57,763 nucleotides of DNA. Source: Candidatus Brocadia sp. Lineage in GTDB: Bacteria; Planctomycetota; Brocadiia; Brocadiales; Brocadiaceae. Position numbers and translations under genes: made by a program. Positions 1 through 57,763 of this stretch are shown piece after piece. The stretch spans positions 1 through 57,763 of the forward strand of contig JABWAQ010000008.1 of assembly GCA_013360945.1 (NCBI GenBank), in the 5' to 3' direction. The number at the start of each line of letters is the position of its first letter. Position 1 is the first letter of the stretch. The notes under the pieces were generated by a model. The model saw only the letters and a list, made by a program, of their open reading frames with translations, was not told the DNA's origin and did no database searches.

Positions 1-50
1 GTAAGCTTGTCCTCGTAAAAGCGGGGAAGGCTAAGGAGAAACAAATCGAA

Positions 51-96
51 GAGCTGGGTTACGTGGGTTTCTGCCCACCGCCCAGCTCTTTGTGTT
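51..96 (+). terminator. rho-independent terminator at window edge
   Basis: An 8-bp stem (51-58 with 81-88) encloses a second 5-bp stem (63-67 with 74-78) and is followed by a T-rich tract. It probably ends a transcript that starts left of the window. The 50 bases before it show no ORF and could be the 3' part of an RNA gene or leader, but I do not recognise a family. Confidence 0.6.
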
Positions 97-232
97 TGTG
101 TGATTATCAATATTGATTTTATTCGATTGATGGTATAAACTATTATAATATTTAAAATAATTATTGAGTCTATTTCAACGCTGATTCAATCTTGCAGATT
201 GAACCGGCAATGTCAAAGGAGATACTTTTGCT

Positions 233-1249
233 ATGAAAGAGATTAAAGTGTGTTTTTTTGTAATACAACTGTTATTGACTTTCATAACATGCTCTAATAT
301 CCTGGTGGCAGATACTATAAATAATGAAAAGATTTTAGAAAAACCTAAAATAGTTTTCGAAGAGAAGACTTATGATTTCGGTAAAATTTATATTGGTGAG
401 CTTGTAACGCACGGGTTTAAATTTAAAAATCAGGGGTCAGGTGAATTGGTTATAAATAAAGTTAAATCGTCATGTGGATGTACAGCTGCGTTAGTATCAA
501 AAAGTAATGTACTAAAAGGCGAAGAAGGTGAGGTACAGATTAAATTTAATCCGGGTCGTTATGTTGGCAGAGTGACAAAATCAGTCACTGTAAACTCAAA
601 TGATCCGGAAAATCCAGCATATAAACTAACTGTTACAGGGGAAATTCTTGAAGAAGTTAGTGTTAACCCAAAGCGGATAAATTTTGGAATCATAAGAAAA
701 GGGGATTCTTGCACTAAGAATATAGAGGTAAAAACAGCGCCGGAATTAAAAATTGAGATAAAGAAAGTTGAATCCCCGAACCCCTATATCACCATTGCAC
801 AGAATAAAACAGTGGAAAATAATAAAGGTAGTTATCAAGTTTCGATTAATAAATACGATTACCTTGGCAAGTTTAACGGGATAATTTTTGTTTATACGAG
901 TAGCAACAAACAGGAAAGGATAGATATACCATTTTCTGGCGAAGTCGTTGGTGATGTCACAATTTATCCAGAAATAGTATCTTTTGGTAATATCAAAAAA
1001 AACCAGGATGCAAACAGAACGGTTATCGTTAATTTTGTCAATAAAGATGTGAAAATAGAAAAGATAGAGGCAGATCCAGGGATAATAGACTATGCAGTGT
1101 CTGAGTTAAATAATAGCAACAAAAAAATAGACGTTAAACTAGGTAAAGACGTAGCGGTTGGGAAAATTACCGGGAGTTTAAAAATATTTACAAATAGCGC
1201 CATTCAACCAATTATTACTATTCCTGTGCGTGGGGAAATAAAAGGATGA
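233..1249 (+). CDS. DUF1573 exported protein
   Basis: Exported protein of 338 residues. Residues 1-27 form a Sec-type signal sequence (Lys near the N-terminus, then a hydrophobic stretch). Residues about 40-130 are a clear DUF1573 (Ig-like) module: it opens with YDFGKIYIGE, has the hallmark SSCGCTAA cysteine pair, and runs through FNPGRYVG to VNSNDP. Two weaker copies of the same beta-sandwich follow (about 140-235 and 240-335; note INFGIIRKGD and VSFGNIKKN). AAGGAG lies about 13 bases before the ATG. It sits 17 bases before the cytochrome fusion gene, so the two are probably co-transcribed. DUF1573 proteins are common in Bacteroidetes and Planctomycetes; their biochemical role is not established. 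Confidence 0.85.
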   Translation: MKEIKVCFFVIQLLLTFITCSNILVADTINNEKILEKPKIVFEEKTYDFGKIYIGELVTHGFKFKNQGSGELVINKVKSSCGCTAALVSKSNVLKGEEGEVQIKFNPGRYVGRVTKSVTVNSNDPENPAYKLTVTGEILEEVSVNPKRINFGIIRKGDSCTKNIEVKTAPELKIEIKKVESPNPYITIAQNKTVENNKGSYQVSINKYDYLGKFNGIIFVYTSSNKQERIDIPFSGEVVGDVTIYPEIVSFGNIKKNQDANRTVIVNFVNKDVKIEKIEADPGIIDYAVSELNNSNKKIDVKLGKDVAVGKITGSLKIFTNSAIQPIITIPVRGEIKG

Positions 1250-1266
1250 GTAAGAGCTAGTTCTTT

Positions 1267-2619
1267 ATGAAAAGAAGCCCTGTATGTTTGATTATTTTCT
1301 TATTTAGCTTTTTACTTATTGAGAATGTTGCCTTTTCAAAGGAAGTAGTAATAATATTTTCCGGAGAAGAACTGGGAAATCTTGAGCCGTGTGGTTGCTA
1401 TGAAGGACAACTCGGAGGAATTTCCAGAAGGTATTCGTTTATAGATCTTTTTAGAAATAAAAAGAACGTAATTTTCCCGGTAAGTTTAGGCGATCTTCCT
1501 AAATGTTTCGACAGACAGGAAGAGATTAAAGCAGAGATGCTATGCCGTGCAATGAACGAAATGGGTTATGTGTTACATAATCTTGGTGAAAAGGATATTG
1601 AACTTAATCCACAAATACTCAGTTTTCTCTCTCAAACAAATGGGGTAAATCTTCTTTCCAGCAATATAAAAATCGCTGCTCCGTTTCCAATAAAAATCGA
1701 TCAATATATCATAAAGGAATATCCTGTTGCCGGACATTCTTTTAAAATTGCCTTTTTAGGTATCCTTTCAAAATCTCTTCTCGGTTCTTCTGTAGTGGAT
1801 TACGTAAAGGTTTCTGAACCTGTAAAGGCCCTTAAGCCTTTAATCAAACAATTACAAAATAAAGTAAATTTAATCGTATTACTTTCACATGCATCACTGG
1901 AAGAATCTATAAAAATCGCAAAATCCTTTCCGCAAATAGGATTAGTCATCACCGGGCATAATAGAGACGAGCCAATGGATGCAATATATGTTAACAATAT
2001 TCCGATTGTTTCACCCGGAACTGGTGGAAAGTATATTGGAATTGCAAAGTACACGATACATGATAAGATTGCAGAAAGAGAATCTGTTGAGGTTTTTCCC
2101 TTAGACCGCACTTATAATGATTCAAAAGAAATGGCGCTATTATTAAAGGAATACCAACAGATACTGTTCGATGAAGATTTGTTAAGCAAGACACCACAAG
2201 CGCCACTGCCAAATGGGTTATCATATGTGGGTAGTTTTGCCTGCGGAATATGCCATAAGATACTATATGACCACTGGTCCAAAACAATACACGGCGCATC
2301 ATATAATACCTTGGTAAACGCCGGGCATCAATATGACCCTGAATGTATCAAGTGCCATACAACCGGCTATGGGGATATTTCCGGATTTTTAAATTATGAA
2401 AAAAATCAAAACTTAATAAATGTTGGTTGTGAAAGTTGTCATGGCGCTGGAAGTGGACATATAAAAAATGTAAACGACGTCTACGGCTTAACCGATGAAG
2501 ATAGTTGCGGAATGTGTCATGACAGTGAACATAGCCCAAAATTCCAATTCAAGGAATATTGGAAAAAGATTGAACATCCCGAAGAAATTCTCGAGAAGCT
2601 TCCTGAAAGTATTGAATAA
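1267..2619 (+). CDS. 5'-nucleotidase-like domain fused to tetraheme cytochrome c
   Basis: Exported 450-residue fusion. A signal peptide (about 1-24) is followed by a UshA/5'-nucleotidase-like region (about 25-290), recognisable by EPCGCYEGQLGGISRR, VVLLSH-type strands, VITGHNRDEP and SPGTGGKYIG. The residues that bind the two metals in active enzymes look replaced: the usual DxHG is ELG, the NHE motif is GEKD and the second GHxH histidine is absent, so hydrolase activity is doubtful. The C-terminal third carries four CxxCH haem sites (CGICH, CIKCH, CESCH, CGMCH) in a cytochrome c554-like arrangement. The protein should sit in the periplasm or an equivalent compartment and carry electrons. It lies 2 bases before the GH57 gene. 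Confidence 0.8.
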   Translation: MKRSPVCLIIFLFSFLLIENVAFSKEVVIIFSGEELGNLEPCGCYEGQLGGISRRYSFIDLFRNKKNVIFPVSLGDLPKCFDRQEEIKAEMLCRAMNEMGYVLHNLGEKDIELNPQILSFLSQTNGVNLLSSNIKIAAPFPIKIDQYIIKEYPVAGHSFKIAFLGILSKSLLGSSVVDYVKVSEPVKALKPLIKQLQNKVNLIVLLSHASLEESIKIAKSFPQIGLVITGHNRDEPMDAIYVNNIPIVSPGTGGKYIGIAKYTIHDKIAERESVEVFPLDRTYNDSKEMALLLKEYQQILFDEDLLSKTPQAPLPNGLSYVGSFACGICHKILYDHWSKTIHGASYNTLVNAGHQYDPECIKCHTTGYGDISGFLNYEKNQNLINVGCESCHGAGSGHIKNVNDVYGLTDEDSCGMCHDSEHSPKFQFKEYWKKIEHPEEILEKLPESIE

Positions 2620-2621
2620 TA

Positions 2622-4811
2622 ATGATCAAAATTGCGTTTTATTGGCATCAACATCAGCCGTATTATAAAGACAATTTGACGGGAGAGTATTTTATGCCAT
2701 GGGTAAGACTCCACGGTATAAAAGATTATATCGGCATGGCGTTGTTGTTGGAAAGCTTTCCCCAGATACATCAAACGTTTAATTATGTGCCGTGTCTGCT
2801 AGATCAGCTCAAAGATTACGAAGAGAATCGTGCCAGTGACTGGTTCTGGAAATTATCAAAAATACCGGCTGAGGACTTAACGGAGGAAAACAAACTTTAT
2901 ATATTAGATAATTTCTTTTCTGCAAATCATCAAAACATGATCAACATTTATCCACGGTATAAAGAATTATTAAAGAAAAGAAATTTTCGGTGGAAACGCG
3001 CAAAGGACGTGCTTAAGAATTTTTCTCCTAGAGATTTTCAAGATTTGCAGGTATGGGCTAACCTCACATGGTATCATCCGTTAATTGTTCAAAGAGACCC
3101 TTTGCTGTTTGAATTATTCAGGAAGGGCGAGGGATTTACTAAGGAAGATAAAGAATTTGTGCTTTCAAAACAGATAGAAGTAATCAAAGAAATTATCCCA
3201 CTTCATAAGCGATTGCAAGATTTGAAACAGATAGAGGTTACCACCTCTCCCTATTATCACCCTATTTTGCCTTTACTATGTAATCAAGAATCTGCAAGGG
3301 TTGCCTTACCAAAATTGTCCTTACCCAAAAAAAGATTGGTTGCAATAGAAGATGCAAAGATACAAGTAGAAAGGGCTGTACAAACGTATAAAAGATACTT
3401 TGGGCAAGCGCCCTATGGTATGTGGCCGTCTGAAGGCGCTGTAAGCAATGATATTATCCCGATATTAAGCGAATCAGGATTCCGCTGGTTGGCTTCGGAT
3501 GAAGAGATACTGGCTTGTTCATTAGGAAAACAGATATTGAGAGATAAGCATGAGATGGTTGTTACACCCGATCTCTTATACAATCCTTACCGGATTAATA
3601 TAAACGATAATAATATTCATATGGTGTTCCGTGATCATAACCTTTCCGACCTGATAGGATTTCAGTACTCAAAATATCATTCGGACGCAGCTGTAAACGA
3701 TTTTATGAATAGAATTAACAGCTTGAAAAAATACAGCAATAATGGAAGGCCGTACCTTGTAACTATTATATTGGACGGAGAAAATGCGTGGGAGCATTAT
3801 CCTAATAGTGGTTTAGATTTCTTGAAAAAACTTTACGAAGTAATTGATAAGGATCATGATTTAGAATGTGTTCGCATTATCGATTATTTGGAGGAGCATC
3901 CGCCGGAACAGACATTGAAGCATATCTGTCCTGGTTCGTGGATTGGACACAATCTGTCAACATGGATTGGGCACGAAGAAAAAAACACTGCATGGGATTT
4001 CCTGGAAGATACACGATCTTTCGTTGTGAACAAGGCAGCAGAGACAAACGATTTTTCCGCAGGCAGCATTTTGGCCGGTGCGTGGGAAGAAATTTTTATA
4101 GCCGAAGGCAGTGATTGGTTTTGGTGGTATGGAGACGATCATTTTTCAACGTATAAAAGTGAGTTTGACAATCTGTTCAGACTGCATCTCAAAAATGTTT
4201 ACAAATTATTCAATGTGGATGTCCCAAAGGCGTTAGATGCGCCTATTGCAAAAAGAGATCTGAAAAAAGTTTATTCATTACCAAAGAGATTTTTAGAGAT
4301 AAAACTCGATGGAGTGGTGAGTAATTATTTTGAGTGGTTGGAGGCAGGTGTCTATAATTCAAACAAGGATATGGATACGATGCACAGAACTTCTGGCCAA
4401 CTTATTAATGATGTATTCTTCGGATTTGATATAGATAATCTGTTTATACGGGTAGATTTTAATAACAATTTATTTTCTCAATATATCGAAAGCGGAAAAG
4501 TTGTAATTACTTTTATTCAACCTGCTGAAACGCAAATTCATACTTCAACCTTTATCGATAAACCATTATGGTTTAAGATTAAAAATAAAAGTTCAGGTTA
4601 CGACGGAAAGAATTTTTATAGTATTTTCTTTGATAAAATACTGGAATTATCATGCCCTTTTTCAGAATTAGGTTTTTCTCCCGGTATGGGTGTAGAATTC
4701 CTTATTGAGTTTATGAAAGAGAACGAGGTTATTCAAAAGGTACCATTCCGAACGGTATTTTATTTTTGTGTGCCATCGATCGATTTTGAAAGAATGATGT
4801 GGCAGGCATAA
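2622..4811 (+). CDS. glycoside hydrolase family 57 (alpha-glucan acting)
   Basis: Cytoplasmic GH57 enzyme of 729 residues; no signal peptide. The family's conserved regions are visible: HQHQPYY at residues 9-15, TSPYYHPILPLL around 206-217, WPSEGAVS with the probable nucleophile Glu271, and LDGENAWEHYP with the probable acid Asp385. The catalytic barrel is followed by a helical segment and a beta-rich C-terminal domain (from about 560). GH57 members are alpha-amylases, 4-alpha-glucanotransferases, branching enzymes or amylopullulanases; the exact specificity cannot be read here. The company of galT, glgA and a debranching enzyme points to glycogen turnover. It is separated by only 2 bases from the cytochrome fusion gene. 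Confidence 0.88.
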   Translation: MIKIAFYWHQHQPYYKDNLTGEYFMPWVRLHGIKDYIGMALLLESFPQIHQTFNYVPCLLDQLKDYEENRASDWFWKLSKIPAEDLTEENKLYILDNFFSANHQNMINIYPRYKELLKKRNFRWKRAKDVLKNFSPRDFQDLQVWANLTWYHPLIVQRDPLLFELFRKGEGFTKEDKEFVLSKQIEVIKEIIPLHKRLQDLKQIEVTTSPYYHPILPLLCNQESARVALPKLSLPKKRLVAIEDAKIQVERAVQTYKRYFGQAPYGMWPSEGAVSNDIIPILSESGFRWLASDEEILACSLGKQILRDKHEMVVTPDLLYNPYRININDNNIHMVFRDHNLSDLIGFQYSKYHSDAAVNDFMNRINSLKKYSNNGRPYLVTIILDGENAWEHYPNSGLDFLKKLYEVIDKDHDLECVRIIDYLEEHPPEQTLKHICPGSWIGHNLSTWIGHEEKNTAWDFLEDTRSFVVNKAAETNDFSAGSILAGAWEEIFIAEGSDWFWWYGDDHFSTYKSEFDNLFRLHLKNVYKLFNVDVPKALDAPIAKRDLKKVYSLPKRFLEIKLDGVVSNYFEWLEAGVYNSNKDMDTMHRTSGQLINDVFFGFDIDNLFIRVDFNNNLFSQYIESGKVVITFIQPAETQIHTSTFIDKPLWFKIKNKSSGYDGKNFYSIFFDKILELSCPFSELGFSPGMGVEFLIEFMKENEVIQKVPFRTVFYFCVPSIDFERMMWQA

Positions 4812-4824
4812 TATCATAATTGAA

Positions 4825-4841
4825 TTGTATAGGAATTTTCA
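4825..4841 (+). repeat. dispersed short repeat TTGTATAGGAATTTTCA
   Basis: The same 17-base word occurs at 19545-19561, in slightly altered form at 9961-9977, and inverted and shortened at 53749-53764. All copies are intergenic. They may be ends of old mobile repeats or a shared regulatory site. Confidence 0.5.
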
Positions 4842-4867
4842 TTTTATTTGTGCGTGTATCAGGGTGG

Positions 4868-4892
4868 CACGGACAAACTCTGTTTGTCCGTG
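4868..4892. repeat. perfect 10-bp inverted repeat in the GH57-galT gap
   Basis: Arms 4868-4877 and 4883-4892 are perfect complements around a 5-base loop. No T-tract follows, so it is more likely a small palindromic repeat than a terminator. Confidence 0.55.
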
Positions 4893-4933
4893 TCCGTCCC
4901 TAACTTGACCATGACGAGGAGGATTATAAAAAC

Positions 4934-5959
4934 ATGCCAGAACTTCGAAAAGACCCTGTTTCCGGCCGATGGGTAATTATATCGACCGAAAGAGCCTTGC
5001 GGCCGATTGATTTTAAATCAGAGCCACAGGAGATTAAAGGAAGTTTTTGTCCTTTTTGTGAAGGAAACGAAGATAAGACACCACCGGAGATTATGGCGTA
5101 CAGAGAAAGAGGCACTCAATCTAATACCAAAGGTTGGCGAGTGAGGGTGGTTTCGAATAAATTTCCCGCCTTAAGAATAGAGGGGAATTTAAACAAACAC
5201 GGCGAAGGAATCTATGATTCGATGAATGGTATTGGGGCACATGAAGTAATCATCGAGAGTCCAAAACATATTACCTCTTTAACAGAACTCGATAATAAAC
5301 AGGTGGAAGAAATATTATGGACATATAGAGACCGATTGATCGATTTAAAAAAAGATAAACGATTTATCTATGGGTTGCTTTTTAAAAATGTTGGTTTAGC
5401 TGCCGGGGCCACTCTCGAGCATTCCCATTCACAATTAATTGTTACGCCCATTGTGCCTATAACCGTTATGCACGAAATGAATGAATGTGAAGGGTTTTAT
5501 AAATATAGGGGGCGTTGTTTATTTTGTGATATGGTACATCAGGAGTTATCCACAGGATCACGAATCGTGTTAGAGGATGATACCTTTGTAGCTTTCGCAC
5601 CTTATGCCTCCCGATTCCCTTTTGAAATATGGATTTTGCCAAAGAATCATTCTTCCCACTTTGAGAATTTGCAAAAACTGGAGACCGAAGAATTGGCTCA
5701 AGTATTACGTACAGTTCTTCTCAAATTAGAGGCGTCGTTAGAATTTCCTCCGTATAATTATATTGTTCATACAACGCCGTTTATTTTAGGAGAAATCGAA
5801 TATTATCACTGGCACATAGAGATTATTCCCCGATTAACAAGAGTTGCCGGGTTTGAATGGGGTAGTGGCTTTTACATTAATACGGTAATGCCGGAAAATG
5901 CAGCCGAATTTCTCAGAAACGTAAGCATAGAAAAGAGAGCATTGGCAGTGCCATCATGA
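4934..5959 (+). CDS. galT: galactose-1-phosphate uridylyltransferase
   Basis: GalT-type hexose-1-phosphate uridylyltransferase of 341 residues, HIT superfamily. It transfers UMP between UDP-glucose and a hexose-1-phosphate, linking sugar phosphates to nucleotide sugars. Visible marks: the N-terminal [12 protein letters not shown], zinc ligands in [23 protein letters not shown], the active-site LEHSHSQL (HxHxQ with the nucleophilic His), and the C-terminal [11 protein letters not shown]. Length is normal for the family. A strong GAGGAGG site lies 10-12 bases before the ATG. The stop overlaps the glgA start (ATGA), so both are translationally coupled; with glgA next to it the enzyme may feed glucose-1-phosphate into glycogen. 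Confidence 0.93.
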
Positions 5960-7431
5960 AGGTTGTCTATTTGTCATCTGAAGTTGTGCCGTTTGCAAAG
6001 ACCGGTGGTCTGGCTGATATTGCTGGTACAATTCCGAAAAGTCTGCAAAAATTGGGGGTAGAAATTGTTGTATTTATGCCTCTTTATGGCATGATAAAAG
6101 AAAGTCCATATCCAATAATAAAGACTGATATACAATTTGAGGTAAAGATCGGTGACAAATTTAAGACCGGAGGTGTATATAAAGGATTTTTACCCGATAC
6201 CAAGGTGCCAATATATTTTTTAGATAACGAACAGTATTTTGGCCGGGAAGGTTTGTATAATTATCCGGGGACAACGGCCGATTTTGAGGATAACTGTGAA
6301 CGATTTATCTTTTTTGCTCAGGGTGCATTGGAGGTCATTGAAAAGCTTAAAGTGTTTCCCGACATTGTGCATTGTAATGACTGGCAGACTGGGCTTGTGC
6401 CGGTATATTTAAAAACTAACTATGCGAAAAAATCATGTTTCAAAAACACAAAGACAATTATGACTATTCACAATCTTGCATATCAGGGATGGTTTTGGCA
6501 TTGGGATATGAAATTGACAGGATTGGATTGGGGTCTCTTTAACTGGAGACAATTAGAATTTTTCGGAAAATTGAATTTCTTAAAAGCGGGTATTGTCTTT
6601 AGCGATCTTATTACTACCGTTAGCAAAACCTACGCTGAAGAGATACAAACACCTGAGTACGGCGCTGGCCTGGATGGCGTGCTGAGAGAAAGGGCAAGAG
6701 GTCTTTATGGGATCATTAATGGAATTGATTATTCTCTATGGAATCCGGAAACCGATAAACATATCATCGTAAATTATGGGTTGAAAAGTCTCAGCGGAAA
6801 ACAACTCTGCAAAAGGGCTTTACAACGAAAATACAAATTGCCGGAAAGAGATTGCCCCATTATCGCAATGATAACCCGCCTGGCAGACCAGAAAGGATTG
6901 GATTTGGTTGTGGACAAATTCCAGGATTTGATGAAGGTTGACCTCCAATTCGTTGTGTTAGGCACCGGCGATCAGCGATATCATGTATTGTTTCAGGATT
7001 ACGCAAGTACATATCATACAAAAGTAGCGGTAAAATTGACCTTTGATGAACGTTCGGCACATGAAATTGAGGCTGGGGCAGATATGTTATTAATGCCGTC
7101 ACGCTTTGAACCCTGCGGATTAAATCAGTTGTACAGCCTGAGATACGGAACCGTTCCGATTGTGCGAAGTACCGGTGGACTCGCTGATACAATCACAGAT
7201 GTCCGTTCAGAGCCTTTGAGCAGCGGAAGGGCTAATGGATTTTCATTTAAAGAATATAATTCAGACTTATTATTAGCCACGATTATAAGGGCCGTGGATT
7301 TATTTAAACATAAGTCACAATGGACTACTCTCATGAAAAATGGGATGGCACAAGACTGGTCGTGGGAAAGAAGCGCGGGAGAATACGTTGCACTCTACAA
7401 AAAGTTTGTACAAGAAAAGAGTAAACTATAA
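5956..7431 (+). CDS. glgA: glycogen synthase
   Basis: Bacterial GT5 glycogen/starch synthase, 491 residues, cytoplasmic. It adds glucose from ADP-glucose (or UDP-glucose) to alpha-1,4-glucan ends. The nucleotide-sugar loop KTGGLAD is at residues 15-21, followed by the N-terminal Rossmann domain, and the C-terminal domain carries [18 protein letters not shown] and STGGLADTI, which hold the catalytic glutamate and donor site. Length is typical (about 480). The start is fixed by the ATGA overlap with galT and the end by a one-base overlap (TAATG) with the sensor kinase gene, an unusually tight link between glycogen synthesis and a signalling pair. Confidence 0.95.
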
Positions 7432-9170
7432 TGTTGCCCTCTGTTTTGAAAGATAAAACCGACGATATATTCAACAACCTGGCTGATGGACTCGATGCCG
7501 GGTTATCCATACTGGATAAAGATCTGAATATTATTTGGGCCAATACTACCCTTTCAAAAATACTAAATTTAAAATATGACCCTATCGGGAGAAATTGTCG
7601 TGAGGTATATAAATGCGAATGTCAAGATACCCAACATTGCTCAGTTCTTAAAGCAATTTCAAGTGGCAGAAAACAGTTTTGTGAAACTCTATATATTACA
7701 GAAAAAGGGGAAAGAAGATACATCAATAATCTTTCAACGCCAATTGAAGATGAGAAGGGCAACACTACCCATTTACTGAAGCTCTCATTAGATGTTACAA
7801 AACAGGAAGAGAAGGTTCACCGTCTCACTTTATTACGACAACTTGGGGAGCTAATGCAGGGGACGCTGCAAATTGACCGGTTACTTCATCTGATCCTGAC
7901 CTGTGTCACGGCTGGAACTGCATTAGGATTTAATCGTGCAAGACTTTTTCTGGTCGATAGGGAACGGGGTATCGTCTACGGCAAAATGGCCGTTGGCCCT
8001 TCCAGTTTGGAAGAGGCAAATAAGATATGGAGTGAAATAACCAGTAAATATGAAGATTTAGACGATCTTGTTAAGGGATCGGAGTACAATTATCGTTATG
8101 ATACCCCGTTGCACATGATTACACGATTGATGGCATATTCATTAACAGATGAAAAAGAAATTATCGTTTCATGTATAAATACGAAAAAACCCATCCTGGA
8201 AAAAGATGCCTTTCACAATCCAGATAGTGATAAAAAATTTGTAGGTATGATTGGTGCAAACGAATTCGTCTGTGTGCCGCTTGTGACAAAAGACAAAGCA
8301 ATTGGGGTAATTTGTGCAGACAATATCTACAGCCGTACACCAATAACAGCGGAACACGTTGAACTTTTGAGTATTTTTGCTTTTCGTGCAGCGCAGGCAA
8401 TTGCGAATGCTGAAGCATATGAAAAATTAGAGGAAAGAAATCGTCAACTCAAAGAAACCCAGGAAAGATTGATCCGTTCGGAAAGACTCGCTGTTATTGG
8501 AAACATGGCGGCATATATTGCGCATGAGATCCGCAATCCGCTGGTAACGCTTGGTGGATTTGCCAGGGCGATCTTGAGGGATTATGGCGACCATAAGAGT
8601 ATAAAACAAAAGGTTGAAATTATTATTGAAGAAGTTAACCGGCTGGAAAAAATCCTTAGAAATATTATGGATTTTAGTAAACCATTCGAGCTTGTCAAAG
8701 TAGTAACTCAAATAAATGGACTATTAGAAAATACCTGTTCCCTGATGGAACCGTATTTCAAAAAAGGTAACGTTCGGTTGATTAAGAAATTTGCGGCTCT
8801 TTCTGAAATTATTGTGGATGCAACTCAAATTAGACAAGTTTTCTTGAATTTGATAAAAAATGCCGTTGAATCAATGCCTGATGGTGGCATATTGACGATA
8901 ACAACAACGATAGAAGAAGAATACATAAAAATTGATATTTCAGACACGGGAGAAGGAATGAGTCCTGAAGTTATGCAAAATATTTTTACCCCTTTTTTTA
9001 CCACAAAGGTGGACGGTACAGGAGTTGGGTTAGCTGTGTCCCAGAAAATCATTGATGATCATGATGGTTTTATAAAAATAAAAAGCTCGGTAAAGGAGGG
9101 AACAACCTTTTCTATTTATTTGCCTGTAAAAAAGGCGGAAAACACAATTTTTAAAGGGGATGGACGATGA
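7431..9170 (+). CDS. PAS-GAF sensor histidine kinase
   Basis: Soluble hybrid-free histidine kinase of 579 residues; no membrane segment is visible. Order: PAS domain (about 15-125, with a Cys-rich loop YKCECQDTQHC that could bind metal or sense redox), GAF domain (about 140-325), a short coiled coil, HisKA with AHEIRNPL (phospho-accepting His365), and HATPase_c with the N box NLIKNAVESMP, DTGEGM and a GTGVGLAV lid. It starts inside the glgA stop and its own stop overlaps the response regulator by 4 bases, so kinase and regulator form one translationally coupled pair. The signal is unknown; the cysteines in the PAS region make a redox or metal cue possible. Confidence 0.9.
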   Translation: MLPSVLKDKTDDIFNNLADGLDAGLSILDKDLNIIWANTTLSKILNLKYDPIGRNCREVYKCECQDTQHCSVLKAISSGRKQFCETLYITEKGERRYINNLSTPIEDEKGNTTHLLKLSLDVTKQEEKVHRLTLLRQLGELMQGTLQIDRLLHLILTCVTAGTALGFNRARLFLVDRERGIVYGKMAVGPSSLEEANKIWSEITSKYEDLDDLVKGSEYNYRYDTPLHMITRLMAYSLTDEKEIIVSCINTKKPILEKDAFHNPDSDKKFVGMIGANEFVCVPLVTKDKAIGVICADNIYSRTPITAEHVELLSIFAFRAAQAIANAEAYEKLEERNRQLKETQERLIRSERLAVIGNMAAYIAHEIRNPLVTLGGFARAILRDYGDHKSIKQKVEIIIEEVNRLEKILRNIMDFSKPFELVKVVTQINGLLENTCSLMEPYFKKGNVRLIKKFAALSEIIVDATQIRQVFLNLIKNAVESMPDGGILTITTTIEEEYIKIDISDTGEGMSPEVMQNIFTPFFTTKVDGTGVGLAVSQKIIDDHDGFIKIKSSVKEGTTFSIYLPVKKAENTIFKGDGR

Positions 9171-9517
9171 AAACGATTCTCGTGGTAGAGGATGATAAAA
9201 ATCAACTGTTGCTTTATCAGCAGGAACTGTCATTAGAAGGGTATAATATTGTTACGGCAAAAGACGGCTACGAAGCCGTCAAGAAGGTAAAGGAGTATAC
9301 ACCTGACCTTGTTGTAATGGATATCAATATGCCCAAGATGAATGGAATTGAATCGATGGGAAAGATCTTAAGCGAGCACAAAAACATACCGTTCATCATC
9401 AATACGGCTTATAGCAGCTACAAGGATGATTTTAAGTCATGGTCAGCCGATGCTTATGTTGTTAAATCATCTGACTTGAAAGAGCTGAAAAATAAGATAA
9501 AGGAATTGATTGGATAA
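9167..9517 (+). CDS. single-domain CheY-like response regulator
   Basis: A lone receiver domain of 116 residues with no output domain. Acidic pocket VVEDD (residues 6-10), phospho-acceptor Asp52 in VVMDINMP, conserved Thr in INTAYS and Lys in YVVKSSD are all present. It overlaps the kinase gene by 4 bases and is the obvious target of that kinase. Without a DNA-binding part it must act through protein contacts, for instance on a downstream phosphorelay or directly on an enzyme. A terminator follows. Confidence 0.92.
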   Translation: MKTILVVEDDKNQLLLYQQELSLEGYNIVTAKDGYEAVKKVKEYTPDLVVMDINMPKMNGIESMGKILSEHKNIPFIINTAYSSYKDDFKSWSADAYVVKSSDLKELKNKIKELIG

Positions 9518-9539
9518 GTGAAAGGGCATAAAACGAAAA

Positions 9540-9580
9540 GGCGTCCTTGCATCCGTTCCAATGCAAGAACGCCCTTATTA
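9540..9580. terminator. bidirectional terminator
   Basis: A 13-base stem with one mismatch (9540-9552 with 9561-9573) lies between converging genes. T-rich stretches flank it on both strands, so it can end the response-regulator transcript and the opposing 9603-9929 transcript. Confidence 0.7.
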
Positions 9581-9602
9581 TTTACTGCCGTAATACGCAC
9601 CC

Positions 9603-9929
9603 TTAATGGTGACCTTCTTTGTGATGGTGTTCCTTACGTTTTTCACATTTTTCATCATCACAAAATTTGCAGGGATCCTTTTTAAATATAGCTGCGCAGT
9701 CATTACAGCATAAAGTAACCTTTTTCCCTTCACATTCCACCTTTACGCCTTTATCTTTATCTACAGCCTTTCCACAAACCACACACTTTGTATTTGCCTT
9801 TTCAGCTTCGGCAGCGGAGGCATCCTTCGTTCCGCAACAACTGGAAGCGAGTGTAGTCTTAACTGTATAAGAAGTTATTAATACAAATGCAAAACCGACA
9901 ATACTTATAAAATATCCAATCCGCTTCAT
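9603..9929 (-). CDS. exported Cys/His-rich metal-binding protein (TRASH/YHS-like)
   Basis: Small 108-residue protein with a signal sequence (about 1-28, ending LASSCCG). The mature part has a CVVCGK knuckle, a VECEGKKVTLCCNDC strand-helix segment and a KDPCKFC tail, the spacing of TRASH/YHS-type metal-binding domains, followed by CDDEKCEK and a His-rich C-terminus (KEHHHKEGHH). It probably binds a soft or transition metal (Cu, Zn or Ni) outside the cytoplasm, as a chaperone or sensor. AAAGGAGTGATTGC precedes the ATG. It is monocistronic between a bidirectional terminator and a repeat-filled gap. The metal cannot be told from the sequence. Confidence 0.8.
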   Translation of the reverse strand: MKRIGYFISIVGFAFVLITSYTVKTTLASSCCGTKDASAAEAEKANTKCVVCGKAVDKDKGVKVECEGKKVTLCCNDCAAIFKKDPCKFCDDEKCEKRKEHHHKEGHH

Positions 9930-9960
9930 GCAATCACTCCTTTCAAATTAAAAACGTTAA

Positions 9961-9977
9961 ATGTATAGGAATTTCAA
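9961..9977 (+). repeat. variant copy of the GTATAGGAAT repeat
   Basis: One T shorter than the copies at 4825 and 19545. It sits about 30 bases upstream of the start of the minus-strand metal-binding protein. Confidence 0.4.
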
Positions 9978-9985
9978 TCTATGTT

Positions 9986-10107
9986 GTAGGGGCGAAGCAT
10001 TTGCTGTCCAGAACATAAGATTACATTCAAATCTAATATCAGCAAATGCTTCGCCCCTACATTGTGTTGAAAACAACGCTGTTATTGGAATTTTTCAAAA
10101 AACTAAA
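9986..10107. repeat. MITE-like palindromic element
   Basis: A perfect 21-bp inverted repeat (9986-10006 with 10040-10060, reading GTAGGGGCGAAGCATTTGC...) is followed by the conserved end TTTTTCAAAAAACTAAA (10091-10107). The same layout occurs at 19301-19446. The outer left end is not preserved here. This element fills most of the gap 9930-10173, in which I see no gene. Confidence 0.7.
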
Positions 10108-10173
10108 ATATCACTAATATTATAAGACATATATCGCTATTTTAAAACATAAAAATAGAATGAATTTCTGAGA

Positions 10174-11547
10174 TTATTCCGCTTGTACGTCCTTTGCGCA
10201 TCGAAATCCTAACGCTACATTAAACAGGTTTGGCTGTTCTGATTTCCTGGTGTTCGTTCGTACCTGAAAGGGTTGGGAAAAACGTGACCCTCCCCGGATT
10301 ACCCGTCGAATACCATTTTCGGGGCCTTTTGGATTCATGGAGGGGGCTTCCTCATAATAGGTATCAAGATACCAATCGGCACACCACTCATGGACACTGC
10401 CCGCCATATCGTAACAACCGTAGATACTTTTTCCACCTTCAATACTGCCAACAGGCTTAGGGTCTCCGCTGAGATTACACCGTACAGGGTTCCATTCATT
10501 TCCCCACGGGAACTTTCTCCCATCCAACCCTCTTGCCGCCTTTTCCCACTCCGCCTCTGTGGGAAGCCGTTTACCTGCCCAGGCTGCATAAGCATAAGCG
10601 TCATACCAATCGATCCGTACAACGGGATAATCCGGAATATTATAGTATTCATTATCCCAGAATCGTGGGGTATGATCCTTTCCACTTGGTTCTCCTTGAA
10701 AACATTTACTGTGATCATTTGTTCTCTTCATAAATTCCAGAAATTCCCAATACTGTGCGTTAGTCACCTCATAACGATCAATCTTAAAGGCATCGAGATA
10801 GACCCTATGCTCAGGATAGGCATCTTCCCTTGCTTCATCTGTCCCCATGATAAATTCACCCGCCGGCACAATGACACTATCATATTTTTTCTTTTGTTCG
10901 CTAAGCGCCTTTTTCATAATCTCATCCCTGCTCTTAAAGGTATCTAAGGCCTTCTTCCGTTTTTCTAACGCAGTTTTGAGCACAACAATGTAACTCTGTA
11001 CCTCTGTAATGTCGCTGGCGCCAGGAGACAGAACGATATATTTTTGTAAATGACGAATGGCTTGCTCTGCATTTCCCAGTTTACTGTATAGCCATCCCAT
11101 GTTGTAATGCAGCGCCGGAAAATCTGAAAATGCCTCTTCGGCCTTCTTATATGACTCTATCGCCGTATCATATGACTCGGCATCACAATAATCATTGCCT
11201 TCCTTATAATATTTCTTTGCAAGCTCTATCTTTTGCTTTAAGGTATCATCCGCCTGGGCAGAAGGCGCCTCTGCGGATGGAATAAGTTTCTTCCCATGCT
11301 CCTTGCAGAATTTTTCATCCGGAGCCCCTTCTTTTTTACATTCAGGGCAGACCATTTTCACGGGGACGTCTGTCAATTTAGCCCCGTCATCGCCGCAAAA
11401 CTTTGTTTCTTCAGAAAACAATTTGTTGCACGTCGGGCATTTTTTCGTCAATACCTTAGTGGAAGGTGACGCTGCATGGAGGATTGAAATCAAAACAAAA
11501 CATGAAATGATTATGCCTAATAAAGTGATCAAATGGGGTCTTTTCAT
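10174..11547 (-). CDS. SUMF1/FGE-type protein with zinc ribbons and TPRs
   Basis: Exported 457-residue protein. Signal sequence 1-26; two zinc-ribbon-like pairs (CPTCNKLFSEETKFCGDDG and CPECKKEGAPDEKFC, residues about 37-85); TPR helices (about 110-190); and a C-terminal formylglycine-generating-enzyme (SUMF1) domain from about 225, with FIMGTDEAREDAYPEHRVYLDAF, RLPTEAEWEKAARG, FPWGNEW, GSVHEWCADWY and VIRGGSR. True FGEs oxidise a sulfatase cysteine; most planctomycete homologues have unknown function, and the active-site cysteine pair is not evident. It lies 6 bases after valS, so it belongs to the valS operon. It may recognise another exported protein. Confidence 0.85.
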   Translation of the reverse strand: MKRPHLITLLGIIISCFVLISILHAASPSTKVLTKKCPTCNKLFSEETKFCGDDGAKLTDVPVKMVCPECKKEGAPDEKFCKEHGKKLIPSAEAPSAQADDTLKQKIELAKKYYKEGNDYCDAESYDTAIESYKKAEEAFSDFPALHYNMGWLYSKLGNAEQAIRHLQKYIVLSPGASDITEVQSYIVVLKTALEKRKKALDTFKSRDEIMKKALSEQKKKYDSVIVPAGEFIMGTDEAREDAYPEHRVYLDAFKIDRYEVTNAQYWEFLEFMKRTNDHSKCFQGEPSGKDHTPRFWDNEYYNIPDYPVVRIDWYDAYAYAAWAGKRLPTEAEWEKAARGLDGRKFPWGNEWNPVRCNLSGDPKPVGSIEGGKSIYGCYDMAGSVHEWCADWYLDTYYEEAPSMNPKGPENGIRRVIRGGSRFSQPFQVRTNTRKSEQPNLFNVALGFRCAKDVQAE

Positions 11548-11553
11548 AATTTC

Positions 11554-14238
11554 TTATCCAAGGTCATTCAAAATAAGTTTTACTTTAAATATTTGTTCTA
11601 ACAATTCCTTTTCACGGTTTTGTTCCATTGCCACGATATGTGCAGGCGCCTTTGCAGCAAAATTTTTATTTTCCAGTTTACGCCGTACCAACAATAAGTG
11701 ATCTTCCATCTGTTTCAAGTGTTTCGATTGGCGCTCCTTTTCTACAATTGGATCAATAATGCCTGCAAGCGGTACAAATGCCTGTATCTTTCCAATAACT
11801 TCGCAAGCAGAATGAGCCGGCTTCGCAAGGTCTTTGCCAATTTCTAAACGGTCAATACTGGCCATTAGTTTGAGCAGGCCCGAATGTGCATTCAAATCAC
11901 ATTCATTATCGCCGGAGACAGAGATAATGGCATCCAATGGTTGCTTTTCCTTGATATTCATCTTGCTGCGTATATTCCGAATAGCCCGGATAACGTCTTG
12001 CAAGATAACCATGTTTTCTTCAGAAACCTTGTCTTCATACCGTTCATCTGTCCTGGGCCAGACATCGCACATAAGAGACTCGCTGCGCAAGTCTTCCCGG
12101 ATGCCGATTTTATTTTCGTAAACCTTACTCTTTAAATTCTGCCACAGTTCTTCTGTAATAAAAGGGATGAATGGATGCAGCAAATGTAATATTTGATTAA
12201 AAACTTTTGCAAGTATGGTTTGTGCAACTTTTTTATCTCTTTGATTCGTAGGTCTATAGAGTCTCGCCTTTACGAGTTCAAGGTACCAATCGCAGAATGA
12301 ATGCCAGGTAAAGTCATAGACCTCCATGGCTGCGTCATTAAATTTGAACTGCTCCAGGTATAACGTGCACGCCCTGATGGTTGCGTTTGACCTGCTGAGG
12401 ATCCACCTGTCTTCAAATTGATAGTCTGGCGGTTGTAGAGTAATCTCCTGCGGGTGTTCTTCCTCCAAATTCATTATGATAAAACGCGCCGCATTCCACA
12501 GTTTATTGGTAAAATTACGGCCCATTTCAAACCTGCTTTCCGAGAGTTTTATATCCTGACCTTCGGTGGTTAAGACGATAATTGAAAAACGCACGGCATC
12601 CGCACCATACTGGTCGATCATGACAAGGGGGTCAATGCCGTTCCCCAGTGATTTGCTCATTTTTCTGCCCTGCTCGTCGAGGATAGTACCGTGGATGTAG
12701 ACGTGAGAGAAGGGGACGTGGCGCATGATTTCGAGTCCCATCATAACCATCCGTGCCACCCAAAAATAGATGATTCCCCGATCGGTTACCAGGGTAGACG
12801 TTGGGTAGTAATATTGCAGCTCCGGTGTTTGTCCGGGCCAACCCATCGTGGAGAATGGCCACAGGGCAGAACTAAACCATGTATCAAGTACGTCCTTATC
12901 CTGTTTCAAGGCAGTACTATTGCATTTAGAGCACTTCATCGGTGCCTCGCGCACTACGGTAATTGCGGCACAGTCCTGGCAATACCAGGCAGGGATACGA
13001 TGTCCCCACCATATTTGCCTGGAAATACACCAATCGCGTACGTGGTCCAACCAGCCTAAATATATCTTTTCCCAGCGTTCAGGGAAAAAGGTTACTGATT
13101 TTTTCTGAGTAGCCTCGATAGCGGCATCTGCAAGGGGGCGCATCCTGACAAACCACTGATCGGAAATATACGGCTCTATAACGGTGTGACACCGGTAACA
13201 ATGTCCGACTGAATGCTTGTGAGGAGTGACCATTTCGATATATTTCTTCAATTTTAATTCTTCTATTAATGCATCCCTGCACTCAAACCGGTCTAGTCCT
13301 TCATAATCCCCGGCAAGTTCATTCATAACCCCGTTTTCCTGCATTATGACAATTGAGGGCAAGTTATGGCGCTTGCCCATCTCAAAATCATTCGGATCAT
13401 GAGCCGGGGTGACCTTAACCGCCCCTGTTCCGAAGGAAGGATCAACAAATTCGTCGGCAATTACAGGCATTTCACGCCCAAGAATCGGTAAGGTAAGGAT
13501 TTCACCGATCATCTCTTTATAACGTTCATCCTTTGGATTAACGGCTACTGCGACGTCGCCTAACATGGTTTCAGGACGGGTTGTGGCCACCACCAGGAAG
13601 AGATGCTGCGCGTCCTTGAATGGATATTTTATGTGCCACAGGTGACCTTCGTGTTCCTCATGCTCAACCTCGTCATCGGATAACGCGGTACGGCATCGGG
13701 GGCACCAATTAATCATGTATTTACCCTTGTAAATTAATCCCTGTTCAAAGAGGCGCACAAAAGTTTCCCTTACCGCAACAGAAAGTCCATCGTCCATAGT
13801 GAACCGTTCCCGTGACCAATCGCAGGAACTCCCCAGTTTTTTCAATTGTTTAATAATGGTTGAACCGTACTGGTTCTTCCATTTCCATACTTCTTCTATA
13901 AAACGTTCCCGTCCCAGTTGTTCACGCTTGATGCGTTTGGTTGCCAGTTCCCGTTCAACCACGTTTTGAGTTGCAATACCTGCATGATCCGTACCAGGCA
14001 TCCAGAGGGCATTGTATCCCTGCATGCGCCTCCAGCGGATTAAAATATCCTGGATAATATTATTCAAGGCATGCCCCATATGAAGCACACCGGTTACGTT
14101 AGGGGGGGGGATAACGATGACGTATGGTTCCTTTGAAGGATCTGGCACACTGTGAAAAAAACCATTTTCCTCCCAGAATTGATACCACCGGTCTTCTATT
14201 TCTTTGGGATTATATTGTGTGGATAGTTGTGTTTGCAT
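11554..14238 (-). CDS. valS: valyl-tRNA synthetase
   Basis: Class I synthetase, 894 residues, cytoplasmic; charges tRNA-Val. The HIGH signature appears as HMGH in PPPNVTGVLHMGHALNN, the large CP1 editing domain follows, and the KMSKS loop is GRKMSKSLGNGIDPL. An anticodon-binding domain and a C-terminal coiled coil (last 70 residues, rich in Lys/Glu/Leu) are present as in other bacterial ValRS. Length is normal. It is the middle gene of a three-gene minus-strand run: the ChaN-PDZ gene ends 3 bases before it and the SUMF1 gene starts 6 bases after it. Confidence 0.96.
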   Translation of the reverse strand: MQTQLSTQYNPKEIEDRWYQFWEENGFFHSVPDPSKEPYVIVIPPPNVTGVLHMGHALNNIIQDILIRWRRMQGYNALWMPGTDHAGIATQNVVERELATKRIKREQLGRERFIEEVWKWKNQYGSTIIKQLKKLGSSCDWSRERFTMDDGLSVAVRETFVRLFEQGLIYKGKYMINWCPRCRTALSDDEVEHEEHEGHLWHIKYPFKDAQHLFLVVATTRPETMLGDVAVAVNPKDERYKEMIGEILTLPILGREMPVIADEFVDPSFGTGAVKVTPAHDPNDFEMGKRHNLPSIVIMQENGVMNELAGDYEGLDRFECRDALIEELKLKKYIEMVTPHKHSVGHCYRCHTVIEPYISDQWFVRMRPLADAAIEATQKKSVTFFPERWEKIYLGWLDHVRDWCISRQIWWGHRIPAWYCQDCAAITVVREAPMKCSKCNSTALKQDKDVLDTWFSSALWPFSTMGWPGQTPELQYYYPTSTLVTDRGIIYFWVARMVMMGLEIMRHVPFSHVYIHGTILDEQGRKMSKSLGNGIDPLVMIDQYGADAVRFSIIVLTTEGQDIKLSESRFEMGRNFTNKLWNAARFIIMNLEEEHPQEITLQPPDYQFEDRWILSRSNATIRACTLYLEQFKFNDAAMEVYDFTWHSFCDWYLELVKARLYRPTNQRDKKVAQTILAKVFNQILHLLHPFIPFITEELWQNLKSKVYENKIGIREDLRSESLMCDVWPRTDERYEDKVSEENMVILQDVIRAIRNIRSKMNIKEKQPLDAIISVSGDNECDLNAHSGLLKLMASIDRLEIGKDLAKPAHSACEVIGKIQAFVPLAGIIDPIVEKERQSKHLKQMEDHLLLVRRKLENKNFAAKAPAHIVAMEQNREKELLEQIFKVKLILNDLG

Positions 14239-14241
14239 AGT

Positions 14242-15486
14242 TTACTTCTGTTTCATTTCAAAAAGGGTAACTTCGCTAAAAGTCTTCTTCCCGTTTCGTT
14301 CGATTTCCACCGTGCATGTATCCCCAAACTGCTTCGTCTGGAGGTAATGAACCAGCCCCATAACGCTTTCCAGAATTTTTCCGTCGATGGAAAGAATAGT
14401 ATCGCCTGCCAGGAATCCAGCCTTTTCCGCAGGGCTCTCCGGACTTATCTCCTGTATAATCAACTTGTTGTCGCTTGTTTTCCGGATCTGAATCCCTAAA
14501 TATATCCTCTTTCCCTGAATTGTCTGAGGCGGGATGATCCATACAAAATCAGCCGGTTCCAGGGGAATGTCCTGTAAAAACATGTCTTGATCGGCTGTTG
14601 GTTTGTTCTCTCGAAATTCTGCCGGATAAATCGTATAATAAGGCAGGAAATTGCGTCGAAACACCCTCTTGGGGATGCCAAAGTCATATATTATGTGGCC
14701 GTTTCCGGCAAATACGAGAAACTTTTTGTCTTTACCCTCCCATGAGGATAGATAGTCTGCAACCGTTTGTGCCATGTACTCTTCCCATAAACACTGTACA
14801 CCATTATATCGTTCCAAATTGGCTGAAGGGTCCATCACATGCCCTCGTATGGCATTCGCCAGATAGACCCGGTGAAAGTAATCGTCCGTATCAATTTCAG
14901 GTAATTGTTTTTTTTCTTCCTCACTTAAGGCTTTTAGCCCTTTTTTACTTACTATTTTTACCAGATCTTTTGGTGCATTTAAGGCGATTACAGGGATTTT
15001 TTTTTCACGGGCGAAGTCCAGGATATCTTTATACAAGCTATAATCATATCCCCACTCTTTATCCCATTGTGTCTCTTCCAGGAATTTTTGTTCATCTATC
15101 TCTCCGGCAATCCACTGGTCTATAAAAGGTTGGTATGGCCTTGTAAACATCTCCATGCCAATGGCTATGTTGTTCCCAAATTGCTCAAAACAAGCCTTGA
15201 GTATCTTTAGTTGAACCTGATGCGATGCCATGTTTTCATGGGTTTCACCAACGTAGAGGACGCTTGCACAATTAAAAAAATGGCTTAAGATAGCAAACTG
15301 CACTTTTTCTCCTGTGGGGATATGAATAATATCGTTAAGCGCCACCTGCTGCGGGAAATTTTTTATCCTGTCTGATTCCGGAAAGGCGCTCATCGGTAAG
15401 AGGAGGGAAAAAACAGATAAAAAGAGAATAACCGTACTAAAACTTTTCATCCGCAAATGCATGATAAAACTCTTTGCTGCCTGCAT
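14242..15486 (-). CDS. ChaN-like (DUF399) protein with C-terminal PDZ domain
   Basis: Exported protein of about 414 residues. I chose the ATG at 15486 because AGGA lies 9 bases before it; an in-frame ATG at 15543 has no ribosome site. A hydrophobic signal segment ends near AFPESD. The ChaN/DUF399 domain shows LYVGETHENMASHQ, GMEMF, and FAGNGHIIYDFGIP; characterised ChaN binds haem and is linked to iron uptake. A PDZ domain (YLGIQI, SPAEKAGFLAGDTILSIDG) ends the protein, suggesting docking to another exported protein or protease. It leads the valS operon with a 3-base gap. Haem binding would fit an organism rich in c-type cytochromes, but is inferred. Confidence 0.8.
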   Translation of the reverse strand: MQAAKSFIMHLRMKSFSTVILFLSVFSLLLPMSAFPESDRIKNFPQQVALNDIIHIPTGEKVQFAILSHFFNCASVLYVGETHENMASHQVQLKILKACFEQFGNNIAIGMEMFTRPYQPFIDQWIAGEIDEQKFLEETQWDKEWGYDYSLYKDILDFAREKKIPVIALNAPKDLVKIVSKKGLKALSEEEKKQLPEIDTDDYFHRVYLANAIRGHVMDPSANLERYNGVQCLWEEYMAQTVADYLSSWEGKDKKFLVFAGNGHIIYDFGIPKRVFRRNFLPYYTIYPAEFRENKPTADQDMFLQDIPLEPADFVWIIPPQTIQGKRIYLGIQIRKTSDNKLIIQEISPESPAEKAGFLAGDTILSIDGKILESVMGLVHYLQTKQFGDTCTVEIERNGKKTFSEVTLFEMKQK

Positions 15487-15561
15487 GGTTTTAAATCCTA
15501 TAGTATTTTCAGAGAAATATTTTGACAATTTCGGCAAAAACAATTCAACGCCAACCCTTGT

Positions 15562-15588
15562 GCAGGTGCGGGGTTTCCCCGCCCCTGC
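15562..15588. repeat. GC-rich hairpin
   Basis: Arms 15562-15573 and 15577-15588 pair with a single mismatch around TTT. No T-tract follows on the plus strand. It lies upstream of the ChaN-PDZ gene and is probably a REP-like repeat. Confidence 0.5.
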
Positions 15589-16387
15589 ATTTCGCAGGAC
15601 AGCGCCATAAATGTCGCGCTACATGTTCCGACTCGTTCGGGTCAGATAAAATTTAATTTTAACAATATACCATTTTTTTGTTATTAATCAAATCCTCATT
15701 TATTGTTTTGGAAAATTCATGGCTGCTCTAAATTCAATGTATCAGTTTCAAAAATGAACGGTGTGATAGCAGCAATACGATATGTGGTTGAAGAAAGGGA
15801 AAAGCCCACCCCTTTGCCCTGTACGTGTTAAGTTAAGGATCTATAAATTATCTTTAACCCCTTGTGCTGGTCCAGACGCTCCACCTGTCGTTTTTACATG
15901 TCCCCCGCTGGCGGGGGTGGATTGGATTTCTTCACCACTTCAACTACTCCTTTATCATGAATAAAGGGTTCTCCTTTTGAACCTACGGCAATAGCTTGCT
16001 ATCATTGCATAGTAACTGTCTAAACTTATGGACATTCAGGTTAACATGACTGCCAGAATTTTCACTTATGCTATTTCACCCCCTTAATCCCCCGCCAGCG
16101 GGGGACAGTTGCCACCTTCCACTCCACCACGGGGTGCAGTCGATAGTTGTCTTCCTCAGTGAGCGGGATGCAGGGGTTGTAATTCATCATTTCCAAGGTC
16201 TTTCTAGGTCTTGCAGGTGATGAGAAAACGTTAATTAAAGAGTACGTGGGTAACAATTCTGATATGAAACGGAAATGAAAATTCATTATACCCTGAAACT
16301 AAAATACCCTCTGAGGGGAAGACTGAAAATAGGGTACAGTGGCTGAAATATTGCCCTGAAATGTGCTGAAAGGCAGGAATTAGAGGG
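15589..16387. other. long intergenic region without a recognisable gene
   Basis: About 800 bases between the ChaN-PDZ start and the DUF4145 stop. Only short, low-quality ORFs are present. It holds fragments of common local repeats (for example CCCCCGCCAGCGGGGG near 16088 and a similar CCCCCGCTGGCGGGGG near 15902), which look like decayed palindromic repeats. Confidence 0.5.
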
Positions 16388-17050
16388 CTAGACCTTTTTC
16401 ATCCCCTTTTTATCGGCTTCCCTAAGTTTGAAATTCAGTATTTCCCGTTTCCTTTTTATTATCGCCGGTTGAACAAAATAAAAATTAAATAATACTTCCA
16501 GTACATCAAGATTCCAATCCGCCTCCCCTGGTTCAACATCCACAACCTCACCGGGTCTTTCACTCTTAATGGGATAGGCTGCAAATTTACCGATTTTCCG
16601 AACATCATCAATAGTCTCCGCTATGTACTGCGGTAAACTCCTGCTGTCTAATACCTCCTGAATTTCATTGGCAAGGCTGGACGCATTCACCTTTGCCTTT
16701 TCTCGCAAGAGGCGTTGCAGGCAGCGACGACTTAATGCCGCGCTTGCCTTTGGACTATCAGAAAGCACGGTACAGGCCTCCCGATACTCTTTTGCAAATT
16801 CATCAGGGACTTCTTTCGAGAGTGGCACACGGCTGGGAGCCCTCGGGTAAATAAGACGCTCGTCTTTGATAAACTCTAAAACATATCGTCCCCCAATACT
16901 GCCAATTTTACCACTCCCCAAAACAAGCACCACGCGATCACAGGATGGGCATTTCCTGCTAATAACCCCCCAATCACCCTCTGAATCGTTACCGACAGGT
17001 ATTACCTCATAGAAGTCGTGAAATGACTCCAGGCAATGTGGACATTTCAT
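16388..17050 (-). CDS. DUF4145 protein with N-terminal zinc ribbon
   Basis: Cytoplasmic 220-residue protein. CPHC (residues 3-6) and CPSC (about 34-37) make an N-terminal zinc ribbon; residues about 85-190 form the DUF4145 helical domain (EYREACTVL, ALSRRCLQRLLREK, IDDVRKIGKFAAYP). DUF4145 domains often accompany restriction, helicase or toxin-type genes, but here the gene stands alone between guaA and a repeat region, so no function can be named. GGGGGA lies about 9 bases before the ATG. Confidence 0.8.
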   Translation of the reverse strand: MKCPHCLESFHDFYEVIPVGNDSEGDWGVISRKCPSCDRVVLVLGSGKIGSIGGRYVLEFIKDERLIYPRAPSRVPLSKEVPDEFAKEYREACTVLSDSPKASAALSRRCLQRLLREKAKVNASSLANEIQEVLDSRSLPQYIAETIDDVRKIGKFAAYPIKSERPGEVVDVEPGEADWNLDVLEVLFNFYFVQPAIIKRKREILNFKLREADKKGMKKV

Positions 17051-17108
17051 ATGCTGGCATCCCCCGGAAAATGTTTTAAAAGATTAGACACTACGTCTTA
17101 TATTTCTC

Positions 17109-18659
17109 CTATTCCCACTCGATAGTGCTTGGTGGTTTGGTGCTAATGTCATAGACCACGCGATTGACACCCCTGACCTCATTGATGATCCTGTTGGAAA
17201 TGATTTCCAATACCTCATGCGGGATGCGGTACCAGTCGGCGGTCATAAAGTCGGTTGATTCTACAGCACGGATGGCGATGACGTTTTCGTAACTTCTTTC
17301 GTCCCCCATGATCCCCACCGTGCTGAGTGGCAGGAGTACGGCAAAACACTGGGCAATGGAACGATAGAGCCCTGCCTTGTGTATTTCCTCGATAACAATC
17401 CGGTCGGCATTGCGAAGGATTTCCAAACGGGGTTTGGTCACCTCACCAATAATCCGGATGGCGAGCCCAGGACCGGGGAAGGGATGACGCCAGACCAGTT
17501 CTTCCGGCAATCCGAGATCTTCCCCTATCTTCCGTACCTCATCCTTAAATAAAAACCGCAGGGGTTCAATTAATTCAAAGCCTAACTCTGCCGGCAGTCC
17601 CCCCACATTGTGATGACTCTTAATTACTACAGTCGGACCCCCGTGTGCCGGGATGCTCTCGATGACATCAGGATAAAGTGTGCCCTGTGCCAGGAATTTC
17701 GCCTGAGATATCTTCTTTGCCTCTTCCTTGAAAATTTCAATGAATTCGCGACCAATGATCTTACGCTTTTTTTCCGGATCAGTTACGCCTGTTAATTTAT
17801 CTAAAAACCGGTCCCGTGCATCGATGGCGTGCAGATCGACCGTAAAGTGCTCTTTAAACGTTTTAACAACCTCCTCGGCTTCGTAGTTCCTTAAAAGACC
17901 GTTATCAACAAAAATACAGGACAGGTGATTGCCAATGGCCTTGTGGATGAGCGCCGCCGTTACTGCGGAATCAACGCCGCCTGAGAGCCCGCATACCACC
18001 CTCCCGTTTCCAACTTGCCTGCGGATGTCGGGCAAGGCATGTTCTATGTATGAATGCATCTCCCAGTCACCGGTACAACCGCAAATTTCATAGAGAAAAT
18101 TACGGATGATCTGACTTCCCTGCGGTGTGTGGGTAACTTCAGGATGGAACTGCACACCGTAGAATGCCGCCTTCTTGTGCTTCACGGCGGCATAAGGGCA
18201 ACTCCACGTAAATGCAAGCGACTCGAATTCTTTAGGTAATTCAACAACCTGATCGCCGTGACTCATCCATACGGTGATGTCTTGTGCGAGTGATTTGAAT
18301 AACATGCTTTCATTGTTAACAGTACAGGCTGTCCTCCCGTATTCCCGTGTAGCCGTAGGTTGCACGGCAGCACCAAGCATTTGACATCCCAGTTGCATCC
18401 CGTAGCAGATGCCTAATATGGGGATTCCCAGGGCGGCTATTTCTTCATCACACCGGGGGGCATTTTTTACATAGACGCTGGCCGGACCACCGCTGAGGAT
18501 AATACCCTTTGGATTGGCTTTCAGTATCTCTTCTGCGGTAATCTTGTGTGAGACGATTTCGCTGAAGACGTTATTCTCTCTTACCCTGCGTGCAATCAGC
18601 TGGGCGTATTGCGAACCAAAATCGAGGATCAAAACCTTTTCTTTATTTTCTTCAATCAT
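17109..18659 (-). CDS. guaA: GMP synthase (glutamine-hydrolysing)
   Basis: GuaA, 516 residues: XMP to GMP, using ATP and glutamine. The N-terminal class I amidotransferase has [11 protein letters not shown] (nucleophilic Cys) and the FHPEVTHT His/Glu pair. The ATP-pyrophosphatase domain carries the P-loop [10 protein letters not shown]. The C-terminal dimerisation domain ends [11 protein letters not shown], the invariant family tail. Length is normal. It is about 60 bases downstream of nothing else on its strand and appears to be its own unit; the 58-base gap to DUF4145 may allow read-through. Confidence 0.97.
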
Positions 18660-18713
18660 TTCATGTCCCTGAACATAGAGTAGTGGTTGTAAAAATTCGC
18701 AGTCTTTTTATAG

Positions 18714-18739
18714 TACATAACGCCGCACAGCCGCAACCA
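18714..18739 (-). repeat. dispersed 26-base repeat
   Basis: Inverted copy of a word reading about GGTTGCGGCTGTGCTGCGTT. Other copies are at 20284-20309, 27714-27736 and 53625-53650, always between genes. Confidence 0.5.
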
Positions 18740-18868
18740 AGTCCTCTTTAGCAAAGCTTGCTATAATGGAGAAAGTAGTTGAGCTTTAAGGAAAAAAGCT
18801 ATACTCTTTCTTGAATTGAATAGGTTTAGTAAGTTAGAGAAATTCAAGCCAAAGAAAGGAGTATTGCA

Positions 18869-19027
18869 GTGAAAGATATTAAGACAGAGAAGGGGAAGAA
18901 AATCAATAAGAAAAGCTTGATAGTGGCATTGGATGTGGCGCAAGAGAAGCACGTGGTGTATATGCGGAGTTCTGATGAGATGGAAGAAAAGATGAAGGAA
19001 TATCTTGCGAAGACCCACAATAAATGA
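18869..19027 (+). pseudogene. IS110-family transposase, N-terminal remnant
   Basis: A GTG-started 52-codon frame with a good AAAGGAG site encodes the very start of an IS110/IS1111-type DEDD transposase: LIVALDVAQEKHVVYMRS matches the first catalytic-Asp strand. It stops at a TGA after about one eighth of the normal 400 residues and no downstream continuation is visible. The flank to about 19275 has no recognisable coding sense and is probably the rest of the decayed element. Confidence 0.7.
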
Positions 19028-19300
19028 CTCAGAAATTCTCAGATTAAGCGGAGGCGATTGCAACCTGAGACCATGAGTGTTTTATTGCCAGGTTGAGGAA
19101 AAATGAAAAGCCAAAAAGGTTGTGATATACCGGTTCCGCGTGAAGCAACCGAAGGGCATGCTGGAGGAGGGTTTTCGTTCATAGCTTTGATACTTCCTGG
19201 GATGGATGGGAGATATTTGGCGAAAGACCCGGGAGTTGAGAGATGTTTGTCTGATGGCGGGTGAACTGTTACCAAAATTCAAATATTTTGAGACTTATAC

Positions 19301-19446
19301 GCTATTTTAGTTTTTTGAAAAAGTAGGGGCGAAGTATTTGCCCGTTTGGGTGTAAACGCATTTATGTCAATTATAGCAAATGTTTCGCTCCTGCACGGTC
19401 TGAAAATATCGTTGTTAGTGGAATTTTTCAAAAAACTAAAGTGTTG
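19301..19446. mobile_element. MITE-like element with terminal inverted repeats
   Basis: Left end TTTAGTTTTTTGAAAAA at 19306-19322 and right end TTTTTCAAAAAACTAAA at 19424-19440 are exact inverted copies. The interior has an imperfect GTAGGGGCGAAGTATTTGC... inverted repeat matching the one at 9986-10060. No ORF. It is presumably moved by a transposase encoded elsewhere. Confidence 0.75.
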
Positions 19447-19544
19447 CAGATTATCTATCTAATTAATGGGAACAAAATAACTACAAAAGGAATTTATATA
19501 CATGGAACAGCAGAAAACAGAATAAGCACACCGTTATTAATCGA

Positions 19545-19561
19545 TTGTATAGGAATTTTCA
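19545..19561 (+). repeat. dispersed short repeat TTGTATAGGAATTTTCA
   Basis: Identical to the copy at 4825-4841, in the 290-base gap upstream of the ferredoxin gene. Confidence 0.5.
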
Positions 19562-19730
19562 GTTTGTTTAATCGGGTTTCTGGTGGATTAAGCGATAGCG
19601 ACTCCACCTTTTCCGGAAATATTATTGATGGATTTGTTGTAAAAACCTCTGCTTTTTTGGTTGCGACTAGTTGAGATTTATTATAAAATTACCGTAATTA
19701 TTTATCCAAAAACACAAGGAGTATCAACAA

Positions 19731-20183
19731 ATGTTAAAAAAGAAATTCAACAAAGACAAATGTGTGACTTGCAAGCAGTGTATGATTGAGTGTGCGGTGA
19801 GGCACTCTGCATCGATGAGCCTGGCTGAGGCATTTGCAGAAACGCCCAAACCTCAATACCGTTTGCAGGTATCGATACGGAAAGACAAGCCCCATATGAC
19901 GGTGTGCCAGAATTGTGCAAAACCCAAGTGTATGGCGGCCTGTGAGTACGGAGCCATCACCAAATATGAAGACGGAAACGTGGTGATTGACACAAAAAAA
20001 TGTGTTGGGTGCTGGGCATGCGTAACAGAATGCCCGTTTGGGGCCATTACCAAGGATACCGAGCTCAATTTTGCCTTTAATTGTGATGATTGCAAGGGAT
20101 TTGAAACTATGGCTTGTGTGGAGGCCTGTAAGACAGGCGCTCTGGTTTATACAGAGAAACACGCTAAATACCAGCTCGTCTAA
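19731..20183 (+). CDS. CooF/HycB-like four-cluster ferredoxin
   Basis: Iron-sulfur electron-transfer protein of 150 residues with 16 cysteines in four groups (CVTCKQCMIEC, CQNCAKPKCMAAC, CVGCWACVTEC, CDDC...CVEAC), enough for four [4Fe-4S] clusters. This layout is that of CooF, HycB and the small subunits of molybdopterin oxidoreductases, which pass electrons to or from a catalytic partner. No signal peptide. ACAAGGAG lies 11 bases before the ATG. No CO dehydrogenase, hydrogenase or molybdoenzyme is encoded nearby, so the partner must be elsewhere. A strong terminator follows, making it monocistronic. Confidence 0.85.
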   Translation: MLKKKFNKDKCVTCKQCMIECAVRHSASMSLAEAFAETPKPQYRLQVSIRKDKPHMTVCQNCAKPKCMAACEYGAITKYEDGNVVIDTKKCVGCWACVTECPFGAITKDTELNFAFNCDDCKGFETMACVEACKTGALVYTEKHAKYQLV

Positions 20184-20283
20184 AACAAGCTATTAAAAGA
20201 TATACTTATCGTATTACCGTATATAATTTTCTTTTTTTGTACGTTTTTTACAACCCCTTCACCCCCTTTGTTAAGGGGGAATT

Positions 20284-20309
20284 GGTTGCGGCTGTGCTGC
20301 GTTATGTAA
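20284..20309 (+). repeat. dispersed 26-base repeat
   Basis: Copy of the GGTTGCGGCTGTGCTGCGTT word shared with 18714, 27714 and 53625, just before the terminator. Confidence 0.5.
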
Positions 20310-20318
20310 TTACAGAAA

Positions 20319-20348
20319 GGGGCGAGCAGATGTTCGCCCCTTTTTTTC
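20319..20348 (+). terminator. rho-independent terminator after ferredoxin
   Basis: A 7-bp GC-rich stem (20319-20325 with 20334-20340) with an 8-base loop is followed directly by seven T residues. Confidence 0.8.
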
Positions 20349-20487
20349 TAGTAAGCGTCATACATAAGTTGATAGGTTTCCCGATAGGGAGACCCTTTAT
20401 GGTTGCCTCCTGCAAGGCTTCGTCGTGAACTCAGCCGAACGGCTGGAGCCCTATTCTACCTCCATTTGTTTTTTACGTTTCCTATAG

Positions 20488-22989
20488 TTAACTTACCACA
20501 ATATTCACCAATTTCCCGGGTACTACGATGATATTCATAACTTTCCTGCCGTTCAAAAATCCGGTAATGCGCTCGTCGCTCAATACAAGCCTCTTCAATT
20601 CATCCTCACTTACATTAATGGAAACTGACAGTCGGCTTCTGACTTTGCTATTGATCTGAATTACAATTTCTACCACTTCCTCCTGAATGGCATCTTTATC
20701 ATACGCAGGCCATGGTTGTTGAAAGATGCTCGGTTTGTGTCCCATAACCTCCCATAATTCCTCGCAAATATGTGGAGTAAAGGGGGCCATTAATAACAGG
20801 ATTGTTTCCATAGCGTGCCGGAAAACATTAAAATTAAGCTCTTCCGCTGTATTGTGTGGTATAACAACGTTAAACGCATCTACCGTATTTAATAACTCCA
20901 TTATAGAAGCAATTGCCGTATTGAAGTGCCACGAAGTTTCCACGTCCTCCGTAACCTTTTTAATCGTTTGATTAGTCTGGCGGTAAAGGTTCTTCGTCTC
21001 AGGCGAAAGTTTGTTAATATCAATATCCACACGTAGCACTCGGGCATAAACATCCTCGTGGTCAGTAATCTTCTGCCACAGGCGGTTCAGAAATCGATAA
21101 GCGCCCAGCACCCCACGGTCGTTCCATTCGGCATCCTTCTGCGGCGGGCCAATAAAGAGGATATAGAGGCGCTGTGTATCGGCCCCGTACTTGTCAATGA
21201 GGATGTCCGGACTAACGACATTACCCTTGGATTTAGACATCTTGGCCCCGCCTTTGATAATCATACCCTGAGTAAAAAGATGCTTAAAGGGCTCTTTAAA
21301 ACTGATACAGCCGATATCGTACAGCACTTTCGTAATGAAACGCGAGTAAAGGAGATGCAGAATGGCATGTTCTACCCCTCCGATATACTGATCCACCGGC
21401 AGCCATGTATTCACTTTCTTTGTGATAAAGGGATGGCGGTCATCCTTCGGAGAGAGATATCTCAGGAAATACCAGCTTGAATCGACAAAAGTATCCATCG
21501 TATCGATCTCCCGCCGCGCCGTTCCTGAACATTTTGGACAAACCGTGTTGATAAATGAATCCACCTCCGCCAGAGGACTCATACCGTGCGGTTTAAATTC
21601 CACCGATTCGGGGAGTATTACGGGAAGCTGTGATTCAGTTACCGGCAGCATGCCGCATTTTTCGCAATAGATGATGGGGATAGGCGCTCCCCAATAACGC
21701 TGCCGGGAGATAAGCCAATCCCTCAGCCGATAGGTTACGGTCTTTGTGCCAAGCCCTTTAAATTCGAGGTGTATGGTAATTTTGTTTATCGCCTCTGTAT
21801 TCGGCATCCCATCAAAATTCCCTGAATTTATCTGTATGCCGTCATCGATGTATGCCTCTTGCATCGTGTCGGCGTTTAGTTCGTTGCCTTCCGGCTGAAT
21901 AACAACTTTGATGGGGAGATTATATTTCTTTGCAAAGAGAAAATCCCGCTGGTCGTGGGCGGGCACACCCATAACAGCCCCCGTGCCGTATTCCATAAGC
22001 ACATAGTTGGCTACCCAAATGGGAACCTTGTCATTGTTGATGGGGTTTACGACGTATTTGCCGGTAAATATGCCTTCCTTCTCGGTGCCTTCGGCGGTTC
22101 GTTCCACCATTCCCTGGTTACGCGCCCTTTCTGCAAAGTCATTTACTGCCCTTTCCTCAGGAGTGCCGGATACCAACTCCTCAACCATGGGGTGTTCCGG
22201 CGCTAAAGAAAGAAAGGTTACGCCGAAAAGCGTATCAGGCCGCGTGGTAAAGCAAGGCAGCGTTTTGCCAGAATTTTCCAGTTTAAAATCAATACGCACC
22301 CCTTCACTCCGGCCGATCCAGTTTGCCTGCATCGTCCTGACCCGCTCAGGCCAGCCTTCCAACAGAGAAAGGTCGTCCAACAGTTTCTGGGCGTATTGAC
22401 TGATACGAAAGAACCATTGCTCAAGGTCCCGTTGCCGCACCGGCGTATCGCAGCGTTCACAACAACCGTCCACGACCTGTTCATTGGCCAGCACGGTAGC
22501 GCAGGATGGACACCAGTTCACCGCCGCCTTCTTTTTATAGGCCAGGTTGTTCTCGTAAAGTTTCAGGAATATCCATTGTGTCCACTTATAATAGTCAGGA
22601 TCACAGGAAGTAATCTCTCTATCCCAATCATACCCAACTCCCCAGCGGTGGAGTTGCCGTTTCATGACCTTAATATTATTCCTCGTCCAGATGGCAGGAT
22701 GAACACCGCCTTTGATGGCAGCATTCTCAGCGGGAAGCCCAAAGGCATCCCACCCTATGGTTGAAAGCACGTTGTAACCCTTCATGATCTTGTAACGCGC
22801 AACGACGTCACCGATAATATAGTTCCTGCCGTGACCTACATGCAGGGTGCCGGAAGGATACGGGAACATGACCAGACAGTAAAATTTTTTCTTCCTGCTG
22901 GCTTCATCGGCACGGAACAGTCCGCAACCTTCCCAAAACCCCTGCCATTTACCTTCGATATCCGTAAAGTTATATTCCTTCTTTGCCAT
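20488..22989 (-). CDS. leuS: leucyl-tRNA synthetase
   Basis: Class I synthetase, 833 residues, charges tRNA-Leu. HIGH motif as HVGHGRNY in [18 protein letters not shown]; a CP1 editing domain with TRPDTLFG (the conserved Thr-rich region) and [15 protein letters not shown]; the KMSKS loop as [15 protein letters not shown]. Zinc-type cysteines CPSC and CERC occur in the N-terminal half. Length fits bacterial LeuRS. It converges with the ferredoxin gene; the 300-base gap holds a terminator and a dispersed repeat. Upstream (22990-23452) lie repeats and a 32-bp palindrome but no evident leader RNA. Confidence 0.96.
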
Positions 22990-23022
22990 TCAAATTTCCT
23001 TTAATTAGGCCTTCAGCGACTT

Positions 23023-23063
23023 ACCCCCCTGTTTCCCCCGTAAACTGGGGGATTATGGGGGGT
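23023..23063. repeat. palindromic CCCCC/GGGGG repeat
   Basis: The stem pairs ACCCCCC with GGGGGGT around an inner CCCCCGTAAACTGGGGG-like hairpin. A closely related unit lies at 27635-27712. Such units are typical REP-like intergenic repeats. Confidence 0.55.
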
Positions 23064-23106
23064 GTTTGAAATTCTAAACGTCAAACGAAAACAGATGCTT
23101 ATTTTA

Positions 23107-23138
23107 CAAATTCTTCTGAATGCATTCAGAAGAATTTG
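23107..23138. promoter_or_regulatory. perfect 32-bp palindrome upstream of leuS
   Basis: Each 16-base half (CAAATTCTTCTGAATG) is exactly the reverse complement of the other, with no loop. It lies 118 bases upstream of the leuS start. It could be an operator, a recombination site or a recent repeat; it has no T-tract of a terminator. Confidence 0.5.
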
Positions 23139-23298
23139 AATTCTATCAAAATTTCATCCTGAATCAATCGAAATTCAAACCGAAAAGCCTTGACAATACC
23201 TATGCATCATGGTATTTTTAATGAATTATTACCGAGAAATTTCCAATAACCTCAAAGAAGAACGTTAAAGGCTCTGTGCTCTCCATGATTAAGGGCAT

Positions 23299-23440
23299 TG
23301 TAACAATTTAGCTTTTTGAAAAATTTGAACATTTCTCTGTAATCAGCACGAAGCAAAATACGTAGCGCGGGTGGTTTATCCCAAACACAGACCGGCCACA
23401 AGGGATCGGCGCTACTTTTTCAAAAAACTAAATTGTTACA
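23299..23440. mobile_element. complete MITE-like element, 142 bp
   Basis: The ends TGTAACAATTTAGCTTTTTG and its inverted copy (one mismatch over 25 bases) bound a non-coding interior. The right end is 12 bases before the tRNA-Ala gene. The same terminal word marks the elements at 9986, 19301 and the lone end at 28460. Confidence 0.8.
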
Positions 23441-23452
23441 GGGTATTCAGGT

Positions 23453-23529
<77 letters not shown>

Positions 23530-23690
23530 TGAAATCAAGGGTTTTCTGGTGTTATTCATTCTTCGTAACTTTTAAAATGTATACTTTTTGCATACTTGGT
23601 TGTTCGGTTAAGTTTTTGCCGTAGGTGATATTATTTTCCGCTTGTGACTTAGTGCAAGACTTAGGATATCTTAACCCCATTTTCAAACCT

Positions 23691-24065
23691 TTACACTGCT
23701 ATCTCAAGATTGATTCTATGATAGTCAACTACCGGCATCGATTCTTTGCGTCCATCCTTTTTTTTCTTTATATCAATCAAACCCAATTCCGCTAATATGC
23801 CAATGTCTGTTACAATGCTTTTTATATCTCTCCTTGCTATTCTTGCAAGCTCCTGGATGCTTTTAGGACGTTTTTCTCTGATTAAGCGAAGCAGTTCGAT
23901 CCTCTTTGGTGTAATCGCTTTCCTAAATCCCTTAACACTTTCAAAATAAATAGCCTTTTCCTTCTTTACTTTTTCGCCTCGTTCTATTGCTTTACCGGCT
24001 TTTACAAAATCATCCAATACGTCTTTTGCGCTTTTTATACCAATTTTAAATTTTTTTACCTTCAT
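23691..24065 (-). CDS. HTH antitoxin, HVO_A0114/TumA-like
   Basis: DNA-binding protein of 124 residues with a winged helix in its second half (PKRIELLRLIREKRPKSIQELARIARRDIKSIVTDIGILAELGLI), the layout of HVO_A0114-family regulators that serve as antitoxin next to TumE-type toxins. It overlaps the upstream toxin gene by 4 bases (24062-24065), so the two are translated together. It probably represses the pair through the palindrome at 24351-24369. Family assignment rests on motif and neighbour together. Confidence 0.75.
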   Translation of the reverse strand: MKVKKFKIGIKSAKDVLDDFVKAGKAIERGEKVKKEKAIYFESVKGFRKAITPKRIELLRLIREKRPKSIQELARIARRDIKSIVTDIGILAELGLIDIKKKKDGRKESMPVVDYHRINLEIAV

Positions 24066-24352
24066 AAATTTCCCTTCATAAATTTTTCTACATCACCGTA
24101 AAAGTCATTTACCAACGTCCTTAAATCAGTAAAAGGGTAAGTCTCTGTTCTGTTTTCATAATGTCTATGGTCTCCCTTACCCTCAGCATTGTCATAACCA
24201 ATTACTCGTTTACCCTTCACAACATAGACAAGCGAATATTTATATCCATGCGGTTTGTCAGTGGTAGGTTCTGCCTGCCATAACTTCACCTCGATAATAT
24301 TTCCCGTATCCTCCACAACCTTAATATGTTTTATAAGGTTACCTTTTGACAT
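24062..24352 (-). CDS. TumE-like (DUF6516) toxin
   Basis: A 96-residue protein resembling TumE/DUF6516 toxins: VVEDTGNIIEVKLWQ, YKYSLVYVVKGKRVIGYDNAEGKGDHRHY and TDLRTLVNDFY are the typical segments. It is first in a two-gene unit with an HTH antitoxin. No Shine-Dalgarno site is visible: the ATG lies at the edge of a palindrome, so the message may be leaderless. The molecular target of the toxin is not visible in the sequence. Confidence 0.7.
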   Translation of the reverse strand: MSKGNLIKHIKVVEDTGNIIEVKLWQAEPTTDKPHGYKYSLVYVVKGKRVIGYDNAEGKGDHRHYENRTETYPFTDLRTLVNDFYGDVEKFMKGNL

Positions 24353-24369
24353 TGGTATAATTTACCAAT
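24351..24369. promoter_or_regulatory. palindromic operator overlapping toxin start
   Basis: ATTGGTA and TACCAAT (24351-24357 with 24363-24369) flank an AT core and touch the toxin ATG. Its position fits an autoregulatory operator bound by the HTH antitoxin. Confidence 0.5.
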
Positions 24370-24883
24370 AGTACTTTTTAATGTCAAGCTCAGTAATATC
24401 AATCCTGCAAATTTTCTGAGCATGAGTTTTACTTCTGCACTTCACAAAAAAGCAGCGCCCAAAAAAAATGCTCAGAATCAGTTTCTTTTGGCACGTTCAA
24501 CACGTTAATCCTTGCGCTAAAATCATATTGAAATACCTTGTTAAATAACTTATACTTCGCGCAAGATTTAATGGCGCTGATATTATTTATAATCAATCTT
24601 TTGTTTGAAGCAAATATCCATATAAAAAGTGTTTTTCTACCATGGGATGACGAAAGAAGTGTTTAGGGGAACAGATATAGGATATTCGCTCTAAAAAAGA
24701 TGGAATAAATATTAGCCCAACATTGCGGTTTTACCAAGGAAGAATCGAACTTCATCGTTTACTACGACATACGACATCGAATAGCACGGATTAAGAATTA
24801 GACGCAGATGATTGAAATTGTTAAAATATAAAAAATGTATCAGGAGAGGTAAAGATAATATTTAAAAATTGGAGGTATTAATT
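24370..24883. other. intergenic region, nothing recognised
   Basis: AT-rich sequence between two toxin-antitoxin modules. I see no ORF with a ribosome site, no RNA gene and no clear repeat. Confidence 0.4.
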
Positions 24884-25114
24884 ATGAATGCAATAAAAGG
24901 CATATATCACAACGGGGTGATTGAATTGATTGAAAAGCCTGAAACGCAGGAAACATCAGAAGTCCTTGTAATATTTCCTGAGAAAAAGAAAGGAATAACA
25001 AAAATCGGCGGGCTCTTTAAAAATTACGTTATAAATTATAAGGAAATTGAAGAAGAACTAAAAAAACTGACCCGGGATTCTCAAAAACATATATTGGATG
25101 AGACCGGTGATTAG
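24884..25114 (+). CDS. antitoxin of a VapBC-like pair
   Basis: Protein of 76 residues. The ATG at 24884 is preferred because GGAGG lies 8 bases before it; the frame is open back to a TTG at 24869. The start (MNAIKGIYHNGVIEL...EVLVIFPEK) is an AbrB/DUF104-like swapped-hairpin fold seen in antitoxins that precede PIN-domain toxins; the acidic tail would wrap the toxin. The next ATG follows 2 bases after the stop and begins a PIN-type protein, now cut by an insertion sequence, so this is an orphan antitoxin. Confidence 0.65.
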   Translation: MNAIKGIYHNGVIELIEKPETQETSEVLVIFPEKKKGITKIGGLFKNYVINYKEIEEELKKLTRDSQKHILDETGD

Positions 25115-25116
25115 AC

Positions 25117-25185
25117 ATGAATAAATATGTCATAGACACGCAGGCAATAATACGATTTTTAAAGGTAATGTCAAAACTTTTATGA
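25117..25185 (+). pseudogene. PIN-domain toxin, truncated by IS
   Basis: The frame starts MNKYVIDTQAIIRFL, the first strand of a VapC-type PIN ribonuclease with its metal-binding Asp. After 16 codons the sequence enters the insertion sequence at 25165 and stops at 25183. The expected remaining 110 residues are not found on the far side of the element, so an adjacent deletion is likely. Confidence 0.65.
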
Positions 25186-27060
25186 AAACAGGGAGTCAAA
25201 TAGGAATAAGAGCGTAGGAGAGAATAAAGGTTGTGAGAAAAGCCTTTATAATAGGGAGGGTGGTATAGAAGAGAAAAACCCGTAAGGGGAATTTCGAGGG
25301 AGGAGTACAAGATCAGAGTAGCGAACGAACAGGGGGGCAGCAGCAAGACTATACCGCTGCGTTCCACTTCGCTATATGCGCCGATTATAAGGGAAGCGGC
25401 GCATCGTGCAGGTAGCGCTCACGCTAAAGAGAAGACGGTGTTTTTGATTCAATGCAACGGGGTGCAATCAAGCGGCGAGGGAGAGGATTTTTAACCATTT
25501 GCCCTGGATGGTGGAGATAGAATCGAGTTCAGGTAAAGGGACAGGGGTTTTGTAGCCCAGCGCCATGTGAGGTCTAAGGAAATTGTAGTGGGTAACAAAG
25601 AGGGTAGTAAGTGAGACAGCGCCGTTGTAAGAATTGAAGCCATTGGCGGGTTTGACATGATGTTTATAGGTTCTGTTAAGGCGTTCGATGAGTTGTTTAA
25701 AGGGTCTGAATTCTTCAGATTCTTTGTCGAGATTTTGTAGTCCGATGACTTTGTGATGTTGGATGGAGGAGTGATAATTGTTTTGTGTGCGCAGAGAGTT
25801 GAGAAAGTGAATACCAGAGGGATAAGAGGGGTTGCCATCGGTGACGAGGGTGATTTCTTGTTCAGGGGGGGGCGGTACGAGTGGCTTCGTGCATAGCAGC
25901 GATGGCCGGTTGAACTCCTCGATTGTCAGCGACGTGGTAAGCGGTAATTTTGTGATTTGAGGATGAGATGAAGAGAAAGACATAAGCGTGTTTGCCCAGT
26001 ATTTTAATATAGGTTTCATCACCTACGCTAATCGTGTCGATAGGTCCTTTATGGATGAGATTGAAGCGATGGCAAGAGAAAGCGGCAGCTTCGGCGTAGT
26101 TGAGGACTGTTTGATAAGAGACCGGGAGGTTAAAAACGGATTTGAGGATAGAAGCGGTTTTCCTTGCAGTGATGGCAAAGGAGACGTAAAAGGTCAAGAT
26201 AAGACCGAGGGTATTGTCAGAGTTGTGGATTTTCGAGAGGTCTATTTTGGGCTTTTGTGGTGAGGAGTGAAGGATATCGTGAAATTGGAAATGGTATTGG
26301 CGATATTGATAGCAGAGTTTAAATTGAGAAGAGTGGGTTTTAAGTAGAGCACGTTCTTTGGGATTAAGCTTTCTGATGGCGCCCAGACGATGAGGGCAGT
26401 TATCATTGGGGCATTTATAGACGGTAACTTCTTTGCGCTGTTTCCAGGTAAAGAGCACACAATGGCAATAAGGGCAGAAGAGGTAGGAAAGGTTTTTACG
26501 GAATCGTTTACCCAGTTGGAAAAGATGTCCACAGACCTTGCATTTAAGTTGAGTTCTCTTTTTGCCATCATTGTAGTACAGGTAAGCATGAGGGGCGTTA
26601 CAGAGAGGACAAACGGTGAGTTCTGGAACTCTAAGGACGTCAGAGTAGTGACGGACAGTTTTAAGAGGTTTGCCGTGTGTAGCTTGATATTCAGCCAGGA
26701 GGAGTTTGTAATCTTTCGATTGCTTAGGGGTGGGAACTTCAGTTAAAGGCGCAAGAGGATCAACAAAGAAATTTCTGTAATTGGGATGTTTTTCTTTGAA
26801 ATCATCTTTGGGTCTTACTTCTGTAGAGCGGTTATTCAGGACATCTAAGAGACCGTTAACGATTTGCTCTATCTCAACACGGGTAAATTTTGAGCAAATC
26901 CAGATAACGAACCGAGCGATTTTAGATATAAGCTTGCCTCCTGAAGTAGTGGTTTATCTGCTATTTCGAACTTAAATAAGGGGGGAGGCAAGCTATTTTA
27001 TCGCAAGATATTGAAAATAAAAGATATTTGCTAAAAATTTCTAAAAACTTTTGACACTAC
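25165..27060. mobile_element. insertion sequence, about 1.9 kb
   Basis: Imperfect terminal inverted repeats (GTAATGTCAAAACTTTT at the left, complement of AAAACTTTTGACACTAC at the right) enclose one minus-strand DDE transposase. I cannot see a target-site duplication. The left 300 bases before the transposase stop are non-coding. Family not assigned; the transposase looks like an IS6/IS240-type rve fold. Confidence 0.75.
25468..26929 (-). CDS. DDE transposase, split by a frameshift at a C8 run
   Basis: About 487 residues if joined. An N-terminal region (open upstream to a TAA) has two zinc-binding motifs (CPLCNAPH...CKVCG, CPYCHC...CPNDNCPHR), then a DDE core: first Asp in SVGDETYIKI, second Asp in LVTDGNPSY, Glu in QLIERLNRTYK. 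The first Asp lies in one frame (stop at 25862) and the other two in the -1 frame; the switch is at eight C residues (minus strand, near 25865-25872). AGGAGG sits 7 bases before an ATA codon (26927-26929), where an ATG would be expected. Either programmed frameshifting and a non-standard start, or decay. Confidence 0.7.
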
Positions 27061-27154
27061 GCAATAGGTTTGCAGGAGAGGCATGAAATTCTATTTTCAT
27101 GGCAACCGGCTGATTATAATAGCAGTTTACCGGAACAAATCAATACAAAATCTA

Positions 27155-27559
27155 TTAGATAAAAACAGATAAATACTTACCAAAATCCTTGCAGAGTTGC
27201 AGAAGCCCGCACGTCCGGTCTTTGTGATATTTGAGGTAAGCGGAAAAGCGGTCGGAGATGATAATGCCGTCAAAGAGTTCTCCCGGGACGGAGCGCATGA
27301 TCTGAGAACTGCGGGAGGCGCTGATAGTAAAAAAGGCGAAGCATTGGGTGGCAAATATCCAAAGGCAAGCAAAAGTTTTGTTGAGAGGGTATGATGTTTC
27401 ATCGATATTGATAACTTGCCGGTTGATCAGTTCATTTTTGATTTCAGCACAGATGGGTTGAAGGATGTCTGAGGCGTTTTCAAGGCGGTTTGAGTGACCG
27501 CAAGTGCATGTTGTCTTATAGAAGAGGTGTTCGGTAACAGTAGGTTTAATTGGCAGCAT
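27155..27559 (-). pseudogene. IS66-family transposase fragment (TnpC)
   Basis: About 134 residues of an IS66 TnpC: the zinc motif CTCGHSN, IDETSYPLN with a catalytic Asp, WIFATQCFAFFTISASRSSQIMRSVPGELFDGIIISDRFSAY with the second Asp. The N-terminal 150 residues and everything after SDRFSAY-LLQLC are missing, as are TnpA and TnpB. It is a remnant, abutting the complete IS to its left. Confidence 0.75.
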
Positions 27560-27634
27560 TCCCGATTTTTTTGTAACTGTTCATGGAGTTATAGTATTAC
27601 TCTGTAAAATCTTTTCTTTTTTGGCAAGTTTTTA

Positions 27635-27712
27635 AACCCCCCATAATCCTCCCGTAAACGGGGGAAAACTTATCATCCTCCCTGTTTACGAGGAGGGAAG
27701 GGGTGGGGTTTG
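27635..27712. repeat. palindromic CCCCC/GGGGG repeat
   Basis: CCCCCCATAATCCTCCCGTAAACGGG-type unit, related to 23023-23063, with a second hairpin (TCCTCCCTGTTTACGAGGAGG) beside it. Confidence 0.5.
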
Positions 27713-27713
27713 T

Positions 27714-27736
27714 TTACGGCCGTGCTGCGTTATGTA
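27714..27736 (+). repeat. dispersed repeat, ..GGCCGTGCTGCGTTATGTA
   Basis: Third copy of the word found at 18714, 20284 and 53625. Confidence 0.45.
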
Positions 27737-27926
27737 TTCCCCGCCCGATGCTGATGATATTTTACGAAATGCCTTCAGTCCAGCTTAACCCTACCAGTTT
27801 CTTTGCCCCATCACAGGAGAAATTGTCATTGACATTAAATTTACAAACTTGTAAAATGCCCGTTTTATAGGGACAGATACTTGCATTGCAAGCAGTTACA
27901 ATAAATGTAAATTAAAGTGAATAATT

Positions 27927-28325
27927 ATGTATGTTGGTATTGATATTATAGAAATAAAACGTATCGAAAAATTGTTTTCTGCCAATGAGGATTTTTTAAG
28001 AAGGGTTTATACAGAAAAAGAAGTGGAATACTGCAAACAAAAGAAGAACAAATATCAACATTTTGCGGCTCGTTTTGCCTCAAAAGAGGCAATGTTCAAG
28101 GCCCTGGGGACCGGTTGGGTTGGCAACATGAAATGGACGGATATCGAGCTCTTAAATGACGAAATGGGCAGGCCCTATTTGAATCTTTATGGAAGTGTGA
28201 AGGAAATGGCAGAAAAGAAGCGTATCAACAATATTTCTGTATCCTTATCCCACTGTCGGGATTATGCCATCGCCCAGGTTTTGTTAGTGCCAAAAACAAT
28301 GCCGGAAGATTTGTCTGGTTGTTGA
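27927..28325 (+). CDS. acpS: holo-[acyl-carrier-protein] synthase
   Basis: AcpS, 132 residues: moves 4'-phosphopantetheine from CoA to a serine of acyl carrier protein. The family motif is complete: VGIDIIEIKRI (metal-binding Asp6 region) and FAARFASKEAMFKALGTG with the catalytic Glu/Lys. Length is typical. The ribosome site is weak. It leads a group of lipid-type genes (radical SAM, two ketosynthases), though a 200-base gap with a repeat end separates it from the next gene. Confidence 0.92.
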   Translation: MYVGIDIIEIKRIEKLFSANEDFLRRVYTEKEVEYCKQKKNKYQHFAARFASKEAMFKALGTGWVGNMKWTDIELLNDEMGRPYLNLYGSVKEMAEKKRINNISVSLSHCRDYAIAQVLLVPKTMPEDLSGC

Positions 28326-28459
28326 ATCCGGCCAAAAATATTGCAGACAGAAGATGATGATTTCTCACCGTTCAATCTCATTTGCTGAAAAGGCAGGGAA
28401 ATTAATGAGCCGCGTCTTGGGAATGGAGATAGATATAAAAGATGTTTTTGTTGAAATAT

Positions 28460-28481
28460 TTCAAAAAACTAAATTGTTACA
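28460..28481. repeat. lone right end of the MITE family
   Basis: TTCAAAAAACTAAATTGTTA is identical to the right end of the element at 23299-23440; no left end is seen within 150 bases. Confidence 0.6.
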
Positions 28482-28553
28482 ATCTTTCTAAAAATTTCAA
28501 AATGCAAAGAATTTAATTTCTTTGTGTTTTCTGCTTCTATAAGAGGAATGTTC

Positions 28554-30035
28554 ATGAAAAAACTTGTGCTTATTAATCCTCACCCGATTGGAAATGTTGG
28601 TGAGGAAAATGTTTCGGTATTGAATCAAATGCCGGTGAATCTCGGCTATCTGAAGGTGTTAACACCGGAACACTGGCAAGTCGATATCATTGATGAAACC
28701 CAGGAGCTTGCTATTGACGAAAATACCGGGGATATTACCTTTGGCGGGGCGGACCTGGTTGGCATCACATCGGTGAGTTATCAGGCTCATCGGGCATATC
28801 AGATAGCTACAGCCTGCAGGAAACGGGGGATACCCGTAATTATGGGCGGCATCCATGCAACGAGTTACCCGGAAGAGGCGGCAAAATATGTGGATTGCGT
28901 TGTGACCAGAGAGGCGGTGACTACCTGGGAAAAGATTGTTGGTGATTTTGAAAAGGACTGTCTCCAAAAAAGATACGATGGTGTTCTGACCCCGATGGAA
29001 TTATATCAGGGATTACGACCCGACAGAAAATATCTGAAGGATAAGTACAAATACCGGTATTCAGGTATTATAACTACCGCCGGATGTCCGTTTAGTTGTG
29101 AGTTCTGCTCTGTGCCCCAGTTTCAGGGCAAAAAATACCGGGAAAGACCCATTGAAGACGTCCTCGATGAATTCGAATCCATCAAGGGCCAATATCGCGG
29201 CTTGATCCTGACGGATGAGAATTTTTACGGACACAGCAAAAAATCCAATGAGCGTGTCCGCGACCTTTTCAAGGGCATGGTGGATCGCGGCATTTACCAG
29301 AACTGGTTTGGATTTACCTCACTCAATATCTATAAAGATGATGAAACCCTCGAATACATGCGGAAGAGCGGGTGTGTTGGGGTGTTAATCGGGATTGAGT
29401 CCATTAATGAAGAAGCCTTGAAAACGATGAATAAGAATGTAAACTTGCGTATCTCGATTGATAATTATTTTGAGGCCATCGCGAATATCCGTAAACATGG
29501 TCTTGCAGTTTGGGGAACGATGGTATTCGGCAATGACGCCGATACCCCGGATACCTTTAAACAGGCTGCAGATTTTGTCCTTGATTCCCATGTTGATATT
29601 ATGACTTGCGGCATCTTATGCCCCTTCATCAATACGCCGCTGTATCACCGGCTGAACGGCGAGGGAAGGCTTTTCAGAACAAACTTTCCGGAGGATTGGC
29701 AGTATTACACATCCCATCACCTTACGTATATCCTTAAAAACATGTCTCTGCAGGAACTCATCGATGGCTTCCAATATCTATATGACAAAATTTACGCCAC
29801 AGAAGTATTGAGACAAAGGTTTCAGAATGCAAAAGAGATACTAAAGGACAATATGAACGCCGCCATGTTTGCATTCAGGGTCAATTTGGATTGGCAGACT
29901 GTGTATCAGCACTTGATCCAAAACTTAAAAGAATTACAGGCATCGGGGTTCTACGGTGAAGTCCTAAAGAGATACAATCAATCGAAAAAACCTGTGAAAA
30001 AAGTGGAATTGACGCCGATTGAGGTATCATCATAA
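28554..30035 (+). CDS. B12-binding radical SAM protein
   Basis: Cobalamin-dependent class B radical SAM enzyme, about 493 residues from the ATG at 28554 (AGAGGA 8 bases before; an in-frame upstream codon lacks a site). The N-terminal B12-binding Rossmann domain has LINPHP, MPVNLGYL and the VGITS / MGGIHAT strands; the radical SAM barrel has the cluster motif CPFSCEFC (CxxxCxxC) and LILTDENFY, GVLIGIES. Members methylate, rearrange or cyclise unreactive carbons (BchE, HpnP, HpnJ are relatives). Located between acpS and two ketosynthases, it could modify a fatty chain or hopanoid-type lipid. The substrate cannot be read from sequence. Confidence 0.85.
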   Translation: MKKLVLINPHPIGNVGEENVSVLNQMPVNLGYLKVLTPEHWQVDIIDETQELAIDENTGDITFGGADLVGITSVSYQAHRAYQIATACRKRGIPVIMGGIHATSYPEEAAKYVDCVVTREAVTTWEKIVGDFEKDCLQKRYDGVLTPMELYQGLRPDRKYLKDKYKYRYSGIITTAGCPFSCEFCSVPQFQGKKYRERPIEDVLDEFESIKGQYRGLILTDENFYGHSKKSNERVRDLFKGMVDRGIYQNWFGFTSLNIYKDDETLEYMRKSGCVGVLIGIESINEEALKTMNKNVNLRISIDNYFEAIANIRKHGLAVWGTMVFGNDADTPDTFKQAADFVLDSHVDIMTCGILCPFINTPLYHRLNGEGRLFRTNFPEDWQYYTSHHLTYILKNMSLQELIDGFQYLYDKIYATEVLRQRFQNAKEILKDNMNAAMFAFRVNLDWQTVYQHLIQNLKELQASGFYGEVLKRYNQSKKPVKKVELTPIEVSS

Positions 30036-30058
30036 GAAGTCAATTCATTGGTTATTAT

Positions 30059-30106
30059 AGGTCAACGTATTTGCGTAATGAAAGCGAATAGTTGACCTCT
30101 CTTATT
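30059..30106 (+). terminator. possible terminator after radical SAM gene
   Basis: An 8-bp stem (30059-30066 with 30091-30098), extended by a looser inner stem, is followed by CTCTTATTTC. The T-tract is weak. Confidence 0.4.
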
Positions 30107-30191
30107 TCATGTCCGGGAATTTTAAACTGGTCGCACAATGATCTCGGCTGCGCTGCAAAGCAGCTGAAATCATGATTTTAAGATCGAAAAT

Positions 30192-31400
30192 ATGCCAAAG
30201 GTTGTAATTACAGGTTTAGGATTAGTTACGCCAGTTGGAATTGGGGTCAAGCAAAGCTGGGAATCGTTCATCCATGGCAGGAACGGGGCCAACGAGATGC
30301 AATCCTTCGATACCTCCAAATATAAAGTTCATCGCTCCTGTGAAGTTAAAAATTTCCAATGGGACTTTTCACTTGAGAATCAGATTAAGGAAAACACCAT
30401 CCATAAATACGTCTACTATGCAGCAAGAGAGGCATTGCAGGAAAGCGGCTTGTTGCATGACAAAAATTACAATAAGGAGCGATTCGGCATTGCTATAGGG
30501 ACGTTGGCAGCCGAATTGACGCCGTTTGAAAGGCTTCTGCGATTAGATACCTCAAAGAAAGATAACGGCTTTGATAGAATCGTTGCTGCGGTTTATCCAC
30601 CCAATTCAATTACGAATATTCTGGCCCAATATTTTGATTTTGAGGGACCGGCCATGATCTCACTGAATGCCTGTTCATCGGGCAACCATGCCATTGCCTG
30701 GGCTTGCGAGCTTCTTCTCGGGGACAAAGCAGATGTGATGATGGTCGGTGGCGGTGACATGATCCCCCAAACTGAATTTACCCATTTTCATAACCTCAAG
30801 GCACTGGCGCCTGAGCGTTGCCAACCCTTCGATAAAAACCGTCAGGGGCTTATGATTGGCGAAGGGGCGGGGATATTGATTATGGAGCGTTATGAATTCG
30901 CGAAAAAACGCGGGGCAACAATTATTGCAGAGATGGCGGGCTATGGGCTGAGTTGTGACGGATTCCATATGACGGCGCCTCATCCGGAGGGTGACGGGGC
31001 GGTAAGGTGCATGAGCGATGCATTAACGATGTCAAAACGCTCTCCTGCTGATATTGGTTACATCAATGCCCACGGTACGGGTACGCCACATAATGACAAG
31101 ACGGAGACCATCGCCATAAAGCGTGTATTTGGCGCGGATGCTTACAGGATTCCCTGCAGTTCTACAAAATCTATGATCGGCCACCTCATGGGCGCTGCCA
31201 GCGCTGTGGAATCGGTTATCTCATGCCTGACACTCAGGCACGGAATTGTACCACCGACGATTAATTACGAGACTCCGGACCCGGAATGTGATCTCGATTA
31301 CGTGCCCAATACGGCACGAGAGTTAAAAGTGAATCATGTCTTAAATAACTCCTTCGCCTTTGGTGGCAATAACGCCACCACGATATTCAGCAAAGTATGA
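30192..31400 (+). CDS. beta-ketoacyl-ACP synthase, FabF type
   Basis: Condensing enzyme of 402 residues; extends an acyl chain by decarboxylative addition of malonyl-ACP. The full catalytic triad is present: Cys161 (LNACSSGNHAI), His294 (NAHGTGTPHND) and His331 (KSMIGHLMGAASAVE). The C-terminal SFAFGGNNAT glycine-rich turn is intact. It overlaps the next gene by 4 bases, the arrangement of a ketosynthase alpha/beta pair in type II polyketide and aryl-polyene systems. Housekeeping fabF normally sits with acpP and fabD, absent here, so a specialised lipid or polyketide role is more likely. Confidence 0.9.
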   Translation: MPKVVITGLGLVTPVGIGVKQSWESFIHGRNGANEMQSFDTSKYKVHRSCEVKNFQWDFSLENQIKENTIHKYVYYAAREALQESGLLHDKNYNKERFGIAIGTLAAELTPFERLLRLDTSKKDNGFDRIVAAVYPPNSITNILAQYFDFEGPAMISLNACSSGNHAIAWACELLLGDKADVMMVGGGDMIPQTEFTHFHNLKALAPERCQPFDKNRQGLMIGEGAGILIMERYEFAKKRGATIIAEMAGYGLSCDGFHMTAPHPEGDGAVRCMSDALTMSKRSPADIGYINAHGTGTPHNDKTETIAIKRVFGADAYRIPCSSTKSMIGHLMGAASAVESVISCLTLRHGIVPPTINYETPDPECDLDYVPNTARELKVNHVLNNSFAFGGNNATTIFSKV

Positions 31401-32635
31401 AAAAACGAGTCGTTGTTACTGGATTAGGTGTTGTTTCCCCCATTGGATGCGGTAAAGAGGCATTCTGGAATAATCTTACGGAAGGAAAATCGGGTATCGC
31501 ACCCATGTCATCCCTCGACCTCTCTCCGTATAAATGCAAGCTGGGGGGCGAGGTGAGAGACCTTAAACCCGAGATATACCTTGGCAGCAAGGGCCTGAAA
31601 TATTTGAACAAGGGCACAAGGTTTTTGGGATCTGCAGCAAAGATGGCCATTGATGACGGAAAACTCCCAACGGACGGTTCATTGTCAGGGCAGATGGGTA
31701 TTGTCATTGGCTCATCCCTGGGCAATTTTTCCGAAACAACTGATTACTTTTATGAAATCATCAGAAACAATCCATCTGAACTCTCTCCCATGCTCAGCTA
31801 TGACGTTGCCTTGAATTCTTCCATCAATTACGTATCCGTCATCTTTAAAATTAAAGGGCTCGCGCGCACTATTTCTGCGGGTTTCACGTCCGGTACCGAC
31901 GCCATTGGAGATGCGTATAAAATGATTCAGCGCGATATGGCAAAGGTAATCGTGGCAGGCGGGGTCGAACAGATATCCATTGATCTATACCTGATATTCT
32001 ATCTGCGCGGTTTGTTATCGGGTCTTGATGGCACAAGAGAGGTAAGCCTGCCTTTTGATAGAGAGCGAAATGGTTTTGTCATGGCCGAGGGTAGTTACGT
32101 GGTTGTCCTGGAAGAACTTCAGCACGCCCTGGACAGAGGAGCCCATATCTATGCGGAGATAAGAGGCTTTGGCAATACCTTCGTGGGTGGTAAAAACCAT
32201 CCTCCGGAAGTAAGAGTGCGTCGTGCTGAAAAGGCTATGTATGAGGCACTGGAAGACGCAGGGATAAGAAAAGAAGGTGTTGATCTCATCAGTGCAAATG
32301 CGAATGGATGCAAGGTGCAGGATAAAGTAGAAGCGAAGGCAATCCAATTGTTATTTGGCGTAAATAGCGATTGTATTCCAATATCGGCAATAAAATCGAA
32401 TATCGGCGAATCGTATGGAAACGCTGGTGCAGCACAACTCATTTCATCAATCATGTCCATAAACACAGGTCAAATACCGCGCATCATCAATCACAGAGAA
32501 AAAGATACTGATATGAATCTGAACCTTATCTTAGAAAAATCTTTCAAAAAAGAAATCAACCATGCACTGATAAATACCATGGATTATGATGGAAATAATT
32601 CTTGTCTGCTCATAAGCAGGTGGACTCCGTCGTGA
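31397..32635 (+). CDS. catalytically dead ketosynthase (chain-length-factor-like)
   Basis: A 412-residue thiolase-fold protein clearly related to FabF, but with all three catalytic positions changed: Phe163 replaces the Cys (ISAGFTSGTDAIG), Asn303 replaces the first His (SANANGCKV) and Glu338 the second (KSNIGESYGNAGA). It overlaps the active ketosynthase gene by 4 bases. That combination matches KS-beta or chain-length factors, which pair with an active KS-alpha and set product length. It should not condense on its own. Whether it has a Gln-type decarboxylase role as in type II PKS is doubtful, since Phe replaces the usual Gln. Confidence 0.85.
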   Translation: MKKRVVVTGLGVVSPIGCGKEAFWNNLTEGKSGIAPMSSLDLSPYKCKLGGEVRDLKPEIYLGSKGLKYLNKGTRFLGSAAKMAIDDGKLPTDGSLSGQMGIVIGSSLGNFSETTDYFYEIIRNNPSELSPMLSYDVALNSSINYVSVIFKIKGLARTISAGFTSGTDAIGDAYKMIQRDMAKVIVAGGVEQISIDLYLIFYLRGLLSGLDGTREVSLPFDRERNGFVMAEGSYVVVLEELQHALDRGAHIYAEIRGFGNTFVGGKNHPPEVRVRRAEKAMYEALEDAGIRKEGVDLISANANGCKVQDKVEAKAIQLLFGVNSDCIPISAIKSNIGESYGNAGAAQLISSIMSINTGQIPRIINHREKDTDMNLNLILEKSFKKEINHALINTMDYDGNNSCLLISRWTPS

Positions 32636-33011
32636 GCTTGGTCGAACGATTAATGCGTGTGGTTTTTCACGCCGGATCCACGTAAGGGTAGCAATCGGGA
32701 CTGTACAGCCGTACAATCACCCGCATTCCATATTCCGCCGCTCCTTATGCCAATCAATATAATATTGATAATTCTGTGATCGAGTTGTACAATGAGTTCA
32801 TCGAAATTTTGCAGGAGTAGGGTGGGCATCGCCCACCAAACATCTCGTTCACGTTGCCTATTTTTTGGTGGGCTTTTAGAAAAAGTGCGTTTTCGTTCAG
32901 AGAACGGGCATAACAATTCGCTTGTGCGGACAGGCTACCGGCTGCCGCACCGTCTAGACGCTGATTCAAGAAACACGAAAACCTCAAAATACGCAGAAAC
33001 CGCAACCATCT
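32636..33011. other. intergenic region with a perfect hairpin
   Basis: No credible gene in 376 bases. GGTGGGC-ATC-GCCCACC at 32821-32837 is a perfect 7-bp hairpin without T-tract, repeated in part by TGGTGGGC at about 32865. Confidence 0.45.
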
Positions 33012-34145
33012 ATGTATACCAGACGTAACATTGTTTACGGTTTTGTAATCTCGTTTACGCTGATTTTGTGTTTTGGCATGGTCACCTCCGCAGCGACTAT
33101 CGTGCAAGTGTCATGCGGGGGTTTTCATAGCCTCGCCTTGCAATCAGACGGCACGGTCTGGGCATGGGGATTAAATGTCTACGGTCAGCTTGGTGATGGA
33201 ACAAATACCGACAGGAAAACACCGGTACAAGTTAAGGACTTGCGGAACGTCGCTGCAATTGGAGGAGGGGTGTGGCACAGTATGGCGCTGAAGACGGACG
33301 GTACGGTCTGGACGTGGGGAGGCAACTGGGCCGGACAACTGGGGGATGGCACGACAAAGAGCAGAAACACACCGGTGCAGGTGAACGGCCTTCATGATAT
33401 TACGGCAATTGCCACAAAGGGGCAACATAGCATCGTCCTGAAGTCAGACGGAACGGTCTGGACCTGGGGGAGAAACGCATACGGACAATTAGGGGACGGC
33501 ACCACAACCGACAGACACACACCGGTACAGACAAGGGTGCTTGTCAACATCCTCTCCATTGCCGGAGGCGGGTACCACAGCCTAGCCCGTAAGGCGGATG
33601 GCACGATCTGGGCATGGGGACTTAACAAGTACGGTCAGGTGGGGGATGGTTCCACCACTGACAGGTCGATTCCTGTTTCACTTAGCGGACTTAAGGACAT
33701 TATCAGTATCTATGGTGGCGGAGATCACAGCATTGCCCTGAAGAATAACGGCATGGTTCTTACGTGGGGATTTAATCGGTGCGGCCAGTTGGGAGACGCT
33801 TTGGCAGAAAGCAGGAGCGCACCATATCCGATGGAAGGACTGAAAAATGTGATTGCAATTGCCGGAGGTGGAGATCATACCCTTGCTCTGAAGTCAGATG
33901 GTACCGTATGGGCGTGGGGCGGTAACAATTCGGGTCAGTTGGGTGATGCGACTAACACCGGTAGGGGGCTGCCCACGCTCGTGAAAAACATTGAACATGC
34001 TACTTCTGTTTCTTGCGGTGGAGAGCACAGCCTTGCGTTAAAATCCGATGGCACGGTATGGGCATGGGGACTAAATAAGAACGGTCAACTGGGAGACGGT
34101 TCTGCCTTGAACAGAAACACCCCGGTGCCGGTAGCCATCAAGTGA
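33012..34145 (+). CDS. exported RCC1-type seven-bladed propeller
   Basis: Protein of 377 residues with a signal sequence (1-29, ending TSAA). The rest is seven copies of a 50-residue RCC1 repeat, each with [15 protein letters not shown] followed by GQLGDG, closing a seven-bladed beta-propeller. One blade (about residues 234-284) is degenerate ([16 protein letters not shown]). Bacterial exported RCC1 proteins are seen in Planctomycetes and Chlorobi as probable binding or adhesion platforms; no enzyme domain is fused. No good ribosome site is visible before the ATG. It stands between repeats and the GNAT gene. Confidence 0.85.
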
Positions 34146-34317
34146 CTGCAAGAAGTGAAGCTATCTCAGGATTTGGTATTCCTGAGCAACAAAAGCAACC
34201 CTGTCAGGGTTGTGTTACGCGTTCGCGTTTTGGATTTCGTCTTTTCCGGTTTGTTCGGATGTGCATTTTCGAGGGCAAAATCTTCTGATAAGAAGCGTTT
34301 TCATATTCATACTTCCT

Positions 34318-34854
34318 ATGAAAATCCGACATGTTACGGAACACGATTTAGATGCCTGTTATACTCTGGAATCTCTTTGCTATACGTCTGATGCGGCAAC
34401 GAAGGAACAAATTCAGAAACGTATGCAGGTGTTTCCCGAAGGATTTCTCGTTGCCGAATCGAACGGACGGATCATTGGAATGATTAATAGCGGAGCAACA
34501 AACAAGGAGGATATAACGGACGAGGCATTTAAGGACATGGTGGGTCATGTGAAGGACGGGAAAAATATCGTCATCTTTTCTTTGGCGGTCTTGCCCGGAT
34601 TCCAGGGTATGGGAGTTTCCAAAAAACTCATGCTAAAATTTATCGGTGTAGCAAAGGATTTAAAAAAAGAGAAGATTCTCTTGATTTGCAAATCTGACGT
34701 AATTCCTTATTATCAAAAGTACGGCTTTTCCTATGGTGGAAAGTCAAAATCGAGGCATGGAGGCTTCGAATGGCATGAGATGTATTTGCCATGCAATAAC
34801 CTTCAGGCGGGAACTCCTGACAGATCAGGGGAGATAAGCGGCTCAGGTGGATAA
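34318..34854 (+). CDS. GNAT-family acetyltransferase
   Basis: About 178 residues from the ATG at 34318; the open frame extends upstream but that part is not protein-like. GNAT features: a front MKIRHVTEHDLDACYTLE, the strand FLVAESNGRIIGMI, and the acetyl-CoA loop SLAVLPGFQGMGVSKKLM, then YYQKYGFSYGG near the end. It transfers an acetyl group to an unknown amine. The last 52 bases overlap the 3' end of the convergent SplB-like gene, which makes its extreme C-terminus unusual (Gly/Ser-rich). Confidence 0.8.
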   Translation: MKIRHVTEHDLDACYTLESLCYTSDAATKEQIQKRMQVFPEGFLVAESNGRIIGMINSGATNKEDITDEAFKDMVGHVKDGKNIVIFSLAVLPGFQGMGVSKKLMLKFIGVAKDLKKEKILLICKSDVIPYYQKYGFSYGGKSKSRHGGFEWHEMYLPCNNLQAGTPDRSGEISGSGG

Positions 34855-35999
34855 ACGACGGGCTTCTCGAAGCGCATCGATTTTTCTTCCATGCAGAGAT
34901 AAATCGGGACACCTTTACAATGCCTGCGGATCCATGACGTCATATTTTTGTAGAGGGATCGTCTTACTTCCTGTGGATACCGAAGCTTGCCATCATGACC
35001 GGTAAAAAATTCTTCATCGAGTATGGTATTACCCGGGAAACGGTTTTCCATGATTTTCTTCAGGCGCGGTGTCATACGGAGGATGCCCAGGCTTATCCAT
35101 GCAACATCACCACCTCCTACGGCATGAAAAGTCATATCGATCAAAGCCTCATAATCGGATTCACATCCTGGGTAATAAATGATGGGGTCATAGTGAAAGG
35201 CGACCTGGTAGCCATGGGCAACGCATTTTTGCGCTGCTGCGAGCCTCTTTGCTAACGGGGCGGTAAAGTGCTCCACGATTTTCTGAGGATTCAATGACCA
35301 GGAGACAATGATATTTCTTGCCCCTGGAACAGAAGTCAAAAGATCAACATTGTCACTCTAGGTTTTCAACTCGTACAGGGTTTTCGGATAGTGGCGAAAA
35401 AACTCGACGATCCGCGGTGAGTATCCTGTGATATGGTCAAACGCGAGGGAATCGGTTAACTCACATGAACCACAGCGGATGTTTCGTCCCAGATTCCTGA
35501 ATGCTGAAAAAAACTCCTCAATATTGGCAGGCAGAATAATACCCGGTGAGTTAATGTAATCCTGCAGGACGCAATAGGTGCATTCATACGGGCACCCGCT
35601 GCCGAGATTGACGACATAATAACCGCAGTGGGCGGATTTACTTGAACAGGGGCATTTTTTAAAAAAATCATAATCCTCGCGCACCAGGTAAAAATTCTCC
35701 ATTCTCCTGTTATAATCGGTGATGCCGAACCGTCTCTTCCCAACGTGTTGTTTGTAGGATTTTATTATTTCAACGTTACTCTCCGCGAAAGATGGATAGC
35801 GTCGCTTCAACAGATAATCTTTGATTGTGGAAAATCTGCTTGGTGGTTTGGGTAAGCTCTCAGCTATCTTTGTATAATCGATACGTTCCCGCTTGACAAT
35901 TTCAAACAGGAGTCGGGAGATCTCTTGCTGTTTGTTTATGCCAAAATATGGGTAATATTTACTAACAAATGTCTTGATTTGTTCCGTATTGACGATCAT
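34803..35999 (-). pseudogene. spore-photolyase-like radical SAM gene with in-frame amber codon
   Basis: One reading frame of about 398 codons encodes an SplB-family protein: helical N-terminus, radical SAM motif CPYECTYC (Cys136, Cys140, Cys143), then NIRCGSCELTDSLAFDHITGYSP, and after the break IIVSWSLNPQKIVEHF and FHYDPIIYYPGCESDYEALID. At codon 214 (35360-35358) TAG replaces what is normally Lys in ELKTKSDNVD; the frame continues without other disruption. Family members repair UV dimers (SP lyase) or are of unknown function. Options: recent nonsense mutation, sequencing error, or suppression. Two pieces would be non-functional alone. Confidence 0.8.
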
Positions 36000-36081
36000 T
36001 GCCTTGCATGTAATTCCTAAGCTAAACCATCCGCTAAGCGGGTGTGAACAGCAAAAGCTAAGCTGTAGTATTTACAAAAAA

Positions 36082-36142
36082 ATCTCCTTCGGTATATTGC
36101 GGTTGGGAATACTTTAAGATTAGCAATATAGCAGAAGGAGAT
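36082..36142. repeat. left-end hairpin of IS200-like element
   Basis: ATCTCCTTCGGTATATTGC (36082-36100) pairs with 36123-36142, which contains the AGAAGGAG ribosome site of the following transposase. Sequestering that site is the known translation control of IS200 elements. Confidence 0.65.
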
Positions 36143-36147
36143 TAAGG

Positions 36148-36474
36148 ATGAAGAAGAGTCTATCACACACGGTATGGGAGTGCAAGTATCATGTTGTATG
36201 GGTGCCGAAGAAAAGGCATAAGATAGTTTACGGAAAGCTGCGAAAAGAAATGGGTGAAATATTACGTCGTTTAAGTGAGTACAAAGGAGTGGAAGTGATA
36301 GAAGGTAAAGCATGTATAGATCATATTCACATATGTTTGGCAATACCGCCGAAATAATCAGTATCAACGATAGTGGGATATTTAAAAGGTAAAAGTGCGA
36401 TGATAGTATTTGAGAAGTACAGTCATCTAAGGCAGAATTTTCGAGGTCACCAATTTTGGGCAAAAGGTTGGTAA
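36148..36474 (+). pseudogene. IS200/IS605 TnpA remnant
   Basis: HUH single-strand transposase. MKKSLSHTVWECKYHVVWVPKKRHK and DHIHICLAIPPK (the HUH metal-site histidines) are typical. A TAA at 36355-36357 interrupts the frame where Tyr is expected (IPPKYS), and the frame then continues SVSTIVGYLKGKSAMIVFEKY to a second stop at 36472 before the catalytic tyrosine. Two defects make it inactive. Confidence 0.8.
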
Positions 36475-37251
36475 GGCCTTTTATTTTTTCAGCGCAACGT
36501 ACTTCAAAAAAACGATTCTTTCCACTGAATGAAATATGCGTGGATTGATAGTGGCCACTAAATATCACAGAGCGTGAAATTGCGTATCTGCAAAGCCCCT
36601 TGCCCGTCACGGCAACATCACCAGGTCGGCACAGGCTGCAAAGAAGAATCGGTGGGCATTCTGACAACTGATCCATAAGCACCACATAAACCCTGGAAAC
36701 TACAAGACCATCCCTTATAGCACTCCCCGGTCTCAATCAAAAAAAAAAGGGCCCATAACCTCTTTGTTGTATTCGTGTTTATATTCATTCGTGGCCGATT
36801 GCAATGTAGAGAGACGAGCCTCGTCGCTCTAAAATCACAGCATTGAAATTCCTTACACAGACTTAGGTTTTTTATAATGTATAAGTAGGACATTTCCTTG
36901 TATTTGCTATGATAAATTTGTCCTACCATCAAGTTCTTTATTAAAAGGGACTTACTCATTTTCCATCTAAATCACCAGGATAAATTTATCATAGTAGATG
37001 CGTGAATTATGAAAAAATCAAAGGCATCGCCTGATCTTTACCTGCACAAAAAACATCTCCATTTCCTTCATTGATCAGCATTTGAGAACTATTCAACTTT
37101 TTGTGCGATAAATTTTGCCCATGAGGGCACAGCGGTTGCGGAATGCTAGGTTGCCAGTAATTACAGAAAGCGAAATTACCGCTTGTCATTGCGAACGTAA
37201 GGAAGCAATCTCAACTTCAAATAAATTATTGACAAGCAGGAAAAGTATACA
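36475..37251. other. intergenic region with an inverted repeat pair
   Basis: About 780 bases without a convincing gene; long minus-strand frames here have no family resemblance. CTATGATAAATTTGTCCT (36907-36924) and its inverted partner with one mismatch (36977-36994) bound an 88-base segment that may be another small non-autonomous element. Confidence 0.45.
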
Positions 37252-37536
37252 ATGGGAAAGCCATCCATTATGCAGGAGATAGTAGCTTATCTGTCCGAAC
37301 ATCCCGATGCCGAGGACACGCTGGAGGGTGTCGCTGAGTGGTGGTTGTTGAAGCAAAAGGTCAGGCATAAGACACGGGAGGTCAAAAAATCCCTCTCGGA
37401 AATGGTGGCACAAGGCCTCCTGCTTGAGCAGAAAGGGCAGGACAATCATATCTATTATCGAATAAACCGGAGCAAGTATGATGAGATAAAGGGCTATCCA
37501 ACAAAAAACATAACGACAAAGGCAAACCCTGAGTGA
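37252..37536 (+). CDS. small winged-helix-like protein
   Basis: A 94-residue protein predicted by eye to be helical then beta-hairpin, as in winged helices: EIVAYLSEHPDAEDTLEGVAEWWL, a second helix VRHKTREVKKSLSEMVAQGLLLEQ, then the wing DNHIYYRINRSKY. AGGA precedes the ATG by 10 bases. It is separated from the giant-protein gene cluster by a strong terminator but could still regulate it. No specific family recognised. Confidence 0.6.
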   Translation: MGKPSIMQEIVAYLSEHPDAEDTLEGVAEWWLLKQKVRHKTREVKKSLSEMVAQGLLLEQKGQDNHIYYRINRSKYDEIKGYPTKNITTKANPE

Positions 37537-37568
37537 TCAGGGGACGCAAAGTAACAGGGTCTTTTGTA

Positions 37569-37588
37569 GGGGCGTAGTGCCTACGCCC
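37569..37588. repeat. GGGGCGTAG/CTACGCCC hairpin
   Basis: A 8-9 bp stem with a 3-base loop, just upstream of the terminator; a common form of small intergenic palindrome in this window. Confidence 0.4.
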
Positions 37589-37611
37589 TTCACGGATATA
37601 CGTTAGAAGAC

Positions 37612-37667
37612 AGCCTTACTGCCGAAGATGTTTCCAGGAACATTTTTGCAGTAAGGCTTTTTTTATT
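37612..37667 (+). terminator. strong rho-independent terminator
   Basis: A perfect 11-bp stem (37612-37622 with 37648-37658) with an inner small stem is followed by TTTTTTTATT. It insulates the downstream 12-kb cluster, whose promoter must lie in 37668-37838. Confidence 0.8.
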
Positions 37668-37838
37668 GAGGAACACGGTGATTGTTCCTGAGTGAAAATT
37701 ATGGAATTGATGATATTTTTTACAGCCACATTACAATAAAAGAAAATATTGGATGTTCCAGAAACTGTCAATTTTCTTACAATAAGCAGGGTATTGCTTT
37801 CTCAAAAAAGGACATTTTTGGCGTGAAAGGAGGATGTC

Positions 37839-38699
37839 ATGGACGATTATGATGACTATACGGAGGTCTGGTTAGAAGATATAGATGAAGGATTTGATAA
37901 ATCTTATTATGAAACGATTCGGGGGGTCATGGCTCCGGAGTATCGTGACCTTGACCCTGAAGATATTGACGCAATGCTGGAAGATGTATTTGCGGGAATG
38001 TCACCAGAGGAGATTGAGAGTTTTTGGAGTACATTGGACAACATCGGAAAGAGCGTTGGGAGTATTGCCGCGAAGGCCATTCCCGTAGCCGCTCCCATCC
38101 TCGGGACTGCACTTGGTGGCCCTGTTGGAGGCGCTATCGGCGGCGCGGTAGGAAAATTAGCTGGTAAAGCCTTAGGAGGCGCACCAGGGAAACCAATAGG
38201 AGGACAGCCACCGCAAGTTCCCGGAGGGGGTTCTCCGGCAGTTTCGCAACTCATGTCATTTTTGCAAAATCCTGCACTCCTCCAAAGTATACTCGGTCAG
38301 GTATTAGGGAAGGCCGGACGCAGCACCGTGCCGGTTGGCCAGCAGGGTGCATCAGCCCCTTTCGGGTCATTTATGAATGCGCTGTCGACCCTGGCTAATC
38401 AAGCTGCAGCAGAGGCTAATGCGGGAGAAGATTCCCAGGGGACACCCGGCTATCTTTTAGATGAGCAAGGGAATTTCCTGTGCGATCCTGCCGTGCCGGA
38501 AGAACGAGCTCAGGTTTTGATAGAACAACTGCATGAAGCTTACCCTGCAGAAGCGGATGATGATGAAGGAGAGGTTCTTACAGAGTGGTTTTCGGAAGCC
38601 GGTTTATTAGAACATCGCCCCCGCTCACGACGCCATTATAGGAGTGCATTTCGTCGTTACCCCAGATCGAGATACAGAATGCCCAGGGGCAGTTATTAG
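37839..38699 (+). CDS. glycine-zipper protein, first gene of giant-protein cluster
   Basis: Unrecognised 286-residue protein. N-terminal 60 residues are acidic and helical (DLDPEDIDAMLEDVFAGMSPEEIE). Residues about 75-120 are a hydrophobic Gly/Ala-rich stretch (IPVAAPILGTALGGPVGG...), a glycine zipper of the type that inserts in membranes or packs helices. A Gly/Pro linker, a second hydrophobic helix region, an acidic segment and an Arg/Tyr-rich basic tail follow. GAAAGGAGG lies 7 bases before the ATG. No signal peptide. It could anchor the cluster's complex to a membrane; this is inference. Confidence 0.7.
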   Translation: MDDYDDYTEVWLEDIDEGFDKSYYETIRGVMAPEYRDLDPEDIDAMLEDVFAGMSPEEIESFWSTLDNIGKSVGSIAAKAIPVAAPILGTALGGPVGGAIGGAVGKLAGKALGGAPGKPIGGQPPQVPGGGSPAVSQLMSFLQNPALLQSILGQVLGKAGRSTVPVGQQGASAPFGSFMNALSTLANQAAAEANAGEDSQGTPGYLLDEQGNFLCDPAVPEERAQVLIEQLHEAYPAEADDDEGEVLTEWFSEAGLLEHRPRSRRHYRSAFRRYPRSRYRMPRGSY

Positions 38700-38753
38700 T
38701 AGTAGGATGAGTTTCCGTGTAATTACCTATTAATGGATGACAGGAGAAAACAA

Positions 38754-39257
38754 ATGAACGAGCATGGCCATTCTCGTACAAATGACGGTTCTGCGGCAAA
38801 CGCTATGAATGTCGTAGATATGCTGAATCAGATGGGTATTTCTGATCCCCGGCTTCAAATGATCGCTGAATTCATGAAACATCAAAACCCTCCGCCGCAG
38901 GATAAGCACGTACCAGATGAAGAAGAGAAAACAAAGCTCAAGAGGGTCATTGGCAGATACAAGCAGCTAAGGCATGAGAATTTGGTTTTGATGGAAAGGA
39001 ATGATGCCCTTGCTTCCGCCCTCGGTGCGTGTCCGTATTGTTGGGGGGAAGATGCGGTGTGTGAAATGTGTCATGGAAAGGGTGTTCCGGGTGCGTATGT
39101 CCCGAATACAAATGCCTTCGTCGAATATGTGCTTCCGGCGGTTCGCAAACTCCGTTTAGTTAGGGGAAAGGGGCAAAGAATCCCGGAGGATTCAGGTACG
39201 GAGACGAAGGGCAATGCCAAAAGCCAACATACGAACATTAACCAACAGGAGGTGTAA
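38754..39257 (+). CDS. zinc-ribbon protein of the giant-protein cluster
   Basis: About 167 residues from the ATG at 38754 (ACAGGAG 7 bases before; the in-frame ATG at 38733 has no site). A helical first half with a coiled-coil piece (KTKLKRVIGRYKQLRHENLVLMERNDALASALG) leads to CPYCWGEDAVCEMCHGKG, a DnaJ-like zinc motif with two CxxC pairs, and a conserved-looking VPNTNAFVEYVLPAVRKL. Function unknown. It ends 3 bases before the next gene, indicating translational coupling. Probably an assembly or adaptor factor of the cluster. Confidence 0.65.
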   Translation: MNEHGHSRTNDGSAANAMNVVDMLNQMGISDPRLQMIAEFMKHQNPPPQDKHVPDEEEKTKLKRVIGRYKQLRHENLVLMERNDALASALGACPYCWGEDAVCEMCHGKGVPGAYVPNTNAFVEYVLPAVRKLRLVRGKGQRIPEDSGTETKGNAKSQHTNINQQEV

Positions 39258-39259
39258 TT

Positions 39260-39892
39260 ATGCCGTATTTAGAAGAAGATGATTTGGAAGTTTTTGAAGA
39301 TGACGAGGCGCTTTTAGAAGCTGAAGATGACACGGAAAAATGGGAGGAAACATTCGGTGAAGCTCGATATCCAAAGTACAGGAGGGGACGGGCAACCAGG
39401 TTGTCTTCACGCAAAGTAGGTGGTTTGAAGGGAGGAACTATCAGTACGCCGGCAGGGCGGGCAGGGTTTAAATTTGAAAAACCCGTCGCGACGAGGGAGT
39501 CGGTGGATAATCTGGCGAAGGAATTAAGGACGGCTATTAAAAAAGTGGATGAGACCTTAGACAAAAATACCAGCATGCTGGACAAAAAGGTTAATGCGAT
39601 TGATGCAACCCTGAAGAAGGGTCAGCAACAAACGCAACAGATGTCAATGATGTCGATCCTGCCGTTATTGCTTACTAAGCCGCCACAATTAGAATCCATC
39701 ACACCTGCAAAAGACTCGTCATTCACTCCAGAGAAACCGTTTGCAGCCACGGCAACATTCAAGAAGGAAGATAGTTTCTTCCTTATCTTTGCGCTAATGG
39801 CAATGACAGGTGGTCTGGGAGGCGGCACAGGTGATTCTTCTAATATGATGAATATGATGCTCCCCTTAGTCTTGTTAAGTGGGAATAAGTAA
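39260..39892 (+). CDS. acidic/coiled-coil protein with hydrophobic C-terminus
   Basis: Unrecognised 210-residue protein. The first 30 residues are strongly acidic, then a basic RYPKYRRGRATR patch that resembles the basic tail of the 286-residue protein. Residues about 85-135 form a coiled coil (LAKELRTAIKKVDETLDKN...). The C-terminal 40 residues are hydrophobic and Gly/Met-rich (FFLIFALMAMTGGLGGG). AGGAGG lies 7 bases before the ATG. Acid-basic complementarity with its neighbour suggests the two bind each other. Confidence 0.65.
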   Translation: MPYLEEDDLEVFEDDEALLEAEDDTEKWEETFGEARYPKYRRGRATRLSSRKVGGLKGGTISTPAGRAGFKFEKPVATRESVDNLAKELRTAIKKVDETLDKNTSMLDKKVNAIDATLKKGQQQTQQMSMMSILPLLLTKPPQLESITPAKDSSFTPEKPFAATATFKKEDSFFLIFALMAMTGGLGGGTGDSSNMMNMMLPLVLLSGNK

Positions 39893-39927
39893 GTCTTGTT
39901 AATCTCATTATAGTAAAGGAGGTCGTC

Positions 39928-40416
39928 GTGAATGGAATTTTCAATAATAATTTTTTGATAGGGTTTTTGTTGGCGAAAGATTTGTCGAGAAATGAAGCAT
40001 TAACGGTTGGTCTCGCATCAGGCATGTTTCCTCAGAATAATATGGTAGGCCCGTTGCTGCTAAAACCTCAAATTGATACGAGGATTGATTTGGAGGCAAA
40101 AAACGCAAGTCTGCAAGGCAGTCTGAATAACATTCAGGGTGAACTGATACAAGCGAAAAAGGAGTTAGCAAGCCTCAATCGTCCACTTAAAGTTGAATCC
40201 CGGGAAAGCGGTGGAATTTTAAATTTCACCATTTCCGGTGCAGCAACGACAACTTTGAAATTTAAAGATGAAAATGCAAGAAATGGATATGAGATTAACG
40301 ACGGCGGGAATCTAAACATTAGTAAGGGTTCTGGTCGGGTTGACCTTGTGATAACGACTGATGATGGGTTTAAGAGAGAGTTTACATTTGAAAAAAAAGT
40401 TCCACCAGTATCTTAG
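39928..40416 (+). CDS. small coiled-coil/beta protein of the cluster
   Basis: Unrecognised 162-residue protein with a GTG start, chosen for AAAGGAGG 6 bases before. The N-terminus has a hydrophobic helix (FLIGFLLAKDLSRNEALTVGLASGMF), the middle a coiled coil (EAKNASLQGSLNNIQGELIQAKKELASL), and the C-terminal half looks like a beta-sandwich (FTISGAATTTLKFKD, RVDLVITTDDGFKREFTF). It may be a structural subunit. It is 55 bases before the giant subtilase gene. Confidence 0.6.
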   Translation: MNGIFNNNFLIGFLLAKDLSRNEALTVGLASGMFPQNNMVGPLLLKPQIDTRIDLEAKNASLQGSLNNIQGELIQAKKELASLNRPLKVESRESGGILNFTISGAATTTLKFKDENARNGYEINDGGNLNISKGSGRVDLVITTDDGFKREFTFEKKVPPVS

Positions 40417-40471
40417 CCCAATCAGCCACTGTGAGATCAAAAGGCAAAGATTATATCCAAGGAGTTAAGCA

Positions 40472-43400
40472 GTGGATCCCCGTCTGCAAGAGTTCATTGA
40501 GGAGGGAGAAGGAGCCGAAGAAGTTGAGGTGATTTTAAAGCTACGGCAGGGTGATATTACTCCTCCCCATGTGCGGATCATAACGCAATTTGGGGATATT
40601 GCTACCTGCCGGTTGAGACGTGATCAGATTCATGGGGTATGGGAACATCCGGCAACGGTAAGCGTAAAGGGTCCACGGTATGTGGCGCCTGAACCGGAGT
40701 TTGTTGATGAAAGCGAAGTATCAGATACCGGGACTTTCCCCAGTGACTCCCGGCGTCCCGATTCGCTGGAAGTCACTGGTCAGGGGGCGGTCATTGGAAT
40801 CGTCGACTGGGGCTTCGCCTTTCTTCATCCCAATTTTCGAAAGAGTGACGGCTCTACCCGTCTGCTGGCCCTCTGGGATCAGGGCAATACAACGGCCTTA
40901 GAAAAGCCCGCACCGTATGGCTACGGCGTTGTCTATTCACCGGATGAGATAAATAGAGCCCTCCAAAGCCCGCAACCCTACGAAACCCTGGGCTATCATC
41001 CAGGCGATAGTGACCCTTTGGGCTATGGTACCCACGGCACCCATGTTTGCGATATTGCTGCCGGAAACGGACGAGCAGAAGGCAGTCCCGTGGGTATTGC
41101 GCCGGAGGCGAATATTGTCTTTGTCCATCTTGCGGCTCGGGGCACAGGCGGCCTGGCAAATCTGGGGGATAGTGTGAGGATTTTAGAGGCCCTGGATTTT
41201 ATCGCCAGGGTTGCCGGTGAGCGTCCGTGGGTAGTTAACCTCAGCCTTGGCCGGTGTGGTGGGCCTCACACGGGCTTGACCCTTGTGGAGCAGGGCATGG
41301 ATGCCCTGTTACTCCAGGCCCCCGGTCGTGCTATCTGTATGAGCACGGGAAATTATTTTGACGAACTGGTACATGCCGCTGGCCAATTACACCCCGGGCA
41401 AAAACATACAGTCACCTGGTGGACAAATAAGGCGGATGTTACCCCCAACGAACTGGAATGCTGGTACTCAGGGAATGATTCATTCATTGTTGAAGTTCGT
41501 CCGCCCGAAAGCAATGCAGTTTTCCATGTTCCTCTGGGTGAACAACGTTCCATCCAGGTCGGTGGTCAGGAAGTCGGTCATATCTATCACCGTGCGCGTG
41601 ATCCAGGTAAGGGTGACAACCATATCGATATTTTTCTCTATCCAGTGGCTCCAGCTGGTTCATGGCTGGTCACCTTGATTGGGGAAGATATCGTTGATGG
41701 ACGATTCCACTGCTGGGTGGAGCGCGATAATACTTGTCCACAATGTCAATCCCGGTTCGATCCTCAAGATGCTGTGCCTACTTCCACAATAGGCACAATT
41801 TGCAATGGGTTTCGCACCATTGCTGTGGGTGCGTACAATCATCATTCTCCTGGTCTGGAGGTGGCAATTTTTAGCAGTTCAGGACCAACGGCAGACGGCC
41901 GCCAAAAGCCCGATCTCATTGCACCAGGTGTTCGTATCTTAGCAGCCCGTTCCAGTTCCCGGGATCAGCATATTGGGGCGCCTGTGCTCACGAGAAAATC
42001 GGGAACGAGCATGGCGTCTCCCCATGTGACGGGGACTATAGCATGCATGTTTGAAGCTGCTCAACGACCGCTCTGGATCCATGAGGCTCGAAAAATACTG
42101 CTCAGTACCTGCAAAACTATAACGGCGCCGCCAGAAATCGCTGCCCGCGTTGGAAACGGCTGTCTGGACATTAAAAAAGCCGTAGAGGCTGCTCGCATAT
42201 TCGCACAAGAAGAGATACACCCTGTTAGTAAAATGACACCCATCGGGGGAGAAAAAGCAAAGGATGTGGTTATGAATAGGAATGACGAATATTCAAGAGA
42301 AGAAGAATTAGAAGATACGTTTTTCAACGAAGAGGAAGAAGGGGATGATGAAGGGTCTGAGGAGGCTCCGAAAAAGCGCAATTTCATCCTGATTTCCGGT
42401 GGTCCCGGCCTGTTTGATGACCGGGATGTGGAGCATGATAAGTCTTGGGCAAACTACGTCACACCCCCGCTACTGATGACCGATACTGAAGATAAGCGCA
42501 AGAAATTTGCTCAGGATGATGAAGAGGTCTGGTGGTTTGTCTACAAACCTGCCTATGACAGCAGATGGGATGACGATCTAAAACAAAAGCGTAAGTCAAC
42601 AAGGGAAGTGAAAGATAAAGGTTTTGCTTCTTATGTTGATATGGTTGAAGGACGGGCAAAGGAGAGAGGTTGGAACCTTCGATGGTTAGATACGGCTGAT
42701 GATCTGTGGAAAAAGCTAAAGACATTCAGCAAAGACTCTCTATCACGCGTGTGGTACTGGGGTCACGCCCGCGATGACTTATGGCTCTCGCTCGGTCATA
42801 GCTCTGCAAGCGTAGCTGTTGCCCCCGAATCACATGAGATTATTCTTGTCACCTCAATTGATAGCAATAAAAAACTTCAAGACCGATTCCAAAATGGAGA
42901 TACAAAGAGAATCCATCGCTTTGTCGGATGCAATACAAGCGCATTTGCCCAGGCATGGTCTAAGACATTTAAGGTTTGGAGTGAGGGCGTAGAGGAAAAG
43001 GTTGATTTCTCCGCCATCCACAAAACAGGCGGGGAACCAAGTCTTGTGGGAAGCGCCAAAATCAAGTTCTTCTCGCCAAAGGGGATTGAGGCTGACCCTA
43101 CGGAAGCCTGGCAGCCAGAGGTTGCAGCAGCTGAAGATTCATGGACTGAGGCATCGGACGACGAGTCCTTTGAGGATGATACCGTTGAGGTTCTACGGGC
43201 AGAGAAGTTTGTGGCAGAAGAAAATAATGAAGAAACGGACGCCTATGAAATCTGCGAGTCCGAAGACGACGAGGAACAGGACGATGAAGTGTTTCCGGAA
43301 GTCGAGAAGGATTTTGGCGTTGAACTCGTCGGGCTTGCGGATGAATCTATTTCCGCCGGAAAGGCTGTTCTTTCTGGCGGCGCTTTACTGCATGAGACGC

Positions 43401-45826
43401 TATCCAAGTCCGGCATCGCAGAGACCGTAAGCCCTCTTGGCGCGGGAAGTTTTCCTTCTCCGGCGTCGATCTTTGATGCCTTTGCATACGGTGGAATCCC
43501 GGCGTTACAGCGTCATTATGAACAATTTTTCGAGGTAGTGGCCCTCCCTGGCTCGCGGCTTAGCGAACCCCTCCAGAGGGGAGACGTGATCGTCCGCCGG
43601 GCCCTTGGCGAAGGGCGGCTTGCTCACGTGGCTATAGTGGCCACGCCTGAGCTATGGAGCCAGAATCAGTTAATGGAGGGAGGACTATATGGCGAAAGTG
43701 AGCGCCCCGGCTTCTACGTGCAGGTAGTCGAAGGTGGATCCCGACCCCACACCCTGGCTGACTCGTTTGCACGGCGCGTACTCGACTCCAGGGGACGTCT
43801 GTACCCGGACTCGGTGATTCTGCGCGTTGTACGTCGTCCACAGGGCATCCCGATCATCGAGGGTGAAGATACCGGCTACAGCGAAAACCTGCAGGCCTAT
43901 ACAGCCTCTCGTTTCCAGGGAGACGCTATTCTCATCGAAGTCCTCAACAACAGAAGGGAATTAAAAAAGGGGAGCAAAGGCGGAGCCGTTGGCGTTGCAG
44001 TCAGGAAAGTGCAGGAGGCCCTCCTCGACCTCGGATATACCCTCCCTAAATTCGGGGCAGACGGCAATTTTGGACGTGAGACCAAAGCGGCAGTTCAGGC
44101 ATTCCAGAAAGACCAGAAAAAGGTTGTGCCGAGCCTGAAGGTTGACGGGATTGTTGGAGACGAGACCATGACCCGGTTTGATGTCGTATTTGCTTTGCTC
44201 GACAGACCCTGCGGCGCCTCCACCGCCGGCGCAATCGACCCGACTGCGGGCGGTGGTTTCCAACCCGGAAACAGCAATTACACGAGCGGTACGATCTCAG
44301 CCTTCGGTGATACCCTTGAGGTTAGGGGTAACATCTTTTACCCCGCTGCGGTTGCCGGTTCAGGCGTGCCTTTTGCCTTGACTGCAGGAGGCGCATCGCC
44401 CATAGTATTTATCGCTCACGGCAATCACGCCCGCTTCCATGACCCTGCCGAACGAAGACGGGAAAGAGGAAACAACCCGGGAGGCTGGACCCGGATCGGC
44501 AACCACCGGGGCTATGTTTACTTGCAAGAAGCCTTGGCCAGGTTGGGAATTATCTCTGTTTCCGTGGATTGTCATGATCTCAACGGCCCTACCCCGATGA
44601 GTAATATCAATATTGCTCAGCGTGCTATGCTCATCATCGCGGCCATGCGCCACTTCCAGGCGCTAAACACTCCCGGCAGCGGCTCAATTTTCGAGGGGCG
44701 TATTGACTTTTTAAGAGTAGGGCTTCTGGGGCATTCCCGCGGAGCTGAGTCTGTTTTGTTCGTCCCATCAATAACATCATCAGGAGTAGCAAGCTTGCTG
44801 CAGGGCCTGCAGGGTGTCACTTTCCGAGGTGTGATATCCCTCGCACCCACTGATACTGCCACGGTAACCAGCGCGCCGGCGGGCATACCATTCATGGCAA
44901 TCCTGCCAGCAGCTGATGGGGATGTTAGAGATAACGACGGGGCAAAATTTTACGACCAGACCGCCCCTTCTCCGTTCAAAGTTCAATTATACATCCATAG
45001 GGCTAACCACAATTTCTTCAACACCGAATGGGTAAATAGCGAGTGGCAGCGACCATGGCCATCGGTTGGGGGACCGCCTCCGGCACAGCCGGAGCCACCT
45101 TTAATGACAGAGGCTGAACACCGACGCATCTTATCGGTATACGCAACCGCTTTCTTCCGTCACACGCTCCTTGGTACACCATTCATTGAAGTTTTGACAG
45201 GGCGGGAGACTCCGCCGGGCGTCAATAATGCCGACATCCAAATCTCTGCAGAAATCTCAACCGCCACCACCGTTGATGATTACGAAAACAGCAATATCCG
45301 GATAAATACCCTGGGTCAAGCAACCGTTGATGCAGGCACCCTTACCTCAAGAGAAGTTGCCTTTTCCCAGCCCGGTGCGGGACCCGACACAACGTACTTT
45401 GGGAATACCCATGGGATGGTGGCTCAAAGCCCAACTGCTATGGGAACATTCCGGGAACCTTTTATAGGAGAGATTAATCTTGCAGGCCGAGAGGTATGGC
45501 TTCGTGCTGCGGAGGTTTACCATGGGACTCCTATACCGGCGGATGCTACGGGTTTCCAAATAGGACTTGAGGATGCGGCAGGCATTGTGACATTTGTTCC
45601 TTCGGGGGATTTGCCACGTCCGTTCGACCGGGAAACGGCTGACCTGGCTCAATTTGGGGTGAACCTTACCAAGACAATGCTTAAGACCGTCCGCTTCCCT
45701 GCTAACTGTTTTACTCACGCCCGTCCCTCTCTTGATCTCACAAGGATACGTGCGGCAATAATCAGGCTGAACCGGCCCGATGCGCGCGACTTTGCGTTTG
45801 ATCAGTTACAGATAGTTACCGTATAA
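40472..45826 (+). CDS. giant multidomain hydrolase: subtilase, CHAT-like, papain-like, PG-binding, alpha/beta hydrolase
   Basis: 1784 residues, GTG start with AAGGAG 7 bases before, no signal peptide. Order: I9-like prosegment (15-70); S8 subtilase (100-580) with Asp112, His188 (GTHGTHV) and Ser513 (GTSMASP) and a long insert; acidic linker; caspase/CHAT-like region (635-870) with WYWGHARDDL (His764) and FVGCNTS (Cys820); acidic linker; a papain-like/permuted NlpC-P60-type module (950-1122) with RGDVIVRR and AHVAIVA but no Cys, shared with the 1298-residue protein; PG_binding_1 (1165-1237); alpha/beta hydrolase (1270-1560) with GHSRGAE (Ser1422), Asp near 1484 and His1513; beta-sandwich end. 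All active sites of subtilase and lipase-type units look intact. Function unknown; likely a self-processing lytic or signalling machine. Confidence 0.8.
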   Translation: MDPRLQEFIEEGEGAEEVEVILKLRQGDITPPHVRIITQFGDIATCRLRRDQIHGVWEHPATVSVKGPRYVAPEPEFVDESEVSDTGTFPSDSRRPDSLEVTGQGAVIGIVDWGFAFLHPNFRKSDGSTRLLALWDQGNTTALEKPAPYGYGVVYSPDEINRALQSPQPYETLGYHPGDSDPLGYGTHGTHVCDIAAGNGRAEGSPVGIAPEANIVFVHLAARGTGGLANLGDSVRILEALDFIARVAGERPWVVNLSLGRCGGPHTGLTLVEQGMDALLLQAPGRAICMSTGNYFDELVHAAGQLHPGQKHTVTWWTNKADVTPNELECWYSGNDSFIVEVRPPESNAVFHVPLGEQRSIQVGGQEVGHIYHRARDPGKGDNHIDIFLYPVAPAGSWLVTLIGEDIVDGRFHCWVERDNTCPQCQSRFDPQDAVPTSTIGTICNGFRTIAVGAYNHHSPGLEVAIFSSSGPTADGRQKPDLIAPGVRILAARSSSRDQHIGAPVLTRKSGTSMASPHVTGTIACMFEAAQRPLWIHEARKILLSTCKTITAPPEIAARVGNGCLDIKKAVEAARIFAQEEIHPVSKMTPIGGEKAKDVVMNRNDEYSREEELEDTFFNEEEEGDDEGSEEAPKKRNFILISGGPGLFDDRDVEHDKSWANYVTPPLLMTDTEDKRKKFAQDDEEVWWFVYKPAYDSRWDDDLKQKRKSTREVKDKGFASYVDMVEGRAKERGWNLRWLDTADDLWKKLKTFSKDSLSRVWYWGHARDDLWLSLGHSSASVAVAPESHEIILVTSIDSNKKLQDRFQNGDTKRIHRFVGCNTSAFAQAWSKTFKVWSEGVEEKVDFSAIHKTGGEPSLVGSAKIKFFSPKGIEADPTEAWQPEVAAAEDSWTEASDDESFEDDTVEVLRAEKFVAEENNEETDAYEICESEDDEEQDDEVFPEVEKDFGVELVGLADESISAGKAVLSGGALLHETLSKSGIAETVSPLGAGSFPSPASIFDAFAYGGIPALQRHYEQFFEVVALPGSRLSEPLQRGDVIVRRALGEGRLAHVAIVATPELWSQNQLMEGGLYGESERPGFYVQVVEGGSRPHTLADSFARRVLDSRGRLYPDSVILRVVRRPQGIPIIEGEDTGYSENLQAYTASRFQGDAILIEVLNNRRELKKGSKGGAVGVAVRKVQEALLDLGYTLPKFGADGNFGRETKAAVQAFQKDQKKVVPSLKVDGIVGDETMTRFDVVFALLDRPCGASTAGAIDPTAGGGFQPGNSNYTSGTISAFGDTLEVRGNIFYPAAVAGSGVPFALTAGGASPIVFIAHGNHARFHDPAERRRERGNNPGGWTRIGNHRGYVYLQEALARLGIISVSVDCHDLNGPTPMSNINIAQRAMLIIAAMRHFQALNTPGSGSIFEGRIDFLRVGLLGHSRGAESVLFVPSITSSGVASLLQGLQGVTFRGVISLAPTDTATVTSAPAGIPFMAILPAADGDVRDNDGAKFYDQTAPSPFKVQLYIHRANHNFFNTEWVNSEWQRPWPSVGGPPPAQPEPPLMTEAEHRRILSVYATAFFRHTLLGTPFIEVLTGRETPPGVNNADIQISAEISTATTVDDYENSNIRINTLGQATVDAGTLTSREVAFSQPGAGPDTTYFGNTHGMVAQSPTAMGTFREPFIGEINLAGREVWLRAAEVYHGTPIPADATGFQIGLEDAAGIVTFVPSGDLPRPFDRETADLAQFGVNLTKTMLKTVRFPANCFTHARPSLDLTRIRAAIIRLNRPDARDFAFDQLQIVTV

Positions 45827-45846
45827 GTTATAAAGGAGAGCCAAAT

Positions 45847-46239
45847 ATGCGCAAAAATAATGACCCGAGAACCAGCACGGGAAGCCAGAGCCCGTGGCAT
45901 CTACCAGGGGTTCTCAATGTGGTCTCTAAGCACATTCGTTACCGCGAACCTCAGCACCGGCTCATCGGATTGAAGATCGTAGAAGCTACTGAAGCGGTCG
46001 AGATTGTGGTTGATACGGACGATGAATTCCCCGTTGGCGCTCTTTCTCCAGTGCTCTATGTGGGTGAGATATCCATCCCGCACTATAAATGGATTAGTAA
46101 GAATAGGTACCGCTTCATTGCATTCGATTTTCAGAACCTGCGGGACGGGGTGCCGATTTTTCTTGGTTGGCCTGGACGCCCGGAGACCAGGGTTGAGACC
46201 CGATTCCGATATCATCTTGGTGCGCCACCGATTGCTTGA
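45847..46239 (+). CDS. small beta-rich protein between the two giants
   Basis: Unrecognised 130-residue protein with AAAGGAG 8 bases before the ATG. The sequence alternates short strands (IRYREPQHRLIGLKIVEATEAVEIVVDTDDEF, YVGEISIPHYKWI, YRFIAFDF) and lacks cysteines, signal peptide or membrane helix. Its place between two giant hydrolase genes suggests an inhibitor, chaperone or linker for one of them. No fold identified. Confidence 0.6.
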   Translation: MRKNNDPRTSTGSQSPWHLPGVLNVVSKHIRYREPQHRLIGLKIVEATEAVEIVVDTDDEFPVGALSPVLYVGEISIPHYKWISKNRYRFIAFDFQNLRDGVPIFLGWPGRPETRVETRFRYHLGAPPIA

Positions 46240-46304
46240 CGATAGAGAATGCACAATGATCCGGTTGATGATTGAAATCAGACGGACAAGGAGGTTTTAC
46301 ACAA

Positions 46305-49300
46305 ATGAGGAGCAAAGCAGAAGCTGGGAGCGATCTTAGTCGTGAACTTGTCGGGTTAGCAGCGAAAGCAATTGCTGCAGATAAGGTTTCCAGCTCCTCG
46401 AACGCCCTGCTTGGCCAGGTGCTATCCAAAGCAGGGATGACAGAAATACTGAACCCTCTTGGCACAGAAAGTTTTCCTTCACCGGCGGCGATCTTTGATG
46501 CCTTTGCGCCTGGTGGTGTACCGGCGCTGCGTCGGCACTTCGGACAGTTTTTTGAAGTAGTTGCTATGCCAGGCGAAAAATTTAACGGCAATTTTCAGCC
46601 TGGTGATTTATTGGTGCGGCGAGCCTGGGGAGAAGGCGGCATGGCACATGTGGCCTTGTTGGTTACGGGTGAGGCTCTCCAGGCAAAGGAATTGGCTTCC
46701 CTGGGGCTGCGTCCTGAAAGCAGGCGGCCGGGACTTTATGCGGAAGTTATCGACGCCGGGCCTTTCCCCCATCGTCTTGGAGATAAGTTTGCGCGGCGCT
46801 TAGGCAATGAAAATGGGCAGCTTGGTCATGACAGCTTGATTCTCCGGGTTCGACACGATGCCGTAAATTCCCTCCGACCCCTTGCCCCGACCCTGGAAGA
46901 GCAAGGAACCCAGCAGCCCACAGCAGCGGGAGAGTCTGCCGAGAACGCTCCACCAAGCGCTGTGTCCAGTTGGCCCCTGGGAGTCGATTTGTACCAGGGA
47001 AATCGCATTGACGCCGCAGGGTTCAAGAACCTGAAGAACCGGGGGAAGACATTTGCCATCGCGAAGTCGTCTCAGGGGACGATGACAGACGGAGGCTTTC
47101 GAAACTACTACCGCTGGATTCGAGAGAGCGGAATGATTCGAGGTTCCTATCACTTCTTCGCGAACAAATGGGGAGGCGTGCCGCAGCCCTGGCTCCACGG
47201 GTCGATCGCTGATCAAGCGAACGTTGTCGTCTCGCTGGTCAATCGTCTGGGGCCGGGCGACCTGGCTCCGGCACTTGATCTTGAGGACGAGCCGAGGCTG
47301 CCGACTGGCGGGGCAGTGCCGGCTGGCTCACCACCAGGGACCGGGCGTTACCCGCTCGATCAGGGGATAACGAACGCGCAGCAGGGATACCACTACAGAC
47401 GCACTGTTTATGCGAACTGGCAGGTCGGACGCGACGAACTCCTGGCCGACATTCAGGATTTTCTCGACCGCATAGAGACCGCTCTCGGCCGTACACCGCT
47501 GATCTACACCTCCCACATGTGGAGGGATACTGACATGATGAACAATCCACAGGTGCTGTCGCAATATCCGCTGTGGACCGTCTATCATGGCGAACCTGAC
47601 TTGAGGGGCATCAGGGTGGGCGCTTGGGGCAGGAACTGGGCTTTCATTCAATATGCAGAACAAGGGGAAAGGTACTGGGGATTGAATCCATACACGGAAC
47701 CCAATATCGATGTCGCAGGGATCGACTTCGACGCGTACAACGGTACGATCTACGGGTTGCGTGGTCTCGCCGACCTGGGTCACACCGCCCCGCACCTGGT
47801 AGGCAACCAGGAATGCATCGCATACACTGAGGCCGATGGCAGAGTACATCTTCTGGAACTAGTCGCCGGGACCTGGCGTGACCAAGACCTGTCCACCATT
47901 ATCCCCTCTGCGCCCATCGCTGTAGGCGATCCGGCGGCGATCGGTATTGGCAGCGAACAAATCATCCTCTACCGGACGAGCAAGGGAAACATTCATGCCC
48001 TCGCCCGTTCGCTAACGAACGTCAACGCCCTGTGGTCAGAGCTCGCAACCGGGCCCGCGGCAATTGATGACCCCTTTGTAACGCTTGTCCAGAACAACGT
48101 TCACGTGGTGTATTGGAACGAATTCAACCGTCATATTCATCTTTCCAGACAAGGAGGTGGCACCTGGGATGCCACGCATACCGCAGATTTGGCCGCGATT
48201 CCCTCCACACCGTATGCCTCTGGCAGCGCGGTTGCGTATCTGCACCAGAACGTGCTTCACTTCGTCTCCCGCGCAGGCGGTGATGGCCACCTGATTGACT
48301 CTTACCGTGCTGGAGCTGGCGGCTCGTCAGACAATCTGACGGCCACGGCGCGCGACAATGCCGGGCATCCGCCGCCCGCTGCAACTTATCGGCCAGCCAC
48401 CTACACGCCTACGGGCAGGGTGGCGCGGATAGTATTCCGTGCCGTGAGGGGAGACATCTGGCAGATCGAGCGCGATACGCTCAATGCGACGAACTTGAGG
48501 GCGACAGCCGTGGATGCCTCAAACGCGGGAGGAGTTGCTCCAGCCGCAGTCGGAAGCCCAACCGCCATCTTCGTAGGCGTACCTCACATCTTCTATCGCA
48601 CGGTCACCGGGAGGATTATCGACCTCTTTGGTGACATAAACAACCTACGCTGGCGGGAAGTATGCATCGACGCCGCAGCCGATCCGACCGCCTTTGTCGA
48701 CAGGCTCGGGCATGCCGCTGTCAGTTTCCGCGCCATCGACGGCACTATCCGGGTTGCCCGATTCGTGAACGGCACATGGATGTGTGAGAATGCAACCCGG
48801 CCGCAGAGTGGGGGATCCGGTGAAAGTGCTCAGGGGGGACCGGAAGCAGCAGTAACTCAACGGACGTGGGAGGACGCACCACTTACACCGGTACTCCACC
48901 TCGAAAAGCTCAAAATCTCCGGCCTCCCGGAGATTATTTTAATGCCTGGAAGTGGCAGGCGTTACGAGGGTTTCTTTGCGACCCCGATACACCTCCGGAG
49001 AGATCAAACAAGCTACGCGCAATCAAGCCAAAAGGAAATTGAAATTACCGGCCGGATTCAGATGGAAGAGGCGGGCACACGGCGAAACTATGACCGTAAG
49101 AAAGATGGTACGGATTGGCCCCTGGGGGGGAGTGAGGGATCTGCGCCGGTGAAAGCGGTGAGCGCCGACGGGCCGTCGAGCAGTACCGCCTTCACTTCGA
49201 AGGTCAGGCCGGATGGAACGTTTACCTTCAGCACGCGTATTGGCGTCGACGGGTACACGCGCAGCCTTACCATCTACCCGAAAGTTGAGCTCAAAGGCGG

Positions 49301-50201
49301 CAAGACCGTCTCAGCTACCATTGTTCTGGAGTTGCTTGATCTGGATGGTTTCCTTGCGCTGGTCGATCCAAAAGAGAAGGTTCGCCCGGCATCCCAAACC
49401 CACCTGGAATTTTTGGCCTCGGTTCGCAAGATTTATCAGGGCGGACCCAATGATCCACTTAGCGGCGCTTTTGACTGGGTCTTGTACAGGAATCGTAAGG
49501 TAAAACCACTGGTTGCCCCTGGCACGGCGGAAGATCAGCGGTTTCAACTTTATAAGAATTGGGTCTTTGCCGACAGGGAGTGGGTGGATATCGGGCACGT
49601 TCTCACGGGAATCGAAGGATCGCCGAAACAGGAACCATCCAAGGATCAGAGCGTTCCACTGCCTCGACGGCCTGAGCTACTTGTGACTTGGGCAGGCGAC
49701 CTTGGCAGTGCGCTTCAGGCGTATATTAAGGATTTTTGGAACGCCATTGACACAGGCGCTCCACTGGATCTCAATGAATACCTTAGGAAACGCGCCAGTC
49801 AATTTGATTTAACCGGAGACATCGATGGCATTAATATCGGGAGCGTTTACGATGCCTCACGTTCTCTTGCCGGGAATCTGCGCGCTTATTATGGCCAAAA
49901 AAGCCGTCGCCGCTATCACGAGTTCATTGCCAACTCGAAGGACGAAAACGGCAAGGCGGAACTACCGCTAGTGGCCGGCAAAAAGCCCCCGCAGCTTTCG
50001 AAGCAGGCACGGCAGGCGATTGCCGTAAATACCCGGGAGTTTCTTGTTCCTCTCTGGATATACGGCAAACTTTATGGCGGAGCGGATCCCGCCAAACGCA
50101 AACTGATCGACGAAATCATGAAGGTCGATTCTCCGGAGATGGATATGGTCGTCGAATATTTTGTACGCTTTCTTGAGGATGGACTGGCGAGAGAACCATG
50201 A
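46305..50201 (+). CDS. giant protein: papain-like module, GH25 muramidase, beta-propeller
   Basis: 1298 residues from the ATG at 46305 (ACAAGGAGG 10 bases before; open frame begins at 46272). Residues 10-185 repeat the papain-like module of the upstream giant (QPGDLLVRRAWGEGGMAHVALLV; H115, H156). A linker leads to a GH25 lysozyme (225-485): GVDLYQG with Asp228, GSYHFF, ALDLEDE with Asp325/Glu327, and AFIQYAEQGERYWGL...IDVAGIDFDAY; an insert of about 35 residues splits it. Residues 490-850 look like a PLL/fucose-lectin-type beta-propeller. The C-terminal 400 residues include DREWVDIGHVLTGIEG and TWAGDLGSALQAYI, unrecognised. No signal peptide. G+C is much higher here than in the left part. 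Probable cell-wall-cleaving effector. Confidence 0.8.
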   Translation: MRSKAEAGSDLSRELVGLAAKAIAADKVSSSSNALLGQVLSKAGMTEILNPLGTESFPSPAAIFDAFAPGGVPALRRHFGQFFEVVAMPGEKFNGNFQPGDLLVRRAWGEGGMAHVALLVTGEALQAKELASLGLRPESRRPGLYAEVIDAGPFPHRLGDKFARRLGNENGQLGHDSLILRVRHDAVNSLRPLAPTLEEQGTQQPTAAGESAENAPPSAVSSWPLGVDLYQGNRIDAAGFKNLKNRGKTFAIAKSSQGTMTDGGFRNYYRWIRESGMIRGSYHFFANKWGGVPQPWLHGSIADQANVVVSLVNRLGPGDLAPALDLEDEPRLPTGGAVPAGSPPGTGRYPLDQGITNAQQGYHYRRTVYANWQVGRDELLADIQDFLDRIETALGRTPLIYTSHMWRDTDMMNNPQVLSQYPLWTVYHGEPDLRGIRVGAWGRNWAFIQYAEQGERYWGLNPYTEPNIDVAGIDFDAYNGTIYGLRGLADLGHTAPHLVGNQECIAYTEADGRVHLLELVAGTWRDQDLSTIIPSAPIAVGDPAAIGIGSEQIILYRTSKGNIHALARSLTNVNALWSELATGPAAIDDPFVTLVQNNVHVVYWNEFNRHIHLSRQGGGTWDATHTADLAAIPSTPYASGSAVAYLHQNVLHFVSRAGGDGHLIDSYRAGAGGSSDNLTATARDNAGHPPPAATYRPATYTPTGRVARIVFRAVRGDIWQIERDTLNATNLRATAVDASNAGGVAPAAVGSPTAIFVGVPHIFYRTVTGRIIDLFGDINNLRWREVCIDAAADPTAFVDRLGHAAVSFRAIDGTIRVARFVNGTWMCENATRPQSGGSGESAQGGPEAAVTQRTWEDAPLTPVLHLEKLKISGLPEIILMPGSGRRYEGFFATPIHLRRDQTSYAQSSQKEIEITGRIQMEEAGTRRNYDRKKDGTDWPLGGSEGSAPVKAVSADGPSSSTAFTSKVRPDGTFTFSTRIGVDGYTRSLTIYPKVELKGGKTVSATIVLELLDLDGFLALVDPKEKVRPASQTHLEFLASVRKIYQGGPNDPLSGAFDWVLYRNRKVKPLVAPGTAEDQRFQLYKNWVFADREWVDIGHVLTGIEGSPKQEPSKDQSVPLPRRPELLVTWAGDLGSALQAYIKDFWNAIDTGAPLDLNEYLRKRASQFDLTGDIDGINIGSVYDASRSLAGNLRAYYGQKSRRRYHEFIANSKDENGKAELPLVAGKKPPQLSKQARQAIAVNTREFLVPLWIYGKLYGGADPAKRKLIDEIMKVDSPEMDMVVEYFVRFLEDGLAREP

Positions 50202-50854
50202 TGCCTCACAACAAAGGAGCCGGAGTGAATTTCTTCATAAAACGGCAGTGCTAGTATTGTTTAGCATTTCGAAATGATCAGAGGTTACACGATGCGACGT
50301 GCAGAAGTTGAAAACAGGGTAAAAGCTAAAATACATTATTTTTTCCTCATGTCAAGCAGAAAATACAAACGATTCCGATTGAGGCAAGACGTCATACCAG
50401 CAAGACAATTGAAACCACAGATTTCGCAGATTACACAGATAAAGATTTTTGGTAATAGTTCACCGCAGAGGGCGCGGAGAAGGAGGAAAAATAATGGAAA
50501 GGAAGAATTGTTGTGTTCTGTTGATGTTCTATCTCTATCGCATCCTCAGCGATCTTTGCGTTCTTTGCGGTGGGTTGAAATATAACTATTTTTCTGACAA
50601 ATCAAAATCTTTCAGAACGACCAAAAGAAATCCCGGGGGCAAAAGGTGCTGCCTATAACACGAAAACCTCTGAGGTTTGCAATCTTCCTGCTCAATCTAT
50701 CATCCATTATGACCATATTAGCCTTCAATGTTATTCTGATAATGAAACATGCGGTGTTTTTTCCCCTGTTATAAACTAAAAATACCATGAGAAGGCACTT
50801 TACCAGGTTGTACTATCTACATACCTTTTTATCAAAATAAGGAGATAAGAATAT
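50202..50854. other. intergenic region with dispersed repeats
   Basis: Short ORFs here are driven by repeat DNA: CCACAGATTTCGCAGATTAC and CACCGCAGAGGGCGCGGAGA (near 50461) face an inverted TCTTTGCGTTCTTTGCGGTG (50554-50573), a common palindromic repeat type. I see no gene. A stretch near 50660-50760 has no feature. Confidence 0.5.
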
Positions 50855-51034
50855 ATGATTGGTAACGTCATGTCAAGGATTTCAACTGATAGCGTAGAAG
50901 CGGTAAAAATGGCAATGGATTCCATGAAGATGCAGGGTGAAACAGTACTGAAACTTATTGACGAGCAGAAACAGGTAACGAAAGGTGTTCGTAATCCTGA
51001 AGGAATAGGTAAAACAGTAGACGTTTATGTGTAA
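50855..51034 (+). CDS. YjfB-like putative motility protein
   Basis: A 59-residue protein: one long amphipathic helix region (STDSVEAVKMAMDSMKMQGETVLKLIDEQ) ending GIGKTVDVYV, the tail typical of YjfB_motility (PF14070) proteins. GGAG lies 11 bases before the ATG. Members occur near flagellar or chemotaxis genes elsewhere, and their role is unproven; none are near here. It may instead be an accessory of the giant-protein cluster upstream, or an isolated gene. Confidence 0.7.
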   Translation: MIGNVMSRISTDSVEAVKMAMDSMKMQGETVLKLIDEQKQVTKGVRNPEGIGKTVDVYV

Positions 51035-51367
51035 TATGGGCTTAACTTCAAAACAATATCAGGAGCAAATTGAGATGCATGTGTCTCCAGAACTTACCCT
51101 TTAACATCGAAATGGGTGTCTTTCCCAGGAACAGTTCGCCCTTTCCTTCCCACCATGGGCGGACAATATCTATTGTCCAGGTGTTTCTTCTTCCTCCTCG
51201 ATAGGTGAATTTAAATGGGGGAAACTGCCACCTTCTCAAAGTCTTGGTACAAATCGACCCTCATATCCTTCCTGCAATTTCCTGAAAAAAGACACTATTC
51301 ATTTGGTCAGAAATGCCGGGTAATGTCCGTTGAAGGATAAACTTGACAAAAATAGATGTGAACCGTA
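51035..51367. other. intergenic region, nothing recognised
   Basis: A 63-codon minus-strand frame (51048-51239) has no ribosome site or family resemblance. No RNA or repeat seen. Confidence 0.4.
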
Positions 51368-51421
51368 TAATCCCAAGATGCCTGACATTGTGGGATTAGA
51401 CTGTGGTATTGTTATACCACA
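51368..51421. promoter_or_regulatory. adjacent palindromes upstream of oxidoreductase
   Basis: TAATCCCA (51368-51375) pairs with TGGGATTA (51391-51398), immediately followed by TGTGGTAT-TGTT-ATACCACA (51402-51421). No T-tract. The pair could be operator sites or a small repeat. Confidence 0.4.
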
Positions 51422-51587
51422 TGAGATGCTTTCTTGAAAAATTCACAAAGAAGGATGACATACGTTACATCAAGCTTCTTCAAGGTATTCCCTTGCCCTT
51501 TGTAAAATATTGATTATTGATTGTCTCAACGATTAAAGGGCCACTTCATCAAATCCCGCAAATAGCCTAAATTTTAAGAAATGAATT

Positions 51588-53612
51588 ATGAGCAAATTGT
51601 TTGACGGAATACATATTGGCCAAATGGCGTTAAAAAACAGGATAATGATGTCTGCCATGGACCTTGGATTTACCTCAGATGGTGCCATTAACGACCGGAT
51701 TGTCAATTTTTATCGGGAACGGGCGAAGGGGGGCGTTGGTTTTATCGTCGTGGGGGGCTGTTATCCGGAAATAAACGGTAAGGTCTGGAAGAGTATTATC
51801 GGGCTGGACAAGGACGAATTACTTCCGGGGCTGAAAAAACTGACCGACGCCATTCACGAATATGATGTTCGTGTTGCAGCTCAAATTCTTCACGGTGGTA
51901 GAAGCGCTTCATCCTTTTTTACCAAGATGCGACCCGTTGCACCCTCTCCGCTGACCCATAGAAGTATCAAGCAGGAGCCTCATGCCCTGACGATCCCGGA
52001 GATTAAAATGGTTATCGATAAGCATGTCAGCGCTACAACAAGGGCAAGAGAGGCAGGCTTTGACGCCGTGGAACTTCACGGGGGGATGGGATATCTTATC
52101 AATCAGTTCCTCTCAAAGGCTACCAACAAACGCGATGATGAATACGGCGGAAGCCTTGAAAATCGAGCCCGTTTTGCAAGGGAGATGATTATTGCAATAC
52201 GGGAAACGGTTGGAAAGGATTATCCTATCATCTTTAGAATGTCAGGCGATGACTTTGTGGAAGAGGGGCTCAAGATAGACGAAAGTCTGGAAATTGCTAA
52301 AATATTGGAACAGGCTGGCGCCGATGCCTTTAACGTGTCTCCCGGCTGGCACGAGAGCAAGACTCCCATCATGTTGATGGCAATTCCGCGTATGGCTTAT
52401 GCATTCCTTTCGGAGAAGATCAGATCACAGGTAAAGGTTCCTGTCATTGCCTCAGTAAGGATAAATGACCTTAAATTAGCGGAAGAGATTTTAGAGAATG
52501 AACAGGCGGATATGGTATCTGTCGGCAGACCCCTGATCGTGGATCCGGAACTGCCAAATAAATATAAAAATGGACAACTTGACGACATCAGGACCTGCAT
52601 TGCCTGTAATCAGGGGTGTTTTGACTCCTTGCTTAATTTCAAACCGGTCTCTTGTACGTATAACGCCATGGCCGGGCATGAAGGTGAATATAAAATAATC
52701 AGGACAAGTAAACCCAGGAAGGTTGTAGTGGTGGGTGGAGGACCTGGCGGTATGGAGGCCGCTCGTGTCCTGGCATTAAGGGGACACCATGTTACCCTCT
52801 ACGAAAGAAATAATCAACTGGGTGGTCAATTACGATATGCATTTATTCCCCCTGGACGTGAAGAAATACAAAATATTTTAACACATCTGGAAAAACAGAT
52901 TTCAAAACTCAAGGTAACGGTAAAAACGGGGAAAGAGGCAGATTTGCAGTCCATAAGAGAAGAGCGGCCTGACGCGATAATTGTAGCAACGGGGGGGAAT
53001 CCCATCATGCTCAATCTCCCTGGAATAGAAGGGAAAAATGTATGTGTTGCCAGTGCTGTATTGGACGGTAAGGTATCTGTGGGGAGAGACGTAGTCATTA
53101 TTGGCGGTGGAACGGTTGGATGTGAAGTGGCCTTGCATGTGGCCAAGCAGGGGGCAATGAGGCCGGACATAGCCTGTTTTCTCCTGAAACACAAAGTGCT
53201 TAACGACAGGGAAGTAGTTGAGTATACGACAAAAGGAAATCGAAACATAACCATTCTGGAAATGAAAAGAAAGATTGGCGGAGGCTTTGGCATATCTACG
53301 AGATGGGTCATCCTTAATGAATTAAAGAGTGCAGGAGTAAATGAGATAGTGGAGGTAAAAGTAAAAGAGATTGTAAACAACTCCAGCGGTAATGGACAAA
53401 GAAATGGCGGAGTAATCTATGAAAAGGACGGTCAGGAACATTTTATCAGGGCCGATACCATTATCGTTGCCGTAGGATACAGCCCTAATGATGAACTCCG
53501 GAAACAGATAGAAGGTAAATTCGCGGAGTCATACTTTATTGGTGATTGCGTTAAGGTACGTACCGCATTGGAAGCCATCCATGAAGGGTTTGAAGTGGCT
53601 TTAAAGATATAA
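51588..53612 (+). CDS. FadH-like flavoprotein (old yellow enzyme plus FAD/NAD domains)
   Basis: Cytoplasmic oxidoreductase of 674 residues in the 2,4-dienoyl-CoA reductase/trimethylamine dehydrogenase group. N-terminal FMN TIM barrel (about 1-340): LKNRIMMSAM, HGGRSAS, ELHGGMGYLINQFLS, SVGRPLIVDPELP. A [4Fe-4S] motif CIACNQGC...C at about 343-362. Then FAD- and NAD(P)-binding Rossmann units with VVVGGGPGGMEAARVLALRG and VVIIGGGTVGCEVALHVAKQG. It reduces conjugated double bonds or related substrates with NAD(P)H. The next gene is a crotonase, consistent with acyl-CoA or aromatic metabolism, or with lipid remodelling; exact substrate unknown. Confidence 0.88.
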   Translation: MSKLFDGIHIGQMALKNRIMMSAMDLGFTSDGAINDRIVNFYRERAKGGVGFIVVGGCYPEINGKVWKSIIGLDKDELLPGLKKLTDAIHEYDVRVAAQILHGGRSASSFFTKMRPVAPSPLTHRSIKQEPHALTIPEIKMVIDKHVSATTRAREAGFDAVELHGGMGYLINQFLSKATNKRDDEYGGSLENRARFAREMIIAIRETVGKDYPIIFRMSGDDFVEEGLKIDESLEIAKILEQAGADAFNVSPGWHESKTPIMLMAIPRMAYAFLSEKIRSQVKVPVIASVRINDLKLAEEILENEQADMVSVGRPLIVDPELPNKYKNGQLDDIRTCIACNQGCFDSLLNFKPVSCTYNAMAGHEGEYKIIRTSKPRKVVVVGGGPGGMEAARVLALRGHHVTLYERNNQLGGQLRYAFIPPGREEIQNILTHLEKQISKLKVTVKTGKEADLQSIREERPDAIIVATGGNPIMLNLPGIEGKNVCVASAVLDGKVSVGRDVVIIGGGTVGCEVALHVAKQGAMRPDIACFLLKHKVLNDREVVEYTTKGNRNITILEMKRKIGGGFGISTRWVILNELKSAGVNEIVEVKVKEIVNNSSGNGQRNGGVIYEKDGQEHFIRADTIIVAVGYSPNDELRKQIEGKFAESYFIGDCVKVRTALEAIHEGFEVALKI

Positions 53613-53624
53613 TTCTTCCAGAAA

Positions 53625-53650
53625 GCATAACGTAGCATAGCCGTAACCAA
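53625..53650 (-). repeat. dispersed 26-base repeat
   Basis: Inverted copy of the word at 18714, 20284 and 27714. Confidence 0.45.
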
Positions 53651-53748
53651 AAAAGCTCAACCACAAAGAACACAAAGTTTTTACACAAAGATCACAAAGA
53701 AAATCTTATAGAAAAAAGTTTTATACAGCAATAATAAACAAAATGATA

Positions 53749-53764
53749 ATTTCCTATACAATCA
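53749..53764 (-). repeat. inverted GATTGTATAGGAAAT repeat
   Basis: Inverted short copy of the 4825/19545 word, 11 bases upstream of the crotonase start. Confidence 0.35.
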
Positions 53765-53774
53765 AGTTATAACA

Positions 53775-54581
53775 ATGAAAGACATCCGCATGAATCGGGG
53801 TGATAACTCCGGTTATGACCACATCGAATTTGAAGAAATTTCCGGAGATAATAGCAAGGCTATTGGCATTATCTACATGAAAAAACCTCCCCGTAATTCC
53901 ATAGGGTCGTGGCTTCTGGATGCCATCTATGACAAGATGGATCAATACGAGGGCAATGATAAGATTGGCGCTATTATTATTGCCAGCAAGCTCAGGGGGG
54001 TATTCAGTGATGGCGCCGATCGTGACGAACTCTTTGGCTCATGGATTTCAGGTCTGGTGGCAGAAAAAAACTATGAGCGATTCAAACGCGCCCATGATAT
54101 GTTTGTAGAAATCGAAAATTGCAAGAAACCTGTTATCGCTGCTATCAATGGTGTTACGATAGGCGCCGGTTTAGAGCTTGCCATGTTGTGTGATCTTCGT
54201 GTTGCATCAGAAATCTCCTTCTTTAGCCTGCCTGAGGCGAAACCTGAACTGAGCATTATTCCGGGACTTGGCGGCACACAGCGCCTGCCACGTTTCATTG
54301 GTGCCGCCCGCGCCAAAGAGATGCTGTTTCTGGGGAAGATGCTCCGGGCAGAGACGGCTCTGGAGTGGGGCCTTGTCAACCAAATAGCGCCCCATAAAGA
54401 AGTTTTAGACCATACCGTTGCTCTGGCAAAGACTTTACTGGAACGAGATGCGCGCGCGCTTAAAGAGATGAAGAAATGTATTAATTATGCCGTAGAGAAT
54501 GATATTCTAAAAGGCATCGAATATGAGGTAGGACTCTTTGCTGAGATGATGCGATTAAAGCTCGTGGGCAAAAACAGATAA
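53775..54581 (+). CDS. enoyl-CoA hydratase/isomerase family protein
   Basis: Crotonase-fold protein of 268 residues. Typical segments: GVFSDGADRDEL (first oxyanion loop), AAINGVTIGAGLELAMLCDLRVASE (second oxyanion glycine and the Glu region), and PEAKPELSIIPGLGGTQRLPRFIGAARAKEMLFLGKML. The catalytic-loop spacing differs from canonical hydratase by two residues (PEAKPELSIIPG), so hydratase, isomerase or thioesterase chemistry all remain possible. The first residues extend beyond the normal start; the ATG at 53775 has no clear ribosome site. It follows the FadH-like gene by 160 bases and precedes the debranching gene by 40. Confidence 0.85.
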   Translation: MKDIRMNRGDNSGYDHIEFEEISGDNSKAIGIIYMKKPPRNSIGSWLLDAIYDKMDQYEGNDKIGAIIIASKLRGVFSDGADRDELFGSWISGLVAEKNYERFKRAHDMFVEIENCKKPVIAAINGVTIGAGLELAMLCDLRVASEISFFSLPEAKPELSIIPGLGGTQRLPRFIGAARAKEMLFLGKMLRAETALEWGLVNQIAPHKEVLDHTVALAKTLLERDARALKEMKKCINYAVENDILKGIEYEVGLFAEMMRLKLVGKNR

Positions 54582-54620
54582 CCGTAAAAAAACGTTCTAA
54601 AAAACTCTCTTTCCCCTCAT

Positions 54621-56711
54621 ATGACGATACTATTCAATGAAGACATCTGTCATGACATCTCTAAGGCCATCGAAAAGGAATGGCTGGAAACCAATGGCAT
54701 CGGTGGTTATGCCTCCTCTACGATAATTGGTGCGAATACAAGGCGGTATCATGGCCTGCTTATGGCTGCCACAAGACCTCCCCTGGGACGTACCCTCTTG
54801 CTTTCCAAATTGGAAGAATATCTGTGTATCGATGGCAAAGAGATTCCGTTATCTGCAAACATCTATCCTGATGCAATCTATCCTGATGGATACAAAAATC
54901 TTAGTCAATTTAGCTTAACGCCATTTCCCACCTTCCATTATTCTATCAGCGGGATATGTGTCAAAAAAATCGTGCTTATGATTTATGGGGAAAATACCAC
55001 CGTAATCTTGTATCAAGTGGATAGGAAGGGCGAACTCCCGGTTGCCCTTACCATGAAGATAAGGGTCATGGTGACATTCCGGGATTATCACTGGCTTACC
55101 CATGAAAACACGTCTTTTAAAACCGATTATAAAACCCTGTCCAGGGGAATACGTTTACAGCCTTATGATAGTCTTTCACCCATGTATCTCTTTTTCAATG
55201 CGCAAACAATGGATAATACTTCATTCTGGTATAAAAATATGGAATACCCAAAGGAAATCGAACGAGGCATGGAGGCCCATGAAGACCTCTTCAGCCCCTT
55301 TGCCCTGCACTTTGATTTACATAAAGAAACCAACTGTTACATTGTTGCCTCCACGAAAGAATATGATGCATTAGACGTTACTATGTTAGTAAACAAAGAA
55401 ACCGAACGGAGGAAAAACAGATACCTAGCGAAACCCATCCATAATCAAACACAAAATAGGGTTCAGGGATCAGGGTTCAGGGATCAGGTGACGGGACACA
55501 GAAATCTGATCCCTGACGCCAGACAGCCGGCACCTTTCAATAAACTTGACAAATTATGTGACTCCTTATTATCTGTCTCAGATAGCTTTATCGTGAAACG
55601 GGGAGACAATAAAAAGAGCATTATCGCCGGGTATCACTGGTTTGGTGATTGGGGACGGGATACTATGATCTCACTGTCCGGGTTCACCCTCGTACAAGGG
55701 AGATTTGAAGATGTCCGGGACATACTCCTTTCCTATGCCCAGTTTGTAGATAAGGGAATGATACCCAACCGGTTCCCTGACTATGGAGAGATGCCTGAAT
55801 ACAATACGGTAGATGCATCACTGTGGTATGTTCATGCCGTGTACCAATACTGGCGCTATGCAAAGGATTTAAAAACTCTCCGTAAAGATTTGTACGGTGT
55901 ATTAAAAGAGATTATTGCGTATTACAAAAAAGGAACTCGATACAACATCCATATGGATTCAGATGGGTTAATCCATGCCGGTGCAGAAGGTGTGCAACTA
56001 ACGTGGATGGATGCCAAAGTAGATAATTGGGTTGTAACGCCACGGAGTGGAAAGGCAGTAGAGATTAACGCACTCTGGTATAATGCCTTAAAAATCATGG
56101 CCTTTTTTGCACGTGAGATGGATTTGAACGAGGAATGTAAGGATTACAATTCGTTGGCCCAGAAGGTAAGTGAATCATTTAATAACATATTTTGGTTTGA
56201 TGACGGACAATACCTTTACGACTATATCGATGGTGAAACAAGGAATAATGCCATTCGGCCTAACCAGATTTTCGCCATAAGCCTGCCGTATCCGATGATA
56301 AATATACAAAGGCAGAGGAGTGTGATAGAAACAGTTAAAGCACATCTGGTAACGCCATTCGGTTTGAGAAGCCTGTCACCGGTGGATAAGGACTATGTCG
56401 GTTATTACCGGGGAAATCAATACGAGAGGGACAGGGCGTATCATCAGGGCACGGTGTGGGCATGGCTGATTGGTCCGTATATATCTGCGTATGCACGTGC
56501 GTATGCGGGGCATCAAGATACCCGAAAATATATCAAGGGATTGTTAGAACCTTTTTATGCGCACCTATTCGAAGCTGGTTTGGGGACTATTTCTGAGATT
56601 TTTGATGGAGACCCGCCCCACACACCGCGGGGATGCATATCCCAGGCATGGAGCGTTGCAGAGATAGTGAGGGCATGCCTTGAATATGTTCACGGATGTG
56701 AGAATGATTGA
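54621..56711 (+). CDS. glycogen debranching enzyme (amylo-alpha-1,6-glucosidase)
   Basis: A 696-residue enzyme of the GDE family (GH133-like C-terminus) that hydrolyses alpha-1,6 branch stubs of glycogen. N-terminal domain: KEWLETNGIGGYASSTIIGANTRRYHGLLMA. The (alpha/alpha)6 barrel: GYHWFGDWGRDTMISLSGF, AEGVQLTWMDAKVD, GKAVEINALWYNAL, RPNQIFAISLPYP, and AYHQGTVWAWLIGPY with GTISEIFDGDPPHTPRGC. A linker of about 35 residues (from about residue 278) is encoded by repeat DNA and looks inserted. With glgA, galT and GH57 it indicates glycogen storage. No ribosome site stands out; coupled distance to the crotonase is 40 bases. Confidence 0.92.
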   Translation: MTILFNEDICHDISKAIEKEWLETNGIGGYASSTIIGANTRRYHGLLMAATRPPLGRTLLLSKLEEYLCIDGKEIPLSANIYPDAIYPDGYKNLSQFSLTPFPTFHYSISGICVKKIVLMIYGENTTVILYQVDRKGELPVALTMKIRVMVTFRDYHWLTHENTSFKTDYKTLSRGIRLQPYDSLSPMYLFFNAQTMDNTSFWYKNMEYPKEIERGMEAHEDLFSPFALHFDLHKETNCYIVASTKEYDALDVTMLVNKETERRKNRYLAKPIHNQTQNRVQGSGFRDQVTGHRNLIPDARQPAPFNKLDKLCDSLLSVSDSFIVKRGDNKKSIIAGYHWFGDWGRDTMISLSGFTLVQGRFEDVRDILLSYAQFVDKGMIPNRFPDYGEMPEYNTVDASLWYVHAVYQYWRYAKDLKTLRKDLYGVLKEIIAYYKKGTRYNIHMDSDGLIHAGAEGVQLTWMDAKVDNWVVTPRSGKAVEINALWYNALKIMAFFAREMDLNEECKDYNSLAQKVSESFNNIFWFDDGQYLYDYIDGETRNNAIRPNQIFAISLPYPMINIQRQRSVIETVKAHLVTPFGLRSLSPVDKDYVGYYRGNQYERDRAYHQGTVWAWLIGPYISAYARAYAGHQDTRKYIKGLLEPFYAHLFEAGLGTISEIFDGDPPHTPRGCISQAWSVAEIVRACLEYVHGCEND
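55461..55517. repeat. palindromic repeat inserted within the debranching gene
   Basis: TTCAGGGATCAG occurs twice (55462-55473, 55476-55487) and its complement CTGATCCCTGA at 55506-55516. The reading frame passes through it, adding a Gln/Gly/Arg-rich linker. Confidence 0.65.
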
Positions 56712-56739
56712 TTTTGAGGGCAACTTGACGGAATAATAC

Positions 56740-56804
56740 TTACCGGTAACAATTCAGCGCCCTTTAACCCTTTGATGATCGGGATGGGTGTGAACTGTTA
56801 CCGG
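56740..56804. repeat. inverted repeat pair with ACCGGTAACAATTCA ends
   Basis: ACCGGTAACAATTCA (56741-56755) and TGAACTGTTACCGG (56791-56804) are inverted copies with one mismatch. The word GGGTGAACTGTTACC recurs at 19259-19273 next to the IS110 remnant. Probably a small mobile repeat. Confidence 0.5.
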
Positions 56805-56850
56805 AATTATAGATTCCTCCGGAAAGTTGTTTTATCTAAGTTTTTCGTTC

Positions 56851-56895
56851 CCCCTTCATTTCATCTCCTCCTTGTGAAGGAGATGAAAGAGGGGT
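56851..56895. repeat. long hairpin downstream of the debranching gene
   Basis: CATCTCCTCCTTGTGAAGGAGATG and outer CCCCCTT/AAGAGGGG pairing give an extended stem. T-richness is weak, so terminator use is uncertain. Confidence 0.4.
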
Positions 56896-56943
56896 GATTA
56901 TTTTGATAGCGTATTCTCTGTGTTGTGTAAACCGGGATACGAT

Positions 56944-57763
56944 TTATTCTATTACCTCCACGCTTACAATCGCCTTCAGATTGGCTGACTTATCTTTGAA
57001 TTTAATCTTTGCACTACCGGCCTCCTCCGTAGCCGTAATCGTAAATCTGGCCTCTCCGTTCGCATCTGTTACTGCGCTTTCCGGCGTGATCGTTATATGT
57101 TTTTTGCCCGACTTAATCTTCCACGTTATCGTTTCATCTGGAACAGAAGAACCGTCTTCGCATACCACAGTTATCGTTTCTTCGCGGCTTTCCCCTGTAA
57201 TGAGATCCATTGTTTGTGGCAACGCAACGAGTGAATCCGGCTCGCACAATGATGGTGTTGGCGAAGCAGTTGGCGTTGGTGTCGCAACTGCCGGCGTTAG
57301 TTGGAAGTTGAAAATATTTTTACCCGTTTGAGGGTCCGGGTTGCCTTCCTCAACCTCAGCAGTCCGGGAAGTGGTTTCATAGCCTTCTTTTGATGCCGCA
57401 ACAAACTGTTGTCCGATTGGTACGCCGGTTATCTGGTACCTGCCATTTGCCAGGGTAGTGGCTTCTTTTCCCGTGCCAGCTACTACCACTTTTGCACCTG
57501 CAATCGGATTATTCGTCGCGCTGTCTTTAATTTGACCTGCAATGTTTCCTGTTGTACCGGGCACTGGTGTGGGTGTAGGTGTCGCTGTAGACGCTAATGC
57601 AAAATTAAAAACGTTTTTACCCGTTTTGTCCGGGTTTCCCTCCTCTACCGTCACTGTCTGGGAGGATGAGGCATAGTTCGGCGCTGACGCCGTTATCTCA
57701 TGCTGTCCGGCAGACACGTTTGGTATTTCGTAAACACCCGCTACACCTTTTACGGTGTCTGTC
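56944..57763 (-). CDS. surface-type protein with CarboxypepD_reg and Big domains (incomplete)
   Basis: The 3' part of a gene whose start lies right of the window; the frame is open to the edge. Two carboxypeptidase-regulatory-like repeats (NIAGQIKDSATNNPIAGAKVVV...EEGNPD-KTGKNVFNF units) are joined by Thr/Pro-rich linkers (ATPTPTPVPGTTG, ATPTPTASPTPS). The last 100 residues resemble a bacterial Ig-like Big_1/invasin domain (CEDGSSVPDETITWKIKSG, DANGEARFTITATEEAG). Likely exported or cell-surface; no enzyme domain is visible in this part. Confidence 0.75.
   Translation of the reverse strand, partial: TDTVKGVAGVYEIPNVSAGQHEITASAPNYASSSQTVTVEEGNPDKTGKNVFNFALASTATPTPTPVPGTTGNIAGQIKDSATNNPIAGAKVVVAGTGKEATTLANGRYQITGVPIGQQFVAASKEGYETTSRTAEVEEGNPDPQTGKNIFNFQLTPAVATPTPTASPTPSLCEPDSLVALPQTMDLITGESREETITVVCEDGSSVPDETITWKIKSGKKHITITPESAVTDANGEARFTITATEEAGSAKIKFKDKSANLKAIVSVEVIE

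Follow-up and report, generated by a model that had tools for sequence, protein, structure and literature searches.

A rare gene cassette joining four small proteins and a Csp-like subtilase to interchangeable wall- and membrane-directed domains

Gene layout and leader of the cluster

The window analysed here, a whole stretch of 57,763 nucleotides from a Candidatus Brocadia genome, carries seven plus-strand open reading frames between positions 37839 and 50201, which we named P1 to P7. What do these genes do together, and do they belong together at all? The encoded proteins have 286, 174, 210, 162, 1784, 130 and 1309 residues, the last one counted from a TTG at 46272 (1298 residues from the ATG at 46305), and the intergenic gaps from P1 to P7 are 33, 2, 35, 55, 20 and 32 (or 65) bases. 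P1, P3, P4, P5 and P6 are each preceded by a strong Shine-Dalgarno site; P2 and the TTG start of P7 are not. An earlier note, made from the sequence alone, had described seven plus-strand genes of these sizes with gaps of 2-65 bases and strong Shine-Dalgarno sites on most of them; the ORF list agrees, with five of the seven genes carrying such a site. The GC content of the cluster is 0.528, versus 0.426 for the remaining window. Over positions 36500-51600, 21 promoter-like sites were observed against 13.6 (sd 3.5) in shuffles, and 15 terminator-like sites against 16.1.

The only Pfam matches above cut-off in P1-P7 were Peptidase_S8 and PG_binding_1 in P5 and Glyco_hydro_25 in P7, while nothing reached the cut-off in the NCBIfam scan. 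With the curated cut-offs of these two libraries, no sheath, tube, baseplate, secretin or secretion ATPase was identified among the seven proteins. The earlier note would have given up its reading if all the genes mapped to a known secretion or contractile system; none of P1-P7 does so above the curated cut-offs, and the sub-threshold matches are given below. It had also known of no described counterpart to the cluster, and our narrow searches found none named in family libraries or literature. No published description of the cassette was found in open-licence PMC papers using narrow multi-term queries; it is apparently undescribed.

The leader of P1 carries a c-di-GMP-I-GGC riboswitch aptamer (RF03167; 37512..37627, plus strand; Rfam 60.7 bits, E 1.8e-12), which lies above the Rfam gathering threshold of 59 bits. 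An intrinsic terminator follows on the same strand (37613..37664), with arms at 37613-37622 and 37648-37657, then seven T, and a ViennaRNA hairpin energy of -26.9 kcal/mol. This is the left-hand terminator claimed in the earlier note; it was missed by the automatic scan, was found from the sequence and ViennaRNA folds, and forms part of the riboswitch leader, as its 5′ arm (37613-37622) lies inside the 3′ strand of the aptamer. In the Geobacter pilM cGAMP riboswitch, according to passages of PMC9262584, aptamer and terminator are mutually exclusive and the ligand turns the operon on. Since the window has the same layout, in which the terminator hairpin takes up an aptamer strand, the P1 leader is predicted by analogy to be an ON switch. 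The pilM riboswitch differs in governing another operon, and the candidate ligand in the window is c-di-GMP or cGAMP. G. sulfurreducens has 17 GEMM-I riboswitches, 12 of which were shown to bind cGAMP (excerpts of PMC8835794).

RF03167 copies were also present in three (L063, L064 and L065) of the five stretches fetched from three genus relatives, and a fourth stretch had a c-di-GMP-I copy. The cassette thus seems to have been taken under a control element that is common in the genus. No riboswitch above threshold was found at the ten other cassettes described below, three of which have a BTAD-type regulator nearby (L010, L047 and L052). A small ORF (37252-37536) ends within the aptamer, and there are weak promoter-like sites between the terminator and P1, so transcription may not hang on the switch alone.

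Recurrence and movement of the cassette

The order P1-P2-P3-(P4)-P5 on one strand was found in the window and at ten other loci from five named phyla: L004, L005, L009, L010, L011, L021, L022, L047, L049 and L052. The gene order recurs more than by chance. Absence of co-occurrence elsewhere was the other outcome against which the earlier note had staked its reading, and at these ten loci, spread over several phyla, the small proteins accompany the large subtilase protein; the possibility that the order is unique to this genome was accordingly rejected. The earlier picture of two giant hydrolases as a conserved unit was not supported: the core is P1-P5, and P6 and P7 are the payload of this locus.

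A tblastn search of plasmids with P5 gave 93 records, and the surroundings were read in nine. Three carried the cassette (Cupriavidus oxalaticus L004, Gemmatirosa kalamazoonensis L005 and Streptomyces canus L052), and six had a related S8 domain without P1-P4 by profile. The share of plasmid-borne loci, three of the other ten, reflects that these three came from a plasmid collection. For genomes, we used the P2 profile as the marker, chosen for its sharp motif; the profile also recovered the S. canus P2, which did not appear with tblastn at E 0.01. In genome contigs it detected four loci, with the cassette in Leptolyngbyaceae (L009), Marivivens niveibacter (L010) and Hymenobacter (L011), and P1 and P2 only in Frigidibacter (L012). 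We then counted P2 in samples of genomes, each count including the centre genome. P2 was found in 1 of 392 genomes in the phylum of the window (its own only), in 2 of 339 in the phylum of the Leptolyngbyaceae genome, in 2 of 200 in the family and 1 of 316 in the phylum of the Hymenobacter genome, and in 15 of 341 in the order (the Frigidibacter genome included) and 1 of 298 in the class of the Marivivens genome. New full cassettes came from the cyanobacterial phylum sample (L021), the Hymenobacter family sample (L022) and the Marivivens order sample (L047 and L049). Among 59 genomes, made up of the window's own and 58 relatives, P3 turned up in the window's own only. Full cassettes thus occur in at most 1% of genomes per sample. 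These prevalence figures are lower bounds, because the P2 profile scored a shortlist per genome (mostly up to ~17 candidates) and the contig scan used only peptides from three seeds.

The seeds of the P1-P3 profiles include L004, L005 and L009-L011, and for P2 also L012, which leaves L021, L022, L047, L049 and L052 as independent test loci for these three proteins (L021 and L022 seeded the S8 profile). At these five loci, E-values ranged from 2.9e-15 to 1.3e-71 for P1, from 1.3e-15 to 1.4e-37 for P2 and from 2.9e-5 to 1.3e-60 for P3. Eleven further Rhodobacterales loci kept P2, and eight of them had a divergent S8 gene nearby, while P1, P3 and P4 were not found there by profile. This suggests that P2 and the S8 protease can work without the platform that P1-P4 may form. 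One of these reduced loci, L040, was found to have a PAP2 gene.

Comparison with genomes of the same genus showed that two of them lack a segment of the window (36006..50832) but keep the genes on either side of it. In one relative (L063, genome G005), 208 bases separate the counterparts of window positions 36001 and 50833, and in another (L065, G008) 629 bases separate those of 36005 and 51579. The empty site was thus seen in two of the three relatives with a stretch upstream of the oxidoreductase gene; in the third (L064, G002), the upstream gene does not lie within the 15 kb that was fetched. Because the flanking genes adjoin in two relatives, the cluster lies within an insertion of ~14.8 kb. 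The assembly has a contamination figure of 5.29%; a contaminating contig was rejected because the sequence on either side of the insertion matches genomes of the same genus.

The S8 tree was discordant with taxonomy. The three alphaproteobacterial cassettes fell in three places, and the Leptolyngbyaceae and Cupriavidus sequences grouped together (support 0.974), apart from the other cyanobacterium, in a tree where several deep nodes are weak, with support down to 0.40. Together with the insertion and the GC difference, the best reading of the tree is that the cassette moves horizontally. A phage or prophage origin was rejected on viral-contig scans and phage-record searches: pattern scans of viral contigs identified no relative of P2 or module X (the domain shared by P5 and P7, see below), phage records had no match to P7, and six faecal phage records had only distant S8 domains (25-32%). 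The PHROG matches of P5 and P7 were to protease and endolysin domains and to a few families of unknown function.

Constant proteins and variable payloads

None of the four small proteins matched a Pfam or NCBIfam family above cut-off. P1 (37839..38699, plus strand, as are all seven genes; 286 aa) has in alignment a conserved N-terminal segment and an Ala/Gly-rich, glycine-zipper-like stretch, in line with the glycine-zipper protein of the earlier note. This Ala/Gly-rich sequence produced sub-threshold matches to PHROGs tape-measure profiles (E 1.1e-5 and 0.038), and P1 also had a sub-threshold match to Harpin (Pfam E 0.043). P2 (38733..39257; 174 aa) consists of a coiled coil followed by the zinc-ribbon-like motif ALGACxxCxGxxxxCxxCxGxG, which is invariant, with its four cysteines, in 12 of 12 aligned sequences and bears out the zinc-ribbon protein noticed earlier. 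The motif reads like one half of a DnaJ zinc finger, with no library match. P3 (39260..39892; 210 aa) has an acidic N-terminus, a coiled coil and, at the C-terminus, two short hydrophobic blocks, which were seen by eye in 10 of 11 loci; it matched TraP below threshold (16.5 of 135 bits). P4 (39928..40416; 162 aa) is weakly conserved in alignment, with a hydrophobic N-terminal segment. Its profile matches just its four non-window seed loci, P4 was assigned in four further loci from its place in the gene order together with an N-terminal motif recognised by eye, and it was not found in the two Hymenobacteraceae loci, so strict conservation of P4 was rejected. The earlier note had also spoken of coiled-coil and hydrophobic proteins. 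The coiled coils of P2 and P3 stand, whereas the hydrophobic stretches of P1-P4 are weak: the highest 19-residue Kyte-Doolittle mean in 34 sequences was 1.87, and no clear transmembrane helix was identified. For this reason, a platform role of P1-P4 is a conjecture.

P5 (40472..45826; 1784 aa) starts with a prodomain-like N-terminus and a Csp-like S8 subtilase (residues 1-575), followed by a region without assigned domain (590-940), module X (956-1121), PG_binding_1 (1175-1234) and a weakly alpha/beta-hydrolase-like C-terminus. The catalytic triad, D112, H188 and S513, is conserved in 11 of 11 P5 proteins. The N-terminal ~575 residues showed 43-54% identity to the window protein in five other cassettes and 50-51% in two more. 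The closest solved structures to residues 97-528 were Csp germination proteases (CspB 4i0w, E 5.5e-25; 9pr8, E 8.4e-29), and the sequence alignment covers the stretch that holds the jelly-roll insertion in Csp. P5 matched NCBIfam CspBA with E 9.8e-33 but only 112.9 of the 1250 bits of the curated cut-off, and we therefore call it Csp-like, not a CspBA. The subtilase also matched type VII mycosin below threshold (37.6 of 278.75 bits).

The architecture given in the earlier note for the giants was mostly right, and the subtilase and PG-binding domain of P5 and the GH25 domain of P7 all lie above the Pfam cut-off. The alpha/beta hydrolase of P5 held in part: the C-terminus showed, among the matches listed, 27-30% tblastn similarity to plasmid genes of Streptomyces and Streptantibioticus, some of them annotated as alpha/beta hydrolase, and it had no Pfam match. 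The CHAT-like caspase proposed for residues 590-940 was dropped, since no Pfam or useful PDB sequence match supported it (WD-repeat, E 0.057 or worse).

P6 (45847..46239; 130 aa) had no relative in plasmid records. P7 (46272..50201; 1309 aa) comprises module X (30-195), GH25 (241-466) and a C-terminal half without assigned domain. Module X is predicted to have a CHAP/NlpC-like fold and is present in 8 of 11 P5 proteins and at the head of three effectors without S8. In 11 aligned modules no conserved Cys was found and the His was variable; the papain-like domains of the earlier note are thus retained for the predicted fold only, and an active papain-like peptidase was dropped.

The variable parts, which are P5 beyond the subtilase and the gene after it, include GH25, M23, phage lysozyme, VanY, PLD, patatin and an LCAT-like hydrolase. 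Wall- or membrane-directed domains were found in 9 of 11 cassettes, and in seven of these nine they include an enzyme. L004 and L010 have wall-binding domains only, L005 and L052 carry no confirmed wall or lipid domain, and the Marivivens P5 is the protease alone. A pore-forming C-terminus read by eye in the S. canus P5 is not claimed, as it had no PDB or Pfam support. In Leptolyngbyaceae a module X-PG_binding-PLD effector forms one protein with S8, whereas in G1294 it has a gene of its own (37.6% over 841 columns).

Possible function and known systems

We tentatively favour, at somewhat short of an even chance, a horizontally moving, protease-gated cassette that deploys polymorphic wall- and membrane-lytic effectors, with regulated self-lysis as the likeliest outcome. 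P1-P4 would be small accessory proteins that together make up a hydrophobic scaffold or a platform associated with the membrane, and by comparison with Csp proteases, the N-terminal prodomain may keep the P5 subtilase in zymogen form. As a rule the protease carries domains directed at the wall or membrane in cis; effectors such as P7, which have module X instead of the protease, would be recruited in trans through this shared module. A cyclic dinucleotide on the leader aptamer would block the overlapping terminator and turn the operon on, and a second trigger would activate the subtilase to cut itself, the platform or the effectors. The freed hydrolases could then break peptidoglycan and lipids, and the producer cell would lyse for phage exclusion, release of its contents or population benefit. 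Self-lysis is favoured because no signal peptide was seen by eye on the effectors and wall enzymes, no export or contractile gene lay above cut-off among the scanned cassette proteins, other loci included, and no recurrent small, immunity-like gene was noticed by eye after the effectors in ORF lists and one annotation table. Against this model, the wall enzymes would still need a route across the membrane, the riboswitch is at the window's cassette only, and several payloads (L004, L005, L010 and L052) have no confirmed wall or lipid enzyme. A bolder idea, rather unlikely in our view, is that P1-P4 are a minimal self-assembling device, unrelated to described secretion systems, which carries module-X-tagged hydrolases across a membrane, is armed by proteolysis, serves delivery or self-lysis with interchangeable warheads, and moves between phyla.

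Interbacterial antagonism is less likely than self-lysis, and we consider it improbable yet a serious rival. Here P1-P4 would build an exporter or a particle through which toxins tagged with S8 or module X enter neighbouring cells, with module X as the loading tag and P6 as the immunity protein. The sharing of module X by otherwise different effectors, as with trafficking domains, the antibacterial look of the payloads, the swapping of an effector between cis and trans and the cyclic-dinucleotide riboswitch are all consistent with it, whereas the missing export gene and recurrent immunity gene noted above speak against it. A possible immunity role of P6 would count towards antagonism; the lack of P6 relatives in plasmid records points the other way.

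In an anti-phage abortive infection system, the protease would sense infection and release the lytic effectors. The rare and patchy distribution and the discordant S8 tree fit this idea; moreover, a SIR2/ThsA-like gene adjoins the Cupriavidus cassette, the patatin of L047 weakly matches defence phospholipase effectors (E 4.7e-5), and related S8 loci on Rhizobiaceae plasmids lie near caspase, PLD and MBL genes. However, the PADLOC matches of P5 were limited to a generic subtilase (PDLC03014) and, weakly, IetS (E 0.00063), P1-P4, P6 and P7 had none, and 8 of 10 neighbour or effector proteins of other loci had no defence match at E 0.001, so that we regard this reading as quite doubtful. A known PADLOC defence system was rejected, as the core proteins match no defence model beyond the P5 subtilase. 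Ordinary cytoplasmic proteolysis with wall remodelling under cyclic-dinucleotide control, to which the riboswitch and the BTAD regulators beside three cassettes might point, is similarly improbable, since the strong effector swapping and the rarity of full cassettes misfit a housekeeping role and the wall enzymes showed no signal peptide by eye.

Returning to the protease-gated cassette, its interest lies in four nameless protein families that keep occurring together, in at least five named phyla besides the window's lineage, beside a protease that in most cases is connected with domains aimed at the wall or membrane. If the model is true, it would be a new way to restrain lytic enzymes and release them on cue, as well as a ready source of modular antibacterial enzymes, and the riboswitch would make the cassette easy to probe, since a rise in the second messenger should show whether it fires.

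Polymorphic toxin and effector systems share trafficking domains. Like them, the cassette combines one constant component and a common module (X) with C-terminal enzymes that can be exchanged, in cis or in trans, and variable C-terminal enzymes stand on a shared N-terminal part, as is used to recognise polymorphic toxins; it differs in that no delivery machine was recognised and no immunity gene was seen to recur. The NTP-dependent conflict systems, in the passages of PMC7159879 that deal with them, also join S8 and other peptidases to lysozyme or peptidoglycan effectors that attack the wall, with different cores, and S8 can flank a NucA nuclease there; in contrast, Pfam and NCBIfam scans of P1-P7 identified no MoxR, vWA, STAND or EAD. 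The Csp subtilases of clostridial spore germination are the closest solved S8 relatives, and their partner SleC is a peptidoglycan hydrolase freed by the protease, as proposed for the hydrolases here. In CspB, as described in parts of PMC3567191, the prodomain stays bound, and a jelly-roll insertion is present, with the protease needed to cleave the cortex hydrolase SleC. The cassette protease differs from Csp in that it is usually fused to wall- or membrane-directed domains, occurs in several phyla and is accompanied by P1-P4.

The inserted segment and its left flank

To the left of the inserted segment, which is absent between the same flanking genes in the same-genus relatives L063 and L065, a gene that we read as Radical-SAM and spore-photolyase-like takes the form of two ORFs (window 34806-35999). 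Both ORFs were matched in L063 and L065, at adjacent positions. Within the segment, a short ORF at 36148-36357 looks, by our reading, like a portion of an IS200-type transposase. A putative small winged-helix-like gene (37252-37536) overlaps the riboswitch aptamer with its end.

Cassette loci on Cupriavidus and Streptomyces plasmids

On the strand opposite to the adjoining Cupriavidus cassette, L004 carries at 5685-8653 a partial copy of the small orphan gene P1 and an effector combining module X (the predicted CHAP/NlpC-like fold) with PG_binding; this effector and the module region of P5 share 71% identity. This is a second, reduced unit beside the cassette. A SIR2/ThsA-like defence gene lies downstream of the cassette (18591-19637). 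On the Streptomyces canus plasmid (L052), we identified a gene for the zinc-ribbon-like P2 at 6417-6977, which is missing from the listed annotation.

Related S8 proteases at other loci

The reduced Rhodobacterales loci (L039-L046, L048, L050, L051) all carry P2, and eight of the eleven a divergent S8 protease; a PAP2 gene was found in the one locus tested for it. Domains distantly related to the S8 protease of P5 (25-32% identity) are encoded in six faecal phage records (MT838392, MT839048, MT835514, MT835487, MT837365 and MT836232). S8 proteases related to that of P5 were also found on Rhizobiaceae plasmids (L007, L055 and L056), where P1-P4 were not found by profile. Genes nearby encode PLD (L007, L055), MBL (L056) and caspase-family (L055, L056) proteins. 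These plasmid loci possibly represent a sister system of the cassette.
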